Source: Pseudomonadota bacterium (GTDB lineage Bacteria > Pseudomonadota > Gammaproteobacteria > Steroidobacterales > Steroidobacteraceae). Taken from it: a stretch of 64,000 nucleotides of DNA. Shown here piece by piece: positions 1-64,000 of the stretch; within the stretch, counting starts at the first letter, position 1; every line of letters starts with the position of its first letter. The notes under the pieces were generated by a model, which did no database searches, had not been told where the DNA came from, and worked only from the letters and a program-made list of their open reading frames with translations. The DNA lies in assembly GCA_037200975.1 (NCBI GenBank), contig JBBCGI010000001.1:3555716-3619715 (forward strand). Direction: 5' to 3'. The position numbers were made by a program, and so were the translations under genes.

Positions 1-231
1 CCGGGAATGATGAACACGGACATGCAGCGGATCACGGAAGCGCGGCTCGCCGAAGTCGAGAACCGGCCCGATGTCGACGAATTCCTCGAGGAGCGAACGC
101 GCCGGGTGCCGTTGGGCCGTCGTGCCGAAATTGCCGAAGTCGCTGACGTCGTGTTGTGGCTGCTGCTGGATGCGCCGGCATACGTCACGGCCGCAAGACT
201 GAACGCCAGCGGTGGGTTGGATAAGGACTAA
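1..231 (+). CDS. Short-chain dehydrogenase/reductase, C-terminal part (5' end outside window)
   Basis: The reading frame is open from base 1 and ends at the TAA at 229-231, so only about 76 C-terminal residues are visible. They match the end of a classical SDR: a PG pair followed by MMNTDM, where SDRs carry their PG-x(3)-T motif, then the PLGRRAEIAEVADVVLWLL helix and the NASGG close to the C-terminus. The Rossmann TGxxxGxG motif and the YxxxK catalytic pair would lie upstream. Seven bases separate it from the split transketolase, so it probably heads or belongs to the same operon. Together with the FAH-family hydrolase at 5.7 kb it would fit a deoxy-keto acid dehydrogenase of an oxidative deoxyhexose pathway, but that is inference. 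The substrate cannot be read from this fragment. Confidence 0.85.
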   Translation, partial: PGMMNTDMQRITEARLAEVENRPDVDEFLEERTRRVPLGRRAEIAEVADVVLWLLLDAPAYVTAARLNASGGLDKD

Positions 232-238
232 CGAACTA

Positions 239-1087
239 ATGAATGCTGTTCCGAACATCGCCGCACAGTCGGCGGATATCGATGCACTGCGCCGCCGCGC
301 GAAAAACATGCGTCGCCACATGCTGGTGATGGCACGCGGCCCCGGGCAGGGCTACGTGGGCCAGGGCATGGGCATCGCCGACGTGCTTGCCGCGCTCTAT
401 TTTCACGAGATGCGGTGGGACCCGAAGAACCTGCTGGCCGAGCACCGCGATCGCTTCGTGCTCTCGACCGGCCATTACTCGATCGCGCTCTGGGCAGCGC
501 TCGCCGAGGCCGGAGTCTTCCCGCTGTCTGAGTTGCCCACCTACGGCGCCGATGACAGCCGCCTCGCGATGTCCACGATCGATACCACGCCCGGAGTGGA
601 GATGATCGGCGGGTCGTTGGGACACGGCCTGGGGCAGGCGATCGGCATGGCGATCGGCGATCGCATGCGCGGTTCGACGGCGCGCGTCTATTGCGAACTC
701 TCCGACGGCGAAATGCAGGAAGGTTCCACTTGGGAAGCCGCGATGGCGGCGAGCCACTTCGGGCTGGACAATCTGATCGCCCTCATCGACTGCAACGGCA
801 TCCAGGCCGACGGGCCGATGGTCCTCGACATGGAGCCGGTCGCCGACAAGTGGCGCGCGTTCGGCTGGGATACGCAGGAGATCGACGGCAACGACATGCG
901 CAGCGTCGTCGAAGCGCTGGCGGCGACACGCAGCGGCGTGAAGCGGCCATTCGCGATCGTATTGCGCACGAAACCAGGCTCCGGAATCCCGTCGCTGGTC
1001 GCGCGCGAGAAGGCGCATTTCATCCGCGTCGAGCCTTCCGAATGGGATGCGCTCACGGCGGAACTAGACGCAACGGAGTCCACATGA
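239..1087 (+). CDS. Transketolase-like protein, N-terminal (TPP-binding) subunit
   Basis: This 282-residue protein corresponds to the N-terminal half of transketolase, which binds the diphosphate of thiamine pyrophosphate. The motif SDGEMQEG near residues 155-162 stands for the usual GDGExxEG, and the DNLIALIDCN strand follows as in the family. An early GQGYVGQGMGIADVLAALYF segment matches the transketolase N-terminus. I chose the ATG at 239 because the alternative at 212 lies inside the preceding gene. An AAGGA at 223-227 could serve as ribosome binding site, although its spacing is long. The ATGA overlap with the C-terminal subunit (1084) indicates translational coupling and a two-chain enzyme. 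Split transketolases of this kind usually sit in sugar-catabolic operons, and here it precedes a sugar importer. Its donor and acceptor sugars are unknown. Confidence 0.9.
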   Translation: MNAVPNIAAQSADIDALRRRAKNMRRHMLVMARGPGQGYVGQGMGIADVLAALYFHEMRWDPKNLLAEHRDRFVLSTGHYSIALWAALAEAGVFPLSELPTYGADDSRLAMSTIDTTPGVEMIGGSLGHGLGQAIGMAIGDRMRGSTARVYCELSDGEMQEGSTWEAAMAASHFGLDNLIALIDCNGIQADGPMVLDMEPVADKWRAFGWDTQEIDGNDMRSVVEALAATRSGVKRPFAIVLRTKPGSGIPSLVAREKAHFIRVEPSEWDALTAELDATEST

Positions 1088-2067
1088 ACCAGCCGCAGTT
1101 CACCAAGGCGATGGGGCAGGACGAAGGCGCCGGCCCGCGCCGCACGATCGACGCCCCGTTCGGCGCCGCACTCGTCGAGCTCGGTGCGAAACGCCGCGAG
1201 ATCGTCGGGCTCACCGCCGATCTCGGCAAATACACGGACATCCTGCCGTTCCGCGACGCATTCCCGGACCGCTTCATGAACGTCGGCATGGCCGAGCAGA
1301 ACCTGGTCGGAATCGCGGCGGGACTGGCGCGCACCGGGTACGTGCCGTTCGCGACCACCTATGGCGTGTTCGCCTCGCGCCGCGCCCTCGATTTCATCGC
1401 GATCGGTCTGGCGCACTCGCGCCTGAACGTGAAGATCATGGCCGGTCTCCCCGGACTAACTACCGGCTACGGCGGCACGCACCAGGCGATCGAAGATACC
1501 GGGTTGATGTGTTTGATCCCGGATCTGGTCGTGATCGATCCCTGCGATGCGGTCGAAACGATGGCGGCGACGCGCGCCATCGCGGACTACCATGGTCCCG
1601 TCTACATGCGACTGCCGCGCGGCAAGGTGCCCGTCGTACTGGACCCGGCGCAGCCATTCCAGATCGGCAAGGCGCGGCTGCTGGCGAGCGGAACGGACGT
1701 CGGATTCATCTCCACCGGTTTCATGACCGAGCGCGCGCTCGATGCGGCCGCCGAGCTTGCGAAGCGCGGAATCTCCGCCGGCGTGTTGCACGTCCCGACG
1801 CTGAAGCCGCTCGACACCGACGCGATTGCCGATTTCGCCGCGCGCGTGAAGCGCGTGGTGACGGCGGAGAATCACGTCACGCGCGGCGGGCTCGGGACCA
1901 TGGTCGCGGAAGCGTTGTTCGACGCGGACGTGGTCAAACCGCTCACGCGTATCGGGCTGCCGGACAAATTCATCGAATGCGGTGTCGTCAGCAGTCTGCA
2001 GGATCGCTACGGCATCTCCACGCGGCACCTGGTCGAAGCGGGCGCCCAGGCAACACGGCGCAGCTGA
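1084..2067 (+). CDS. Transketolase-like protein, C-terminal (pyrimidine-binding) subunit
   Basis: This 327-residue protein is the partner of the upstream half. The pyrimidine domain is marked by VGMAEQNLVGIAAGLA, where Glu71 is the conserved residue that activates the aminopyrimidine ring of TPP. It is followed by the PFATTYGVFASRRALDFI helix and by a C-terminal domain from about residue 190 containing RVVTAENHVTRGGLG. The ATG at 1084 overlaps the TGA of the N-terminal subunit, and its own TGA overlaps the permease ATG at 2067. Both subunits and the importer therefore appear to be translated as one coupled unit. A 1-deoxyxylulose-5-phosphate synthase or pyruvate dehydrogenase E1-beta role is less likely, because both N and C parts look transketolase-like and no lipoyl partner is present. 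Confidence 0.9.
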   Translation: MNQPQFTKAMGQDEGAGPRRTIDAPFGAALVELGAKRREIVGLTADLGKYTDILPFRDAFPDRFMNVGMAEQNLVGIAAGLARTGYVPFATTYGVFASRRALDFIAIGLAHSRLNVKIMAGLPGLTTGYGGTHQAIEDTGLMCLIPDLVVIDPCDAVETMAATRAIADYHGPVYMRLPRGKVPVVLDPAQPFQIGKARLLASGTDVGFISTGFMTERALDAAAELAKRGISAGVLHVPTLKPLDTDAIADFAARVKRVVTAENHVTRGGLGTMVAEALFDADVVKPLTRIGLPDKFIECGVVSSLQDRYGISTRHLVEAGAQATRRS

Positions 2068-3128
2068 TGCCGCCCCGAACCGCAGCGGCCCGGACCTTCA
2101 GCCTCTTCGCGGTGAGCGAAGTCGGCGTGTTGTGCGCCCTGGTGCTGGCCGTGGCGTTGTTCTCCGCGCTCGAGCCCGCGTTCCTCGCGGAACGAAACCT
2201 GCGCGCCATCCTCATCATCGTGTCGTTCGTAGGGATCATCGCCATCGGGCAGATCGTGTTGCTGGTCTGCGGCGAGTTCGATCTGTCAGTGGGGTCGGTG
2301 GCTGGACTCGCGGCCGTCGTGGCGGGCAAAACGATGACCGCGATGGCGCTGCCCGTACCGGTTGCGCTCATGTGCGGCGTGCTGGTCGGAGGCCTGGTCG
2401 GTTTGATCAACGGGCTGGTCGTCGTGCGGCTGCACATCCCGGCGTTCATCCAGACGCTCGGCATGTTGTTCATCGGCCAGGGACTCATCCAGGTCGTCAC
2501 GCTCGGCTACCCCGTCTATCCACTGCCGCCCGTCATCGGCGAGATCGGTCAGGCGTCCATCTTTTTCGGTCTCGGCTGGAGCTTCGTGTTCTTCGCGGTG
2601 CTGGCGCTGGTGGCGGACTTCGTCCTGCGGCGCACGTCACTCGGCCGCAATTGTTATGCGGTCGGCGGCAACGTCGAGGTGGCACGCCTCGTCGGCATCG
2701 ACACCACCCGCTACAAGATCGGCGCCTTCGTGTTCGTCGGCATGCTCGCCGCGATCGCCGGCATGTTCGTGATGGCGGATCTCGCGAGTGGCACGACGTC
2801 CATCGGCAACGGCTGGGAGCTGATCGTCATCGCGAGCGTGGTCGTCGGCGGCGTCAGCCTGTTCGGGGGAACCGGGTCGATCGCGGGCGGATTGCTCGGC
2901 ATGTTGCTGCTGCAGGTGGTGCAAAGCGGGCTCGTGATCAGTGGCGTCTCCGCCAACTGGCAGCAGATCGCGGTCGGCGTGATCATGGTCGCCGCGGTCG
3001 GTCTCGACGTGCTGCGTCGCCGGATGTTCGTCGAAGGCGCGCGCGCCGAACCGGCGCCGCCGCCAGCCGCCGCGACGCTGGGCCAGGCGCCGCCCGACAC
3101 GTCCCGCGCGGACTCGCGGAGCTCGTGA
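2067..3128 (+). CDS. Sugar ABC transporter permease, RbsC/XylH type
   Basis: This 353-residue protein is strongly hydrophobic with roughly ten membrane segments. The GEFDLSVGSVAGLAAVVAG stretch is the hallmark of ribose-type (CUT2) permeases. The cytoplasmic loop LGRNCYAVGGNVEVARLVGI is the coupling region that contacts the ATPase. The C-terminal tail after the last segment is rich in Pro and Ala. The start ATG overlaps the stop of the transketolase C-subunit by one base, and the stop overlaps the start of the binding-protein gene in the same way. Such importers carry monosaccharides (ribose, xylose, galactose, rhamnose and others) across the inner membrane. The sugar here is not determined. 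Confidence 0.93.
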   Translation: MPPRTAAARTFSLFAVSEVGVLCALVLAVALFSALEPAFLAERNLRAILIIVSFVGIIAIGQIVLLVCGEFDLSVGSVAGLAAVVAGKTMTAMALPVPVALMCGVLVGGLVGLINGLVVVRLHIPAFIQTLGMLFIGQGLIQVVTLGYPVYPLPPVIGEIGQASIFFGLGWSFVFFAVLALVADFVLRRTSLGRNCYAVGGNVEVARLVGIDTTRYKIGAFVFVGMLAAIAGMFVMADLASGTTSIGNGWELIVIASVVVGGVSLFGGTGSIAGGLLGMLLLQVVQSGLVISGVSANWQQIAVGVIMVAAVGLDVLRRRMFVEGARAEPAPPPAAATLGQAPPDTSRADSRSS

Positions 3129-4078
3129 TGCGTCGAGCACTGATCTTCGCGGCCTTGCTGTTGCTCACCGGTTGCGAACAGAAGCGCACGGAGCAGGCGG
3201 GTGTTTCCATTCTCTGGGTTCAGCCGCTGCGCGACCATCCGGTCCACAAGCTCATGCAGGCCGGCTTCCTCCAACGCTGCAAGGAAGCCGGGTACACCTG
3301 CGACATCGTCGGCAACCCCAGCGCCACGAACTTCGATGTGTCCGCGACCATCGTGCTCGCCGACGCCGCGCTCGCCCGCCGCCAGTATTCCGCGCTGGCT
3401 ATCTACTCACCCGACCCGGCGATCTACCCGTACATCGCGAAACGCGCGCGCGAAGGTTTTCCGGTCGTCACCTGGCATCGGCTGCCCGACGCGGGCGAAG
3501 TGCCTGGTCTCAGCGCGGCCGCGGGCCATGACGTGACGCAGGCTGCGACCGACGCGGCGCTCGCGATGGGCAAAGCACTCGACGGAGCCGGCGCGATCGC
3601 GGTGACGCAGGGAAGTTTCAATGCGCTCGAGAACCGCATGGCGGCGGACTTCGCGGCGCAGGTACACAAGAATTTTCCGGCGATCACGCTGCTCGATCCC
3701 CAGCTCGAAGGCTTCGAGCCGTCCGGCGCGAAGGCCAAGGCCATCGCGCTGCTGCAGGGCAATCCGCAGCTGACCGGCGCGTTTTCGACGACCGGCAACG
3801 GCGCCGAGACCTGGGCCGGCGCGGCGCGCACCACGCATCGTGACGTGAAGATCATCAGCATGGATTACACGCGACAGAACCTCGACCTGGTGAAGTCGGG
3901 TGCGGTGTACGCGATCGTCGCTCAACCGTTGTACGAGGAGGGCGCCGCCGTCGCCGACCTCGGGGCAAAACTCGCGCGTCACGAGACAGTGCCGCTGCGC
4001 AACGTGTTGCCCGCGAAGATCGTGACCGCAGCGGGCCTCGATCCTTACTACCAGATCCTGTCGGCCGCCGGCCAATAG
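3128..4078 (+). CDS. Sugar ABC transporter substrate-binding lipoprotein
   Basis: This 316-residue protein is the periplasmic-binding-protein component of the importer. It begins with a lipoprotein signal whose lipobox LLTGC ends at Cys16, so it is probably membrane-anchored. The rest resembles the Peripla_BP_4/RbsB fold: an opening beta strand with HPVHKLMQAGFLQRCKEAGY, a hinge region around GNPQLTGAFSTTGNGAETW, and a final strand-helix pair with a YAIVAQPLYEEGAAVADL segment. Its place between the permease and the double ATPase gives a complete CUT2 cassette. The ATG at 3128 overlaps the preceding TGA by one base. Ligand specificity cannot be read from the sequence. Confidence 0.9.
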   Translation: MRRALIFAALLLLTGCEQKRTEQAGVSILWVQPLRDHPVHKLMQAGFLQRCKEAGYTCDIVGNPSATNFDVSATIVLADAALARRQYSALAIYSPDPAIYPYIAKRAREGFPVVTWHRLPDAGEVPGLSAAAGHDVTQAATDAALAMGKALDGAGAIAVTQGSFNALENRMAADFAAQVHKNFPAITLLDPQLEGFEPSGAKAKAIALLQGNPQLTGAFSTTGNGAETWAGAARTTHRDVKIISMDYTRQNLDLVKSGAVYAIVAQPLYEEGAAVADLGAKLARHETVPLRNVLPAKIVTAAGLDPYYQILSAAGQ

Positions 4079-4092
4079 GCGGGACGAGAACG

Positions 4093-5637
4093 ATGGACGA
4101 CACGGCTGCACCGCAGATCGCCATCGAAGCACGGGCTGTCACCAAGAACTTCGGTGGAGTCCGGGCGCTGCGCGACGTCAGTCTCAAGGTGCGGCGCGGC
4201 GAAACGCACGCGTTGTTGGGGCAGAATGGCGCGGGCAAGTCGACGCTCATCAAGATCCTGAACGGCGTGTATCCCGCCGGCAGTTATGGTGGCGCGCTCT
4301 ATCTAGATGGTTCCGAGGTGCAGTTCGACTCACCTGCCGACGCCCGCCGCAAGGGCGTGGCGTATGTGCCGCAGGAAATCGAGGTGTTGGCGCAGCTCTC
4401 CGTGGCCGAAAACATCTTTGCCGGTCAGACCGGTGCAAACGGGAAGATGTTCGTCGATCGGCGCGTATTACACGTTCGCGCCGAAGCGCTGCTCGCCGAG
4501 CTCGGCCTCTCGATCGATCCCGCCGCGCACCTCGCGCATCTCAGCGCGGCGCAGCGGCACCTGGTGATGATCGCGCGCGCGCTATCTACCCGGCCGCGGG
4601 TCCTGATGCTGGATGAGCCCACGGCCTCCTTGTCGAATACGGAAGTCGACAAGCTGCTCGAGTTGCTCTCGGGTCTGAAACAACGCGGCGCCACCATTCT
4701 TTATATCTCGCACCGTCTCGCGGAAGTGCTGGCGATCTGCGACCGCGCGACCGTCCTCAAGGACGGCAGCGTCGCGAGCGAGATGGCGCGCGAAGAATTC
4801 ACGCAGGAGCGGTTCATCGAGCGCATGTCCGGGCGCAAATCGCAGGCGTTGTATCCGGTGCGATCGGCGCCGTCGCCATCCTCCCCGCAAAAGCCGCCGC
4901 TGCTCACGGTCGCAGGCTTGTCGATGCCACGACGTTTCGGCATAAACCGCGCGCTGCACGACGTGAGTTTCAGCGTGCAGCCGGGAGAAATCGTCGGACT
5001 TGCAGGTCTGCTAGGCTCCGGACGCAGCGAAATCCTCGGCGCGATCTACGGTTCGCTGCCGAAGGTGGCCAGCCTGTCCATCGACGGCGAGGCCGTCCGG
5101 GTTCGTTCCCCGGCCGACGCGCGCGCGCTGGGAATCGAATTCCTGACCGAAGATCGCAAACATGCGGGGCTGCTCTTCAATCTTCCGGTCGGGCAGAACA
5201 TCACCATCGGAAATCTCGCGGCGGTCAGCCGGCACGGCGTGATCAACCGGGGTCGCGAGACGGGCGTCATGCTCGAGCGCATGCGCGCGTTGAACGTGAA
5301 ATCGCCTTCGCCCGCCGCCGCCGTGGCGCATCTGTCCGGCGGCAACCAGCAGAAGCTGCTGTTCGCGCGCGCCTTGCTCAGCAAGCCGCGGCTGCTGTTG
5401 CTGGACGAACCCACCAAGGGCGTGGACGCCGCGACGCGGCAGGAAATCTATCGCCTGCTCGGCGAACTCGCCGACGCGGGCGTCGGCCTGATCGTGGCGT
5501 CCTCCGAGCTCGAAGAAGTCATCGGCATCGCCGACCGCTGCCTGGTCGTGTCGGGCGGCCGCATCGTCGACACGTTCGCGCGTGGCGAAGGTGGAGAAGA
5601 CCGCGTGCTGCGCGCTTCCATCCACGCGCCGACCTGA
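4093..5637 (+). CDS. Sugar ABC transporter ATP-binding protein, RbsA type (two NBDs)
   Basis: This 514-residue protein has tandem nucleotide-binding domains, as in RbsA/XylG. The first half has an intact Walker A (GQNGAGKS, residues 43-50), a divergent signature LSAAQ and Walker B VLMLDEPTAS. The second half has the degenerate Walker A GLLGSGRSE that is usual for this family, a good signature LSGGNQQKLLFARAL and Walker B LLLLDEPTKG. It energises uptake through the upstream permease. It starts 14 bases after the binding-protein gene. A strong stem-loop follows its stop before the hydrolase gene, which may lower expression of the downstream gene or mark the operon end. Confidence 0.93.
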   Translation: MDDTAAPQIAIEARAVTKNFGGVRALRDVSLKVRRGETHALLGQNGAGKSTLIKILNGVYPAGSYGGALYLDGSEVQFDSPADARRKGVAYVPQEIEVLAQLSVAENIFAGQTGANGKMFVDRRVLHVRAEALLAELGLSIDPAAHLAHLSAAQRHLVMIARALSTRPRVLMLDEPTASLSNTEVDKLLELLSGLKQRGATILYISHRLAEVLAICDRATVLKDGSVASEMAREEFTQERFIERMSGRKSQALYPVRSAPSPSSPQKPPLLTVAGLSMPRRFGINRALHDVSFSVQPGEIVGLAGLLGSGRSEILGAIYGSLPKVASLSIDGEAVRVRSPADARALGIEFLTEDRKHAGLLFNLPVGQNITIGNLAAVSRHGVINRGRETGVMLERMRALNVKSPSPAAAVAHLSGGNQQKLLFARALLSKPRLLLLDEPTKGVDAATRQEIYRLLGELADAGVGLIVASSELEEVIGIADRCLVVSGGRIVDTFARGEGGEDRVLRASIHAPT

Positions 5638-5645
5638 AACACCTG

Positions 5646-5665
5646 CGCCCGTGCCTGCACGGGCG
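5646..5665 (+). terminator. GC-rich stem-loop after the ABC ATPase gene
   Basis: A perfect 8-base stem (CGCCCGTG at 5646-5653 and CACGGGCG at 5658-5665) encloses the loop CCTG. It lies 8 bases after the ATPase stop codon. There is no following T-run, so it may be a weak or Rho-assisted terminator, or an mRNA-stabilising intercistronic hairpin, rather than a classical terminator. Confidence 0.45.
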
Positions 5666-5698
5666 TGCCAGTTCGATACATTCCGGGAGTAGTTAGAG

Positions 5699-6544
5699 AT
5701 GAGACTCGTGAGATTCGGAGAGAGTGGTTGGGAACGGCCGGGGCTGATCGATGTCGACGGCGGTATCCGCGATCTTTCTTCGATCGTTCCGGATCTCGCG
5801 GGCGAGCACCTGTCGAAGGCCAGCCTGGCGCGTATCGCCGCTGCCGATCGCAAGAGCTTGCCGCGCGTCACCGTCGCGAGGCTCGGCCCGCCGGTGGGCA
5901 ACGTGCGTAACTTCATCGCGGTCGGCCTCAATTACGCGGACCACGCGGCGGAGACGAACTCGAAGGTTCCCGCCGAGCCGATCCTCTTCAACAAGGCGCC
6001 GTCATGCATCGTCGGACCGAATGACCCGATCGTCATTCCACGGGGATCGCAGAAGACCGATTGGGAAGTGGAACTGGCCGTCGTCGTCGGTGAAAACGCG
6101 TCGTACGTTGCGGAGAGCGAAGTCCCCGACGTGATTGCGGGTTACACGATCTGCCACGACGTTTCGGAACGCGCCTTCCAGCTCGATCACGGCGGGCAAT
6201 GGATGAAAGGGAAGGGCTGTCCGAGCTTTGGCCCGCTGGGTCCGTGGCTGGTGACGCCGGACGAGATCGCCGATGTGCAGCGCCTGGCCTTGTGGCTCGA
6301 GGTGAACGGCGAGCGCATGCAGAGCGGATCCACGGAACGGATGATTTTCAGCATCAATTTCCTGGTGTCATACATCTCGCGCTTCATGAAGCTGCAGCCG
6401 GGCGACGTGATCACGACCGGAACTCCGCCCGGCGTCGGCATGGGACGGACTCCGCCGCGATTTCTGCGGGCGGGCGACCGCGTGACGCTCGGAATCGACG
6501 GGCTCGGCGCGCAGACGCAAGGGGTCGCGAATTCGCCACCCTAG
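5699..6544 (+). CDS. Fumarylacetoacetate hydrolase family protein (candidate 2,4-diketo-3-deoxy acid hydrolase)
   Basis: This 281-residue protein has the FAH C-terminal fold. Visible family marks are NFIAVGLNYADHAAE near residue 68, the metal-binding DWEVELAVVVG with its E-x-E pair, HDVSERAFQ, the KGKGCPSFGPLGPWL loop, and the closing GDVITTGTPPGVGMG. Members cleave C-C bonds of beta-diketo acids. The closest described roles for this length and motif set are ureidoglycolate-lyase-like proteins and the 2,4-diketo-3-deoxy-L-fuconate hydrolase of L-fucose oxidation. An SDR at the other end of the operon supports the second, by inference. A TAGTTAG heptamer lies directly before the start. The gene is 61 bases after the ABC ATPase gene and separated from it by a hairpin. 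Confidence 0.85.
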   Translation: MRLVRFGESGWERPGLIDVDGGIRDLSSIVPDLAGEHLSKASLARIAAADRKSLPRVTVARLGPPVGNVRNFIAVGLNYADHAAETNSKVPAEPILFNKAPSCIVGPNDPIVIPRGSQKTDWEVELAVVVGENASYVAESEVPDVIAGYTICHDVSERAFQLDHGGQWMKGKGCPSFGPLGPWLVTPDEIADVQRLALWLEVNGERMQSGSTERMIFSINFLVSYISRFMKLQPGDVITTGTPPGVGMGRTPPRFLRAGDRVTLGIDGLGAQTQGVANSPP

Positions 6545-6560
6545 ATGGTAACGATAGCAG
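6545..6560. promoter_or_regulatory. Degenerate copy of the 16-bp palindromic operator
   Basis: ATGGTAACGATAGCAG overlaps the end of the hydrolase gene and keeps the CG centre and most arm bases of the operators at 6688 and 15234, with two mismatched pairs. It could be an auxiliary upstream site for a dimeric repressor bound at 6688. It may also be chance similarity. Confidence 0.25.
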
Positions 6561-6563
6561 TCA

Positions 6564-6587
6564 GCCCCGGAACTGAGCCGCCGGGGC
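6564..6587 (+). terminator. Stem-loop downstream of the FAH-family gene
   Basis: GCCCCGG (6564-6570) pairs with CCGGGGC (6581-6587) across a 10-base loop, 20 bases after the hydrolase stop. No T-run follows immediately. Its position at the end of the first operon and before a new promoter region makes a transcription terminator plausible. Confidence 0.45.
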
Positions 6588-6687
6588 ACAGGCGATTGCT
6601 CGCGTCTGCGGCATTTTTGTGCCGAATTGGCGCATCTTTCTTATTGATTTCGAAGTACCGGACCCTTCCTACAAAATAGTTGCATTG

Positions 6688-6703
6688 ATGATATCGTTAT
6701 CAT
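6688..6703. promoter_or_regulatory. LacI-type palindromic operator upstream of TonB receptor
   Basis: ATGATATCGTTATCAT is a 16-bp palindrome with a central CG and a single mismatched pair, the form typical of LacI-family operators. It lies 50 bases upstream of the receptor start in a clearly AT-richer promoter stretch. A 15/16 identical copy lies at 15234 upstream of the second glycan locus. No LacI-family gene is in the window, so the regulator must be encoded elsewhere. Confidence 0.6.
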
Positions 6704-6752
6704 ATTCTGAACACATAGCAGGGCTGCAAGCCAATAATACAAGGGGGATTCC

Positions 6753-8855
6753 ATGAACAACGTCTCAATGCGAGCTTTGTCCGCGGCCGTGATTCTGGCC
6801 GTCTCGACGGTGGCCATCAGCGCCGAAGATCCGATGGATGAAGTCATCATCACCGCACAGAAAACACAGGAAGGCTCGATCGGCGGCTGGCTGCCGACGC
6901 CGCTGCCCGAGCTGCCGCGTACCGTCATGATCGTCGACGAGGAAGTGCTGCAGCGGCAGTTCGTGTCGACCACCAAGGACATCATCAAGAATGTTCCCGG
7001 CGTGCAGATCCTGCCGGACAACAATCTCGCGGGTTACCAGACACCCATCATCCGCGGCATCGGCGCCACGCAGTACTTCGAGGGACAGTACAGCGCGGGT
7101 ATCGCCACGAGCATTCCGGAAGCCATCGGCGGCGCCGAAGTGCTGCAGGGTTTCAACTCGCTGCAGTTCGCCGTCGATACCGGCGGCGGATCGGTGAACT
7201 ACTTCCTGAAGCGGCCCACCGGCGAGAATTTCCTGCAGACCGAACTGCAGGGCAACAACTGGGGCGGCGCGAAGCTGGTCCTCGATGGCAACTACCACGT
7301 GGGGCCGGGCGATACCGATGGCGTGCGCTTCGTCGCCGTCGCCGACCGCGATCAGAGCTATGTCCGCGACTTTCCGCGCCGGGAAGGCAACAAGGGCGTC
7401 TTCATGTGGCGCTACTCGGGCCTCGCGGGCATCCAGATGGACCTGGACCTCTCGGCCTGGGACATCAAGAACGATCCGAACAACAAGTTCATCCCCGTCG
7501 GTACCGTGCCGACCGTGCCGATTCCCGAACTGGATCCGCGGACTAACTACGCGCAGTCCTGGTCGGAGCATGCGGAACGCAAGGGCCACCAGATCGGCTT
7601 CAAGATGAGCAAGGAGTTCGGCGAGTGGCGCGCGCTGGCGGCCGTGGCCTACGACCGCACGACGTACTACAACAACGCCTGCAACATCAACAATCCGAAC
7701 TTCGTGACGGGCGAGGCCAGCTACGACTGCCGCGAGAGCACGTTCGGCCCGCTGTGGGACAAGCAGATCCGCTTCGACCTCACGGGCAAGGCGCGCTTCC
7801 TCGGCCTCGATCACTACATGGCGATGGGCTTTCGGCAGTCCGGCCAGGACTGGAAGCAGCTGACCACGTCGCACGTCTTCGACGATCCGATGTATCTCAC
7901 GCAGAACATCTTCGAGCCGCGCACGTATCCCAAGCCCACGAGCTTCACGGAAGCGCCGAACAAGTACCGCAGCACCTTCGACGACAAGGTGTATTACTTC
8001 CAGGACAAGATCTCGGCCGGATCCAAGGTCGACATCTGGGCCGGCGTCGGCTACGTCGAAAACGACGGCAGCCATGGGCCGACCATGGTGGAGAACCAGC
8101 TGCCGCTGACACACGTGGTCGTGCCGAGTGGCGGCATCGTGTTCAAGGCGAACAGCTCGAGCAACTACTACGTCAGTTATGCCGAAGGTGTGTCGCGCGC
8201 CGATGTGGTCGGCACCAGCGACCCGACCATCGTCAATCCGGGCACGCTGATTCCCGCCGTACATTCCAAATCGTACGAAGTGGGCGGCAAGTGGACGCTT
8301 GCCGAGCGGATGCAGCTCAATGTCGCCGTCTTCAAGATGACGCAGCCATTCGTCATCAACGAGCTGGTGCAGGAGATTCCGCCCCGCTACAAGCGTTATT
8401 CGGGTGGCCTCAGCGAGTACACCGGCTTCAGCCTCGACTTCCGCGGCAAGCTGACGCACAGCATCGAGTTGCAGGGTGGCTTCACGTCGGTGGATCCGGT
8501 GCAGAAGACGACGGAGGATGAGTCGCTCGAGGGAAACAAGACGGCTGGCGTCGCCCGTCAATCCGGTGTGCTCAATGTGATCTGGGATGCGGGCGATGTC
8601 GGCGGCCTGTCGGTCGACGGCGGCGTCTACTACCAGAGCAACATGTTCCTCAACCCGCAGAACACGTACCGCCTCGACGGATTCACGCGTGTCGACCTGG
8701 GTGCGACCTACGACACTGCGTGGAGCGACAACGATGTCCGCTTGCGCCTGCTGCTCGAGAACGCGCTGGATGACAAGTTCTACTACGGCTTCTCGGGTGG
8801 CTTCCAGCTGGCCGCGCCGCGGACGTTGCGCGCCTCCGTGGTCGTGCGGTTCTGA
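6753..8855 (+). CDS. TonB-dependent outer-membrane receptor
   Basis: This 700-residue protein begins with a cleavable signal (MRALSAAVILAVSTVAISA) and then a TonB-box-like DEVIITAQK. The plug domain shows TKDIIKNVPGVQILPDNN and PIIRGIGA. The rest is a 22-strand-type barrel ending in the aromatic C-terminal signature RASVVVRF. It is on the short side for sugar receptors and lacks a signalling extension. The next gene, a GH36-like hydrolase, starts 11 bases downstream, so the pair probably imports and trims an alpha-galactoside. A LacI-type palindrome 50 bases upstream suggests substrate-controlled expression. The substrate assignment is inference from the neighbour. Confidence 0.92.
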   Translation: MNNVSMRALSAAVILAVSTVAISAEDPMDEVIITAQKTQEGSIGGWLPTPLPELPRTVMIVDEEVLQRQFVSTTKDIIKNVPGVQILPDNNLAGYQTPIIRGIGATQYFEGQYSAGIATSIPEAIGGAEVLQGFNSLQFAVDTGGGSVNYFLKRPTGENFLQTELQGNNWGGAKLVLDGNYHVGPGDTDGVRFVAVADRDQSYVRDFPRREGNKGVFMWRYSGLAGIQMDLDLSAWDIKNDPNNKFIPVGTVPTVPIPELDPRTNYAQSWSEHAERKGHQIGFKMSKEFGEWRALAAVAYDRTTYYNNACNINNPNFVTGEASYDCRESTFGPLWDKQIRFDLTGKARFLGLDHYMAMGFRQSGQDWKQLTTSHVFDDPMYLTQNIFEPRTYPKPTSFTEAPNKYRSTFDDKVYYFQDKISAGSKVDIWAGVGYVENDGSHGPTMVENQLPLTHVVVPSGGIVFKANSSSNYYVSYAEGVSRADVVGTSDPTIVNPGTLIPAVHSKSYEVGGKWTLAERMQLNVAVFKMTQPFVINELVQEIPPRYKRYSGGLSEYTGFSLDFRGKLTHSIELQGGFTSVDPVQKTTEDESLEGNKTAGVARQSGVLNVIWDAGDVGGLSVDGGVYYQSNMFLNPQNTYRLDGFTRVDLGATYDTAWSDNDVRLRLLLENALDDKFYYGFSGGFQLAAPRTLRASVVVRF

Positions 8856-8866
8856 GTACCAGAGTA

Positions 8867-11008
8867 ATGCCTGAGCGAAAAGGGACCTGGAATCGCCGCG
8901 AGGCCATCGGCCTCGCGGCGTCCGCCATCGCCGTTGCGGGCTGCAAGCCCTCAACGCACGACTCCGCGGCGGCCGCCATCCGGCTCGCCAATCAGACCTC
9001 CCTCCTGGGGGCGAGTGATTCGGGTGGCGGTGCGCTGCGCCTGGCATCGCTGCAGAGCAGTGCTTCGAAGTTTGAATGGCTGGCCCGGACACAAGCGATC
9101 GCCCCCGCGGTCGTCGTCGGTGGCCAGCCGCAAGGCGCCTGGAATGCGGCCAGCGGCGAGTCGAAGGATTCTTCGCTGGCTTTTCAGGCGCGCAACGATG
9201 CCGGGCTCGAATCCACGCTTGCGATCTCGGCGTATGCGGATAGCGGTGCGTTCCGCTGGCAGCAGGCGTATCGCAACTCGGGCGAGGGCGCCATTGGATC
9301 AGTGAGCGAGTACGGCGCCATCGATCTCACGTTGCGCGCGGATATCGGACCGCTCGTCGTGCACTGTGTACGTCGCGACTCGGATTATTTCCGCGAAGCG
9401 TTGCCCTTCAGAAACCATCTCGCCGTCAAGGGCGGCGGCTGGAACGCACCCAGCCACGCAGGGTTGTTTTTCGTCGAAGCCGCCGATCACGGTGAATTCC
9501 TGGTTCTCGGCGTTCAGCACGAACGCGACTGGACCCTGACTCTCGATACCACCACCGACGGCACCAGGCTCGCGGTGACACTCTCCAATCTCGAACATCC
9601 CCTGCCCGCGGGGCAGGCGCTCGCAGCGCCGCCTATCTACATTGGCGCGGTGCGCGGCACGCTCGACGACGCCGTCAATCTGTCGCTCGCGCATCTGCGT
9701 GGCCACGTACTGCCGAGCACCCTCGAAAACACGCCGTGGATCGGCTACGACATCTGGTCCACGGACGGCGCCAACGTCGAGAAGAACATTCTCGACGAGG
9801 TGAAGTTCGCAGCGGACCTCGGCATCGATCTTTTCTATCTGGATGCGTCCTGGTACAAGAACTCCTCGCGCCGCGGAACGGGTGACTGGGGCAAGGGCCT
9901 CGGGTCTTACGAAGAAGATCGCCTCAAGTTTCCACAAGGGCTGCGCCATCTCTCCGACACAGTGCATGCCGCGGGCATGAAGTTCGGCCTCTGGGTGGGG
10001 CCCAACATCGTCGATATCGAACTGGTCGGGCGCGACATTCCGCCGCAGTGGCTGGCCCAGGAGAACGGCAAGCCGCGCGAGCTCGCCATCCCGAGCTGGG
10101 AGCACAAGTGCCTGCAGGTCTGCCTCGGCTCTCCGGACTACGCCGAGCATCTGAAGAAAGAATTGACGCGGCTCATCCGCGACTACGATCTCGATTGGCT
10201 CAAGTGGGACAACTCCGGACTGCCGGGTATCCCCGCCGTCTGCACGCGCGGCGATCACGGTCACGCACCCGGTGACGGTAGTTCGGCGGCGCTCGCGAAC
10301 GAATACGCCATCTTCAAGCACCTGCACGAAACCTTTCCGAAGCTCACGCTGGAGCAGTGCGGTTATGGCAGCCGCATCGATTACGGTCGCGCCGAATACG
10401 TCCGCGCCAACTGGTGCAGCGACAAGACTTTCCCATCCGAGAGCGTGCGGTCGAATGCGATGGCCTGCGCCACCGTGTTCCCGTCCGCCTGGAATGCGGC
10501 CTGGATCGTCAGAGAGGACCAGGAGTTCTTCTCTTATAAAGAGAAACACCAGATCGACGCCGGCATCCGCAGCCGGATGCTGGGCATGTTCGGCGTGGGT
10601 ACGCTGAACGGCCAGATGTCACAGCGGGTCTCTCTATATCCAGCACCCATCCTCGAACGACTCAAGGCGAGCGTCGGCGTCTACAAGCAGTACCGCCACC
10701 TGCTTTCGCAGCCGGTGAGCTTTCCGTTCCAGCCGTACGGCCGCAGTCCCCAGGGCTGGGATGCCGTGCAATTCACGAAGGCGGATGGCGCCGAGTCGGT
10801 TCTGCTCTGCTTCCGCGGCGCCAGCACCCAGACGCAGTCGGTCCTGAAGCTCGGGCGGCTCAAGCCGGACACTAACTATCGGATCCGGCGCGTGGATGCG
10901 AATACCGAAGAGAAGGTGTCCGGGGCCGAGCTCATGAAAGCGGGGCTGCTGGTCGAGCTCACGTTGGCGGGCGCCTCGGAAATCGTGCTGATCGACGCCG
11001 TCGCTTAG
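8867..11008 (+). CDS. GH36-like alpha-galactosidase, predicted lipoprotein
   Basis: This 713-residue protein looks like a clan GH-D alpha-galactosidase (GH36, possibly GH27). The catalytic barrel begins around residue 290 with WIGYDIWSTDGANV and DLFYLDASWYK. The expected nucleophile is Asp448 in WLKWDNSG, and the likely acid/base is Asp519 in NWCSDKT. An N-terminal beta-sandwich and a short C-terminal beta domain flank the barrel. The N-terminus combines an arginine pair (NRREAIGLAAS) with a lipobox AVAGC, so export may use Tat followed by lipidation. It is co-transcribed with the upstream receptor. A GH31-like or other GH-D specificity cannot be excluded without comparison. Confidence 0.8.
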   Translation: MPERKGTWNRREAIGLAASAIAVAGCKPSTHDSAAAAIRLANQTSLLGASDSGGGALRLASLQSSASKFEWLARTQAIAPAVVVGGQPQGAWNAASGESKDSSLAFQARNDAGLESTLAISAYADSGAFRWQQAYRNSGEGAIGSVSEYGAIDLTLRADIGPLVVHCVRRDSDYFREALPFRNHLAVKGGGWNAPSHAGLFFVEAADHGEFLVLGVQHERDWTLTLDTTTDGTRLAVTLSNLEHPLPAGQALAAPPIYIGAVRGTLDDAVNLSLAHLRGHVLPSTLENTPWIGYDIWSTDGANVEKNILDEVKFAADLGIDLFYLDASWYKNSSRRGTGDWGKGLGSYEEDRLKFPQGLRHLSDTVHAAGMKFGLWVGPNIVDIELVGRDIPPQWLAQENGKPRELAIPSWEHKCLQVCLGSPDYAEHLKKELTRLIRDYDLDWLKWDNSGLPGIPAVCTRGDHGHAPGDGSSAALANEYAIFKHLHETFPKLTLEQCGYGSRIDYGRAEYVRANWCSDKTFPSESVRSNAMACATVFPSAWNAAWIVREDQEFFSYKEKHQIDAGIRSRMLGMFGVGTLNGQMSQRVSLYPAPILERLKASVGVYKQYRHLLSQPVSFPFQPYGRSPQGWDAVQFTKADGAESVLLCFRGASTQTQSVLKLGRLKPDTNYRIRRVDANTEEKVSGAELMKAGLLVELTLAGASEIVLIDAVA

Positions 11009-11068
11009 CCAATGGCTAACAGGACGCGCCGTCGCACGTAACATCCGCCCGCCAAATCGATCCCTGCG

Positions 11069-13429
11069 ATGACCCGTGTACTTCCGCTGAACCAGCTCGG
11101 TCGCCACGATGTTGAAACAGTGGGCGGCAAGAACTCCTCGCTGGGCGAGATGCTGCGTGAACTGACGACGCTTGGCATCCAGGTGCCGGACGGATTCGCG
11201 ACAACCGCCGCGGCATTTCGAGATTTCCTGAATCAGGGCGGGCTTGCTGCCCGCATCCATGCCCGTCTCGCCGCGCTCGACGTCGATGACGTGGCAGAAC
11301 TTGCCCGGGTCGGCGCCAGCATCCGTGACGAAATCCGGACGACTCCTCTGCCTCAGGAGTTGCAGGACGAAATTCTTGCGTCGTGGCGCACGATGGACCG
11401 CGGCCGCGGAATTGCAGTAGCCGTGCGTTCGTCGGCGACCGCGGAAGACCTGCCCGAAGCTTCTTTTGCAGGTCAACAGGAAACATTTCTCAATGTGCAG
11501 GGTGAGGCAGCGCTGCTGATGGCGGTGCACGAGGTGTATGCCTCGCTCTTCAACGACCGGGCGATTGCCTATCGGGTGCACCAGGGCTTCGACCATTCGC
11601 TGGTCTCGTTGTCGGTGGGAATACAGCACATGGTGCGCAGTGACCTCGGGGCCAGCGGCGTGATGTTCACGCTCGACACCGATTCGGGATTCCGGGAGGT
11701 CGTGTTCATCACGGCGTCCTATGGACTCGGCGAGACCATCGTTCAAGGCGCCGTCAATCCGGACGAGTTCTACCTCCACAAAGCCGGGGTCCGCGCCGGC
11801 CGGCCCGCCGTATTGCGGCGAAACCTGGGCGCGAAGGCGATCAAGATGGTCTACGCGCCGGCCGGGTCTCCCGAACGCGTGCAGACAGTCGACGTGCCGC
11901 GCGCGGATCGTGAGAGATTTTCGATCAGCGACGCGGATGCGACCGCGCTGGCGCAGCAGGCACTAACTATCGAGCAGCACTACGGCTGCCCGATGGACAT
12001 CGAATGGGGGAAGGACGGCGCAACCGGCGAGCTGTATATCCTGCAGGCGCGGCCTGAAACCGTGCAGAGCCGCTCGGGTCGCACCGTCCAGCGCTTCACG
12101 CTCAAAAGCCCCGGCACCGTGCTCGCGCAGGGGCGAAGCATCGGACAGCGCATCGGTGCGGGAACTGCGCGCATCATCGCCAGCGTCAAAGACATTGAGC
12201 GCGTCAGACCTGGCGACGTGTTGGTCGCCGACATGACGGATCCGGACTGGGAGCCGGTGATGAAACGCGCCTCGGCCATTGTCACCAACCGCGGTGGGCG
12301 CACCTGTCACGCGGCCATCATCGCGCGCGAGCTCGGCGTGCCGGCGGTAGTGGGTTGCGGCGATGCGACCCAGGTGATCGAGGAAGGTGCAGCGGTCACC
12401 GTGTCCTGCGCCGAGGGCGATACGGGCTATGTATTCAAAGGATTGCTCGAGTTCGATCAGCGGCAGGTAGAGCTCGAGGCGCCTCCAGACCTTGCCGTGA
12501 AAATCATGATGAACGTCGGCAATCCGGACCGCGCGTTTACCTTCGCCCAACTACCGAACCGCGGTGTGGGCCTGGCACGGCTCGAGTTCATCATCAACCG
12601 CATGATCGGTGTGCACCCCCGGGCGCTGCTCGAATTCGATTCTCTGGATTCCAGGCTGCAGGCGACGATCCGTGAACAGATGGCCGGTTACGCCGATCCC
12701 GTGCAGTTTTTCGTAGACAAGCTTGCCGAGGGAATTTCGCAGATTGCGGCGGCCTTTACACCTCAGCCGGTCATCGTTCGCCTGTCGGACTTCAAATCGA
12801 ACGAATATGCAAACCTCATCGGCGGGTCGAACTACGAGCCGCGCGAGGAAAATCCGATGCTCGGATTTCGCGGTGCCTCCCGCTATATCGATCCGACCTT
12901 TCGACCTTGCTTCGAACTCGAGTGCCGTGCGTTGAAATACGTTCGCGACGTCATGGGCCTGGAAAATGTCTGGATCATGGTGCCCTTCGTTCGCAATGTC
13001 GGCGAGGCGCGCAGGGTGGAAGAGTTGCTCGCGGCCAATGGCCTGGTGCGCGGCGAGAATTCCCTCAAGGTCGTGATGATGTGCGAACTGCCGACCAATG
13101 CGCTGCTGGCAGATCAGTTCCTCGAGTATTTCGACGGGATGTCCATCGGCTCCAATGACATGACGCAGCTGACTCTGGGAGTGGACCGTGACTCCGCCAT
13201 CGTCGCGTCGCTGTTCGACGAACGCGACGCGGCGGTGAAGGCGCTGTTGTCGATGGCGATCCAGGCGTGCCGCAGAAAAGGGGCCTACATCGGTATCTGC
13301 GGCCAGGGTCCCTCCGACCACCCTGACTTTGCAGCCTGGCTCGTCGATCAAGGGATCGAAAGTATCTCGCTCAATCCGGACACCGTCATGGAGACCTGGA
13401 CGCTGCTCGCGAGCCACAATGCGTCGTGA
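11069..13429 (+). CDS. ppsA: Phosphoenolpyruvate synthase
   Basis: This 786-residue protein has the three domains of PEP synthase. The N-terminal ATP-grasp domain begins with [19 protein letters not shown] and contains [19 protein letters not shown]. The phosphohistidine domain carries [15 protein letters not shown] with the swivelling His414. The C-terminal PEP/pyruvate barrel ends with [14 protein letters not shown], which holds the catalytic cysteine. It converts pyruvate, ATP and water to PEP, AMP and phosphate and allows gluconeogenesis from pyruvate and lactate, the expected end products of the sugar-acid routes encoded nearby. Its last codons overlap the GTG start of the regulator gene ppsR. 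Confidence 0.96.
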
Positions 13430-14253
13430 TTCCACGCACCGTCTGCTTCGTCTCTGATCGCACGGGCATCACCTCCGAAACATTGGGGCAGGCATTGCTG
13501 GCCCAATTCGAGGGGGTTGAGACGCGCACGGTGACCATGCCATTCGTGGTGACACTGCAGGAAGCACGCGGAGTAGTAGAGAGGATCAATGCGATCGCAC
13601 GTGCTGAAAAAGCCCGGCCGATCATCTTTTCCACGCTTGTCGATGACGATGTCCGCGCGGTGGTGAAGGAAGCCGATGGCTTCTTCCTCGATTTCTTCGA
13701 CGCCTTCCTCGCCCCGCTCGAGGCGGAGCTGGAAGTGCGTTCCGCGCACGTCACCGGGCATGCTGCTCCGGGAGCGGCTGCGGATCCCGCGCGCTCGGCG
13801 CGCATCGACGCGACGAATTTCGCGCTCTCGAATGACGACGGTTCCGGTGCACGGGACTACCGCAGCGCTGACCTGATCCTCGTTGGTGTTTCGCGCACCA
13901 GCAAGACGCCGACCTCGCTCTATCTAGCGCTGCAGTACGGCGTCTTCACCGCCAACTACCCACTCACTGACGAGGACCTCGAGACGGGAAAGCTGCCGAA
14001 GGTACTGCAGCCTTACCTGGGCAAGCTGTATGGACTCACGATTGAAGCGGAACGACTGCAGCGGATCCGGGAAGAGCGTCGGCCAGGCAGTCGTTATGCA
14101 TCGCCGCAGCAGGTGCGGTACGAGGTGCGAACCGCTCTGGCGCTGTTCGAGCGGCAGGGCATTCCTCACCTGGATGTATCGGAATGCAATGTCGAGGAAA
14201 TCGCGAGCCGCATCCTCAATCAGATGAATCTCGAGCGACGGGTACGAGGCTAG
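13426..14253 (+). CDS. ppsR: PEP synthase regulatory protein (bifunctional kinase/pyrophosphorylase)
   Basis: This 275-residue protein matches the DUF299/PpsR family in length and motifs: the N-terminal [16 protein letters not shown] and the P-loop-like [15 protein letters not shown] near residue 150. PpsR inactivates PEP synthase by ADP-dependent threonine phosphorylation and reactivates it by phosphorolysis. The start is a GTG at 13426 that overlaps the ppsA TGA (GTGA), which implies translational coupling. The nearby ATG at 13419 is in another frame. The last 38 bases overlap the convergent SDR gene. Confidence 0.95.
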
Positions 14254-14983
14254 AACTCACCGCAACGTGCCCGTCCTGTGGCTGGTAACCGATGATGCGG
14301 TGGGTTTCGTCGATGTCCCAACGCATGCCGGGATTGTCAGACATGAGATTCAATATTGCGAAGGGCACGTTCTCTGCAACGATCGCCCGTTCTACACCGT
14401 GGCAGAGGTCGCGATCGCTCAGCCACATGCGCTGTCCCCAGGCGCCATTTTCCATGTGAGGACCGGGAATATTGCCGGCGGCATGTTGGCAATCGCCGAT
14501 GCGCAATGCGATGAACGAGATCCCGGTACGCCGCGAAAGATCGTGCCCTGCGCGCTCGCCAAACAGTTTTCCGCTGCCGTAGGGATTCACCGGCCACGGC
14601 GGCAGCGAAGTCGTCAGCCGCTGCTCTTGGAAGCGATAACCCGCCATCACCCAATTCGAGCTCGCAAAGACCACGCGTTTCGCAGCGAATTCTTCTGCCG
14701 CCCTGAAGACATTCAGAGTCAGGTCGATGTTGTCCCGCTGCACGGAATCCCAGCTTGCGGTGGGATACGGATTTCCCGCCAGGTGGATTACGGCGTGCAC
14801 TCCTTCGAACAGCCTTGCCCAAACTTTGTCGTACTCCGCCAGATCCGCGGTGAAGACGCCTGGATCAGAGGCCTTGTTGAGGCACAACAGACGCAAATCA
14901 TATTTGCCGTCCATTTCGAAATGCCGGCGCAACTTGGTGCCGATGCTGCCGGTGGCGCCGGTGATGAGAATGGTCTTGGTCAT
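14216..14983 (-). CDS. NAD-dependent epimerase/dehydratase family protein, uronate-dehydrogenase-like
   Basis: This 255-residue extended SDR has the nucleotide-binding GATGSIGTKLRRHFE at its start, HAVIHLAGNP in the middle and the catalytic YGSGK. The stretch VVFASSNWVMAGY, followed later by WLSDRDLCHGVERAI, closely resembles uronate dehydrogenases, which oxidise galacturonate or glucuronate to the aldarolactone. That specificity remains tentative. I placed the start at the ATG at 14983, because it gives a fold-complete N-terminus; an in-frame start 29 codons upstream adds non-conserved residues. The gene converges on ppsR with a 38-base overlap and diverges from the GH101-like operon. Confidence 0.8.
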   Translation of the reverse strand: MTKTILITGATGSIGTKLRRHFEMDGKYDLRLLCLNKASDPGVFTADLAEYDKVWARLFEGVHAVIHLAGNPYPTASWDSVQRDNIDLTLNVFRAAEEFAAKRVVFASSNWVMAGYRFQEQRLTTSLPPWPVNPYGSGKLFGERAGHDLSRRTGISFIALRIGDCQHAAGNIPGPHMENGAWGQRMWLSDRDLCHGVERAIVAENVPFAILNLMSDNPGMRWDIDETHRIIGYQPQDGHVAVSSSLVPVARDSSD

Positions 14984-15347
14984 GCTGACAATATGCGATC
15001 GCGCCAAGGTGGCGTCGTTGCCAAATGATAGAAGAGAAGTCGGGTGCGCCGCTGGTCTAGCTAGAGCCATTCATCGCAGCGTGAAGGTCTGACTCCCCTT
15101 GCCAAGTGGTAAGTAGCTGATAACGTTCCCATTGTCGGCGGTCGACTGTTCGTCCACAACTCTCCGGGCAGCCAAATTGCGGGAAAATCCGCGGAAACGT
15201 TGCTGCGGCGGAAACAGAAAATGTGTTGCGCGAATGGTATCGTTATCATATATTTTCGCGGAGCATGCTGGAGAACTAAAGTTGCCGATGGACTTCCACG
15301 TCGAGCACTCGCGCTGAAGTGAGTCCTGGAGATCGGAAGGAGGGGAT
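14984..15347. other. 364-bp divergent intergenic region
   Basis: This non-coding stretch separates the minus-strand SDR from the GH101-like gene. It is AT-richer than its surroundings and contains the 16-bp operator at 15234-15249. A half-site-like TGATAACG lies at 15118-15125, and a GCGGAAAC direct repeat at 15191 and 15208. A near-perfect Shine-Dalgarno (GGAAGGAGG) precedes the ATG at 15348. Confidence 0.6.
15234..15249. promoter_or_regulatory. LacI-type palindromic operator upstream of GH101-like operon
   Basis: ATGGTATCGTTATCAT differs from the element at 6688-6703 at only one of 16 bases. It sits 98 bases before the first gene of the second glycan locus, in an AT-rich stretch. The shared element suggests that both TonB/hydrolase loci answer to one regulator. 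Confidence 0.6.
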
Positions 15348-17681
15348 ATGCAAATCACCGTCGAAGGCGGATTGAATTGGATCAGCCACTCGAGTTGGTC
15401 TTCTGGTTTCCATATATGGCGCTCGCAGACATCGCCGCGTAGCCAAATCATGAGACTCGTCGCCTGCATGGCAGGGAAGTCGGGCACGCGGCCGTTGATC
15501 TGGATGCTGGTATTGCTCGTGAGCTTCGCCGCGCCCACCTTTGCCGATCCGGCAAACACCGCGTGCCAGGGCCAAGAGGTCCAGATTCGTCAGGGCGCGC
15601 TGAAAGTCACGCTCGACCCGAAATTTCCTCGCGTACTGGCCTACGAAGTTGAACAGCGCGGCCGCCTGCTGGGAGCCAGCGCGGAAAGTCAGGCCCTCAT
15701 CGAGCTCAATGACAAGATTTATAGCGCCGGGGATTTCACGGTCGCATGCGTGACGGCCGACGCTTCGACCGTCGAATACACGGTTGCCGTGAAGCCGCTC
15801 GGCCTGCGGCTCGGCTTTCGCTTTCAGGCGCTGGCGGATGAGTTGTCCCTGAAGCTCACGACTGTCGAGGAGCAGGGCGGAGTCAAGCTAACTACCCTGG
15901 CGTTTCCCGATCATCAACTCGTGCGCGTTCCGGCCGGCAATTCGACCGCCAGCATGTATCGGAGCGAGTACTACCGGCGCACGTGGAAGGATCAGGAATA
16001 CATGTCTGGCTACGACCAGCCCAAGGCGTTCTTCAGTTCGGCCATCGGCGAAGAAGACGGCGAGCTGAATGCGCAGATGGGGAACTGGGCGTCCGCGAGC
16101 GTGGATGGCATTACCGCTACGCTCGCGAGCAACATTCCATACTGGAAGATCCGCAGCCAGTTCCTCGGCTACGACGCGCGCGCCACGGACTTCGCGTTCT
16201 GGCTCGGCACCTATAACTACCGGCTGCGCGGCGCCGTGCAGCCCCTGCTCGAGGCGCGGGTCGCGCTGATCACGAAGGACGCAAACGGCGACGGCCGGCT
16301 CGACTGGATGGAGGCCGCGCTGTGGCATCGAGACCTGTTGCGCAATCCAAGCCCGGTCTTCGACCCGGCTACCGGATTCTCCTACAAGGTCATGAACGAC
16401 TGGTTGGATCAGCCTGGCAACGAGCCAGCAACGACCTTCGAGGAGACGCTGCAGCTGATCAAGAGAATATCGATCATCACGGGCAACACCAGGCAGGTCG
16501 CCGCGCTGACCGGATGGCAGAACAAGGGGCACGACTCAGGTTGGCCCTATTTCAACAAGGTAAACGAAGCACTGGGTGGATTGCCAAAGCTCCAATGGCT
16601 GGCGCGCGAGGCCAGGAAGTACAACGCGACGCTCAGTTATCACCTCAATCTCGACGATTCGAATGAGAACACGCCGGGTTTCGAGCGCAGCATCCCGGTA
16701 TTGGCGGCAGGGCACGACGGCAAACCCTATCCGTGGAGCATCTACTTCACCGGCGGGCCGCAGGTCTATCGCATCAACCATACAAAGGATCTGGAGTCGG
16801 GATTCTTTGAAGAGCGCGTGATGGCGTTCTTGAACATGGTCCCGAAGACCAACTCGGTCCAGCTCGATACGTTCCGGCCGTTCAGCATCAGCTTCGGACC
16901 CGGCGAGAACATCGGCATGGTTGACGAGGCGGTGAGCTCGGCTCGAATCGTGGAGTGGTTTCACAAGCGGGGCATTGCCGTGTCGTCGGAAGGGCCTGTC
17001 GATGCGCTGTACGGCGTGCTCGACGCAACCTATCACCTGTTTGCGCAATCGGATCCCTTTCACATCCTGATGACGTACGGAAAGATTCACGGCGGCGGCA
17101 AACATTCGAAAGGCCCGGGACAGGTGCTGGGGTGGGCACACAACCAGGACCTCGTCATGCGTCCGATCGAATGGCGTGAGCCCAAATTCAACATTCACAT
17201 GCGTTGGAATCCCGTCACGGACGACGAACTTCGGGACATCTATTACCTCGGCAATCTGACGCAGGGTTATCTCACCAACAAACACCTCGTGTGGCTCGGT
17301 GAAGACGTGCGCGAGCCGGGTGTAGCAGCCGATGCGGCGAAGGCGGATGCACCTCCGCCTGCCTACGTGGGGCGATTCGAGGATGGCACCGTCTCGAGGG
17401 TTTCCTCTTCCGGACGCTGGACGGTGATCGACAACGGCGCCACCACGGTGGATGGCGACTACCGCGCCATACCGCGAGGTGATTCCGAAATCCTGCTGTA
17501 TTCGGTGACCGGACGTCGCGCAGAGGTGCGCGTACCGGGCGCATGGGCTGGCAAGAGACTGATCCTCACCGAGGTCGAGGCGCCGTCCAGGTCAGTCGTC
17601 GTACAGCGCGCCGCGCAGTCATCGTCGGTGACGATCGACTTGCGACCGCGCACCCCGTACCGGCTGCATATCAGTAAATAA
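15348..17681 (+). CDS. GH101-like endo-alpha-N-acetylgalactosaminidase family protein
   Basis: This 777-residue exported protein resembles the GH101 catalytic barrel. The clearest match is LTGWQNKGHDSGWPYF near residue 385, followed by a KLQWLAREARKYNATLSYHLN helix-strand, as in streptococcal endo-alpha-GalNAcases. Asp507 (VQLDTF) is the likely nucleophile, and Glu548 (SSEGPVD), 41 residues later, the likely acid/base. GH101 enzymes release the core-1 disaccharide from O-glycoproteins, but this branch may act on another galactosaminyl or galactosyl glycan. The Shine-Dalgarno GGAAGGAGG favours the ATG at 15348. However, the hydrophobic signal only begins after the in-frame ATG at 15450, so the leader would have a long N-region. 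It heads an operon with a GH63-like enzyme and a TonB receptor. Confidence 0.62.
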   Translation: MQITVEGGLNWISHSSWSSGFHIWRSQTSPRSQIMRLVACMAGKSGTRPLIWMLVLLVSFAAPTFADPANTACQGQEVQIRQGALKVTLDPKFPRVLAYEVEQRGRLLGASAESQALIELNDKIYSAGDFTVACVTADASTVEYTVAVKPLGLRLGFRFQALADELSLKLTTVEEQGGVKLTTLAFPDHQLVRVPAGNSTASMYRSEYYRRTWKDQEYMSGYDQPKAFFSSAIGEEDGELNAQMGNWASASVDGITATLASNIPYWKIRSQFLGYDARATDFAFWLGTYNYRLRGAVQPLLEARVALITKDANGDGRLDWMEAALWHRDLLRNPSPVFDPATGFSYKVMNDWLDQPGNEPATTFEETLQLIKRISIITGNTRQVAALTGWQNKGHDSGWPYFNKVNEALGGLPKLQWLAREARKYNATLSYHLNLDDSNENTPGFERSIPVLAAGHDGKPYPWSIYFTGGPQVYRINHTKDLESGFFEERVMAFLNMVPKTNSVQLDTFRPFSISFGPGENIGMVDEAVSSARIVEWFHKRGIAVSSEGPVDALYGVLDATYHLFAQSDPFHILMTYGKIHGGGKHSKGPGQVLGWAHNQDLVMRPIEWREPKFNIHMRWNPVTDDELRDIYYLGNLTQGYLTNKHLVWLGEDVREPGVAADAAKADAPPPAYVGRFEDGTVSRVSSSGRWTVIDNGATTVDGDYRAIPRGDSEILLYSVTGRRAEVRVPGAWAGKRLILTEVEAPSRSVVVQRAAQSSSVTIDLRPRTPYRLHISK

Positions 17682-17709
17682 GCGACGCCCGGAAGAAAGG
17701 AGATCGCGT

Positions 17710-19806
17710 ATGTCGCTACATCATCGCGTCGTATTGCTTGTGTTCGGGCTGATGGTATCTGCGAGCTCGATACCGACATCCGCCGCCGGGCGAGCCGGGC
17801 AGCCCTCGTGGCAGGTCCCCAACCTGGACAATCTGGCCCCCTACACGCTGCCAGCCGCAGCGTGGAGTGATCGTCATTCGGATATCGGTATCACCTGGCC
17901 CCAGGAAACCAAGGGCGGGATACAGCAGCTAACTACCTTCGTCGGCTGGTGGGGTTCGTCGATCTCGGACCAGTTGCTCAGCTGGAGCGTGCAGGAAAAC
18001 GGGCGGCCTCTCGCGGTCACGTTCCGCTCCAGGAATTTCCGGCCCGACAAAGTCATCGAAAGTGACTCCATCGACGACATCGATCTCACGTCGACCATCG
18101 CGTTTCCCGAGCACAACGTGCTGGCGGTCGAATTCATTCTCCGCAATCCCGGCTCGCGGACCCGCACGCTCGAGGTGTCGTTCGATCATCCGGGGAAGGG
18201 AGTCGCGCCCGACTGGGAAGGTGCTTTCCCCATCGGGTTGATCACCAGCATCGACGGCGCTGCTCCGGGCTCATGGACGACGTTGTTTCAACACCGCGAA
18301 CATGGCCGCAACGTCTACGGGGTGTCCCAGTTCGTCGCGGGAATGATCGAGGGAACGCCGCTGGAACTCGTGTGCATTTCCGATCTGACGAGCCGGCAGG
18401 TGAGGCTCGAGCCTGGATCGACATCCAGGTTCACCGTTGCGCTGGCATTCGGCCGCAATCAGGGTATCGCGCAGGATGGTTTCGACAAGGCGACGGCGCT
18501 CATCAAGTCCGGTTGGACGCCGTCGGTGGAATCGGAACGCATCGCACGGCTCATTTCCTCGGCGCCCCCACTGCCGCCGAAGTATGCCGACGAAGCTTCC
18601 AGGCGACTCTATGCGCACGCGATCACCGCGTTGAATGGCCTGTTCGTCTACGGGCAGGGCGGGTACTTCGAAGGCAACCGTGTTCCTTACACGACGAAGT
18701 TCGGGGTTGCCATGCCTTACTTCTGGGACTCGATGGTCAGCGCGGTCGGCGCGCGCGAGTTCGATCCGAAGATGTCGCAGGAAACCATTGAAGCGTTTCT
18801 GCGCAATGCCACGCCACGCGGCAGCCTCCCATTCAACTTGTCGGATACCCATCGCGCCGGCGAAGGCCAGGCGCCGATCCTGGCCTGGGCCGCATGGCGG
18901 ACCTACGCGCGCAGTCACGATCGCGCGTGGCTGGCACGCGCCTATCCACGTATGCGCAGCTACGTGAATTTCTGGCTGAAATACCGCAGCAGTTCGCGCG
19001 GCCTGCTCAAGTTCAGCAACACCGGTGAAATCGCCGACAACGACGCCCGCTGGGATCCCGCGTTCGGCGGCAAACAGTATATGTATGGCATGTCCTGTCC
19101 GCCCTTGAAGGGGATCGAGTCGCCGGACGTCAATGCTTTCGTGTTCAACGAAATGAAGTTCCTGGGGCTCATATCCGCGGAACTCGGATTGCGGGACGAG
19201 AGTCGCGAATGGAACGCGAGGCGCGACAAGCTGGGCAAGCTGATCGTCGAGGCAATGTATTTCCCCGAAGAGGCGATGTTCTACGACGTCAAGGAAGGCA
19301 CCCACGAGAAATTCAGCGGCGTGAAGAATCCCAACATGTTCCTGCCGCTGTGGGCGGGAGTGCCGTTGCCTGCCAGCGAGGCAAAACGTGTCATCGAACG
19401 GCACCTGCTGAATCCCGCGGAGTTCTTCAGCCCCGACATGCCCGTGCCGAGCCTGTCGCTCGACAATCCAAGCTTCAATCCCACCGCCTACTGGCGCGGC
19501 CGCATCTGGCCGCACATCAACTATTGGATGATGGAGACCTTGTGGCGGCACGGATATGAAAAAGAAGCCGATCTCCTCGCCGACAAGATGATGCGTCTGT
19601 TCAAGACCACTCCCTGGCTGCAGGAAAATTATCCCGGCGATCCCAAGCTCATCAGCGAAATGGCGCGCGCGGCGCGCCCCGTCGAAACCGGCACCGAGAC
19701 GCGCGGACTCTACGCCCACTCCAGTTCGTCACCTGACTACAGCTGGTCGGCGGCAAGCCTCATCGAGATAGCGCTCGAAAGGTACAAGGAGCCGGACACA
19801 CCCTAA
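17710..19806 (+). CDS. GH63-like (alpha/alpha)6-barrel glycoside hydrolase, exported
   Basis: This 698-residue protein starts with a signal peptide (about 25 residues ending PTSAAG). An N-terminal beta-sandwich runs to about residue 290, followed by an (alpha/alpha)6 barrel. The barrel carries MPYFWDSMVSAVG, TAYWRGRIWPHINYW and the late SPDYSWSAASLIEIAL, which resemble GH63/YgjK and related GH37-type enzymes that act on short alpha-glucosides or alpha-galactosides. It starts 28 bases after the GH101-like gene, and its stop overlaps the receptor start by one base. The combination suggests stepwise trimming of an alpha-linked glycan before uptake. The exact linkage is not visible, and amylo-alpha-1,6-glucosidase-like families are an alternative. 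Confidence 0.7.
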   Translation: MSLHHRVVLLVFGLMVSASSIPTSAAGRAGQPSWQVPNLDNLAPYTLPAAAWSDRHSDIGITWPQETKGGIQQLTTFVGWWGSSISDQLLSWSVQENGRPLAVTFRSRNFRPDKVIESDSIDDIDLTSTIAFPEHNVLAVEFILRNPGSRTRTLEVSFDHPGKGVAPDWEGAFPIGLITSIDGAAPGSWTTLFQHREHGRNVYGVSQFVAGMIEGTPLELVCISDLTSRQVRLEPGSTSRFTVALAFGRNQGIAQDGFDKATALIKSGWTPSVESERIARLISSAPPLPPKYADEASRRLYAHAITALNGLFVYGQGGYFEGNRVPYTTKFGVAMPYFWDSMVSAVGAREFDPKMSQETIEAFLRNATPRGSLPFNLSDTHRAGEGQAPILAWAAWRTYARSHDRAWLARAYPRMRSYVNFWLKYRSSSRGLLKFSNTGEIADNDARWDPAFGGKQYMYGMSCPPLKGIESPDVNAFVFNEMKFLGLISAELGLRDESREWNARRDKLGKLIVEAMYFPEEAMFYDVKEGTHEKFSGVKNPNMFLPLWAGVPLPASEAKRVIERHLLNPAEFFSPDMPVPSLSLDNPSFNPTAYWRGRIWPHINYWMMETLWRHGYEKEADLLADKMMRLFKTTPWLQENYPGDPKLISEMARAARPVETGTETRGLYAHSSSSPDYSWSAASLIEIALERYKEPDTP

Positions 19807-21887
19807 TGATGGGATGTCTTGCGATCAGAACGCTGGCGAAAGCCATTGTCATTGCCTCGACGTTGGCATCGATGGGCGCGCTTCACGCGCAGGAGCCGGT
19901 TTCTCCGCCGGGAACCGGAGAGGTTCCTGAGCGCGTGCACTACGAGGCGTCCTGGTATCTGCAGTTCGCCCCACGCACCGCGCTCGACATGGTGAATCAA
20001 ACACCGGGTTTTGCGCCGGACTGGCGGGCGGGTGGGAATCGGCGCGGCTTGTCCGGCGCGGCCGGCAACGTGCTGATCGACGGTGAACGTCCGAGCGCCA
20101 AGAGTCAGACGCTCGCCGATATCCTGCAACGCATTCCCGCGAAGCAGGTCGTGCGCGTCGAACTTCTGCGTGGCGCCGAAGTGGCCGGCGATCCTTCGGG
20201 CGCGGCCGTATTGGCCAATGTGGTTCGCGCAAGTTCGGCGGGTGCAGGAACCTGGTCCGCCGGATTCGAGTACGCGCCGCGGCAGGATTTGGCACCCAAC
20301 GGCTATCTGTCATGGAGCGGGCGGGCCGGGCCTACGGACTATGCCATCGGCGCGTCCTCCAACAGTTTCCAGCGCGACCTGCCGGGCAGGCGTCACGTTC
20401 TGGATGCGTTGGGCAACGTGACCGCGGTGCGCATCGATGCATCGCCGCGCGAATACGTCGAGCATGCGGTCAATGCAGAGCTGGTACGCGCAGCACTCGG
20501 TGGACGTCTCGCGCTGACCGGTGAAGTTTCCTATTCGCGTTATGACGAGGACTCGACACTGCTGACCACTACACCCAGCGGCGATCGGCTCGAGGACGAA
20601 GCCAATCCTTACGCCGGGGTCACACACACTTATGAAGGCGGCCTGAACTTCGGGCGCAGCGCCGGCTCGTGGGACCTGACTCTGGCCGCATTGCTGACCC
20701 GCCGGCGCTCGGAAAGCGATGTCAGCTCGACGCATCGCAACAGTTCGGTCGTCATCGATTCTGTGTCCGTTCAAGCGCTGGCGCGCAACAGCGGCGAATC
20801 AGTCGCGCGCCTCACGGCATCGCGCAATTTCGCCGCCCATCGGATCGAGGCCGGTATCGAAAGCACCGTCAACACGCTCGATGCAGGCACGATTCAGTCG
20901 CAAGACCTCGGCGGCGGGTGGACTGAAGTCTACGTTCCGAATGCCAACGTGCGCGTCGAGGAAGGACGCCAGGAAGCCTTCGCTGGGTACATATGGCGGC
21001 CGGGCAGTCCGTGGTCGATGGAAGCCCGGCTGACGGCCGATATGTCCCGCCTGCATTTTGCGGGAGACGTCAATCGCTCGGTGGATCTCGTTTACTGGAA
21101 ACCGTTGCTGCAGATCGGCCGGCTGTTCGGCGAGCGCAACCAGCTGCAATTCCGCATGTTTCGTGACATCGGCCAACTCGATTTCAATGACTTCGTCTCC
21201 GCCCCTTCGCTGGCCGACGATGTGGTGAACGGCGGCAATCCCGCGCTGCGGCCGGAAACCTCCTGGCGCGCGGAGTTCGTGGCCGATGTGCGGATTGGCG
21301 CCGACTCGGCATTCGGCATCAAAGGGTTTCACTACCGGCTCGCCGATGCCATCGACCTGGTGCCGATCGGGGCGCCGGGAATGCAGATCGACGCGCCTGC
21401 CAACATCGGCGATGGCAAGGTCACGGGGATCGACCTCACGGGCAGCTTGCCCTTGCGGACGATCTTTCCCGGCGGCGTCATCGACGTCGTTGCAACCTTG
21501 CAGGAGTCCGAGATTGCGGATCCGATCACCGGTGCGCAACGCACGATCTCGGATTTCCAGACCGCACAGCTCAGGGCGGAATTTCGCCAGGATCTCGCGG
21601 CGCAACGTTTCGCGTGGGGCATCAACTATTCGAAGAATGCTCAGACGCAAAGATTCCGTTTCGCCGAGATCGACACGCACCGCGGCAGCCCGTCGCTCAA
21701 TCTGTTTGTCGAGACCACGGCGATCGAGGCGCTGAAGGTGCGCCTGAGCGCCTTGTCGGTTCTCGACACGGAGTTGCGCGAGCGGACCTTCTTTGCGCCC
21801 GACCGCACCGGCGCAGTTTCCTCGATCGAGAGTGGGGAACGTCGGCCAGGGAAGTGGTGGATGCTGACGCTATCGGGAAATCTTTAG
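19806..21887 (+). CDS. TonB-dependent receptor
   Basis: This 693-residue outer-membrane protein has a signal ending GALHAQ and a compact plug (ALDMVNQTPGF, then VLIDGERPSAKSQTLADILQRIPAKQVVRVELLRG). A long barrel has the recurrent D-x-T-L/W-x-L strand pattern and the NGGNPALRPETSWRAEF motif common to these receptors. The C-terminus ends in WWMLTLSGNL rather than Phe, which is acceptable but less typical. The ATG at 19806 overlaps the GH63-like stop codon, and a second ATG follows at once. It completes a three-gene glycan locus with the two hydrolases. Confidence 0.85.
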   Translation: MMGCLAIRTLAKAIVIASTLASMGALHAQEPVSPPGTGEVPERVHYEASWYLQFAPRTALDMVNQTPGFAPDWRAGGNRRGLSGAAGNVLIDGERPSAKSQTLADILQRIPAKQVVRVELLRGAEVAGDPSGAAVLANVVRASSAGAGTWSAGFEYAPRQDLAPNGYLSWSGRAGPTDYAIGASSNSFQRDLPGRRHVLDALGNVTAVRIDASPREYVEHAVNAELVRAALGGRLALTGEVSYSRYDEDSTLLTTTPSGDRLEDEANPYAGVTHTYEGGLNFGRSAGSWDLTLAALLTRRRSESDVSSTHRNSSVVIDSVSVQALARNSGESVARLTASRNFAAHRIEAGIESTVNTLDAGTIQSQDLGGGWTEVYVPNANVRVEEGRQEAFAGYIWRPGSPWSMEARLTADMSRLHFAGDVNRSVDLVYWKPLLQIGRLFGERNQLQFRMFRDIGQLDFNDFVSAPSLADDVVNGGNPALRPETSWRAEFVADVRIGADSAFGIKGFHYRLADAIDLVPIGAPGMQIDAPANIGDGKVTGIDLTGSLPLRTIFPGGVIDVVATLQESEIADPITGAQRTISDFQTAQLRAEFRQDLAAQRFAWGINYSKNAQTQRFRFAEIDTHRGSPSLNLFVETTAIEALKVRLSALSVLDTELRERTFFAPDRTGAVSSIESGERRPGKWWMLTLSGNL

Positions 21888-21912
21888 AATCCAAAGAAGC
21901 TCTCCATCAGAG

Positions 21913-22689
21913 CTAGTGCGGGATGTAATCCAGATTGATCTTGCGCGACACGGTGCCACGCGCGAGTCCGCCGTCGAATGCCGGGTCGATTTGTCCGCGC
22001 ATTTCCTGCCTTACGGTCACGTCGATGCTGCAGCGGGTGACGGCAGGAAACGAGTTCGGGAAAGCCACGAGGGGATCGATGTTGACGGATTCGCGGCCGT
22101 CGGCGTTGTCGTCGGTGCTCAGCAAGCCGGACGAATACGCGTGCGGCCCCGAAGCCATGGTGCAATCGGAGTTGTAGCTCAAGTCCACTCGTGCGGGCGC
22201 GCCGGTCGGCGACCATTCGACCACCACCGTATCGCCGTTGGTGACTTGTTGGTGGTCGGCTGGCGTTACGAAGACGAAGGGAGCGGGAACGGCGACACGC
22301 GAGTCCGGAGCGTTTCCGCCCTTCTTGCGATTGAACGACACGACGTAGTCGGCGCCTTGCTGATAGTCGAAGCGCGCGATATACGCGGGTGTGAGGAGTG
22401 AATTGTCGCCGTCCATGGTCTTGCACACACCGTTCACACAGGTGCGAAAGAAGTCGCCGCCATCCAGCCGGAACGACTCACCAGCCCCGCGGTCGTTGTA
22501 CACGTTCGCACGCGCCACCGCGATTCCCAGTTCGTTGGAGTCAACCGAGAAGTTGAGGGTCATCGCGCTGGTCGGGACGGGTCCGCCGGCAGCGCCGCTC
22601 TTGGAACTGCTCTTTGGAGCGCAGGCTTGCAGCAGCATGGCTGCGGCGGCGAAACCCATCATTCGACAGCAAAACGTGCTCGTTTGCAT
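21913..22689 (-). CDS. Hypothetical lipoprotein
   Basis: I do not recognise this 258-residue protein. It has a lipoprotein signal with lipobox LLQAC ending at Cys23. A Ser/Gly-rich linker follows, and then a beta-rich mature part with six cysteines (including CVNGVC and two later single ones) that could form disulfides in the periplasm or on the surface. A segment near residues 145-175 (PADHQQVTNGDTVVVEWSP) has the character of an Ig/fibronectin-like strand pair. I placed the start at 22689 because AAGGGGGA lies upstream and the longer start at 22719 would put the signal too far in. It converges on the TonB receptor gene with 25 bases between, and its promoter faces the remnant region at 22.7-23.3 kb. 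Confidence 0.7.
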   Translation of the reverse strand: MQTSTFCCRMMGFAAAAMLLQACAPKSSSKSGAAGGPVPTSAMTLNFSVDSNELGIAVARANVYNDRGAGESFRLDGGDFFRTCVNGVCKTMDGDNSLLTPAYIARFDYQQGADYVVSFNRKKGGNAPDSRVAVPAPFVFVTPADHQQVTNGDTVVVEWSPTGAPARVDLSYNSDCTMASGPHAYSSGLLSTDDNADGRESVNIDPLVAFPNSFPAVTRCSIDVTVRQEMRGQIDPAFDGGLARGTVSRKINLDYIPH

Positions 22690-23359
22690 TGCCTGCTCCC
22701 CCTTCAAGTGGTTAGGCATTTCTTGTTGGCCTGCGAACCTTCACTCCGACCGCGAAGCGAAACAATTATCCCGATGCGAGTAGTGGATGGCGATACCGTC
22801 GGCGGCGGCTCCTGCTACCAATGTGCGAAAGTTCCGCATTCCGGGAGTCGAGGGCGAGCACATCTCCGCCCGAGCCCATCGAGGGCATGACGTTCATCTC
22901 CAGACATCGCTTGACGAAGGCGTTGCGGGTGTACTGGCAGCCTTGATCGGCGTGAAAAACCACTAGCTGCAGCCTTCGCCGCGGCTGCTTCCACTTCCCG
23001 ATCGCGGCGATCACGTCGTCGCCGCAAGGCACGACGCGCGCGCCGCCATTCTTCGAATTTGCGTATGCAACCGGCGCAGTTTCATTCGAAACGGCGAGGT
23101 CACCCACCGTTCAAACACGGCGCCTATCTATCAGGTGGCGCTCGGCAACACGCCTGAAGAGGTTGTCGAGCTTGTCCGCAACGTCAAGGCCTTTGCCGAC
23201 GAACTCCTTCGGCGGTCGGTCGCGTTCGCGAAGTTCAAGGAGAACGATCGTGCAAAACCCGATTGCGGTGTGTTGCTCACCAACAGCTGGCAGCGAGCTT
23301 GTTCCGGAATCGCCCCAGGCCTTCAGTGGCAATCAACTCGGACGCGTTGGGGCGACGCC
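22690..23359. other. 670-bp gene-poor region with an IS remnant
   Basis: Apart from the transposase fragment at 22862-22966 I see no supportable gene here. Short open frames exist on both strands but lack ribosome binding sites and recognisable motifs. The 23120-23340 part is lower in GC than the flanks and may be further decayed mobile DNA. Confidence 0.5.
22862..22966 (-). pseudogene. IS3-family transposase (OrfB, integrase core) remnant
   Basis: About 35 residues on the minus strand read VVFHADQGCQYTRNAFVKR, then CLEMNVMPSMGSGGD. They match the rve-type DDE core of IS3 OrfB, where the second catalytic Asp lies in HSDQGSQY and the motif PSMSRxGN/PSMGSxGD follows. The reading stops resembling a transposase right after GGD, so the third catalytic Glu and both ends of the element are missing. 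No terminal inverted repeats were found. This is a dead fragment that marks past insertion and deletion at this spot. Confidence 0.7.
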
Positions 23360-23560
23360 ATGAAACTCCAGACGGTTGCGATGCTGCTCATGTTTGGCAT
23401 GTCGCTTCTCTCAATGGGTTGTGCGGTTCGCCCGTACAGAGTGGCGGTCGCCAAAATGCCGCCCTGCACCGGCGTGTGGCTGAGCCCCAACGGCGGCGCG
23501 TCGTATACCTGCACGTCGCCCGTGGAATTCGAGCGCTGGAGGCAGCGCAACGGGCTTTAG
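23360..23560 (+). CDS. Small hypothetical lipoprotein
   Basis: This 66-residue protein has a hydrophobic leader with lipobox LSMGC. The mature part is only about 45 residues and includes two further cysteines (PPCTGVW and YTCTSP). The sequence is not one I recognise. An open frame extends upstream to 23135, but those residues lack a signal and look unrelated, so I start at the ATG at 23360. It stands alone between an IS remnant and a convergent methyltransferase gene. Function is unknown; the signal and lipobox are the only firm evidence that it is real. Confidence 0.5.
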   Translation: MKLQTVAMLLMFGMSLLSMGCAVRPYRVAVAKMPPCTGVWLSPNGGASYTCTSPVEFERWRQRNGL

Positions 23561-23591
23561 AAATAGCCGCGTTCACCGAGGATGACCTCGT

Positions 23592-24395
23592 TTATCGGAT
23601 GCACCCCGTGATGAGGATACGTCCGCCGAGCAGGCGGCCGAGCGGCCGCGCTACGCTCAGCGAGAGATAGTCGAGCACGTTGACCGGAGTCCATGTTGAC
23701 GGCAAGACCCGATTGATCGCCATGTCGAAGAAGCGCGTGCGAGTCGGCGTCACGCGTTCCTGCACCTGAGCTATATCGCGCTCGCTCATCTTGCGTTCGT
23801 CTTCCGTTATGTATGGCTTGCGGCCACCGTAGACGATTCCGACGAGGCGCTTGTAGAGCACCTCGCGTACTAGCCACGAATTCCGAATGCGATCGGCCAG
23901 CGAATGCGTGTAGACCTCGTTGATGATTGCGACCGCGCCGGGTTTGCAGACACGTGCGACCTCGGTCATCGTTGCCGGAATGTCGACATGGTGCAGGATG
24001 TCGCGCGCGATCACGGCATCGAAGAACGCCGACGGATAGTCGAGCGATTCGGCTGGCATCACCCGCAGGTCGATCACAAGGCCGTCGCGCTCGGCGACTT
24101 CCCGCGCGATGCGGATCGAGTCCGGGCTCAGATCGAAGCCGTAGACCTCGGCGCCTATGGCGGCCAGAAGGCAGCAGTCGACGCCGAAGCCGCAGCCAAT
24201 CACGAGCACACGCTTGCCCTTGAGATTCGCGCGCAACACTTCCGAATACATCTGCCAGACTTGGTTCCACCATTTGCGCTTGGAGCTGGTCACGAGCGAG
24301 TAGTCGATCCGCATCGCCACATCGCGATAGGTCTCGGCGTGTTTGGCGTTGTGATATTCAAGCTCGCGACGCTGGCGATCAGTTAATTCATTCAT
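23592..24395 (-). CDS. Class I SAM-dependent methyltransferase
   Basis: This 267-residue protein has the Rossmann methyltransferase motifs in order: motif I VLVIGCGFGVDCCLLAAIGAEVYGFD, the post-I acidic residue at FDLSPDSI, and motif III-like AVIARDILHHVDIPATMTEVARVCKPGAVAIINE, typical of the Methyltransf_11 type. The C-terminal 90 residues form a helical cap with RKPYITEDERKMSERD. Small molecules such as lipids, quinones or saccharides are common substrates, but nothing here identifies one. It is monocistronic, lies in a lower-GC stretch beside an IS remnant and a tRNA-like fragment, and may have arrived by transfer. Confidence 0.85.
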   Translation of the reverse strand: MNELTDRQRRELEYHNAKHAETYRDVAMRIDYSLVTSSKRKWWNQVWQMYSEVLRANLKGKRVLVIGCGFGVDCCLLAAIGAEVYGFDLSPDSIRIAREVAERDGLVIDLRVMPAESLDYPSAFFDAVIARDILHHVDIPATMTEVARVCKPGAVAIINEVYTHSLADRIRNSWLVREVLYKRLVGIVYGGRKPYITEDERKMSERDIAQVQERVTPTRTRFFDMAINRVLPSTWTPVNVLDYLSLSVARPLGRLLGGRILITGCIR

Positions 24396-24480
24396 TTTTT
24401 GTTCCCCGTTTATTATGTGTCGCTCAAGAGGAAAAGGTGACGGCGTTTTGTGAATAGAGCGCTCCGATTTTCGCGCTGGT

Positions 24481-24501
24481 GCTCCGCCATATCAGCGGAG
24501 C
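24481..24501. repeat. Perfect inverted repeat
   Basis: GCTCCGC and GCGGAGC form a 7-bp stem around a 7-base loop, about 85 bases upstream of the methyltransferase start. It could be an operator, a terminator for read-through from the right, or a remnant of mobile DNA. No T-run follows on either strand. Confidence 0.4.
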
Positions 24502-24570
24502 AAGAGAGCTTAAATCGGCCTGGATGCTGAACGAAGCGCGTCGTAAGTTGTTGAATGGATAGAGGACATG

Positions 24571-24623
24571 ACGGCGGCACTTCTCATAATGCCGGGACAG
24601 GGGGTTCGATTTCCTTTCCACCA
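24571..24623 (+). pseudogene. tRNA-Met-like 3'-half fragment, copy A
   Basis: The stretch contains an anticodon-loop-like CTCATAA (anticodon CAT), then GCCGGGACA, the T-loop GGTTCGATT and a terminal TTCCACCA, in the order of the 3' half of a tRNA. Spacing between the T-loop and CCA is about four bases short, and no matching 5' acceptor strand is found, so it is not an intact tRNA. It resembles the fragment at 39661-39713 at about 31 of 37 aligned positions. Confidence 0.5.
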
Positions 24624-25024
24624 ATTGTTTTTGGTCGGTGAATCCCGGTCACATCGTTAGCGTTTTAAGCCGACAACATTAGGTAATACCTCTTTCCGCG
24701 GCCTCGAGCCATCGGCCTGCAATGCGCTCGCGGATCTGCTCAAGAAGTGCAAGAACGTAAGGACCATACGCCGTTGTATGTAGTTAGTCAGTCAGTGAGT
24801 TGCCAAGCCCGTGGTCCACGAAACTCGGTGCGAAAACCCTGCCGCACAGTAATACGACCACTTGGGCAGCGCGCTCCGTCTTAGGCACTTTGCTGCTGAA
24901 GCGATGGACGCCCGCTGAGTTACTTGGCGGCTGAGCATGCGGACGTTTGTGGGCTCCCCGCACGTACGCTCCCACAGAGGACTCGTCAGGCGCAGTGGCA
25001 CGCGAACGAAGCGGCGCCAGCCAA

Positions 25025-25849
25025 CTACACGGCGGTACGGGTATTGAGCGCAGCGGCGAGCGGATCGTCGGGATGGGCCGCCACGAGATGTGAGTTGTGC
25101 GTCGGCTCGACGAGCACGGCAGCCGCGCGCAGCGCCTCCACCACCGCTTCCGTAGTTTCCGGCGGAATCCAGCCCGACATGCCGATGGCTGCGTGAATGG
25201 GCTCACCCACGGTGACCGCAACCGTGTGCTGATCCACTTCCGGCTTCACCAGAATCCGAACGTATCCCTGCGCCCGGATCTCTGCGAGCGTGTCGCGAAG
25301 CGATTCGATCCCCGCAGGAAAATTCGGGATCTCCTGCCCGCTGTAGATATCGGTGACTTCGTCATCGTCCAGCTCGGCGAGCAACGCCAGGCCGATACCA
25401 CCGCGAGTCGCCGGATACAGGCCGATGCGGCCGAGCGCCTCCGATGAAGAGAATCCTGGCGGGGCGTGATAGAGATAACTCACGTTGTCGCGCCAGAGCA
25501 CGCCCATTGCGACCGTATGATTGAACCGCCGCAGCGACTCGAGCGCCGGCAGCGCGCGGCGAATCAGACCCGACGCGAACAGACTCTGCGCAGCGAGCAC
25601 GTGCATGCCGGGGCCGGCGGTGTATTTGCGATCGGCGGTCTGACGGGCGATGCCCAGTGACGCGAGAGTCTTCAGCAGGCGATTGACCCGCGTCGGGTCG
25701 AACCCGAGCCGGCGTGCGAGCTCGCGGCCACCCACAGGCGCCTCGGACGTGGCGAGCGCCTGCAACGTCGCGATTCCATCGATCAGGCTCTGGTTAGGCT
25801 GAGCGCTCTTCTGACGGGAGGCCATGGCGCGCGGGATACTAGCACTCAC
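25025..25849 (-). CDS. IclR-family transcriptional regulator
   Basis: This 274-residue protein has an N-terminal winged helix (residues 20-80: LIDGIATLQALATSEAPVGGRELARRLGFDPTRVNRLLKTL). The C-terminal IclR effector domain contains PALESLRRFNHTVAMGVLWRD and PATRGGIGLALLAE. The GTG start at 25849 overlaps the TGA of the DapA-like gene, which implies coupled translation; the ATG at 25825 is an alternative. As the local regulator of a divergent catabolic island, it is the obvious candidate to bind the two inverted repeats at 26797 and 26858. IclR proteins of sugar-acid pathways typically respond to a pathway intermediate such as a keto-deoxy acid. Confidence 0.9.
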   Translation of the reverse strand: MSASIPRAMASRQKSAQPNQSLIDGIATLQALATSEAPVGGRELARRLGFDPTRVNRLLKTLASLGIARQTADRKYTAGPGMHVLAAQSLFASGLIRRALPALESLRRFNHTVAMGVLWRDNVSYLYHAPPGFSSSEALGRIGLYPATRGGIGLALLAELDDDEVTDIYSGQEIPNFPAGIESLRDTLAEIRAQGYVRILVKPEVDQHTVAVTVGEPIHAAIGMSGWIPPETTEAVVEALRAAAVLVEPTHNSHLVAAHPDDPLAAALNTRTAV

Positions 25850-26760
25850 TTCATCCCGCCGATCAAATCCCGCAGCCGCAGGAGCAGGGCGTCCAGCTCT
25901 TTGAGGTCGTCCGCATCCAGCACGGGTCCGGGTGCGCGCGTGTACGGGCTTTCGATGAGGCCGCGCCTGAGCAGCACCTCTTTCGTGAGCCGCCAGCGAA
26001 AGATGGCCTGCATGCTGAGCAGCGGCAGGCAGTGTTCGAACAGATCGCGCGCACGCTCGACATCACCCGCGCGATGCGCCGCGAGCATCTGCACGTGGGC
26101 CTCGACGATCTCGCAGGCCGGCATCGTCCCGGCGGCACCCCGGTTCATTTCATCGATGATGTAACGTCCGCCGGCTCCGCCGAACACACCACGAAGATGA
26201 GGCACGTGTTCGCGCAGCAGGGTGGTGATGCGCTGGCCACACGGGGGCGTTTCCTCTTTTACGAGCTCGATACCGGGCGCGCCGCGCACCAGCGCGGACA
26301 ACGCGTCGACCGACAGCCCGATGCCCATCGGCTTCGGTGCGTTCTGCAGAATGATGGGCAGCCGTGAATTGCGCGCGACGTCATCCAGAAAAGTCGCCAT
26401 CCGGGGAAGATCATCGGCGAGGGCGTGCGGCGTCATGATCATTGCCGCGCTGGCGCCATGTTGCGCGCCGTGCGATGCGAAAGACGCAATGGCATCCAGC
26501 GAACCTGCGCTCGCGCCGACCACAAAATGCACGCGGCCTCCGATCCAGGTGCCGAGCAGCGCCACGAGCGCGTGACGCTCATCGGCGGTGAGCTGCTCGT
26601 ATTCACTCGCCAGGCCAGGAAACACGATGCCATCCGCCCCTGCACCAATTGCGTACTCGAGCACCTTGCGAAGACCGCCCTCATCCACCGCGCCGTGCCG
26701 GTCGAAGATGGCCGGCAGCACAGGAAATACGCCTTGGAAGGTTTGCTGTTCGATCGTCAT
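25846..26760 (-). CDS. DapA/NAL-family lyase (candidate keto-deoxy-sugar-acid aldolase or dehydratase)
   Basis: This 304-residue protein has the dihydrodipicolinate synthase family barrel. It opens with GVFPVLPAIFDRHGAVDEGGLRKVLEYAIGAGADGIVFPGLASEYEQLT. The Schiff-base lysine is expected in IELVKEETPP. The usual YNxP motif is replaced by LQNAPKP, which speaks against true DapA. Family members in sugar-acid islands are keto-deoxy-gluconate/galactonate aldolases or ketodeoxyglucarate dehydratases, so it may handle the unsaturated uronate released by the GH105 enzyme. I use the ATG at 26760; the longer frame runs through the operator. It is co-transcribed with the IclR gene. Confidence 0.8.
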   Translation of the reverse strand: MTIEQQTFQGVFPVLPAIFDRHGAVDEGGLRKVLEYAIGAGADGIVFPGLASEYEQLTADERHALVALLGTWIGGRVHFVVGASAGSLDAIASFASHGAQHGASAAMIMTPHALADDLPRMATFLDDVARNSRLPIILQNAPKPMGIGLSVDALSALVRGAPGIELVKEETPPCGQRITTLLREHVPHLRGVFGGAGGRYIIDEMNRGAAGTMPACEIVEAHVQMLAAHRAGDVERARDLFEHCLPLLSMQAIFRWRLTKEVLLRRGLIESPYTRAPGPVLDADDLKELDALLLRLRDLIGGMK

Positions 26761-26796
26761 GAGGGTCCGATGCCTCGCCTCTTTTTGGGTTGTAAC

Positions 26797-26813
26797 GTTG
26801 CTACTATAGCAAC
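26797..26813. promoter_or_regulatory. Inverted repeat (IclR-type operator candidate) before the dapA-like gene
   Basis: GTTGCTACTATAGCAAC has perfect 7-base arms and a 3-base centre. It lies 37 bases upstream of the DapA-like start on the minus strand. It matches the architecture of the element at 26858. Confidence 0.65.
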
Positions 26814-26857
26814 TTAAATTGCCAAATGGACCCGAAGAGGGTTGCAAACGCCATTAA

Positions 26858-26876
26858 TGTCGCTATTATAGCGACA
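26858..26876. promoter_or_regulatory. Inverted repeat (IclR-type operator candidate) before the TonB receptor operon
   Basis: TGTCGCTATTATAGCGACA has perfect 8-base arms around a 3-base centre. It lies 75 bases upstream of the receptor ATG at 26952. The arm core GCTA...TAGC is shared with the site at 26797, and the centres are 62 bases apart. Confidence 0.65.
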
Positions 26877-26951
26877 CCGATGCAGGCGAACGCGCGGTCG
26901 GAGTGTCCCAATCACCAAGAAGATCATCCACTGGGATGGATCGGGGGATCG

Positions 26952-29591
26952 ATGACTAATAAGAAGAGAGTGTTCCTGTGGGTCGTGGCGACTCAGCTCT
27001 GGATTCCCGCGGCGTTTGCGCAGCAACCCCCGGGCGCCGACGGTGACCTGGACGAAGTCGTCGTCACGGGCGTGCGCGAGAGCCTCGACCAGGCGCGCGA
27101 CCTCAAGCGCAACCAGATCCAGTTCGTCGACGCCATCGTGGCGAGCGACATCGGCAAACTACCGGACACCAACGTCGCCGAATCGCTGGCGCGTGTGTCG
27201 GGCGTGCAGATCGATCGCGGTATCGGCGAGGGCACGGACATCACCATTCGTGGCCAGCACGAAAACGTGATCCTGTTCAACGGCCGGCAGATCTTCGATT
27301 CCACCGGTCGCGGCGGCAATGGACTCGATCAGCTCAACACCTCGACGTACGGCCTCCTGAGCCTCGTGCCGTCGGAGCTCATCTCGCGGCTCGAAGTCAC
27401 CAAGCTTTCCGGCGCCGATCAGATCGAAGGCGGCCTCGGCGGTGTGGTGGACATCGTGACGCGCAAACCGCTCGACGTGCACGGTCCGCAGTTCGCGGTG
27501 AGTGGCACCGCCAGCTACGACGATCTGCCGGGCAAGGGCGGATACGAGTTCTTCGGCCTCGCGTCCAACACATTTGCGGACGACACATTCGGCATTCTCG
27601 TGAGCGCCGTCGCTGGCAAACGCGATCTGGCCGAGCAGGGTGTCAACACCTTCTCGGGCTGGGGCGTGATCGCCGACAACGACGCACCGCTGTTCGACGC
27701 AAATGGAAATCCGGTCTCGAACGATCCCAACGGCGACGGCAAATCCGGCCTGTTCGACCTGGACGCGCGTCTGCAACAGATAGCCGAAACCCGCGAGCGG
27801 GTGGGCCTCACCGCGCTCGCGCAATGGCGCCCGAGCGAGAACTTCGAGCTGACGCTCGATGGGTTCTATTCGCGCCTCGATTCGGATCGCGACCGCTACT
27901 GGATCGGCTACTTCGCCGGCTTCGGCCCGCACACCGACGTGGTGTTCTCGCCGCACGAGAACCTGCTCGCCGGCATCGTGACGCGGCCCATCAACACGAA
28001 CGCAGAGTTCGCCGACACCGAGTCCGACATCAAGTCCACGGCGCTCACGGCGGACTGGAGCGTGAGCGAATCCTGGAAGATTCACGGCGCAGTGGACTAC
28101 TCCGATTCGACGTCGTCTTACGCGCAGCGATTCTTCCGGCTGCAATCGAATGCCGGCGTGCCGATTTCCTACGACCTGCGCGTCGGGGATTTCGGCTCGT
28201 TCACGTTTCCCACGGACCTCACGGATCCTTCCGGGCTCAATCTCGCCATCCTCTACGACAACCTGTTCGCCTCCGAATCGAAGAACAAGAGCGTGAGCGG
28301 GGATTCCACCTGGACATTCGACTCGAGCTGGTTGAAATCCGTCGAAGTCGGCGCGCGTTACAACGAGATCGACACGGACACGCTGCAACGCCTGCGTGAC
28401 ATCGAGCCGGGAACTCCCGCCACCGATCTGTCCGCATTCACCACGGTATTCAGCAATCCCGACTTTCTCCCCGGCGGCGCCCCGGGACTGCCGCGCTCCT
28501 ACCTGACGGGCAGCAAAAGCGTGTTCGAGAACTGCGAATCGTTCGCGGAGATCTGGAATGCCGATCAGCAGGCGATCTGCGAAACCACCGTCACGCCGCT
28601 GGGCAGTTTCCAGATCGAGGAGAAGTTCACCGCGGCGTACGCGAAGCTCGACTTCGAGGGATCGCTCGGGGATCACAAGTTGGCCGGCAACGTCGGCGTG
28701 CGGTTCCTGCACCGCGACCTCACCTCCACAGGTTCGCTCGTTTCGAACGGCGGCGTGATTCCGAACGTGTTCGAGCGCACCGACGACGACGTGTTGCCGT
28801 CCGCCGTGGTCCGCTACGACGCCAGCGACAGCGTCGTCCTGCGCTTCGGTGCCGCACGTGTGGTGGCGTATCCGAACACCGAGGCGCTCAACAACGGCCT
28901 GCAGGATTTCGACGACGGCACGGCGGTCGGCGGTAGCCCGGATCTCGATCCGTTCCGCGCGAACCAGTTCGATGCGTCGGCGGAGTGGTACTTCGCGCCC
29001 GGCTCGCTGCTGTCGCTGGGACTCTTCTACAAGGACATCGACACTTTCATCGTGCAGTCCGCGCAACAGGAAGATCTGCCTGGCCACAGCACGCCGGTCA
29101 CGGTGGTGCGCCAGATCAACGGCGAGGCGGCCAAGGTCAAGGGCGTCGAGGTGCTGTACCAGCAGCCCTTCACGTTCCTGCCCGCGCCTTTCGATGGCTT
29201 CGGAGTCGTCGCGACGTACTCATTCATCGACAGCAACACGCCCGTGGAGGATCGCAACGGCAACGCGCTCACGCTGCCGGGGCTTTCCAAGAACAACGTC
29301 AACCTGGTGGCGTATTACGAGAAGGGGCCGGCCAGCATCCGCCTCGCCTATAACTGGCGCGACCGCTACCTGCAGGGCATCGGGCCCAGCGATACCGGTG
29401 TGTTCTTCGACGAGTACAAGGATTTCGCCGCCACGGCACGCTGGGAGTTCAGCAAGTCGCTGTCGGTGACCCTGGAGGGCATCAACCTGCTCGACAGCCA
29501 GCTCCGCACCTACAATGCGTTTCCCGAGGCACTGCGCACGAATACCGAATACGGACGGATCTTCAAATTCACGGTTGCCGCGCGATTCTGA
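26952..29591 (+). CDS. TonB-dependent receptor (FyuA/CirA-like, sugar type)
   Basis: This 879-residue receptor has a signal peptide (VFLWVVATQLWIPAAFAQ) followed by DEVVVTGVRESLDQA, the TonB box and start typical of sugar-related receptors of this class. The plug has DIGKLPDTNVAESLARVSGVQIDR and TIRGQHENV. The barrel ends in FKFTVAARF with a terminal aromatic residue. I start at the ATG at 26952 because the in-frame ATG at 26826 would place the signal peptide 42 residues in and would translate the operator at 26858. It leads a tightly packed galactose/galactonate operon and presumably imports the oligosaccharide. Confidence 0.93.
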   Translation: MTNKKRVFLWVVATQLWIPAAFAQQPPGADGDLDEVVVTGVRESLDQARDLKRNQIQFVDAIVASDIGKLPDTNVAESLARVSGVQIDRGIGEGTDITIRGQHENVILFNGRQIFDSTGRGGNGLDQLNTSTYGLLSLVPSELISRLEVTKLSGADQIEGGLGGVVDIVTRKPLDVHGPQFAVSGTASYDDLPGKGGYEFFGLASNTFADDTFGILVSAVAGKRDLAEQGVNTFSGWGVIADNDAPLFDANGNPVSNDPNGDGKSGLFDLDARLQQIAETRERVGLTALAQWRPSENFELTLDGFYSRLDSDRDRYWIGYFAGFGPHTDVVFSPHENLLAGIVTRPINTNAEFADTESDIKSTALTADWSVSESWKIHGAVDYSDSTSSYAQRFFRLQSNAGVPISYDLRVGDFGSFTFPTDLTDPSGLNLAILYDNLFASESKNKSVSGDSTWTFDSSWLKSVEVGARYNEIDTDTLQRLRDIEPGTPATDLSAFTTVFSNPDFLPGGAPGLPRSYLTGSKSVFENCESFAEIWNADQQAICETTVTPLGSFQIEEKFTAAYAKLDFEGSLGDHKLAGNVGVRFLHRDLTSTGSLVSNGGVIPNVFERTDDDVLPSAVVRYDASDSVVLRFGAARVVAYPNTEALNNGLQDFDDGTAVGGSPDLDPFRANQFDASAEWYFAPGSLLSLGLFYKDIDTFIVQSAQQEDLPGHSTPVTVVRQINGEAAKVKGVEVLYQQPFTFLPAPFDGFGVVATYSFIDSNTPVEDRNGNALTLPGLSKNNVNLVAYYEKGPASIRLAYNWRDRYLQGIGPSDTGVFFDEYKDFAATARWEFSKSLSVTLEGINLLDSQLRTYNAFPEALRTNTEYGRIFKFTVAARF

Positions 29592-29635
29592 AACGCGTAG
29601 AGGCTGAGTCGGGATCTCTGCAGTGAAGGTGGACG

Positions 29636-30367
29636 ATGCGTTTCCAAGGGATTGTTGCGGTTGTCACTGGCGCGGCGGGCGGGATCGGGCAGGCGGTCTG
29701 CGCGCAGCTCAAGGCCGAAGGCGCGAAAGTTGCGGGGCTCGACCTGAAAGCGAGCCCGGCAGCCGACCGGTCCATCGTTTGCGATGTAGGTAGCGATCTC
29801 GCGGTCACGCGCGCGGCGGAAGAAGTCCGCGCGCATCTCGGGGACCCGGGCGTCGTCGTACACGCGGCGGCGATCAGCGAGAACCTGCCGACGCTCGATT
29901 CCTCGACCGAGGCCTTTGCGCGGCTCTACAACGTGAATGTGATCGGTGCGGTGCGCATGGTGCTCGCGTTCGCTCCGGCAATGCGTACGGCGCGGCGCGG
30001 ATCCATCGTCTTGGTGAGCTCCATCAATGGAGCGATGGGTGCGCCGGGCCTGGCGGCCTACGCAGCTTCAAAAGGCGGGCTCGATGCGCTGCTGCGTTCG
30101 CTGGCGCTGGAGCTTGCGCCCAGCGGTATCCGTGTGAATGGCGTGGCGCCGGCTTCGATCGACACGCCGCTGCTGCAGGCATCGTTCGACCGGAATCCGG
30201 ATCCCGGCTCGGCGCGCGCGGCGAACATCAAACGCCATCCGCTCGACCGGCTCGGAACGCCGCGCGATGTCGCGCAGCTGCTTGCCTTTCTGGCGTCGGA
30301 CGAGGCGTCGTGGGTCACCGGCGCTATCTACCCGCTCGATGGCGGAGCGCATCTCGCGCGGCGCTGA
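29636..30367 (+). CDS. SDR-family dehydrogenase (candidate galactose 1-dehydrogenase)
   Basis: This 243-residue classical SDR has TGAAGGIG at residues 11-18, the acidic NAD-selecting GLDLK, the catalytic serine in SIVLVSSINGAMG and the YAASK pair. It ends with YPLDGGAHL. In an operon that continues with a lactonase domain, a galactonate-type dehydratase, a keto-deoxygalactonate kinase and the aldolase, the missing first step is oxidation of the free aldose at C1. This SDR is the only candidate, so I infer galactose (or another hexose) 1-dehydrogenase. SDRs of this type can also be 3-ketoacyl reductases, so the substrate needs testing. It begins 44 bases after the receptor. Confidence 0.85.
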   Translation: MRFQGIVAVVTGAAGGIGQAVCAQLKAEGAKVAGLDLKASPAADRSIVCDVGSDLAVTRAAEEVRAHLGDPGVVVHAAAISENLPTLDSSTEAFARLYNVNVIGAVRMVLAFAPAMRTARRGSIVLVSSINGAMGAPGLAAYAASKGGLDALLRSLALELAPSGIRVNGVAPASIDTPLLQASFDRNPDPGSARAANIKRHPLDRLGTPRDVAQLLAFLASDEASWVTGAIYPLDGGAHLARR

Positions 30368-30387
30368 AGACTGCCGGATCACAAAAC

Positions 30388-31320
30388 TTGAGCGCCACCG
30401 CCTTCATCGCCGTGAATTGGGGCAGCAGCACCTTCGCGGCCTATCTAATCGAACCGGCGAGCGGCATCGTGGATCGGCATCGGACGGCAAACGGTGTCAC
30501 GCGACTCGACCGGGACGCGCTGCCGGCCGCGCTCGCCGAAGCGGTGGTTGGCTGGCCGAAGACCGAGCACATTTACTGTTCCGGGATGATCGGTTCCAGC
30601 GCCGGCTGGGTCGAAGTGCCGCATCTCGATTGCCCGGCCACGCTGCTCGAGGTGAGCCGGTCGCTGACACAGACGCGTATCGGCGACGTGAATTGCAGCA
30701 TCGTGCCGGGGCTCGCAGCGATTCTGCCCAACGGCGATCCGGACGTACTGCGTGGCGAGGAGATGGAGATTTTCGGCCTGGTCGCGTTGCAGGGCGCGGC
30801 CACCCCGACGTTGCACGCGGTGCTGCCGGGCACACACACGAAATGGGTGCGTGTCAGCGATGGGTCCGTGAGCGAATTCTTCACCTCGATGGGCGGCGAG
30901 CTGTTCGACCGGCTGGCGGAGAAAAGCCTGTTGAGCAGCGTGCTCGACAAAGAACAGTCCGCGATCTCCGACGAATGGTTTGCGCGGGGCGTGGAGCGTG
31001 GCGCCGCGGAAGGCACGGGGCTGGGACGTCTGTTGTTTGGCGTGCGCGCGCAGGTGCTGCGCGCAAGACTCCCCAAGGCCCACGCCGCCTCGTATGCGAG
31101 AGGGCTGTTGATCGGCGCCGAAATCGAAGATGCGATACGGATGCAGCCGCAGATTCGCAGCCAAGCTTCGATTCCGCTGGTGGGGAATCCGGCGTTGTGC
31201 GAGCTGTATCGGGGCGCGCTGGCGCAATTCGGCGTGGGCGCACACCTCGTCGACGGCGCGAGCTGCCTGCTCGAGGCTTACCGCATCCTTCATCACAACG
31301 TGGTGGGAGCGCGGCCGTGA
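30388..31320 (+). CDS. dgoK: 2-dehydro-3-deoxygalactonokinase
   Basis: This 310-residue protein matches DgoK along its length. The landmarks are FIAVNWGSSTFAAYL (phosphate-1 loop), ANGVTRLDRDALPAALAE, CSGMIGSSAGWVEVPHLDCPA, VLPGTHTKWVRVSDG and the late YARGLLIGAEIEDA. The enzyme phosphorylates 2-keto-3-deoxygalactonate at C6. No ATG fits: the TTG at 30388 gives MSATAFIAVNW, with the conserved motif close to the N-terminus as expected. The frame is open upstream, but those residues overlap the SDR gene. Its TGA overlaps the GTG start of the aldolase fusion. Confidence 0.92.
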   Translation: MSATAFIAVNWGSSTFAAYLIEPASGIVDRHRTANGVTRLDRDALPAALAEAVVGWPKTEHIYCSGMIGSSAGWVEVPHLDCPATLLEVSRSLTQTRIGDVNCSIVPGLAAILPNGDPDVLRGEEMEIFGLVALQGAATPTLHAVLPGTHTKWVRVSDGSVSEFFTSMGGELFDRLAEKSLLSSVLDKEQSAISDEWFARGVERGAAEGTGLGRLLFGVRAQVLRARLPKAHAASYARGLLIGAEIEDAIRMQPQIRSQASIPLVGNPALCELYRGALAQFGVGAHLVDGASCLLEAYRILHHNVVGARP

Positions 31321-32792
31321 GCAATCACTCGTCTGCCTTCGAAGCTGCGTTCGCGCAATGTCCCGCCGTGGCGATCCTCCGGGGAGTCACGCCAACCGAG
31401 TGTGTCGAGGTTGCAGAGGCACTGGTTTCCAGCGGCTTCCGGATAGTCGAAGTGCCGCTCAACTCTCCGGACCCGTTGACCAGCGTGCGGAAGTTGCGCG
31501 CGCATTTCGGCGATCGCGTGGTCGTGGGCGCCGGCACAGTACTCACGGAGCAGGATGTCGACGCCGTCGCGCAGGCGGGCGGTCAGATCTGCGTGGCACC
31601 GAATTGCGATCCGCGCGTGATTCGCCGGGCCATCGCGCAGGGCGTGGTGCCCTTGCCCGGAGTCGCGACCGCGAGTGAAGCGTTTTCCGCGGTCGAGGAG
31701 GGCGCGACGTTTCTGAAGTTGTTCCCCGCCGATGCACTCGGAACGTCGACGGTGAAGTCGCTGCTCTCTGTATTGCCGAAACATGTGCGGCTCATCGCCG
31801 TGGGCGGGCTCACGTCCCGCAATGCCGCCGAGTTCATCGCAGCGGGATGCGCTGGCGTAGGCACCGGCAGTGACGTCTACAAGCCGGGGCTTGCCGCGGC
31901 GGAAGCGGGCGAACGTGCGAAGCGGTTGCTGCGCGCGCTGGGTACGCGGGTTCGCCAGCTCAGCACCGCGCAGGTTCGCGTGGGCGAGAGCCCGTTCTGG
32001 AACGAGAGGACACGCGAGATCGTGTGGGTGGACTTCGCCGCGCCCGCCATCGTTCGCTGTGCGGTCGACGGCGCCGGCGTTCGCGAGCCCACGTCCGCAC
32101 CGCTCGACACCACGCTGTCGGTGGTGATGCCCGCGCCTGATGGGCGCGTGCTGGGTGTTGCCGCGGATTCGATTCGCGAAGTGGACATCGAATCCGGCAA
32201 GACCCGCCATTGGGCGACGGTCGCGCTGCCATTTGCGAACACGCGGCTCAACGACGCCACCATGGATCCGCTCGGGCGCATCTGGAGCGGCTCGATGAGT
32301 TACGCACTCATCTCGGGTCACGGTGCGTTGTTCGTGACGGACACGAAGGGCGCTACGCGCCAGCTGGCGGGTGGGTTCGGCGTGTGCAACGGCATCGGCT
32401 TCAGCTCCGATCACCGCAAGTTGTTCCTCGTCGATACGTTGCACCGGACCTTGCTCTCATTCGATTGCGACATCGAGTCGGCGCAAGTGAGCCCGCCGCG
32501 TATCGTCACGGATTTCCTGCACGTGCCGGGCAAGCCGGACGGCCTCGCAGTCGCGGAAGACGGCGCGGTGTGGGTGGCGATGTGGGGCGGATCGAGAGTG
32601 GTGCGCGTCGAGCGCGACGGGAGCATTTCGCGGCAGATCGTCATCCCGGCGAAACACGCCAGCAATGGCTGCTTCATCCCGGGGAAACCGGACACGCTCT
32701 ACGTGACCACTTCCCGATTCCGGTTGAGCGAGGCCGAGCTGGCGGAAGCGCCGTGGTCGGGCTCGCTCATCGCCGTGGATCTGCCGGCATGA
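31317..32792 (+). CDS. dgoA: Fusion: KDPGal aldolase + SMP-30 lactonase
   Basis: This 491-residue protein joins two enzymes of one pathway. Residues 1 to about 205 are a KDPG/KDPGal aldolase: AILRGVTPTECVEVAEAL, VVGAGTVLTEQDVDAVAQAGG, the Schiff-base lysine in ATFLKLFPADALG, and the phosphate-binding VGGLTSRNAAEFI. From about residue 218 an SMP-30/gluconolactonase propeller begins (VRVGESPFWNERTREIVWVDF) and carries GFGVCNGIGFSSDHRKLFLVDT and the metal-site-like KPDGLAVAEDGAVWVAMW. The linker is only about ten residues. The GTG at 31317 overlaps the dgoK stop. The frame is continuous, with no stop or frameshift at the junction. The lactonase would open galactonolactone, and the aldolase would yield pyruvate and glyceraldehyde 3-phosphate. 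Confidence 0.88.
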   Translation: MSNHSSAFEAAFAQCPAVAILRGVTPTECVEVAEALVSSGFRIVEVPLNSPDPLTSVRKLRAHFGDRVVVGAGTVLTEQDVDAVAQAGGQICVAPNCDPRVIRRAIAQGVVPLPGVATASEAFSAVEEGATFLKLFPADALGTSTVKSLLSVLPKHVRLIAVGGLTSRNAAEFIAAGCAGVGTGSDVYKPGLAAAEAGERAKRLLRALGTRVRQLSTAQVRVGESPFWNERTREIVWVDFAAPAIVRCAVDGAGVREPTSAPLDTTLSVVMPAPDGRVLGVAADSIREVDIESGKTRHWATVALPFANTRLNDATMDPLGRIWSGSMSYALISGHGALFVTDTKGATRQLAGGFGVCNGIGFSSDHRKLFLVDTLHRTLLSFDCDIESAQVSPPRIVTDFLHVPGKPDGLAVAEDGAVWVAMWGGSRVVRVERDGSISRQIVIPAKHASNGCFIPGKPDTLYVTTSRFRLSEAELAEAPWSGSLIAVDLPA

Positions 32793-33793
32793 GTGCGACA
32801 ATTTCCCGCATTGCCGATCGGACCTTGCAGTGGCCGTTTCGCAAGTGGGCATTCGGTGAGGCGATTGCGCTCGAAGGCCTGCTCGAAGCGGCGGTGGTCA
32901 CTGGCCAGGCGGGGTATCGGGAGCAAGTGGAAGCCCTGTGCCGCTCAACCTTGGAACGCGCCGCGGGCACCGCCGAAGATCTCCTCGCACCCGGCGCCGT
33001 GTTGTTAGAGCTTCATTCGTTGACGGGTGACGCTCGCTGGCTGGAAGCGGCGCGCGCGCTGGTTTCCGCACACGAAAAGCTGCCACGGACTTCGCACGGC
33101 GCGCTGCAGGTGCGTGCGCACCAGCCGGGCTGGGCCTGGCAGATCTGGGTCGATTCGATGGATCTGGTCGGCCCGCTGTATGCAAGGTTCGCGGCCGCAA
33201 GTGGTGAGTCATCCTGGTTGCATCGTGCCGTGGAACTGATGCTCGGCTACGCGAATCACCTGCAGCGGCCGGACGGCCTCTTCATGCACGGCTACGACAT
33301 GTACGCAGGCGCGAACGGCCACGCCTGGGCGCGCGGGCAGGGCTGGGCGCTGCTGGGCATGGCCGACGTGCTGAAGGTTTGCAGTTCGTTGTCCGCGATG
33401 GATATCGAAGGCGCCGCGCAGTTGCGCGAACGTAGTTTGAGACTGGTGAATGCCCTTGTTAGTACGCAGCGTCCGAGCGGCCTGTGGAGCACCGTGATCG
33501 ATGCCGCGGAAACCTACGAGGAGACCACGCTCGCTGCGATGTTCGTGCGTGCCACGAACCAGCTCGAGCAGGCGGGCGTTTCGCTCCCATCCCGAATTGG
33601 GACGGCGCGCGCCAGCGCGGTGGCGGCCGTCCGCCGCCATGTCGATGCCGACGGCTCGCTCGGCCTGGTGAGCAGTGCCACACCGGTGGGCCAGCTCTCG
33701 ACATACGCGACGCGACCTTTCGGTGTCTACCCGTGGGGGCAGGGCGCGCTGCTGCTCATGGAATGTTCACTCGCGAATGCGGGCGGTTCGTAA
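32789..33793 (+). CDS. GH105-type unsaturated uronyl hydrolase
   Basis: This 334-residue protein has the (alpha/alpha)6 architecture of GH88/GH105. Key matches are WVDSMDLVGPLYARFAA, where the Asp is the expected catalytic residue, the GHAWARGQGWALLGMADVL helix, YEETTLAAMFVRA and GVYPWGQGALLLME. These enzymes hydrate and remove the 4,5-unsaturated uronate that polysaccharide lyases leave on rhamnogalacturonan, ulvan or arabinogalactan fragments. No signal peptide is visible, so it should work in the cytoplasm on imported disaccharides. The ATG overlaps the fusion gene stop (ATGA). Its presence in a galactose-oxidation operon suggests that the imported ligand contains both an uronate and galactose. 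Confidence 0.87.
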   Translation: MSATISRIADRTLQWPFRKWAFGEAIALEGLLEAAVVTGQAGYREQVEALCRSTLERAAGTAEDLLAPGAVLLELHSLTGDARWLEAARALVSAHEKLPRTSHGALQVRAHQPGWAWQIWVDSMDLVGPLYARFAAASGESSWLHRAVELMLGYANHLQRPDGLFMHGYDMYAGANGHAWARGQGWALLGMADVLKVCSSLSAMDIEGAAQLRERSLRLVNALVSTQRPSGLWSTVIDAAETYEETTLAAMFVRATNQLEQAGVSLPSRIGTARASAVAAVRRHVDADGSLGLVSSATPVGQLSTYATRPFGVYPWGQGALLLMECSLANAGGS

Positions 33794-33796
33794 TAC

Positions 33797-35503
33797 ATGG
33801 CAACGCTCGACTACGTGATCCTGTTCGGCTATCTAGGCGGCACGCTGGCATTCGGGTTGCTGTTCGCGCGCCGCAACCGCTCGGTGCGCGACATGTTCGC
33901 GGCGGGTGGAGCATCGCCGTGGTGGGTGGCCGGGCTCAGCAGTTTCATGACGATGTTCTCCGCCGGAACCTTCGTGGTCTGGGGCGGCATTGCCTACAAA
34001 TATGGCGTCGTAGCCATCCTCATCAACATCTCCTACGGCGTCGCCGCGCTGGCCGCGGGATATTGGGTGGCGGGCAAGTGGAACGCGCTCGGCGTGCGCA
34101 CACCGGCCGAGTTCATCGAGCTGCGCTTCGGCGAAAGGGCGATCCGCTTCTACACCTGGACGCTGATCGGATTTCGCGTGGTCGACGTGTCCATCACGCT
34201 GTACGCGCTGGCCGTGGTGCTGGCCACGTTGATGCCCCTGTCGGTCGGCAACTGGCTGCGAGATCCGCAGACCGGGCACATTTCCATTGCGCTGCTCACC
34301 TGCGGCTTCGGCGCCATCGTCATCGTGTACACGATGTTCGGTGGCTTGTGGGCGGTGCTCATGACCGACGTCCTGCAGTTCGTGATCCTGAACCTGTCGG
34401 TGATCTTCGTGGTCCTGCTCACGTTGATCGGCGTGCCGTCGTTGCACGATCTCGCCGCGGCCGCGCCGGCCGGCTTCTTCGAACCGACGGGCGGTGGTTA
34501 TGGCTGGCTGTTCCTCGCCGGCTGGTGCACCACGCAGTTCTTCATCATCGGCGCCGATTGGGCTTTCGCGCAGCGCTTCCTGAGCGTGCGCAGTCCGCGC
34601 GATGCGCGCAAGGCCACCTATCTATTCGGCTGCCTGTACTTCGTGAGCCCGCTGATCTGGCTGGCGCCGCCGCTGCTGTTCCGGCTCACGCATCCGGGCG
34701 CGAATCCAGAGCAGGCCTATATCCTGGCGGGGCAGGCCGTGCTGCCGGCCGGCATGATCGGCCTCATGGTGGCGGCGATGTTCTCGGCCACCGCCAGCAC
34801 CGTGAGCGGCTATCTGAATGTCTTTGCGGGCGTGCTGACCAACGATGTGTATCGGCGCCTGTTCCGGCCGGCCGCTGGCGAACGCGAACTCGTCAAGGCG
34901 GGGCGGATGTTCTCGGGCATCATCGGTGTGGTACTCGTCGTGCTGGCGGTGGTGGTGCCGCAGGCGGGTGGCGTCGAGCACATCGTGATTCTCTGGGCCA
35001 CGTTGATCGTCGGCCCGCTGATGGCGCCGACGATCTGGGGCCTGCTGAGCCCGCGAGTGACCACGCGCGCCTTGTGGATGACCGTGGCCATCTCGTTTGC
35101 CGCCGGAGTGTTGTTCAAGGTTGGAGCGCAGATGGGATGGGCTCTCATACCGGAGGGAATGGTGGACGTGACGGTCGGCGTGATCCTGCCGGTGATCGTG
35201 CTGAGCGTGGCGCACTTCGTGTCGCGCGGTGAAGCACCCGGATGGCGGCGAACGCAGGAGGCCGCCAGCGCGGCGATTCGCAGCCATGGCCCCATCGACA
35301 CCTTGCCCGCGCGCGCGCTGGGCATTTCGCTTTCCGTCAGCGGCGCCGTGATTTTGGCCCTGGTGCCTTTCGATCCCGGTTATCGCACGAGTCTCGGCGC
35401 CTTCGGTGCCGCAGTGCTGTTGCTGGGCATCGGCGTGTGGTTAGCCGCGCGGCGTCTGCATGAACGAGTCATGCGTGAAAGTTCTCTGGAGGGTGTGTCT
35501 TGA
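33797..35503 (+). CDS. Sodium:solute symporter (SSS family)
   Basis: This 568-residue inner-membrane protein has about 13-14 hydrophobic helices. SSS hallmarks are the opening ILFGYLGGTLAFGLLFARRNRSVRDMFAAG, the AGLSSFMTMFSAGTFVVWGGIAYKYG helix, and the FIIGADWAFAQRFLSVRSPRDARKATY stretch of the family signature. It starts three bases after the GH105 gene and ends overlapping the TTG start of the dehydratase. In this operon it most likely carries galactose, galactonate or an uronate across the inner membrane with sodium. A CTATCTA heptamer lies in its first codons. Confidence 0.92.
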   Translation: MATLDYVILFGYLGGTLAFGLLFARRNRSVRDMFAAGGASPWWVAGLSSFMTMFSAGTFVVWGGIAYKYGVVAILINISYGVAALAAGYWVAGKWNALGVRTPAEFIELRFGERAIRFYTWTLIGFRVVDVSITLYALAVVLATLMPLSVGNWLRDPQTGHISIALLTCGFGAIVIVYTMFGGLWAVLMTDVLQFVILNLSVIFVVLLTLIGVPSLHDLAAAAPAGFFEPTGGGYGWLFLAGWCTTQFFIIGADWAFAQRFLSVRSPRDARKATYLFGCLYFVSPLIWLAPPLLFRLTHPGANPEQAYILAGQAVLPAGMIGLMVAAMFSATASTVSGYLNVFAGVLTNDVYRRLFRPAAGERELVKAGRMFSGIIGVVLVVLAVVVPQAGGVEHIVILWATLIVGPLMAPTIWGLLSPRVTTRALWMTVAISFAAGVLFKVGAQMGWALIPEGMVDVTVGVILPVIVLSVAHFVSRGEAPGWRRTQEAASAAIRSHGPIDTLPARALGISLSVSGAVILALVPFDPGYRTSLGAFGAAVLLLGIGVWLAARRLHERVMRESSLEGVS

Positions 35504-36687
35504 AAATCGAGCGACTCGATGTCTATGTCATCAAGGTGGATCAGCACGACCGCTTCGGCGCGCAGGCCAACAAGCCGCAGACGCTCGGCACCAGCAGCTA
35601 CTATTTCGAAAGCGAATGGCGCGAGGCCTACAGCACGCAGAGTCAGAGCTGCTTCATCCGCATCGAAACGGACAATGGCCTGGTAGGTTGGGGTGAGGCG
35701 CAGGCGCCCCTGGTGCCCGAAGTGGCGGGCTCGCTGGTGCGAGAGTTGCTGGGCCCCATCGTGCTGGGCATGGATCCGCGCCAACCGGAAGTCGTCTTCG
35801 ACCGGCTGTATCACAGCATGAACGTGCGCGGGCACACGACGGGCTTCATGCTGGACGCCATGGCCGGCATCGATCTCGCCTTGTGGGATATCAAAGGCCG
35901 CGCGTACAACGCACCGGTGTGTGAGGTGCTCGGCGGGCCGTTCCGCACGCGTTTGCCGGCCTACATTTCGGGAATCCGCGGCGCCTCCACAGAGGACCGG
36001 GTGCAGGTGTCGCGCAAGGCAGCCACCGCCGGATTCAGCGGCGTGAAGGCCTATCTAGGCCGTGGAGTGGCGCGCGATGAAGCGGAGATCCGCGCCTTGC
36101 GCGCCGGGCTCGACGCGGCCACCGACATCGAGACCGACTGGTTCTGGAAGTACGACCGCTCGGATGCCCTGCGTCTCGGCCGCATCGCGGACGAGTTGCG
36201 CCTCACGTGGATCGAGTCTCCGCTCGACCCCGAGGATATCGCCGGGCACGCCGCGCTGGCGCAGGCCCTCGATACGCCGATCGCCGTGGGCGAGCCGCTG
36301 CGCACGACGCGGCAATTTCTCGACTGGTGCCGGCAGGAGGCACTCGATATCGCACAGCCCGACATCCTTCGCACCGGAATCACCGAAGGCAAGAAGATCG
36401 CCGACATCGTCCACGCGCATCACCGCACGATCGCTCCGCATTCCAGCATTTTCCTCGGAACGGGCACGGCGGCGACCTGGCATCTGTCCGCGGCGATTCC
36501 CAACTTTCGCGTGCAGGAGCATCAGCCGCCGAGCTTCGAGATCACGAACCGCTTCGTGGAGCCGGCCATGCAGGTCATCGATGGCGAGCTCGTCGTGCCG
36601 CTGGGGCCCGGCCTCGGTGTCACCGTGAACGAGCAGAAACTCGCGAGCAGCGTCGCGCAGCATTGGACGGTGACGAAAAAGGCGTAG
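35500..36687 (+). CDS. Mandelate racemase/enolase superfamily dehydratase, galactonate-dehydratase type
   Basis: This 395-residue protein has the two-domain enolase-superfamily fold. The N-terminal capping domain ends near AMAGIDLALWDIKGRAYNAPV. In the barrel the expected metal ligands fall in ETDWFW, WIESPLD and AVGEPLR, and a catalytic His lies in TIAPHSSIF. This agrees with D-galactonate or related sugar-acid dehydratases (DgoD-like), and dgoK and dgoA in the same operon support it. Fuconate, arabinonate or gluconate dehydratase cannot be excluded. The start is a TTG at 35500, preceded by GGAGGG and overlapping the symporter stop (TTGA). It is the last gene of the operon. Confidence 0.88.
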   Translation: MKIERLDVYVIKVDQHDRFGAQANKPQTLGTSSYYFESEWREAYSTQSQSCFIRIETDNGLVGWGEAQAPLVPEVAGSLVRELLGPIVLGMDPRQPEVVFDRLYHSMNVRGHTTGFMLDAMAGIDLALWDIKGRAYNAPVCEVLGGPFRTRLPAYISGIRGASTEDRVQVSRKAATAGFSGVKAYLGRGVARDEAEIRALRAGLDAATDIETDWFWKYDRSDALRLGRIADELRLTWIESPLDPEDIAGHAALAQALDTPIAVGEPLRTTRQFLDWCRQEALDIAQPDILRTGITEGKKIADIVHAHHRTIAPHSSIFLGTGTAATWHLSAAIPNFRVQEHQPPSFEITNRFVEPAMQVIDGELVVPLGPGLGVTVNEQKLASSVAQHWTVTKKA

Positions 36688-36700
36688 CGATTCGCTTCCC

Positions 36701-37705
36701 TCAATCCTTTCGTCGCGCTTCCCGCACCGCTTCCGGCGTCTTCCCGGTCCAGGCGCGAAACGCGCGGTAGAACGAATTCGCCTCACCAAACCCGAGCAGG
36801 AACGCAATCTCGGCGGCCGGTAGTTTGGTCTTCTCGAGGTAGTGGCGAGCCAGCGACTCGCGCGTCTCGCGCAGGATCTGCTGGAAGCTGGTGTTTTCGG
36901 TTTCGATCCTGCGCTGCATGGTCCGCTTGCTGAGTGCAAGCTTTGACGCGATCGCCTCCATCGTCGCCAATCCGCTCGGCAATCCTTCCAGCAGCGCGGC
37001 GCGTATACGCTGCGAAGTCGGCACCGATTCGTCTAGATCGGCGAGCCGCTGCCGCAGCGACGGCTCGAAGGCCGACCACAACGGCTCGTTCGACGTGAGG
37101 AACGGACGCATCGCATCCGCCGCTGTGAACACGACGCGATTCTTCGGTCCGCGCTTCACGCGCGCACCGAGGAATTTCTCGTACGGCGCAAGCGGCGAGG
37201 GCAGCACCGCGGTGGTCACTTCGATGGGCCGCACGTCTTCGCGCGTGCCGATCCGCGCCAGCGCGACACCGACCAACAACTCGAACATCACCATCGACAG
37301 CGGCGGCGTCAGCGGAGCATCGCGCCAGGCGAACTCCAGCGTCACGACCTCGCGCGATTTCGTCACGCCGAAACGAATCGGCGCGATCAACGCCTTGTAC
37401 TTCGCGATGCGTTGCGCGGCGACGATCAGGTTGGGGCTGCAGAGCGCCGCGAACATCGGCGGCGAAAAGGATTCGCTGCGCACCGACTCGCACAAGCTGA
37501 TCGGAAACAGCGGATCGCCGCACTCCGCCTCGATGCCGTCCCACAGCCGGTAGTACTGCTCGGGCGGCAGCCGCACCGACGGCTGCTGCAGCAGATCGTC
37601 GGCGAGGCCGGCGCGTCGCAGCACGTTGGCCGGCCGCACGCCGAGATCTTTCAGCAGCGTCCGCCAGGTCGTATCGAGCGCGTAGGTGCGGGCAGGCGTG
37701 ATCAC
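36701..37705 (-). CDS. AraC-family transcriptional regulator with arabinose-binding-like N-domain
   Basis: This 334-residue protein has an N-terminal effector domain of the OruR/ArgR-like AraC subgroup (LLKDLGVRPANVLRRAGLADDLL, then FPISLCESVRSESFSPPMFAALCSPNL). The C-terminal double helix-turn-helix starts near residue 245 with MEAIASKLALSKRTMQRRIETENTSFQQIL and finishes with AEIAFLLGFGEANSFYRAFRAWTGKTP. It converges on the galactonate operon with 13 bases between and is followed on the same strand by an SDR gene, 12 bases away. The regulator therefore probably controls that SDR or itself rather than the sugar operon. Confidence 0.92.
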   Translation of the reverse strand: MITPARTYALDTTWRTLLKDLGVRPANVLRRAGLADDLLQQPSVRLPPEQYYRLWDGIEAECGDPLFPISLCESVRSESFSPPMFAALCSPNLIVAAQRIAKYKALIAPIRFGVTKSREVVTLEFAWRDAPLTPPLSMVMFELLVGVALARIGTREDVRPIEVTTAVLPSPLAPYEKFLGARVKRGPKNRVVFTAADAMRPFLTSNEPLWSAFEPSLRQRLADLDESVPTSQRIRAALLEGLPSGLATMEAIASKLALSKRTMQRRIETENTSFQQILRETRESLARHYLEKTKLPAAEIAFLLGFGEANSFYRAFRAWTGKTPEAVREARRKD

Positions 37706-37717
37706 GATGAGCCCGGA

Positions 37718-38539
37718 TTATGCGGGAAGTCCGAGCTGCGCCTTCAAGCCCGCGAAGAACGTCGCATCGTCGGTGGCGCGTCGCGCGGCGAGTAATGGCG
37801 CGGCATCGGCGCCCGCCTCGTAACGCAGCTGATTCGAGCCATCCGTCACCGCGCGCCACACGACTTCCGCGATCTGCCCGGGTTCGGAACCCTGCGCGAC
37901 CATCGGGCCGAGCGCGGCCAGCACGCCCTGAACGAGCGGCTGGTACTCGAGCAGCGCCGGATCATTGCTGAAGTCGAGCGAGCGGCCGCCGAAATCCGTC
38001 CTGATGCCACCGGGCTCGATGACCTTCACCCGGATGCCAAGTGGCGCGAGCTCGTAGTGCAACGATTCGGACAGGCCTTCCACGGCGAACTTCGTGCCGT
38101 GATAAAGCGTGCCGAGCGGAAACGTGATCTTCCCGCCGATCGAGGAGACGTTGGCGATGACACCGCTGCGATTCGCGCGAAAGTGCGGCAGCAGCGCCTG
38201 CGTGGTAGCCAGCAGGCCGAACACGTTGACTTCGAACTGCCGGCGGATTTTATCGAAGGGCGTGGCTTCGAGCGGTCCGTACGCGCCGTAGCCCGCATTG
38301 TTCACCAGGGCGTCGATGCGTCCGAAGCGCGCGATGCCGGCGTCGACGGCGGCCTTGATGGAAACCGCATCCTGCACGTCGAGCCGCGTCACGAGCACGC
38401 GTGGCAGCTGGGTGAGCTCGGTTTCGCGTTCGGGCGCGCGCATCGTCGCGATGACGTTCCAGCCCTGCGCGTGGAAATGCCTGGCGGTGGCGCGGCCGAG
38501 GCCGCTGGATGCGCCGGTGATGAGTATCGTCTGGTTCAT
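37718..38539 (-). CDS. SDR-family oxidoreductase
   Basis: This 273-residue classical SDR has TILITGASSGLGRATA at the N-terminus, NNAGYGAYG, the catalytic serine in IANVSSIGGKI, and YHGTK as the YxxxK pair. The C-terminal extension beyond the usual 250 residues (LLEYQPLVQGVLAALGPMVAQ) is typical of the retinol/steroid-dehydrogenase-like SDRs common in proteobacteria. The ATG at 38539 is preceded by a good AGGAGGAACGAATC region. It lies directly upstream of the AraC regulator gene on the same strand, with a 12-base gap, so the two are probably co-transcribed. The substrate is unknown. Confidence 0.9.
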   Translation of the reverse strand: MNQTILITGASSGLGRATARHFHAQGWNVIATMRAPERETELTQLPRVLVTRLDVQDAVSIKAAVDAGIARFGRIDALVNNAGYGAYGPLEATPFDKIRRQFEVNVFGLLATTQALLPHFRANRSGVIANVSSIGGKITFPLGTLYHGTKFAVEGLSESLHYELAPLGIRVKVIEPGGIRTDFGGRSLDFSNDPALLEYQPLVQGVLAALGPMVAQGSEPGQIAEVVWRAVTDGSNQLRYEAGADAAPLLAARRATDDATFFAGLKAQLGLPA

Positions 38540-38689
38540 GATTCGTTCCTCCTGGCCAGCAAGGTAGGGCGGAACGATCGCCCGCACAGTGGCAACAGGC
38601 GCCAATTCACCATCCGATCGCGCCATGCGCTTGGCGCGGCCGTCGCGAAAAAGTTGTTCGGTTGACCCGAACGCCCGCATGATCGCGCC

Positions 38690-39640
38690 ATGGAAGCGCT
38701 GATCCACGTCATCGAAACCTACGGACTCTGGGTGGTCTTCATCAGCGTGCTGCTCGACCAGGGCGGGCTGCCGACTCCTTCTTATGCACCGATGATCGTC
38801 ACGGCGGCGCTGGCCACCGATGCGGGCGAGCCGCTGTGGCCCATTCTGCTCGTGGGCTCCGTGGCCGCACTGGTGGCCGACGTCAGCTGGTTCGCGGGCG
38901 GCCGCCGCTACGGTGCGCAGTTGTTGCGCCTGATGTGCCGCATCTCGCTCTCGCCGGATTCCTGCGTCGGAACCACGCGGCGCATCTACGAGAAGTTCGG
39001 TGCGCCCTCGCTCATGCTGGCCAAATACATCCCCGGCTTCGCGGCCGTGTCCACCACGCTGGCCGGCCAGGCGGGCACGGGCTGGATGCGTTTCCTGATA
39101 TTCGATTTCCTCGGCGCCGTGCTCTGGGTGAGTGGCGCGCTGATTCTGGGCGCGACCTTCCACGAGGCGGTGGAGGCGTTGCTGAACACGCTCGAAGATC
39201 TGGGCCACATCGCCGTGGCGATGTTGTTGTTAGCCCTCTTGCTGTTCGTCGCCTACAAGCTGTGGCAGCGCCATCGCTTCCTGCGCGAGATCCGCATGAC
39301 GCGTATCTCGTCCGAACAACTGCGTGCAGAAATGCAAGCCATGCCCGGACTGATGCTCATCGACGTGCGCAGCGCTGAAAGCCGCGCGCGCAGTGGATGG
39401 ATTGCCGGCAGCATCAGCGTGCGCGACGTCTCCGAGCTCAAGATCGACACGAACAACGCCATTGTCGTCTACTGCGATTGCCCGAACGATGCGTCGGCGG
39501 CGGTGGTTGCACGCAAATTGAAGGCGATGGGATTCAAACACGTGCGTCCGCTGGCAGGCGGCATCAGCGCCTGGCGTGCGCAGGGGTTTCCGGTCGTCGA
39601 AATCGCAACCGATGCACCCGCATCCGCAGCAAGCGGTTGA
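38690..39640 (+). CDS. DedA-family membrane protein fused to a rhodanese domain
   Basis: This 316-residue protein combines two domains. Residues 1 to about 205 are a DedA/SNARE-associated protein with four to five membrane segments, including LLDQGGLPTPSYAP, the conserved F/Y-GRxxG-like WFAGGRRYGAQLL, and FGAPSLMLAKYIPGFAAVSTTLAG. From about residue 215 a rhodanese-like domain follows (LMLIDVRSAESRARSGWIAGS), with active-site cysteine candidates in VVYCDCPNDASA and a closing PLAGGISAWRAQGFPV. DedA proteins are undecaprenyl-phosphate or lipid flippase-like transporters, and the rhodanese would lie in the cytoplasm. This fused form is seen in several proteobacteria as far as I recall. Confidence 0.9.
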   Translation: MEALIHVIETYGLWVVFISVLLDQGGLPTPSYAPMIVTAALATDAGEPLWPILLVGSVAALVADVSWFAGGRRYGAQLLRLMCRISLSPDSCVGTTRRIYEKFGAPSLMLAKYIPGFAAVSTTLAGQAGTGWMRFLIFDFLGAVLWVSGALILGATFHEAVEALLNTLEDLGHIAVAMLLLALLLFVAYKLWQRHRFLREIRMTRISSEQLRAEMQAMPGLMLIDVRSAESRARSGWIAGSISVRDVSELKIDTNNAIVVYCDCPNDASAAVVARKLKAMGFKHVRPLAGGISAWRAQGFPVVEIATDAPASAASG

Positions 39641-39660
39641 GTATTCAAGTTCAATTGACT

Positions 39661-39713
39661 GGTCAGCCGCTCTCATAAAGCCGGGATCGAGGGTTCGATT
39701 CCCTTCCGTGTGC
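39661..39713 (+). pseudogene. tRNA-Met-like 3'-half fragment, copy B
   Basis: After the DedA gene, GGTCAGCC is followed by an anticodon-loop-like CTCATAA, GCCGGGATC and the T-arm GAGGGTTCGATTCCCTTC. It then continues into CGTGTGC without CCA. No 5' acceptor partner lies at tRNA distance, so it is a fragment. It is clearly similar to copy A at 24571-24623 and has the same orientation. It lies between the DedA gene and the MutS-like gene. Confidence 0.5.
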
Positions 39714-39756
39714 TTGCTCACGTCAAGGTTCGGCCGCGATTACAAGAGAAAGCCTC

Positions 39757-41376
39757 ATGCCACCGTTCCACTGGCGAATCCGCTTCCAACTCATACAGGC
39801 CTGGTTTCGGTTCGGGCTTTTTCGGAAACACCGTCCGATTGATCGGATCCGGGAGAGTTGGGGTCGGGAAGCCCGCAAGGAGCCTTGGCTTTCGACGACG
39901 CTCTTCGATCTAACGCGAGACGCCGCGACGGAATCAGTCGACGACGGGACTTGGACCGACCTGGAGTTTGGCCGGTTGTTCTCGTCCATGGATTCGACAC
40001 TGACCCCTTTGGGCAGCCAGTGCCTCTATCGCAAGCTGCGTATCTATCGGGATGATCCAGGCGAGCTCGAGAAGGACTACGCTGCGTACCAAGTACTCAG
40101 GCAGAACACTGTGTTACGCGAGCAGTTGCAGCTGAGCCTGTGGCCACTGCGAAAAGACTCCGATGCCCTTACATGCGGGAGCCTGTTCGGCAAACTGCCC
40201 GACAATCCGCGCTTGACGGGCTTGGTTCTGGCGATGTCAGTCGTATCGCTGTTGGTGATCGCAGCCACGATCCTGAATCCTGCACTGGTGTGGCTATTGG
40301 GTACGATGGTCCTGTGCAACATGGGCATCGTGGTATTCGTACGCCACGACATCCATGAAACTTTCCTGGCGACCGAAAGGCTCGGCAGGATGATTTCTGC
40401 CGCCGCGCGTGTCGCGAAACTGGCCGCGCCAGGACCAGTTTCCCAACCGACAAGATTGAGCATGATTCTCAGCAACACTGCAGATCTGCGCCGGTCATTC
40501 CGGTGGTTTCTTGCTGACCGTAGCAACGATTTTGTTGCATCGTTCTACTTCTGGCTCAATCTACTTTTCCTAGCTGACCAAGTGGCGGGGGTATTGGTTG
40601 CGCGAAGTATGCGGCGTCATCGCGACACGCTCTCTCAAGTATTTCTGCAAGTTGGCTCCCTCGATGCTGATATTGCGATTGCCTCGTGGCTGCAGCGGAT
40701 TCCCGCCCATTGCCTGCCTGCGATTACGAGCGAGAAGACGATCGAGTTCATCGATGGTTTCCACCCGCTACTTGCCGCCCCGGTCGCCAATTCGGTCGCT
40801 CTGCGTGGGCAATCGGCGCTCGTTGTCGGCACGAATATGGCGGGCAAGACAACCTTCATCAAGATGGTTGGCGCGAACATCATTTTGGGCCGCACCCTCG
40901 GCATGTGTTTTGCTTCGGCGGCCGTTATCCCGCGATCGAAAGTCATGGCCTCGATTCGGGCTGAGCATTCGATCGAGTCTGGCAAGAGTCACTTCTTCGC
41001 CGAGCTCGAAAGAATCCTGGCCTTTGTGCAAGGCGCGGAGCGCGATGGTCGAGACGTGTTTCTAATCGATGAGCTCTTTCGTGGTACCAATACACCTGAG
41101 AGGATCGCTGCCGGCAAGGCAGTGCTCGAGTCCCTCGGGGCGCACGCGCAGGTGCTTGTAACGACACACGACGTCGAGTTGCAGAACCTGCTGGGACCAA
41201 GCTTTCTTGCGTTTCATTTTGTCGAGAATCCGGATCTGCCAGAGGTCTTTGACTACCGGTTACATTCAGGGATCTCCACAACCAAGAATGCGATCAAGCT
41301 TTTGGAGAAGGTGGGATTTCCGCCGGATATAGTTAGAGAGGCGCGGCGCTTGGCCGATACCTTTGTGGTTCGATAG
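39757..41376 (+). CDS. MutS-family ATPase with two membrane segments
   Basis: This 539-residue protein has a MutS-type ATPase at its C-terminus: Walker A GTNMAGKTTFIK (usually GPNMGGKST), Walker B DVFLIDELFRGTN and LVTTHDVEL. It lacks the mismatch-recognition and connector domains. Instead, residues about 155-195 contain two adjacent hydrophobic stretches (LVLAMSVVSLLVIAATIL and ALVWLLGTMVLCNMGIVVFV), which suggests a membrane anchor. An N-terminal segment with DSTLTPLGSQCLYRKL resembles the MutS core lever region. GC content looks lower than in the neighbours, and a tRNA-like fragment is immediately upstream, so acquisition by transfer is plausible. A mismatch-repair role is unlikely; the function of such membrane MutS relatives is not known to me. 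Confidence 0.85.
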   Translation: MPPFHWRIRFQLIQAWFRFGLFRKHRPIDRIRESWGREARKEPWLSTTLFDLTRDAATESVDDGTWTDLEFGRLFSSMDSTLTPLGSQCLYRKLRIYRDDPGELEKDYAAYQVLRQNTVLREQLQLSLWPLRKDSDALTCGSLFGKLPDNPRLTGLVLAMSVVSLLVIAATILNPALVWLLGTMVLCNMGIVVFVRHDIHETFLATERLGRMISAAARVAKLAAPGPVSQPTRLSMILSNTADLRRSFRWFLADRSNDFVASFYFWLNLLFLADQVAGVLVARSMRRHRDTLSQVFLQVGSLDADIAIASWLQRIPAHCLPAITSEKTIEFIDGFHPLLAAPVANSVALRGQSALVVGTNMAGKTTFIKMVGANIILGRTLGMCFASAAVIPRSKVMASIRAEHSIESGKSHFFAELERILAFVQGAERDGRDVFLIDELFRGTNTPERIAAGKAVLESLGAHAQVLVTTHDVELQNLLGPSFLAFHFVENPDLPEVFDYRLHSGISTTKNAIKLLEKVGFPPDIVREARRLADTFVVR

Positions 41377-41449
41377 CCGAGACCATGCCCAAAATACATC
41401 AGACTCGACCGTCATCGCGTACGGGTAACTGAAGTCGACTTGCGAGGAC

Positions 41450-41821
41450 TCATCGTTCTAGATCGATGCGCTTGCGTCCATAGAGGCGCGCGTCGATCGA
41501 CCAGTACCCCGGGCCGAGCATCACGAGACTCACGCCAATTAATGCGAGTATCAGATGGGTCGCCGCGAAAGTTCCGCCCGCGCATGCCATTACGCCCTGA
41601 AGGATCGCGTGGCACGACGCGGCAAAAGGAGTCCACAGTCCTGCAAGAATCATTACGCCCGTCAGACAGCTGAGCATGCTGAACCAGCCGATCGAATCGA
41701 CGGGCGATCCCGACAGTTTTGCGAGTCCCATGACCAATAACGGCGCGCCACAGGTCAGGCGCAGCGTCAGCAGGCCGTATCCCGGCCATCCGTTTGGAAA
41801 CGTGGAGAACAATCGTTGCAT
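41450..41821 (-). CDS. DoxX-like small membrane protein
   Basis: This 123-residue protein consists of four hydrophobic helices, as in the DoxX family: GYGLLTLRLTCGAPLLVMGLAKLSG, then MLSCLTGVMILAGLWTPFAASCHAILQGVMAC and HLILALIGVSLVMLGPGYWSIDARLYGRKRI. The RL-x-GxxLLxxGxxKL-like first helix and the GPGxxSxDA ending are good family marks. It lies 63 bases downstream of the response-regulator gene on the same strand and may belong to the two-component operon. DoxX proteins are linked to thiosulfate or redox membrane functions in some species, but nothing here assigns a role. Confidence 0.8.
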   Translation of the reverse strand: MQRLFSTFPNGWPGYGLLTLRLTCGAPLLVMGLAKLSGSPVDSIGWFSMLSCLTGVMILAGLWTPFAASCHAILQGVMACAGGTFAATHLILALIGVSLVMLGPGYWSIDARLYGRKRIDLER

Positions 41822-41884
41822 GGGCTCTCACGAGCCTACGGAAGTCGGCCGCCAGGGAAGACCCTCGAACCAGTAGTTCGCCAG

Positions 41885-42532
41885 TTACCCCTTCGAGGGA
41901 ACGCCGCTCTCCAGAAATCCGCGGTTCATCGCCAATGTCACGGCGTGTGTGCGGTCGTTGGCGCCGAGCTTCGCGATGATGCGCTTCATATGTGCCTTGG
42001 CGGTCTGCTCCGTGATGAAGAGACGCGCTCCAATCTCCTTGTTGGAGTTGCCGGCAGCCACGAGTTTCAGTACCTCGATCTCGCGCTCCGAAAGCGCCTC
42101 TTCGCCCACATGCGAGGCGAGCTCATTCGCCACGTCCGGATGAACCCGCTTCTGGCCGAGATGCACCGCGCGAATGGTTTCGAGCAGTTCCTTGCGTACC
42201 AGCCCCTTGAGGACATAGGCGTATGCGCCCGCCTTGAGCGCGCGCTCCGCGAGCACATCGCCGCCGTAGGTGGTCAAGATGATGACCTTCGCGTTCGGAA
42301 ACTCGCTGCGGATGGCAATCAATGCGTCGATGCCGCTCATCTCGGGCATTTGTATGTCGAGCAGCGTCACGTCGGGGCGAACTGCGCGAAACCGCTCGAC
42401 CGTTTCGCGCCCGGTCGCCGCTTCTGCCACGAGCTGCATGTCGCTTTGCGTTCCAATGAGCGCCGCGATTCCCTCGCGCAGCAGCGGATGATCGTCCGCC
42501 GCCAGCACCCGGATTGGCGTAGTGGATTTCAA
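41885..42532 (-). CDS. NarL/LuxR-family response regulator
   Basis: This 215-residue protein has a receiver domain (VLAADDHPLLREGIAALI with the acidic pair, phosphoacceptor Asp in DVTLLDIQMPEMSG, Thr in VIILTTYGG, Lys in YVLKGL). The LuxR-type helix-turn-helix (LSEREIEVLKLVAAGNSNKEIGARLFITEQTAKAHMKRIIAKL) follows. Its start overlaps the stop of the sensor kinase gene (ATGA at 42529-42532), so kinase and regulator are translationally coupled and form a cognate pair. Target genes are not evident; the DoxX-like gene downstream could be one. Confidence 0.95.
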   Translation of the reverse strand: MKSTTPIRVLAADDHPLLREGIAALIGTQSDMQLVAEAATGRETVERFRAVRPDVTLLDIQMPEMSGIDALIAIRSEFPNAKVIILTTYGGDVLAERALKAGAYAYVLKGLVRKELLETIRAVHLGQKRVHPDVANELASHVGEEALSEREIEVLKLVAAGNSNKEIGARLFITEQTAKAHMKRIIAKLGANDRTHAVTLAMNRGFLESGVPSKG

Positions 42533-45500
42533 GGATGTCTCCGGCGCGCGAAGAAACCGGCCAGCAGGCGCCGCTTCATCGCGCCGTCGTAGGCCACCCG
42601 CGCCGGCACCGATAGTTCGATCTCGGTTCCCGCGCCGCGGTCGCTCCAGACCGCGAGGCGGCCGCCGAAAGATTCAGCTCGTTCGCGCATACCTTGTAGC
42701 CCCCAATGGCCGGCTCGCTGTCCGGCACGCGCCACATTCGTGTCGATGCCGATTCCATCGTCGCGGATTCGCAGTATGAGCGCGCCCTCCGCGTAGTGCA
42801 GCGCCACCTCGATTTGCCGCGACTTGGAATGCTGAACCGCGTTTCGCAAGGCTTCGCGCGCGATGCGGTACACATCGTCGCGGATGAGCGGCGCGATGGG
42901 CCGGGGCTTGCCTTCCACGATGACGCGGAAGGAAGGCGCAGGCCCGGTGCTCGCAGTGAGCTCCGCTCCGAGCGCCGCCAGTGAATCGGCAAGATCGCTG
43001 ACGAGCAGCACGTTAGATCGCAGGTCGTGCACGGCCGCGCGGCCCTCCGCGATGGCGCGGTCGCCACCGTCGAGCGCGGTTTCGAGGAGCACCGCGGCCT
43101 CGGGAGCTCTGTCCGGCAGCAGCGTACGCACGGCTTGAATCCGGAACATCAGCCCCTGAAAGCCCTGCAGCAGCGAGTCGTGCAGCTCGCGCGCGATGCG
43201 TGTCCGCTCACTCACGCGCTCATCCAGCCGCAGGCTGAACTGTTGCGAGATCTGCCGGATGCGCAAAATGTACGCCACGAAGATCGCCGCCAACACGATG
43301 AGTACGAGCAGCGTCCTGAACCACCAGGTTTCCCACCAGGGTGGCTGTATCTCGATGGCAACTGCGAGACCCGGCTCGCCCCAGGGACCGCGGCTGGTCG
43401 CGCCCTGAACGCGAAATAGATAGTGACCTGGGCGCAGGGCGGTGTAGTTGGCGAAGCGCCGATCGCCGCCCACTTCTTGCCATTGGTCCTCGATTCCTTC
43501 GAGACGATAACGAAAGCGATTCGTCGACGGGCTGCGGAAACTCAAGCTGGTGAACGCGATCGAGAAACTGTTCTGATCGTGGAGCAGCGTGACCGCTCGT
43601 GAGTAGTCGAGCGCGCGGGACAACGGCGCAGCCGGGCCGGGCGCGACCGGTACACCGGCCAGCTGGAAACCGGTGAGCGCCATGGGCGGCGCGTAGTCGA
43701 GATCGCGCACGTCTTCCGGTTTGAATACGACGCCGCCCGCAAAACCACCGAAGAACATCTCTCCCGAAGCGCCGCGATAACACGCGCTCCAGCCCGTGAA
43801 ATCGAGCCCGGGCAGGCCATCCGCGAGCGAATAGTTCTTGAAAATCTTGCGCGAGCGGTCAAGGCGCGACAGTCCTTCACTCGTTCCCATCCACAGATCG
43901 CCGTGGCTGTCCTCGAACACGCAGCTCACCGTGTTGCTGGGCAGGCCGTCTCGTTCGCTGTAGTACCTGCTCTCCCCCGTTTCCACGTCGTAGCGAAAGA
44001 GGCCATTGCCTGTTCCAGCCCATACGGCTCCGGTGTGATCCACGTGCAGGGTCTGCACACGTTTGTACAGGCGCGCGCTCGCGTGCTGCAGGCGGACCGG
44101 TGTGAATCGCGCGGTTTCGGGATCGAAGCGCTGCACGCCATCGCCGTCGGCATCCAGCCAGAGCGCGCCGCGCGCGTCTTCCACGATCGACCGGTACACG
44201 TGCGGAGTATTCGGCTTGCCGTGCCGATAGGTGGTGAATCCGCCTGTGGCGGAATCGAATCGGTTCAACCCGTCGAGGGTGCCGATCCAGAGCCGTCCGT
44301 GCGCGTCATAAAAGAGTCGAATGACCCAGTCGTCACTCAGACTGGCTGGATTGCCGTTGTCATGGCGGAACGCCTGTAGTTGCCCGGTAGTCTCGAGCCG
44401 GTACAGTCCCTGGCCTCCAGTGCCGATCCACATTGCCCCAGTGGACGGATCTTCGACGACCGACAGCACTTCACTCGCGATCCCGCTTCCCGGGACATCG
44501 AGGTGCGTGAGTTGGCCGCTCTTGCGATCGAGCCGGTTGAGTGCGCCGGACGTTCCCATCCAGAGGATGCCGTGGCGATCCTCGTACAGGACGTTGATCA
44601 ACTTCTCGCCCAGATTGTTAGGATTGCGCGCGTCGAATGGCAGCCTGGTGAACGGCAGGGCCGTCGTCATGAAAAAGCCAGGCTCGGTCGCGTGGAACCC
44701 GGTCCAGATGAGGCCTTCGCGATCCTCGAACAGCGTGGTGATGCGATTCTCGGAGAGGCTCTCCAGGTTCGCGGGATCGTGGCGATAACGCGTAAATTGC
44801 TGCCGCGCGCGGTCGAACTTCAGGATGCCGTTGGAGAGGGTTCCCACCCACAACGTGCCATTCCGGTCTTCGAGCATCGAGCTGACACCCGTCTGAGCGA
44901 GCCGTGGTGAGTCCTTGCTGGCGAAGGAGTAGCGCAGGAGGCGCTGCGTGCGACGGTCCAGGATTGCGAGACCATTGCCCGACTCCTGCATGATCCAGAA
45001 GGTGCCGGCGCGGTCTTCATAGAACGTGGGTTCGTCCGGCTCATGCAAAGACACGTGCAGCGTGACGCGACCGCTTTCCCGATCGAACCGATCGAGTCCC
45101 GCGGAGCTCGTCACCCAGAAGGCGCCGGATCGGTCCTCGCCACTGGACCTGACTACACTGCTGCTGAGGCTGAAGGGGTTGGTGCTCTCGTGCGCGAAGC
45201 GTTGCACGGTACCGGTCTGCGGATCGAGGCCATACAAGCCGTTGCGCGTGGACAACCACAGGCGGCCTTCACGATCCTGGCTGATGTGCCTGACCGCGCC
45301 ACTAGTCTGGGCGGCGGGCGATTGCTCTAGCTGGTAGTGCACGAACTTTTCCGTGACCGGATCGTAGCGATCGACCGAATAGGCGCAGCCCACCCAGATC
45401 CGTCCTTCGCGGTCGCTGAATAACGCCGTGATGTGGACGTCGCAGACGCTCTGTGGATCGTCGGGATCGTTCTTGAAAACCCGGAACCGATAACCGTCGT

Positions 45501-45744
45501 AGCGATTGAGACCGTACTGCGTACCGAACCAGAGAAATCCGCGCTGGTCCTGAACGATATCCGTCACGCGCTGCTGCGAGAGGCCCTGCGAGCGGGACAG
45601 GCGCACGAAACGAAGATCCTCCGCGTCGGTCACGCCGATCGGGACGATGCGCGGATCGATCCGCGCACGGGGAGGTGCCGCCAGAACACCGGTCGAAGTG
45701 ACGACCATCAGGAAGGCCAATGCGAAGCGAGCGGCAAATCCCAT
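42529..45744 (-). CDS. Sensor histidine kinase with Reg_prop beta-propeller and Y_Y_Y domain
   Basis: This protein has about 1071 residues. After a signal peptide (FAARFALAFLMVVTSTGVLA) come about a dozen Reg_prop repeats of the form DRNGTLWVGTLSNGILKFD, which make a double periplasmic beta-propeller. A Y_Y_Y domain follows (FRYRLEGIEDQWQEVGG), then one membrane helix (TLLVLIVLAAIFVAYIL), a HisKA_3 dimerisation domain with His in ARELHDSLLQGFQGL, and an HATPase ending in HWGLQGMRERAESFGGRLAV. The ATG at 45744 gives a clean signal peptide; a GTG at 45801 is in frame. Such sensors often detect glycan fragments. It lacks the AraC domain and receiver of the Bacteroidetes hybrids and signals to the separate regulator. 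Confidence 0.93.
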   Translation of the reverse strand: MGFAARFALAFLMVVTSTGVLAAPPRARIDPRIVPIGVTDAEDLRFVRLSRSQGLSQQRVTDIVQDQRGFLWFGTQYGLNRYDGYRFRVFKNDPDDPQSVCDVHITALFSDREGRIWVGCAYSVDRYDPVTEKFVHYQLEQSPAAQTSGAVRHISQDREGRLWLSTRNGLYGLDPQTGTVQRFAHESTNPFSLSSSVVRSSGEDRSGAFWVTSSAGLDRFDRESGRVTLHVSLHEPDEPTFYEDRAGTFWIMQESGNGLAILDRRTQRLLRYSFASKDSPRLAQTGVSSMLEDRNGTLWVGTLSNGILKFDRARQQFTRYRHDPANLESLSENRITTLFEDREGLIWTGFHATEPGFFMTTALPFTRLPFDARNPNNLGEKLINVLYEDRHGILWMGTSGALNRLDRKSGQLTHLDVPGSGIASEVLSVVEDPSTGAMWIGTGGQGLYRLETTGQLQAFRHDNGNPASLSDDWVIRLFYDAHGRLWIGTLDGLNRFDSATGGFTTYRHGKPNTPHVYRSIVEDARGALWLDADGDGVQRFDPETARFTPVRLQHASARLYKRVQTLHVDHTGAVWAGTGNGLFRYDVETGESRYYSERDGLPSNTVSCVFEDSHGDLWMGTSEGLSRLDRSRKIFKNYSLADGLPGLDFTGWSACYRGASGEMFFGGFAGGVVFKPEDVRDLDYAPPMALTGFQLAGVPVAPGPAAPLSRALDYSRAVTLLHDQNSFSIAFTSLSFRSPSTNRFRYRLEGIEDQWQEVGGDRRFANYTALRPGHYLFRVQGATSRGPWGEPGLAVAIEIQPPWWETWWFRTLLVLIVLAAIFVAYILRIRQISQQFSLRLDERVSERTRIARELHDSLLQGFQGLMFRIQAVRTLLPDRAPEAAVLLETALDGGDRAIAEGRAAVHDLRSNVLLVSDLADSLAALGAELTASTGPAPSFRVIVEGKPRPIAPLIRDDVYRIAREALRNAVQHSKSRQIEVALHYAEGALILRIRDDGIGIDTNVARAGQRAGHWGLQGMRERAESFGGRLAVWSDRGAGTEIELSVPARVAYDGAMKRRLLAGFFARRRHP

Positions 45745-45907
45745 GGGTTGTTTGGCGCACTGAACTGACTGGAGGCGCCGAGACTCTAGCAGCGAGTGCA
45801 CAACCGGGGTAGCGCAACGCTCGATCGTGTACTCGAAAGGGGTATTGCAAATGCCTGCTTTGGGGAGCCGCGCCGGAATCCTTGAGGTGCAACGATGAGC
45901 GCCAGGG

Positions 45908-47572
45908 ATGGAGCCGCCGGGCTTCGTGGATGACCGACGCGAATTGGGGGTCAGGGTGCGATCGCCTATCTATTGGAGAGTGGCCGCGGCAACGGGAATC
46001 GTGCTGGTGGGCGTCGTGGCGTATCTATGCGCTTGGCCCGTGCCCGCGGAACCGCGGTCGTGGATCGCGCCGGTGCCACCGGGTTACGTCGGCGCGTTTG
46101 CACCCAATACACGCCTCGCGGATCTGCGCACGATCGATCTCGGCGCCGACTCCGGGCCCGAGCACATCGCGATCGGCCCGGATGGCAAGCTCTACGCCGC
46201 GATGAACGGTGGCGCGCTGCTGCGCATGCAGCCCGACGGCGCGAATCGCGAGACGTTTGCGAACACGGGCGGACGGGTGCTGGGGTTCGACTTCGACGCA
46301 CAGGGCCGGATGATCGCGGCGGACGCCATGAAGGGTCTGCTCGCCATTGCACCCGATGGATCCATTCGCGTGCTGGCTGACCGCGTGAGTGCGGACGATC
46401 CGATCCGCTACGCCAATTCCATCGTCGTCGCGCGCGACGGAACTATCTACTTCACCGACGCTTCCGGACGTTTCGCACCCAGCGACTGGGGCGGCACGCT
46501 CGAGGCGAGCGTGCTCGACATCCTCGAGCAGGCGGCGACCGGCCGGGTGCTTGCGCATGATCCCGCGACCGGGCTCACCCGCATCGTGGCGCATGGGTTC
46601 TCGTTTGCCAACGGCATCGCGCTGTCCGCCGACGAGCAGACGTTGTTCGTGTCCGAGACGGGCCGCTACCGGATCTGGAAAGTCGACCATGCGGCGCGCG
46701 ATCTCGACGTGCGCAGCGGTTCGCTGCAGGCGAGTGTGCTAATCGACAACTTGCCTGGTTATCCGGACAACCTCATGCGTGGCCGCGATGGCCGCATCTG
46801 GGCCGGCCTGTTCCGGCCACGCAATCCGGCGGCGGATGGACTGTCGCAGAAGCCCGCGATGAGAAAAATCTTGTTGCGCCTGCCCAGCTCGCTGTTGCCG
46901 GTCGGCGATCCATATGGGCACGTCTTTGCATTCACCGAGGATGGCCGGGTCGTCGAAGACCTGCAGGATCCCGCTGGCGTCTATCCGCAGACCACGGGTG
47001 TCACGGAAACCGCGGATCGTCTCTACATCCACAGCTTGAACGCGCCAAAGATCGGATGGCTGCCGCGCCCGGCATCGGAAGATATCTACGTCCTGCGCAG
47101 CATCCGGGAAGTGAAGGCACCCGAAGTCGACTGGTGTGCGGCTTCGAGAACCGGCTTCGAGCCGTTCGCCACCGACGCCGAGCGATTCTTTTCGTTCTGG
47201 AGCATTCGCTCGCAGCCGGAAGACGGCCGCGTCGTGGACGTGAAACAGACTCGCGTCGCGGAACTGCGCGCCTGCTTCGGCGCAACGCCCGAACGCGCGC
47301 GGCAGTACTTCTATGCCGAGATCCAGCTCGGCGAGGTCTCGTTTCGCGGCAGCGGCGAATGCCTCGCGCTCATGACCGACTTCCCCGAGCCCGGCCTGTT
47401 TCCCGTTCGTTGTCAGCTCGTCCTGAGCGGCCTGCCGGCACCGTACGTCGGCGGACTTCTGACGACCAACACGATCACCAGTGCCGCCCGCTTCGGCGGC
47501 GAATCGAACCCACCCGGCTACACACAGGCGTCGATCGCCACGATCCGGTTGTGGAGGAGAGCACACCAATGA
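45908..47572 (+). CDS. Strictosidine-synthase-like (APMAP/SMP-30 superfamily) protein with extra C-terminal domain
   Basis: This 554-residue protein starts with one membrane helix (residues about 22-42, RVAAATGIVLVGVVAYLCAW). A six-bladed propeller of the strictosidine-synthase/APMAP type follows: GPEHIAIGPDGKLYAAM, YANSIVVARDGTIYFTDAS, FANGIALSADEQTLFVSETGRYRIWKV and GYPDNLMRGRDGRIWAGLFRPRN. The last 130 residues are a separate domain that I do not recognise, with GECLALMTDFPE and PVRCQLVLSGLP. Propellers of this group are lactonases or esterases. It overlaps the VOC gene (ATGA) and leads a cluster with a carotenoid oxygenase, so a role in breaking down an aromatic or terpenoid compound is possible. 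Confidence 0.8.
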   Translation: MEPPGFVDDRRELGVRVRSPIYWRVAAATGIVLVGVVAYLCAWPVPAEPRSWIAPVPPGYVGAFAPNTRLADLRTIDLGADSGPEHIAIGPDGKLYAAMNGGALLRMQPDGANRETFANTGGRVLGFDFDAQGRMIAADAMKGLLAIAPDGSIRVLADRVSADDPIRYANSIVVARDGTIYFTDASGRFAPSDWGGTLEASVLDILEQAATGRVLAHDPATGLTRIVAHGFSFANGIALSADEQTLFVSETGRYRIWKVDHAARDLDVRSGSLQASVLIDNLPGYPDNLMRGRDGRIWAGLFRPRNPAADGLSQKPAMRKILLRLPSSLLPVGDPYGHVFAFTEDGRVVEDLQDPAGVYPQTTGVTETADRLYIHSLNAPKIGWLPRPASEDIYVLRSIREVKAPEVDWCAASRTGFEPFATDAERFFSFWSIRSQPEDGRVVDVKQTRVAELRACFGATPERARQYFYAEIQLGEVSFRGSGECLALMTDFPEPGLFPVRCQLVLSGLPAPYVGGLLTTNTITSAARFGGESNPPGYTQASIATIRLWRRAHQ

Positions 47573-48450
47573 ACGAGAGGAGACCAGACATGCCAGAGCA
47601 TCAAACTACTGACGACACCGATCACCAGCGCCGGGTGGTACTCCAGGCTGCCGGATTCGCGATGGTCGGCGGGCTGGCGGCCGCGACCAGTACCACCGCG
47701 GACGCCGCACCGTATGGGCGTGCGCCGGGTAACGCTGCGACGGATGGCGCGCCGCTCGGTGCGCGGTTGCAGGGCGTGCAGCATTTCGGGCTCACCGTGC
47801 AGAGCATGGACCGTGCCTATGCGTTCTACACCGACGTGCTCGGCGGCACGGAAGTGATGCGCGATGGCGATTTCCAGGGCGAGCGCATCCACAACACGCT
47901 GCTGACCGACCAGGAGATCGAGGCGCGCGTGCGCCGGGTCAATCCGCGCACGCTGGGTATTCCGGACCTCAAAGGCGGCGCGCAGCGCCTCGACGTGCGC
48001 TTCATCCAGTTCGACAACGTGGTGATCGAACTACTGCAGTACCGCGACGCCACGCAGTCGGCCGGCAGCGGCGCCGCCTTCGCCGAGCCGCTCGACCACA
48101 TGAGTCCCGCATTTCCGCGAATGATGCACATCTGCTTCCACATCCGCGATGACGTCGACTTCAACAAATTCATCGCCGACCTCGAAGCCGAATCCGCGCG
48201 GCGCGGCATGCCGCAGGTCCGGGCCAATCGCGTGCTCACGGTGACCACCGAGCAGGAGCGGCTGGCCGCACCGCTCGACGCCAACAGCAACGGCATCACC
48301 GAAGGCAAATCGAACGGCTGGCGGCTGATCTATTGCAAGGGACCCGAAGGTGAGCAGCTCGAGTTCGTGCAGGCGCTCGGGCCGGTGAAGCGGACGTTCG
48401 ATGACGCGCTCAAGGCGCGTCAGAAGCTCGCGGCCGCTGCTGCAAAATAA
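47569..48450 (+). CDS. VOC/glyoxalase-superfamily protein with Tat-like leader
   Basis: This 293-residue protein begins with a twin-arginine-like leader (HQRRVVLQAAGFAMVGGLAAATSTTADA). Two VOC half-modules follow, the first being GVQHFGLTVQSMDRAYAFYTDVLGG. Metal ligands would include the early His and the late Glu in GEQLEFVQALG. VOC enzymes include extradiol dioxygenases, glyoxalases and isomerases; the exact reaction cannot be read. The ATG at 47569 overlaps the upstream stop and has GGAGGAG before it. The ATG at 47590 is an alternative with its own Shine-Dalgarno. It lies 13 bases before the carotenoid oxygenase gene. Confidence 0.8.
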   Translation: MNERRPDMPEHQTTDDTDHQRRVVLQAAGFAMVGGLAAATSTTADAAPYGRAPGNAATDGAPLGARLQGVQHFGLTVQSMDRAYAFYTDVLGGTEVMRDGDFQGERIHNTLLTDQEIEARVRRVNPRTLGIPDLKGGAQRLDVRFIQFDNVVIELLQYRDATQSAGSGAAFAEPLDHMSPAFPRMMHICFHIRDDVDFNKFIADLEAESARRGMPQVRANRVLTVTTEQERLAAPLDANSNGITEGKSNGWRLIYCKGPEGEQLEFVQALGPVKRTFDDALKARQKLAAAAAK

Positions 48451-48463
48451 CCAGGAGATCCCG

Positions 48464-49798
48464 ATGCTCGACTCCGCAAATCCCTATCTAGCCGGCGTTC
48501 ACGCGCCGATGCGTCAGGAGCTGACGCTGGAGGATCTGCCCGTCACTGGCACCATACCTGCCGCGCTCGACGGCCGGTACTTGCGCATGGGCCCGAATCC
48601 GATGACGCCGAATCCGGCGAAGTACCACTGGTTCTCGGGCGACGGAATGATCCATGGAATCCGCATCGAAAACGGCCGGGCGCTCTGGTATCGCAATCGC
48701 TGGATCCGCTCGGAGAAGGTGAGCAACGCGCTGAGTGAACCACGCGTCGATGGCCCTCGTCATGCGTTCGACACGGTCAATACCAATGTCGTGCAGTTTG
48801 CGGGGAAGACGCTCGGGCTGGTCGAAGCCGGCAGCACGCCGGTCGAGATCGGTGAAACGCTCGAAACGCTGCGTTACTCGGATTTCGGCGGCACGCTCGA
48901 CGGCAGCTTTGCCGCGCACCCGCACGTCGATCCTCTGACCGGCGAGATGCATGGCGTCTGTTATGACGTGAGCCGCCGCCGTTCGATCCGTTACGTGGTA
49001 GTGAAACCCGACGGCAAGGTCCGGCGCGAGGTCGACATCCCGATCAAACACGGTCCGATGATCCACGACTGCGCCTTCACGCAGCGCTTCGCGATCATTC
49101 TCGATCTGCCGGTCACGTTCTCTCTGCTGTCGGCGATCACGCGTTACCCGTTTCCGTATCGCTGGAAGGCATCGCATGCCGCGCGGGTCGGGCTGTTGCC
49201 GCGCGAAGGCGAGGCACGCGACATCATCTGGTGCCCGATCGATCCGTGTTACGTGTTCCATGCCGTCAACAGCTACGACGCGGCTGATGGCACCGTCGTC
49301 CTGGATGTCATCGTTCACGACCGGATGTTCTCCAGGATCAAGGCGGGACCGGACTCGCAACGCGCCGGCTTCGAACGCTGGGTCCTCGATCCGGCGACGC
49401 AGAAAGTCGAACGCACGGTCATAGATCCCACTCCGCAGGAGTTTCCGCGTCCCGATGAACGGCGTCTGGGTCAGCCCTATCGCTACGCATACACGATGGC
49501 GATGACCGGCTGGTTCCTGGGCTCAGGCCTGTTCAAGCACGACCTGGAAAAACGCACGCGGCAGTTCCACGACTTCGGCTCGCATCGGCATCCCTGCGAA
49601 TTCATGTTCGTACCTGCGCATGCGGGTGCTGAAGAGGACGAGGGCTGGCTGTTCGGCTTCGTCATCGATGCGAAGGAACGAACCACGGATCTCGTCATTC
49701 TCGATGCACGCAATTTCGAAGGCGCGCCGCAGGCCAGCATCCGTATTCCGCACGTCGTGCCGCCGGGCTTTCATGGCAACTGGCTGCAGGACGCTTGA
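48464..49798 (+). CDS. Carotenoid/lignostilbene oxygenase (RPE65 family)
   Basis: This 444-residue protein has the seven-bladed propeller of carotenoid cleavage oxygenases. The four iron-binding histidines can be placed at His152 (AHPHVDP), His201 (MIHDCAFT), His266 (VFHAVNS) and His437 (GFHGNW). N-terminal family marks are DGRYLRMGPNPMTPNP and HWFSGDGMIHGIRI. Members split an alkene double bond with molecular oxygen, giving two aldehydes from carotenoids or stilbenes. No signal peptide is visible. Neighbours (VOC protein, ABM protein, alpha/beta hydrolase, strictosidine-synthase-like propeller) suggest a small degradation module rather than retinoid synthesis. Confidence 0.93.
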   Translation: MLDSANPYLAGVHAPMRQELTLEDLPVTGTIPAALDGRYLRMGPNPMTPNPAKYHWFSGDGMIHGIRIENGRALWYRNRWIRSEKVSNALSEPRVDGPRHAFDTVNTNVVQFAGKTLGLVEAGSTPVEIGETLETLRYSDFGGTLDGSFAAHPHVDPLTGEMHGVCYDVSRRRSIRYVVVKPDGKVRREVDIPIKHGPMIHDCAFTQRFAIILDLPVTFSLLSAITRYPFPYRWKASHAARVGLLPREGEARDIIWCPIDPCYVFHAVNSYDAADGTVVLDVIVHDRMFSRIKAGPDSQRAGFERWVLDPATQKVERTVIDPTPQEFPRPDERRLGQPYRYAYTMAMTGWFLGSGLFKHDLEKRTRQFHDFGSHRHPCEFMFVPAHAGAEEDEGWLFGFVIDAKERTTDLVILDARNFEGAPQASIRIPHVVPPGFHGNWLQDA

Positions 49799-49825
49799 GT
49801 CAGAGATGAAAACCGGAGGTATGCA

Positions 49826-50254
49826 ATGCGTCTTCTATCTGTGGTCCTGTCGGTGCCGGTCGCGATGATGGCGGCCGCTGTCCTTGCTGCGCCAGCCGCG
49901 ACGAAGGCGGGTACTGGTATTCGTTATGCCGAAATCCCGGGCGGCGCGTATGCGGTGGTCGCCGAAGTTCGCGCCAAGCCAGGCAAGGAGCGGGAGCTGC
50001 GTGATGCCACGCTCTCGCTGGTTGCGAAGGTCCGCGCCGAGCCTAACAACCTGCTGTATTTCCTGCACGAAGATCGCGAGGCGCCGGGACACTTCGTGTT
50101 CTACGAAATTTTCGCCAGCCAGGCGGATTTCGAAGCGCACAACGCGACTCCTCATGTACAGGCCTGGTTCGCCAAGCTGCCCGAGCTCGCCGACGGTGGA
50201 GTGAAGGTCGTGCGCATGGAAATCCTGGGCAACCTCACTGGAGACAGATCGTGA
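49826..50254 (+). CDS. Exported antibiotic-biosynthesis-monooxygenase (ABM) domain protein
   Basis: This 142-residue protein has a signal peptide (LLSVVLSVPVAMMAAAVLA) and one ABM/YgiN-type ferredoxin-like domain: YAVVAEVRAKPGKERELRDATLSLVAKVRAEPNNLLYFLHEDREAPGHFVFYEIFASQADFEAHNATPHV in overlapping pieces. ABM proteins act on quinones or other aromatic compounds without cofactors, or on heme. A periplasmic form is less usual. Its stop overlaps the GTG start of the hydrolase (GTGA). Confidence 0.87.
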   Translation: MRLLSVVLSVPVAMMAAAVLAAPAATKAGTGIRYAEIPGGAYAVVAEVRAKPGKERELRDATLSLVAKVRAEPNNLLYFLHEDREAPGHFVFYEIFASQADFEAHNATPHVQAWFAKLPELADGGVKVVRMEILGNLTGDRS

Positions 50255-51015
50255 ATACGACCATGACTTCGCTGGCCGCGCTGGCAATGGGTGCCGGATC
50301 TGCAGTCGTCACCGCCGGCCCTGGAGACAAGCGGACGACCGTGGTTCTGGTCCACGGCGCGTTCGTCGATGGATCCGGATGGGCCGGCGTACATCGCATC
50401 CTGCGCAACGATGGTTATCAGGTGATCGTCGTCCAGAACCCGACGACTTCGCTGGCGGATGACGTCGCCGTCACGCGAAGAGCCATCGCCGCTGCCGAAG
50501 GCGATGTCATCCTCGTGGGCCATTCGTATGGTGGAGTGGTCATCACCGAGGCGGGCAACGATCCCAAGGTTTCGGCACTCGTTTATGTCGCCGCGTTTGC
50601 GCCCGATCAGGGCGAATCGGTTTCGGCGTTGAACGCCAATGCGCCGCCCGGTGCGCCGGCTCTGCCGATCCTTCCACCGATCGACGGCTATCTGCTTCTC
50701 GACAAGACGAAGTTCCCGGCGGTGTTCGCGGCGGACGTGGCACCGGACGTCGCGCGTTTCATGGCGGACTCGCAGGTTCCATGGAGCGTGCAGGCACTCG
50801 AGGGCAAGATCAGCAGTCCGGCGTGGAAGACCAAGCCGAGCTGGTACCTGATTCCGCAGGACGACAGGGTCATTCCGCCCGCCGCGCAACGTGGCATGGC
50901 CGGGCGCGCACACGCGACGATTCGCGAAATCGCCGGCAGCCATGCGGTCTATGTGGCCAATCCGGTTGCCATCGCCGCGCTGCTCGAAGAAGTATTGATC
51001 GGGAAAAGGAGCTGA
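50251..51015 (+). CDS. Alpha/beta hydrolase
   Basis: This 254-residue protein has an N-terminal leader-like stretch (MTSLAALAMGAGSAVVTAG). The alpha/beta fold follows with TTVVLVHGAFVDGSGWAGVHRIL (oxyanion region), the nucleophile elbow VGHSYGGVV, a late Asp in IPQDDRVIPP and the catalytic His in EIAGSHAVYV. It is of the RsbQ/MhpC-like esterase group that is often annotated as alpha/beta hydrolase with unknown substrate. The GTG start overlaps the ABM gene stop. It converges with the porin gene, with 18 bases between. Confidence 0.9.
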   Translation: MNTTMTSLAALAMGAGSAVVTAGPGDKRTTVVLVHGAFVDGSGWAGVHRILRNDGYQVIVVQNPTTSLADDVAVTRRAIAAAEGDVILVGHSYGGVVITEAGNDPKVSALVYVAAFAPDQGESVSALNANAPPGAPALPILPPIDGYLLLDKTKFPAVFAADVAPDVARFMADSQVPWSVQALEGKISSPAWKTKPSWYLIPQDDRVIPPAAQRGMAGRAHATIREIAGSHAVYVANPVAIAALLEEVLIGKRS

Positions 51016-51033
51016 CCCGGTTGCAACGTTCGC

Positions 51034-52314
51034 TCAGAAATTCATCAGGAACATGAGGCGCAAGCGATCGATCCACGAATCGTCGGCGGTGCTCGCGACG
51101 TGATACGGCTGGTAGTGGTACCAGATGGCGCTCAGCAATGTCTTCGGGCTCGGAACGAAGTCGAAGGTCAGCGCCTGCAGCCGGTAGTTCGTGCCGAGTG
51201 CGATGTTGTCGTTGGAGAAGGCCGCGAGCACCGAATCGGTCTCCGCCACCGAATATCCATACGTCACGCGCCAGTCGCGCGGCTGGCTGGCGCGACCGAC
51301 GGTGAGGTCGACTCCGAAGCCGCTGTCCTCGTCGGTGCGCGCGCCGGTGTTGCGGACGTAGTCGCCCAGGATCCTCAACGGCCAGCGCGGCCCGGCACCC
51401 GCCCATGTGGCGCCGACCAACAAATCCGCCAGGTTGAAATCGGATAGATAGTTGCCGTTGGCGTCCAGCAGGTTCGAGCGGAAGTCTCCGCTGTCGCCCC
51501 CGGCAATACTTCCGAGCCGATAGTCGTAGTACGCCGCCGAGGCGTCGAATTTCCAATGTCCGAAGACCGCGGTGTCGTATCCGACCTGCGCGCCGACCAT
51601 CGTGCTGTCCGACGCCGCTGCGCGTTCATCCACGATGAACAGCAGCCCGTTGGTGCGGAACGCACTGCCATTCGCGAAGGCGTGACGATAGGTGGCGCTC
51701 GCGCCCTGTGGATTCACATCGCCGTCCCACACCAGATCGCTCCGCGCGAACGGTTGCGGAATCTTTCCGCCGTAGATCTTGAGGTCGCCGAAATTCAATT
51801 GCGCGTACGCGAGGTCGAAGCTGACCTGCAGGTCGTCGTCGAAGTTCGACAACTGCACATCGGTGCTGTTGGGATCGTCGGCATCGCCGGTGACGAGTCG
51901 CGCTCCGAGCGAGACCGTATCGTTCAGCGCGAACGTCGCGCCCAGGCGTGCACGCAGCTGTCCGCTTTCACGATCCCTCGCGCTGTTGGCATAGTCACCT
52001 TGCGTACGCAGGCGAAGGTCGCCGCCCACTGCCAGCCGAGGTTGGGTGTCGGCGGCGGAAGGCGCCGCGGTTACTAGCGGAGCGTTTGGCGCCTTGGCCG
52101 CAATCGAAGGGGCCTGCGCCGCCAGCAACGCTTCCAACCGCTGCAGCTTCTCCTCGTTGCGTCGCTGCAATTCGGCGATCTGCGCCTGCTCGGCGCGCAG
52201 CTCGGCAATCTGCGACGACACGTCGGCGGTCTGGGACCATGCCTGCGAGCAGCATGTTAGCCCGAGGAAAAGTCCGATCGCGGCGCGTGCCGCAGGATGT
52301 GAAATCTGTTGCAT
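51034..52314 (-). CDS. Putative porin with N-terminal coiled coil
   Basis: This 426-residue outer-membrane protein has a signal ending SQAWSQ, then a coiled-coil segment at about residues 30-65 (QIAELRAEQAQIAELQRRNEEKLQRLEALLA). A linker leads to a 16-strand-type barrel that begins LAVGGDLRLRTQGDYAN and ends with Phe in LRLMFLMNF. The coiled coil plus barrel layout matches the putative porin families found near TonB-linked loci. The 52366-52878 gene lies upstream on the same strand with a 51-base gap, so both probably share the promoter that contains the repeat at 53008. Confidence 0.85.
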   Translation of the reverse strand: MQQISHPAARAAIGLFLGLTCCSQAWSQTADVSSQIAELRAEQAQIAELQRRNEEKLQRLEALLAAQAPSIAAKAPNAPLVTAAPSAADTQPRLAVGGDLRLRTQGDYANSARDRESGQLRARLGATFALNDTVSLGARLVTGDADDPNSTDVQLSNFDDDLQVSFDLAYAQLNFGDLKIYGGKIPQPFARSDLVWDGDVNPQGASATYRHAFANGSAFRTNGLLFIVDERAAASDSTMVGAQVGYDTAVFGHWKFDASAAYYDYRLGSIAGGDSGDFRSNLLDANGNYLSDFNLADLLVGATWAGAGPRWPLRILGDYVRNTGARTDEDSGFGVDLTVGRASQPRDWRVTYGYSVAETDSVLAAFSNDNIALGTNYRLQALTFDFVPSPKTLLSAIWYHYQPYHVASTADDSWIDRLRLMFLMNF

Positions 52315-52365
52315 GGTTGCCCTTGGCGGCCGAGGCGGGAGGATATCGATCCGGTTTGCGGATGG

Positions 52366-52878
52366 CTACGGTGACGTCTTCGTCGTCGCCGGTCCCGTTG
52401 CTCCCGTCTTCGCCGCCTTTGCGACATCCGGATGCGCGGCGCGCCAGGCGTCGAGTCGCGCCAGCCATTGTCCGGCGCTGATGGGTCCCTGAGTCACCGT
52501 GTCGGTGTGTTCGGCGATCATCGAACGGATCTGGATGAAATACGCCGGACCCGTTTCGACTTCGAGCTCGCGGCTCTTCGCATCCATCGCAGCCTGTTGT
52601 GCCGCGGTGGGTTTCACCTTCTGCTCGGGCTTGAACACGAGGATGTCCCAGTCGGCGCCATCCTGGTGTACGAACAGCTGCACCGGCGGCTGGCCACCGG
52701 CCGCGAGCACCTCGTCGCCTCGCGCGACCAGGCGCATGAACGCCTCGTGTTTGCCGGGCGCGAGCTTGAAAATTTCGAACCAGGCTTCGGGCCAGGGTTT
52801 GCCGTCATCGGCCGGCGGTGCGGCGATGGCGCTGGTCGAGCCGAGCGCCAGCACGATGCAGACGAGTACAGATTTCAT
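52366..52878 (-). CDS. Hypothetical periplasmic protein
   Basis: I do not recognise this 170-residue protein. It has a clear signal peptide (MKSVLVCIVLALGSTSAIAA). The mature domain reads EAWFEIFKLAPGKHEAFMRLVARGDEVLAAGG and DWDILVFKPEQ, which is reminiscent of a dimeric alpha/beta-barrel (ABM-like) fold, with a short Ala/Thr-rich tail. That fold similarity is tentative, but the ABM-domain gene at 49.8 kb is of the same general type. It is the first gene of the minus-strand pair with the porin. A 15-bp inverted repeat at 53008 lies 130 bases upstream. Confidence 0.7.
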   Translation of the reverse strand: MKSVLVCIVLALGSTSAIAAPPADDGKPWPEAWFEIFKLAPGKHEAFMRLVARGDEVLAAGGQPPVQLFVHQDGADWDILVFKPEQKVKPTAAQQAAMDAKSRELEVETGPAYFIQIRSMIAEHTDTVTQGPISAGQWLARLDAWRAAHPDVAKAAKTGATGPATTKTSP

Positions 52879-53007
52879 GGTTCCTCCGAAGGCAGTCAGG
52901 ACGCGGCGTCAATGAGCACCCGGCATCGGGTGTTCTGGTGGCCGCAATCTGGGCAAATGGAGGAGCGCAGTCCACACGCCGCGTCGGAAGTCACGAGCGC
53001 ACACAAG

Positions 53008-53022
53008 CCTTGAGAATCAAGG
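53008..53022. promoter_or_regulatory. 15-bp inverted repeat upstream of the porin operon
   Basis: CCTTGAGAATCAAGG has 5-base perfect arms that extend through near-matches. It lies 130 bases upstream of the minus-strand hypothetical/porin pair. A copy with 13/15 identity lies at 61136 upstream of the Oar-like receptor. Both are within 150 bases of the 3' end of an Lrp/AsnC gene. Confidence 0.45.
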
Positions 53023-53151
53023 AAATTCCGTTCGAGCGGCGCAAGAACCAGCGTGCGCTGCGGCCGAAAAAACGCAGAAGCGCGCGGGTGTGGCGCGCAG
53101 TTTGATAGGAATGCGCGCGCCGACCGGGAGGTCGGGCCACGCATCACCTCG

Positions 53152-53676
53152 TCAGCTGCTCTGGCCGGATTTGCGCAGCAGCTTGTATCCCTTGAACGTC
53201 TTGATCTGGTCCAGCAGGAAGTGCGAGGTGATTTTTTCCACGCCGAACCCGCCGTTCACCAGCACGGTCATGATTCTTTTCCAGGCGTGGATGTCCGGCA
53301 CGACCACCCGCAGCATGTAGTCGATGTTGCCGCTCACCCGGAAGGACTCGACGATCTCGGGAATCGCCTCGATGCAGTCGTCGAACTCCTGCAGGTTCTT
53401 GATCGAATGTTGTGAGAAGGAGATCTGCGCGATCACGGCCATGACGCTGCTGATTCGGTCCACCTGGATCTGCGCGCGGTACGCGCTGATGAGACCGCGC
53501 GTCTCGAGATCCCGCACGCGCCGCAGGCAGGCGCTGGGTGACAGCGCCACCCGATCCGCGAGCGCCTGATTGGTGATGCGCGCATCCTGCTGCAGCACCT
53601 CCATGATCTTGAGGTCGATCTGATCGACCTCTTCGAAACTCGTCGTCGTGGCCTTCTTGTCTTGCGGGCCGATCAT
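53152..53676 (-). CDS. Lrp/AsnC-family transcriptional regulator
   Basis: This 174-residue protein has an N-terminal helix-turn-helix (DLKIMEVLQQDARITNQALADRVALSPSACLRRVRDLETRGLI) and a C-terminal RAM ligand-binding domain (VMAVIAQISFS, VSGNIDYMLRVVVPDIHAWKRIM). The N-terminus is slightly extended compared with Lrp. It diverges from the PaiB-hydrolase gene across a 217-base region that holds a perfect 8-bp dyad at 53706, a likely site for autoregulation and for control of the HMG-CoA module. AsnC-type proteins usually sense amino acids or their breakdown products. Confidence 0.95.
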   Translation of the reverse strand: MIGPQDKKATTTSFEEVDQIDLKIMEVLQQDARITNQALADRVALSPSACLRRVRDLETRGLISAYRAQIQVDRISSVMAVIAQISFSQHSIKNLQEFDDCIEAIPEIVESFRVSGNIDYMLRVVVPDIHAWKRIMTVLVNGGFGVEKITSHFLLDQIKTFKGYKLLRKSGQSS

Positions 53677-53705
53677 GGAACGATCCTATCAATCTCGCGG
53701 ACTCG

Positions 53706-53734
53706 CGGGTAAAGGATCTGCTTCTTTTTACCCG
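53706..53734. promoter_or_regulatory. Perfect 8-bp dyad between Lrp and PaiB-hydrolase genes
   Basis: CGGGTAAA (53706-53713) and TTTACCCG (53727-53734) are perfect reverse complements spaced 13 bases apart, with half-site centres 21 bases apart, two helical turns. This is the geometry expected for an Lrp dimer on one DNA face. It could alternatively fold as a hairpin. Confidence 0.5.
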
Positions 53735-53893
53735 TCGGCCGCGCCGATTGTTGCGTGGCTCCGGCGGAAACTCCTTGCGCATCAATGCCCGTGTGCCCGC
53801 GCGAGGCCGTTGACCCCGGCTGGACGTCGGCCAACGCGGTATCCATATTCGCTCGCGCCAAATGCAACCACGGCTTTCACCGCGCGATCCTTC

Positions 53894-55513
53894 ATGAGCG
53901 AACGATTCGAACCCCGCAACTCCGACGACATTCGTGCGCTGGTGAAGCAGCAGCCGCTGGCATGGGTCGTTTCCGGCGCGCCGGGCTCGCAGCATGCGAC
54001 GCCGCTGCCGGTGCAGCTGGAATGTGATGACGACGGCGCACCCCGGAAGTTGTTAGGCCATTTCGCCCGCAGGAATCCGCAGGTGCGCGCGCTCGCCGCG
54101 GGCGCCCGGGCCACGGTCCTGCTGATCGGCCCGCACGGCTACATTTCCCCATCGTGGTTTCGCGACCGCACGCGCGCGCCGACCTGGAATTACGCGTCCG
54201 TGGTCTTCGATGTCGAAATCGAGTTCCACGACGAGCGCGGCGCTGCCGATCGGCTGCTCGCCGGATTGGTCACGCAAATGGAAGAGAATCGCCCCGGTGC
54301 GTGGCGTAGCGAAGAATTGGGAGCGCGCTACGAGCAACTGGCGACAGGCATCGTCGGCTTCGAGGCGCGCATCCTGGCGACGCGCAGTTGTTTCAAGCTG
54401 GGCCAGGACGAACGTGACAGCGAGTTCGCAGACATCCTGCGGGCGCTGGATATCGCGGGCGAGAAGCCGCTGGCTGACTGGATGCGCGCCTTCGGCGAAT
54501 CCCGCCCGGCTACCGCGATGCCCGCGAGTCAGCCGCCGCCGCGACCGCTCGATCGGGAAATCAAACTATTCATCGATGACGTGATCGCCAAGGGGCGCGA
54601 ACTCACCGCGGGCCGGACGCTCACATGGCCGCAGCGTCGCGAAATCTGCGAGCAGACGCGTGCGCCCTGGACACGCGGCGGCCCGGTGATCGCCGAGACT
54701 CGCAATGTGGTCGCCGAAACCACGGCCGGTCCCGTCGCTCTGCGCATCCACGATCCGGCTCCGGGTCAAGCCAAACCGGTTTTTGTTTTCCTGCATGGCG
54801 GTGGCTGGTCGATGTTCAGCCTCGACACACACGATCGCGTCATGCGCGAATTCGCGCATCGCAGCGGCATGGCCGTGATCGGCGTCGACTACGCGCTCTC
54901 GCCCGAAGCGCGGTATCCGGCCGCGCTGAATCAAGTCGTCGCCGTGCTGCATTGGCTGTACGAGACGGGCGGTACGCTCGGGCTCGACGGCAATCGAATC
55001 GCCCTCGGCGGCGACTCCGCGGGTGCCAATCTTTCGATGGGTGCCGCGCTGCGGCTGCGCGATTCGGGTCACGCAAATCTGGTGAAGGCCGTCTTGAGCA
55101 TGTACGGAGGTTCAACGCCGGACTGCTCGCCCGTGTCACGGCAACGATACGGTACCGAGCAGGACATGCTGACCGCCACGGAAGTCGACACTTTCTGGGA
55201 CAACTACATCGGCGCCGTCGGCGACCGGCGCGATCCGTACGCCGTGACCGCGCTCGCGCCGCTGCAGGGATTGCCGCCCGTGTTCCTGGTGATCGCCGAG
55301 TGCGACATCCTGGCGGAACAGAATCTGCTGATGGCGGGTCGTTTGCTCGAAGCAGGCGTGCAGATCAAGGCGAAGGTGTACCCGGGAGCGCCGCACAGTT
55401 TCATCGAGGCGGTTGCCGTCTCGCGGATCGCCAATGAGGCGATCGACGATGGGGTCGCCTTCCTGCGCTCGGTGCTGCTGCAGGACCGGGTCGCGCGCGT
55501 GCAAGTTGCTTGA
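53894..55513 (+). CDS. Fusion: PaiB-like FMN-binding domain + HSL-type alpha/beta hydrolase
   Basis: This 539-residue protein joins two parts. Residues 1 to about 205 resemble PaiB, an FMN-binding split-barrel protein ([50 protein letters not shown] and the GIVGFEARI segment). Residues about 220-539 are an HSL-family hydrolase with HGGGW (oxyanion hole), [10 protein letters not shown] (nucleophile), AECDIL (acid) and GAPHSF (base). I start at the ATG at 53894, where PaiB homology begins; the longer frame from 53648 has no conserved residues. It precedes the HMG-CoA reductase gene by 13 bases. The joined form suggests a redox-linked or flavin-sensing esterase, which is inference. Confidence 0.87.
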
Positions 55514-55526
55514 GGCCGGAAACATC

Positions 55527-56807
55527 ATGAACGATTCCCGGCTGCCAAATTTCCGCTCGCTGAGCCCTGCACAGCGCCTGCATGCGCTCGCGGAGTCTGG
55601 CTTCGTGTCGGCCGCCGACGTCGAACTACTCGCGAGTCCCGGCGCGCTGCCGGGCGCCGCCGCGGATGGGATGATCGAGAACGTCATCGGTACCTTCGAA
55701 CTGCCGCTGGCGGTGGCCAGCAACTTCCGCATCAATGGCAAGGATGTCGTCGTGCCGATGGTGGTGGAGGAACCGTCGATTGTCGCCGCGGCGTCCTTCA
55801 TGGCGAAACTTGCGCGCGAGTCCGGGGGATTCTTCACGTCGAGCTCGCTGCCGTTGATGCGATCGCAGATTCAGCTGGTCGGCGTGACGGATCCGTACGG
55901 CGCGCGGCAGGCGATCCTGCGCGCGCGGGCCGAGTTGATCGAGCTGGCAAACAGCCGAGACAAAGTCCTCATCGGTCTCGGTGGTGGCTGCAGGGACATC
56001 GAAGTCCATGTCTTTCCTGCGACGCCGCGCGGTCCGATGGTCGTCACGCACCTGATCGTGGACGTGCGTGACGCGATGGGTGCGAACACCGTGAACACGA
56101 TGGCGGAAGCCGTCGCCACGAGGATCGAGAGCCTCACGGGAGGTTCGGTTCGCCTGCGCATCCTGTCCAACCTTGCCGACCTCAGGCTCGCCAGGGCGAG
56201 TGTGCGCGCATCGCCCGCGGTTCTCGCCACGTCAGAATTTTCCGGTGAACGCGTGATCGACGGAATGCTCGATGCCTACACGTTCGCCCTCGTGGATCCC
56301 TATCGCGCCGCCACGCACAACAAGGGGATCATGAACGGCATCGATCCGGTGGTCGTTGCCACCGGCAACGACTGGCGGGCGGTCGAGGCGGGCGCGCATG
56401 CCTACGCGGCGCGCGGGGGCCGCTACACGTCACTAACTACCTGGGAGCGAGCCGGCAACGGTGACCTGGTCGGCACCATCGAGATGCCGATGCCGGTCGG
56501 GCTGGTGGGCGGCGCGACCAAAACCCATCCGCTGGCGCGCGTGGCGTTGCGGATCCTGCAGGTGAAGACGGCGCAGGAGCTGGCCGAGATCATCGTGGCC
56601 GTCGGGCTCGCGCAGAACATGGGCGCGATGCGGGCGCTGGCCACCGAAGGAATCCAGCGCGGGCACATGGCGCTGCATGCCCGCAACATCGTCGTGGCGG
56701 CGGGCGCGGTCGGCACCGAGGTGGATTCAATCGTCAAAAGCATGGTCGAGAAGCGCGACGTCCGGATGGACCTGGCCGTCGAACTACTGGCGCGGGCGCG
56801 CAAGTGA
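55527..56807 (+). CDS. mvaA: Hydroxymethylglutaryl-CoA reductase, class II (degradative)
   Basis: This 426-residue protein matches the Pseudomonas mevalonii enzyme closely. The motifs are [29 protein letters not shown] with the catalytic Glu, [18 protein letters not shown], the catalytic Lys in [10 protein letters not shown], the Asp in [30 protein letters not shown] and the flap His in [13 protein letters not shown]. Class II enzymes oxidise mevalonate with NAD and CoA to HMG-CoA. No mevalonate pathway genes are nearby. Instead a class III CoA-transferase and an enoyl-CoA hydratase follow, so the cluster is read as catabolic. No HMG-CoA lyase is in the window. Confidence 0.95.
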
Positions 56808-56817
56808 GATTCCCGCC

Positions 56818-58068
56818 GTGAACGCCGAAACCCGGCGTAGCGCGGCGAGCGAAGCTCCAACCGCTCCCGTGACGGGGCCGCTGCGCGGCGTACTGGTGCT
56901 CGATCTGACGCGCGTGGTCGCCGGCCCGTATTGCACGATGATGCTGGCCGACCTCGGGGCCACCGTCATCAAGATCGAGAATCCGCGCGACCCCGACTAC
57001 GTACGCACATTTCCGCCGATGGTGGAGCAGGGCGAGGAACGATTCAGCGGATTTTTCGCCCAATACAACCGGCACAAACTCGGTGTGACCCTGGATCTGA
57101 AAACTCCGCGCGGACGCGAGCTGTTCCTGGACATGGTCAGGCAGGCGCACGTCGTCGTCGAAAACTTTCGGCCCGGCACGATGAGCAAGCTGGGTCTGGG
57201 GTTCGATGCGCTGAGCAAGGTGAATCCACGGCTCATCTACACCGGCATCAGCGGCTTCGGGCAAAGCGGCCCGAACTCCTCACGCCCCGCCTACGACAAC
57301 TCCGCGCAGGCGAGCGGCGGACTGTGGTCGATGAACGGCGCGCCCGGCGAACCGCAGCGCGTCGGAACGATCATTGGCGATCTGGCCGCATCGTTGTACG
57401 CGGCGCTAGGCACCGTCGCGGCACTGCGCGAGGCCGAGAGCAGCGGCGTGGGCCGGCTCGTGGACATCTCGCAGCAGGACGCGGTGTTCACGCTGACCGA
57501 GAACGCGGTCGTCAACTTCACGGCGCATCGGAAGATTGCCGAGCCGCTCGGCAACGACCATCCGTTCGTGCGGCCTTACGGACGGTACGCGTGCAAGGAC
57601 GGCCACGTGTTCTTCGGCGCGTACACGGACAAGTTCTGGCAGGAGGCGTGCGCTGCCTTCGGCACGCCGGAGTTCGCGGCGGATCCCGAGATCGACACCA
57701 TGGCGAAGCGTTTCGACCTCGACGTCTACGCGCGCCGTGTCGAGCCGATCGTTCGCGGCTGGTTTGCCGGCAAGACCAAGCAGGAGCTCGAGGCCATCGC
57801 GTCCGACCGTTTTCCGTTGAGCCCGATTAAGAACATCGCGGAGGCCGCCGAAGACCCGCACATGGTGTCGCGCGACATGCTGGTCGACGTGGCGTACGGA
57901 GCCGCCAAGGTCAAAGTCTTCGGATCGGCCGTTCATTTGTCCGGAGTGCCCGCCGCCGGCGAGCCGCAGGTGCCCTTGTTAGGTCAGCACAACGAGGCCG
58001 TTTTCATGGACTGGCTCGGCCTGGACCGGAATGCATTCGACTCGCTGTGCGAGAGCAAGGTGATCTGA
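56818..58068 (+). CDS. Class III (CaiB/BaiF) CoA-transferase
   Basis: This 416-residue protein has family III CoA-transferase features: LRGVLVLDLTRVVAGPYCTMMLADLGATVIKIENP at the N-terminus, GVTLDLKTPRGRELFLDMV, NFRPGTMSKLGLGFDAL, the Asp nucleophile expected in ISQQDAVF, and a C-terminal GSAVHLSG region. The GTG at 56818 is the first start that gives a normal N-terminus. In this cluster it might activate HMG, 3-methylglutaconate or a similar diacid with CoA from a donor acyl-CoA, as the human succinate-HMG transferase does. It starts 10 bases after mvaA. Confidence 0.9.
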   Translation: MNAETRRSAASEAPTAPVTGPLRGVLVLDLTRVVAGPYCTMMLADLGATVIKIENPRDPDYVRTFPPMVEQGEERFSGFFAQYNRHKLGVTLDLKTPRGRELFLDMVRQAHVVVENFRPGTMSKLGLGFDALSKVNPRLIYTGISGFGQSGPNSSRPAYDNSAQASGGLWSMNGAPGEPQRVGTIIGDLAASLYAALGTVAALREAESSGVGRLVDISQQDAVFTLTENAVVNFTAHRKIAEPLGNDHPFVRPYGRYACKDGHVFFGAYTDKFWQEACAAFGTPEFAADPEIDTMAKRFDLDVYARRVEPIVRGWFAGKTKQELEAIASDRFPLSPIKNIAEAAEDPHMVSRDMLVDVAYGAAKVKVFGSAVHLSGVPAAGEPQVPLLGQHNEAVFMDWLGLDRNAFDSLCESKVI

Positions 58069-58071
58069 CCG

Positions 58072-58842
58072 ATGTCCATCATTTATGACCGCCAGGACGG
58101 CATTGCCCGCATCTGCATCGACCGGCCGGCGAAGCTCAATGCCTTGACGTTGGCGATGTACGACGAACTGGGTCGAGTATTCGCAGCTGCAGCCGCAGAC
58201 GATGACGTGCGGGTGGTCGTTCTCACCGGTGCGGGCGAGCGCGCGTTTTGTGTGGGCGCCGACCTCAAGGAATCCATCCCGGCCCTGGCGCGTAACGACA
58301 TCGACATCTCCGCGTGGGACGCCGCGCATCTCAAGAGCGTGAACATCGACAAGCCCGTCATCTGCGCGGTCAACGGGCTGTGCATGGGTGGCGGCTTCGA
58401 GATCATGCTCGCGACCGACCTGCGCATCGCCGCGAGCACGGCCGAGTTCTGCCTGCCCGAGGTCACTCTCGGCATCGTGCCTGCGGGCGGCACGCTGGTG
58501 CGGCTCGTGCGACAGATCGGTTTCGCTGCGGCGATGGAAATCCTGATGACGGGCGAACGCTTCGGCAGCGAACACCTGCTGCGAGTCGGCGTCCTCAACC
58601 GCGTGGTTGCACCCGAGCGCCTCTCGGAGACCGTCGCGCAATTGGCGGAGCGCCTCGCGCGGATGAGTCCCACCGCGCTCAAGGTCATCAAACAATCGGT
58701 CCGGGAACTGCGCGATCTGCCATTGCAGGACGCGTTTCGCCGCGAAGCCGAGCTCGGACAGCTGGCGTTCACGAGCGCCGAAGCGAAGCGGGCCCTGGCG
58801 GCGTTCGCCGCGGGTCACAGGCCCGATGCAAGGAAGGGATAA
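58072..58842 (+). CDS. Enoyl-CoA hydratase/isomerase family protein
   Basis: This 256-residue crotonase has the oxyanion segments GAGERAFCVGADLKE and CAVNGLCMGGGFEIMLATDLRIA, with the hydratase glutamate expected in CLPEVTLGIVPAGG. Three bases separate it from the CoA-transferase gene. Next to HMG-CoA reductase, a 3-methylglutaconyl-CoA hydratase activity (interconverting HMG-CoA and 3-methylglutaconyl-CoA) is an attractive guess. The last 28 bases overlap the convergent P5C dehydrogenase gene. Confidence 0.9.
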   Translation: MSIIYDRQDGIARICIDRPAKLNALTLAMYDELGRVFAAAAADDDVRVVVLTGAGERAFCVGADLKESIPALARNDIDISAWDAAHLKSVNIDKPVICAVNGLCMGGGFEIMLATDLRIAASTAEFCLPEVTLGIVPAGGTLVRLVRQIGFAAAMEILMTGERFGSEHLLRVGVLNRVVAPERLSETVAQLAERLARMSPTALKVIKQSVRELRDLPLQDAFRREAELGQLAFTSAEAKRALAAFAAGHRPDARKG

Positions 58843-60458
58843 CGATAGTTAGTTGGCGACACGAAGGTTTCCTTGACGACGCGCGGGGATACCCAGCGCA
58901 TGAGGTTCCACATCGATCCGGCCTTGTCGTTCGTGCCGGAGGCGCGCGCGCCGCCAAAGGGCTGTTGCCCGACGACCGCGCCGGTGGGTTTGTCGTTGAT
59001 GTAGAAATTGCCGGCGGCGTTGCGCAGCGTCGTCAACGCCAGCGCGACGGCCGCGCGCTCGCGCGCGAACACCGCGCCCGTCAGGCCGTAGTCACTGTGG
59101 GTGTCGATTTCATGGAGAACTTCGTCATAACGCGCATCGTCGTACACGTAGACCATCGCGATGGGGCCGAACAACTCCTCGCGCATCAGGCGCGTGCCCG
59201 GATCGCCGGTGAGCACGAGCGTCGGATCGACGAAGTATCCGCGCGTGCGATCGGTGCGTCCGCCGGCGACGATCTCCAGGCCACCCGTATGCCGCGCTTC
59301 GGCGATGGCTGCATCGTGGCGAGTCCAGGCTTTTGCATCGATGACCGCCCCCATGAAGTTGCCGAAGTCGGCCACATCACCGACGCGGATGGTCGCCATT
59401 TCATCGCACAGCGCCTCCCGCAGCCGCAGCCAGCGCGAGCGCGGCAGGTAGAGGCGCGATGCCGCGGAGCACTTCTGCCCCTGGTACTCGAATGCGCCGC
59501 GGATGATCGCGGTGACCACGGCGGCATCGTCGGCGCTCGCATGGGCGACGAGAAAGTTCTTGCCACCGGTCTCGCCGACCACGCGTGGATAGGCGCGATA
59601 ACGTGTCGGGTGTGCCGCGACTTCCTTCAGGATGCCGTTGAACACGCCAGTCGAACCGGTGAAGTGAACACCCGCGAGATCGCGGTCGGCCAGCACCCGC
59701 GCGGTGATCCCGGCAGGATCGCCGTACACGAGATTGATCACGCCCTCCGGCAGACCGGCGGCGCGCAGCAGCGCCATGACGAAGTGCGCCGAGTACATCG
59801 CCGTCGCGGCCGGCTTCCACACGACGGTGTTGCCCATCAACGCGGGCGCCGTCGGCAGGTTGCCCGCGATGGCCGTGAAGTTGAACGGCGTGATCGCGAA
59901 CACGAAGCCCTCGAGCGGCCGGTAGTCGAGCCGGTTCCACGTGCCATCCGCCGAAAGTGGCTGCTCCGAATACATCCGGTGCAGGAATTCCACATTGAAG
60001 CGCCAGAAATCGATGAGCTCGGCCGCCGCATCGATTTCGGCCTGGTGCAGGGTCTTCGACTGGCCCAGCATCGTTGCGGCATTGAGCGCGTCGCGCCACG
60101 GTCCCGCGAGCAACTCGGCGGCTTTCAGGAACACCGCGGCGCGCTCGCTCCAGTGACACGCGCCCCACGCGGGCGCCGCGCGCTTCGCCGCCGCGATGGC
60201 GGCCGCGATCTCGGGCTCCGCCGCGAGGTGCGCGTCTGCGACGACGCGCGCATGGTCGTGCGGCAGGGTAGATGGGAGCGTGCGCCCGGTGCGTACCTCG
60301 CGCCCGTCGATGACCAGCGGCAAATCGATGCGCTCGCTTGAACGGCGCGACAGCTCGCGCGCGAGCGATGCGCGCTCGGCGGAGCCCGGCAGATATTCCC
60401 GCACGCGTTCGTTGCGTGGGGCGGGAGGCCGCATGAGGGCGTCGAATCCTGGGTTCAT
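58815..60458 (-). CDS. pruA: L-glutamate gamma-semialdehyde (1-pyrroline-5-carboxylate) dehydrogenase
   Basis: This 547-residue aldehyde dehydrogenase is of the ALDH4A1 type by length and by its N-terminus (EYLPGSAERASLARELSRRSSERIDLPLVIDG). It has FVFAITPFNFTAIAGNLPTAPALMGN, FTGSTGVFNG for NAD binding, the general base Glu296 in VVGETGGKN, and the catalytic Cys330 in YQGQKCSAASR. It oxidises glutamate semialdehyde from proline or ornithine to glutamate. It is divergent from an Lrp-type regulator of the kind that controls proline or branched-chain amino-acid breakdown in many proteobacteria. No proline dehydrogenase is in the window. I start at the ATG at 60458; the longer frame enters the regulator's leader. 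Confidence 0.93.
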   Translation of the reverse strand: MNPGFDALMRPPAPRNERVREYLPGSAERASLARELSRRSSERIDLPLVIDGREVRTGRTLPSTLPHDHARVVADAHLAAEPEIAAAIAAAKRAAPAWGACHWSERAAVFLKAAELLAGPWRDALNAATMLGQSKTLHQAEIDAAAELIDFWRFNVEFLHRMYSEQPLSADGTWNRLDYRPLEGFVFAITPFNFTAIAGNLPTAPALMGNTVVWKPAATAMYSAHFVMALLRAAGLPEGVINLVYGDPAGITARVLADRDLAGVHFTGSTGVFNGILKEVAAHPTRYRAYPRVVGETGGKNFLVAHASADDAAVVTAIIRGAFEYQGQKCSAASRLYLPRSRWLRLREALCDEMATIRVGDVADFGNFMGAVIDAKAWTRHDAAIAEARHTGGLEIVAGGRTDRTRGYFVDPTLVLTGDPGTRLMREELFGPIAMVYVYDDARYDEVLHEIDTHSDYGLTGAVFARERAAVALALTTLRNAAGNFYINDKPTGAVVGQQPFGGARASGTNDKAGSMWNLMRWVSPRVVKETFVSPTNYRYPFLASGL

Positions 60459-60517
60459 GACGCGGCACTGTGAAGAGTCAGCGGGCGTCGAATCGCCTGA
60501 AAACATCGGAGACGAAC

Positions 60518-61012
60518 GTGAAATCGACGGAAAAGGCGGCGGCACGCGTGCTCGACCGGACGGATCGACGGCTGCTCGCGCGGCTGCAGGAGGACGGCCG
60601 TGTGCCGGTCGCGAAACTCGCGCGCGAGCTGCAGCTGAGCGTCACGCCGTGCCTAGAGCGCGTGCGGCGCCTCGAAGCCGACGGCTACATCCTGGGTTAT
60701 CACGCGCTGCTGTCACCGCTGCAGCTGGGACAACATCTGCTCGCCTACGTGCAGGTGGGGCTCGACCGGACGACGCCCGAAGTCTTCGAGCGTTTCAAAT
60801 CCGCCATGGAAGCGCTCGACGCGGTGCAGGAGTGCCACATGGTGGCGGGCGGCTTCGATTACATCCTGAAGATCCGTGTCCGCGACATGCACGAGTACCG
60901 CAAGATCCTGAGCGGCGATATCGCCAGCGTGCGCGGCGTGCACCAGACGCATACGTACTTCGTGATGGAGGAGGTGAAGGCCTCGAATCGCCTGCGCGTG
61001 CCGCGCGGGTGA
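60518..61012 (+). CDS. Lrp/AsnC-family transcriptional regulator (PutR/Lrp-like)
   Basis: This 164-residue protein is close in length and motif order to Lrp: LDRTDRRLLARLQEDGRVPVAKLARELQLSVTPCLERVRRLEADGYI for DNA binding, then the RAM domain with LAYVQVGLD, CHMVAGGFDYILKIRVRDMHEYRKIL and VHQTHTYFVMEEVK. I chose the GTG at 60518 because GGAG lies 6 bases before it and the result has the usual Lrp length. A GTG at 60470 would add 16 residues. It is divergent from pruA, which suggests direct control of P5C dehydrogenase. Confidence 0.93.
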   Translation: MKSTEKAAARVLDRTDRRLLARLQEDGRVPVAKLARELQLSVTPCLERVRRLEADGYILGYHALLSPLQLGQHLLAYVQVGLDRTTPEVFERFKSAMEALDAVQECHMVAGGFDYILKIRVRDMHEYRKILSGDIASVRGVHQTHTYFVMEEVKASNRLRVPRG

Positions 61013-61135
61013 ATCACCGTGCCGCGCGTGGTTTCGGTGCGCCAGATCCTATCAATCTGCGTCGCATGCCCGAAGCGATCCTGCGTATTTCCGGCCGCGC
61101 GCCGCGCGCATTCTTGCGCCCCGGGATCATAAATA

Positions 61136-61150
61136 CCTTGTGTATCAAGG
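61136..61150. promoter_or_regulatory. 15-bp inverted repeat upstream of Oar-like receptor
   Basis: CCTTGTGTATCAAGG lies 91 bases before the receptor ATG in a locally AT-rich stretch (ATAAATA directly upstream). It matches 13 of 15 bases of the repeat at 53008-53022. Confidence 0.45.
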
Positions 61151-61241
61151 CTCGCGGAGCTCAGGCAGCACGCGCCAAGCCGGTGGACTCGCATCATCGG
61201 CATGGCGATATTCCGAACCGGGTCGCAGGGGTCGCTACAAG

Positions 61242-64000
61242 ATGAAAACAATATCCATCGCACGTCTGTTGTCGGTATCGGTCGCGTTGTTTGCATTCGC
61301 GTCGACCGAAGTGCACGCGCAGGCCACCACGGGCTCGCTGTCAGGCGCCGCGCCACCGGGTGCCACGGTCTCCATCCAGAGCGACACGGGTGTCGCGCGC
61401 GAAGTCGAAGTCGACGAACGCGGGCGTTATCAGTTTTCGCAGCTGCCGCTCGGCACCTACCAGGTGGAGCTCAAGCGGGATGGCGCGACGGTCGATTCGC
61501 GCAAGAACATCCTGCTCACCGTGAACGCGAATACCGATGTCTCGTTCACGGGCGCCGCCGCGGAACTGGAGACGATCATCGTCACCGGCGCGCGCGCACC
61601 CGGCCTCATCGACGTGAAGAGCGTCGACTCACGCACGGTGGTCACGGCGGCCGAACTCGAGCGCCTGCCGCTGCAATATTCGGCGGAGGCGATCGCGAAA
61701 CTCGCGCCGGGCGTGGTGGGCAACGCGGCGGGATTCACCGGGCCTACGGGCGAATCGGTGGTCAGCTTCGGCGGCGCCTCGGCGGCCGAGAACGCGTACT
61801 ACATCAACGGCTTCAACACGACAGACCCGTTGAACGGTCTCGGCGGATTGTCGCTGCCGTACGCGGCGATCGACCAGCAGGAAATCTACACCGGCGGATT
61901 CAGCGCGAAGTACGGACGCTCCGCCGGCGGCGTGATCAATGCGGTGGGCAAGCGCGGCACCAACGAATGGAAGTTCGGCGCCGAGTTCACCACCGAACCG
62001 GATGGCACGCGCTCGAGCGAACGCGACATCTACTATCCCGCCGACGGCACGCTCTACGAACCGGCGAGCCGCAGCGCATCGAGCAGCACAGTGGCCACGT
62101 TCTCCGCCGGCGGCCCCATCGTGAAGGACCGGTTGTTCTTCTTCGCGGCCTATCAATTCGACCGCGAAGACGGCGAAGCCATCGGCAGCATCGAGGACCA
62201 GGACTCGTTCACCAGCTATCGACGCGAGCAGCCGCGCTGGTACGCCAAGCTCGACTGGAACATCAGCGACAGCCATCGCCTCGAATTCACCGGCGCTTCG
62301 AGCGAGCTCAAGACCCGCGGCACTCTCTACGCCTACGACTACGAAGCGATCGAGCGCAGCGACTTGTTAGGCCCTGCCAACAACACGCGTAGCGGCGGCA
62401 CGTTGTGGAGCGCCAAGTACACCGGCTATCTCACCGACAGCCTCACCGTCAGCGCGCTGTACGGCCGCTCGGACATCGACGATGTGCTGGCAACGCCGGG
62501 TTACGACGATCAGTTCTCCTACGTGGACGGGCTCTTTTTCCAGAACCCGGCGTACACCGGGGGTGAGCCGGTCCGCAGCCCGCAGACCACGGCGGTGATC
62601 ACGGATCCGCGGCGCGGCAACTCGAGCTCGAGCCTGCGTTTCGACGTGAACTGGATCCTGGGAAATCACAACCTGACCGTCGGCATCGACAATCTGACTT
62701 CGAAGGCAAAACACTACGGTGAAGCCGCGTCGGGACCGGATCACCTGAGCTGGGTCTACGGCCAGGCCGATCCGACCTTGCCCATCAACGAAGTGCTCGG
62801 CGTGCCCGCGACCGGCGACTTCGCCAATGGTGAGGAAGGGTATTACGTCTCTTTGTACAACTACTCGTGGAACACCAACGTCGAGTCGAAGCAGACCGCG
62901 CAGTACATCGAGGACAACTGGCAGGTAAGCGACAAATTCCTGCTGAGTCTCGGCGTGCGGCTCGATCAGTTCACCAACTACAACAGCGAAGGTGACGCGT
63001 ACATCAAGCAATCGAGCGGGCAGTGGGCGCCGCGTATCGGCTTCAGCTGGGATGTGAAAGACGATTCGAGCTTCAAGGTGTTCGGCAATGCGGGCCGTTA
63101 CTACCTCGCGCTGCCGCTGTTCCCGGCGTTCGGTGCCGCGGGCGCGGTAACCCAGACCGACACGTACTACACGTATGGCGGCATCGACGCGAACGGTTAT
63201 CCGACCGATCTCACGCAGATGTCGGATGCGGTTTCGTTCCTCAACTTCTTCGGCAACCTGCCGGATCCGAAGTCCGTGGCGTCGAAGGGAATCGAGCCGT
63301 CCTACCAGGACGAGTTCATCCTCGGATTCAGCAAGCTGCTCGGCGAGAACTGGGCGTACGGCGTGAAGGCGACCTATCGCACGCTCAAGGCAGGCATCGA
63401 CGATTTCTGCGATCGCGGCACGTTGTTCGACAAGGCCGCGGCGCTCGGCTACGACATCGACGTGGCTAACTATCGCGGCAGCTGCTGGCTGTTCAACCCC
63501 GGCGAGACCAACACCTTCAACCTCATCGACGCGAACGGCGACTACGCGCCGGTCACGCTCACGAACGACGAGATAGGTTTCCCGGAGTTCAAGCGCGACT
63601 ACTACGCGGTGAATTTCACGCTCGAGCACCGCTTCGCGGACCGCTGGTTCGGCAAGCTGGACTACACCTTCTCGCGCAGCTACGGCACCACCGAAGGCCA
63701 GGTGCTCTCGACCATCCAGCAAAGCGGCGCGGCGGTGACGCTCGACTGGGACTACGCCTCCCTCATGGCGAACGCGAACGGCCCGCAGAACAACGACCAT
63801 ACACATCAGCTCAAGCTGTACGGTTACTACGAGATCAATCCGCAGTGGCTGGTGTCGGCAAACTTCAGCGCCATCTCCGGCGCACCGAAAGGCGGGCTCG
63901 GCGTGTACGTGGATCCCGATGATCCGGAGAACACCGATCCGGCGGGTTACGGCTTCCCGTTCTATCGCTTCGTCGACGGGCAACCGGCGCCGCTCGGCAG
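61242..64000 (+). CDS. Oar-like TonB-dependent receptor (3' end outside window)
   Basis: The frame is open from the ATG at 61242 to the window end, giving 919 visible residues. A signal peptide (ISIARLLSVSVALFAFASTEVHAQ) is followed by a carboxypeptidase-regulatory-like beta-sandwich (residues about 27-105, with GRYQFSQLPLGTYQVELKRDG). Next come a TonB box (LETIIVTGARA) and a plug with AEAIAKLAPGVVG, the AYYINGFNTTDPL loop and KYGRSAGGVINAVGKRGTNEW, which is typical of Oar/SusC-like receptors. The barrel carries FNATIS-like strands such as YYAVNFTLEHRFADRWFGKLDYTFSRSYG. It lies downstream of an Lrp-type regulator; substrates of such receptors include peptides and large glycans. Confidence 0.93.
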   Translation, partial: MKTISIARLLSVSVALFAFASTEVHAQATTGSLSGAAPPGATVSIQSDTGVAREVEVDERGRYQFSQLPLGTYQVELKRDGATVDSRKNILLTVNANTDVSFTGAAAELETIIVTGARAPGLIDVKSVDSRTVVTAAELERLPLQYSAEAIAKLAPGVVGNAAGFTGPTGESVVSFGGASAAENAYYINGFNTTDPLNGLGGLSLPYAAIDQQEIYTGGFSAKYGRSAGGVINAVGKRGTNEWKFGAEFTTEPDGTRSSERDIYYPADGTLYEPASRSASSSTVATFSAGGPIVKDRLFFFAAYQFDREDGEAIGSIEDQDSFTSYRREQPRWYAKLDWNISDSHRLEFTGASSELKTRGTLYAYDYEAIERSDLLGPANNTRSGGTLWSAKYTGYLTDSLTVSALYGRSDIDDVLATPGYDDQFSYVDGLFFQNPAYTGGEPVRSPQTTAVITDPRRGNSSSSLRFDVNWILGNHNLTVGIDNLTSKAKHYGEAASGPDHLSWVYGQADPTLPINEVLGVPATGDFANGEEGYYVSLYNYSWNTNVESKQTAQYIEDNWQVSDKFLLSLGVRLDQFTNYNSEGDAYIKQSSGQWAPRIGFSWDVKDDSSFKVFGNAGRYYLALPLFPAFGAAGAVTQTDTYYTYGGIDANGYPTDLTQMSDAVSFLNFFGNLPDPKSVASKGIEPSYQDEFILGFSKLLGENWAYGVKATYRTLKAGIDDFCDRGTLFDKAAALGYDIDVANYRGSCWLFNPGETNTFNLIDANGDYAPVTLTNDEIGFPEFKRDYYAVNFTLEHRFADRWFGKLDYTFSRSYGTTEGQVLSTIQQSGAAVTLDWDYASLMANANGPQNNDHTHQLKLYGYYEINPQWLVSANFSAISGAPKGGLGVYVDPDDPENTDPAGYGFPFYRFVDGQPAPLG

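Follow-up and report, generated by a model that had tools for sequence, protein, structure and literature searches.

A KDPGal aldolase fused to an SMP-30-type lactonase in a candidate De Ley-Doudoroff operon

The 2-dehydro-3-deoxy-6-phosphogalactonate (KDPGal) aldolase DgoA of Escherichia coli (PDB 2v81/2v82; NF006600), about 205 residues long, stands alone, and members of the SMP-30/regucalcin/gluconolactonase family (PF08450; xylonolactonase 7plb, regucalcin 3g4e) have a free N-terminus. Both enzymes, the pathway and the adjacency of their genes are already known: separate dgoA and lactonase genes adjoin each other downstream of dgoK in the Gammaproteobacteria G668, G965, G448 and G1326, and the same adjacency is widespread in Alphaproteobacteria, with a 4-bp overlap in Ruegeria conchae. 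Precedent for joining a KDPG-family aldolase to another enzyme of sugar-acid catabolism comes from the KHG/KDPG aldolase/sugar kinase fusion (NF041633), and a fusion designed at the C-terminus of KDPGal aldolase (PDB 4qcc) indicates that this end accepts a partner. A natural fusion of a Cu/Zn-SOD to a beta-propeller lactonase is described for Deinococcus radiodurans (PMC12362111). No description of an aldolase-lactonase fusion was found in the open-access literature searched.

Such a fusion is encoded in the window, by which we mean the whole 64,000-nucleotide stretch of DNA that was analysed. The protein resembles DgoA over residues 9-209, in its catalytic positions and in having dgoK as a neighbour, but its aldolase C-terminus runs directly into a lactonase. 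It has the whole propeller and the metal-site residues of the SMP-30 family, with an aldolase in place of the free N-terminus. Against NF041633 it scores 76.6 bits, in the aldolase part only, versus the 700 bits and the sugar kinase domain that this family requires; the partner here is a lactonase acting three steps earlier rather than a sugar kinase. The D. radiodurans protein likewise combines an enzyme with a beta-propeller lactonase, although its partner and function are unrelated to those considered here. The fusion gene is divided as follows.

31317..32792, + strand: fusion gene, KDPGal aldolase (DgoA type) plus SMP-30/gluconolactonase; 491 aa, GTG start
31356..31940, + strand: KDPGal aldolase domain, residues 14-208, with Glu45, Lys134 (the Schiff-base lysine by alignment) and Val162 in AVGG
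31941..31979, + strand: junction, residues 209-221, with no linker beyond the lactonase N-terminal stretch and no stop in any frame
31980..32789, + strand: SMP-30/gluconolactonase propeller, residues 222-491, with metal-site residues Glu224, Asn358, Asp408 and Asn312 of RLND; modelled confidently by AlphaFold

The original prediction of one polypeptide from a single uninterrupted frame with a GTG start is borne out by translation, which gives 491 residues and zero internal stops, and all of the motifs it named were found (ILRGVT, GAGTV, FLKLFPA and VGGLTS in the aldolase, VGESPFWNE at the start of the propeller). A domain search of the 491-residue product, which matched PF01081 at residues 14-191 (E 2.8e-29) and PF08450 at residues 222-466 (E 1.5e-54), and the NCBIfam profiles confirmed the identity of both domains. 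The reading frame thus holds a complete KDPGal aldolase followed by a complete SMP-30 propeller with almost no linker, and every catalytic and metal-site residue checked is present. The linker had been put at about ten residues; it is indeed short, but that length is generous, the aldolase match ending at about residue 209 and the alignment to solved lactonases starting at 218-220. The gene overlaps its neighbours at both ends, its start with the stop of dgoK (GTGA) and its stop with the start of the following gene (ATGA).

The aldolase half scores 255 bits against NF006600 (2-dehydro-3-deoxy-6-phosphogalactonate aldolase; cut-off 207), with residues 9-209 matching model positions 5-205 of 210, and it aligns over its full length with the E. 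coli enzyme in 2v81/2v82. Glu45, Lys134 and Val162 align with their counterparts in 2v81 and are invariant in four fused proteins; the valine of AVGG is presumably a mark of DgoA-like enzymes, KDPG aldolases having threonine there. AlphaFold gives this half low confidence because the alignment is thin there, lactonases alone having been available for it. The propeller half scores 185.6 bits against PF08450 (gathering score 26.3), covering model positions 1-245 of 246, and aligns with regucalcin and with the xylonolactonase of Caulobacter, its closest solved bacterial relative. Glu224, Asn358 and Asp408 align with both and are invariant among the orthologues examined, fused or stand-alone, and all fused proteins retain the R(L/F)ND motif. 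The propeller is modelled confidently (pLDDT mostly 85-95) and matches SMP30 structures with a TM score of 0.85 by target length. Its nearest relatives are stand-alone lactonases of the same locus in Luteibacter and in genome G229.

The whole 491-residue protein was used as a query, with which a true fusion gives an E value near 1e-100, versus 1e-50 for either half. Within the GTDB family of the window (217 genomes) the fusion was found in the window genome only, and no other fusion appeared in samples of the order, class, phylum and an Alphaproteobacteria-like set (296, 369, 398 and 240 genomes), the last so called from its plasmid-borne relatives. It is also present in G1470, G1508 and G1598, which belong to the same family or order as Luteibacter sp. 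dw_328 (locus L060, within G1380); each of these proteins has both Pfam domains and is 41-42% identical to that of the window. The architecture is therefore not common: 1,997 genome look-ups, which include some repeats, gave four species. That the two enzymes are normally separate proteins had been rightly stated, although the frequent direct adjacency of their genes, which makes a fusion mechanistically easy, had been missed. Phyllobacterium plasmid matches that seemed fused in a single BLAST piece were rejected: L062 has separate genes about 10 bp apart, and L064 and L065 contain no annotated fusion.

The fusion lies in a conserved locus with the following further genes.

25025..25849, - strand: IclR-family regulator, conserved in the locus, with 67-69% identity in G229, G1352, G1353 and G1508
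25846..26847, - strand: DHDPS-family aldolase/dehydratase, divergent, conserved in the locus
26826..29591, + strand: TonB-dependent receptor of the locus; relatives have an orthologue in the corresponding position (42-49% identity)
29636..30367, + strand: SDR oxidoreductase, candidate galactose dehydrogenase, from profile searches
30310..31320, + strand: dgoK, 2-keto-3-deoxygalactonokinase, PF05035 at residues 37-321; true start uncertain
32789..33793, + strand: GH88-like glycoside hydrolase, its start overlapping the fusion stop (ATGA)
33797..35503, + strand: SSS-family sodium:solute symporter, from profile searches
35500..36687, + strand: enolase-superfamily (MR_MLE) sugar-acid dehydratase, candidate DgoD; best NCBIfam model galactonate dehydratase, below cut-off

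The operon runs from the TonB receptor through the SDR, dgoK, fusion, GH88-like and SSS symporter genes to the dgoD-like gene, with the DHDPS-family and IclR genes divergent. The proposed De Ley-Doudoroff setting finds support, in that the SDR, dgoK, the fusion and the dgoD-like dehydratase share one operon; the SDR and the dehydratase are candidates placed no further than their superfamilies, with scores under the equivalog cut-offs. The divergent DHDPS gene and the TonB receptor-SDR-dgoK series recur in G229, G1352, G1353, Luteibacter (G1380), G1469, G1492, G1470, G1508 and G1598. The slot after dgoK is occupied by a stand-alone lactonase in six of these relatives (G229, G1352, G1353, G1380, G1469 and G1492) and by the fusion, again with its start overlapping the dgoK stop, in G1470, G1508 and G1598; in Luteibacter it is the ATG of the stand-alone lactonase that overlaps the dgoK stop. 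The genomes with a stand-alone lactonase have another dgoA, in the same neighbourhood in G229, G1352 and G1353 and elsewhere in G1380. In the loci L070, L134 and L135 of G229, G1352 and G1353 the divergent arm has an extra dehydratase and dgoA is placed differently from the window; in G229 that arm also has an MFS transporter adjoining the separate dgoA. The DHDPS-family gene (25846-26847) is kept in every locus copy examined, and its product may provide a non-phosphorylating branch for 2-keto-3-deoxygalactonate.

We propose that the fusion acts in the cytosol as a bifunctional enzyme, carrying out steps 2 and 5 of the De Ley-Doudoroff pathway, and that it arose from neighbouring operon genes, a reading to which we give a probability of roughly 0.8. 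The activities are deduced from membership of curated families, from conserved residues and from the setting in the operon, and the substrates from homology and genomic context. The C-terminal propeller would hydrolyse galactonolactone supplied by the SDR dehydrogenase (step 2), and the N-terminal class I aldolase would cleave KDPGal, formed by the dehydratase and DgoK, to pyruvate and glyceraldehyde 3-phosphate (step 5). This agrees with the earlier statement that lactone opening and aldol cleavage are non-consecutive steps; since the dehydratase and the kinase intervene between them, substrate channelling between the two halves is unlikely. KDPG and KDPGal aldolases are trimers. Because the family is trimeric and a domain can be added at the C-terminus of KDPGal aldolase, the aldolase half would probably trimerise in the same way and carry three propellers. 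Chiefly, the fusion would fix at 1:1 the ratio in which the two activities are produced, and it is most simply explained by matched expression. The earlier suggestion that the fusion exists to balance the lactonase against the aldolase found no support: in other species the two enzymes are already linked by co-transcription of overlapping genes, and the fusion is dispensable, as the six genomes with a stand-alone lactonase manage with the same locus. A second, unfused dgoA lies next to a dgoK elsewhere in the window genome, so there may be another aldolase besides the fused one. Related species that have the same locus with the two enzymes either fused or separate form a natural replicated case and offer a clean comparison of whether fusing two non-consecutive enzymes changes pathway flux, and the fusion is a candidate for a ready-made bifunctional catalyst.

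The fused gene might instead serve another sugar, with another aldonolactone (L-arabinono- or xylonolactone, for instance, or a keto-sugar that the GH88-like enzyme releases) as substrate of the propeller and a related 2-keto-3-deoxy-6-phospho acid as that of the aldolase. SMP-30 lactonases have a broad substrate range, and the closest solved bacterial relative of this one is a xylonolactonase; the SDR is unspecific by model, the dehydratase scores below the curated galactonate dehydratase cut-off, and a DHDPS-family aldolase with no assigned role is conserved in the locus. We nevertheless consider a different sugar unlikely, given that the aldolase exceeds the cut-off of the curated KDPGal subfamily and has valine rather than threonine at the AVGG position, that dgoK belongs to the 2-keto-3-deoxygalactonokinase family, and that a GH36 alpha-galactosidase encoded upstream points to galactosides. 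The putative upstream glycoside hydrolases (8867-11008, 15348-17681 and 17710-19806) are, respectively, a GH36 alpha-galactosidase, a GH101-like and an MGH1-like protein; together with a further TonB receptor at 6753-8855 in the same cluster they suggest a galactoside-degradation island.

As to its origin, the fusion of neighbours offers a natural route, since separate dgoA and lactonase genes adjoin downstream of dgoK elsewhere, and we regard an origin from neighbouring operon genes as likely. In the order dgoK-dgoA-lactonase, sometimes with 4-bp overlaps, loss of the stop/start pair and a shift into one frame would have merged the two genes. A tree of four flanking genes places G1598 first, followed by G1470 plus G1508 and the unfused Luteibacter group as sisters, while the unfused G229 group and the window fall outside. 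The locus genes reject a single clade of fused loci (p-AU 1.7e-26) and require a minimum of two state changes. For the lactonase half, one fused clade is rejected when outgroups are included (p 0.0016 and 0.00017) but not in a smaller set (p 0.071); for the aldolase half, joining that of the window to the other fused ones is not rejected (p 0.29). In the aldolase half, G1470, G1508 and G1598 group as a single clade (100/98), from which it follows that these three share one fusion, and on the locus tree a loss of the aldolase half is the most likely history of the Luteibacter group. Two histories are possible on these trees, one ancestral fusion with two losses or two independent fusions with one loss. 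Derivation of the aldolase half of the window from the same-locus dgoA of G229, G1352 and G1353 was considered and rejected, as it does not group with theirs. A fusion ancestral to the galactose locus, followed by loss of the aldolase half in two lineages, the G229 and Luteibacter groups, seems doubtful to us; were it so, the physical link between steps 2 and 5 would be ancient and favoured by selection as a means of setting flux at the entry and exit of the pathway, rather than a recent accident.

That the lactonase half is only a vestige of an enzyme, or a domain that regulates or scaffolds the aldolase, is very unlikely. Lactones can open spontaneously, and propellers often serve as scaffolds, but the conservation of Glu224, Asn358, Asp408 and R(L/F)ND noted above is against it.

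A sequencing error between the domains was sought at the junction and excluded. There are no stops in the +1 frame between 31858 and 32125 or in the +2 frame between 31871 and 32138, and the only in-frame starts nearby are TTG at 31926 (residue 204, in the last aldolase helix) and GTG at 31980 (residue 222, in the first propeller strand), so that a single indel cannot yield two ordinary genes. Such artefacts do occur: a reverse-order lactonase-aldolase "fusion" of 531 aa annotated in Streptomyces sp. ADI95-16 (RefSeq WP_254211887.1; L063, NZ_CP033582.1, 2962-4557) is a frameshift and was excluded from the count, because the C-terminus of its lactonase is lost out of frame and a near-identical plasmid of Streptomyces goshikiensis has separate lactonase and aldolase genes with a 4 bp overlap. 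In the window, however, both domains are intact to their ends, no plausible ATG or GTG start leaves room for the first strand, and three independent genomes have the same fusion at 41-42% identity, so the chance that a sequencing or assembly error deleted a stop/start between two ordinary genes is negligible. The two cases side by side show how real fusions differ from frameshift artefacts of annotation pipelines.

A few minor observations were made along the way. In Sulfitobacter sp. S190 (L069, NZ_CP081123.1, 2192-3045) the annotation splits dgoK into two short pieces and omits the dgoA that follows; this is probably a decayed copy of the operon. Two probable genes of the window, 19806-21887 (693 aa) and 21913-22719 (268 aa), have no Pfam match at E 1e-8. 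A single 621-aa reading frame at 53648-55513 has FMN_bind_2 (residues 83-242) and Abhydrolase_3 (residues 379-586) domains and is possibly another two-enzyme fusion.
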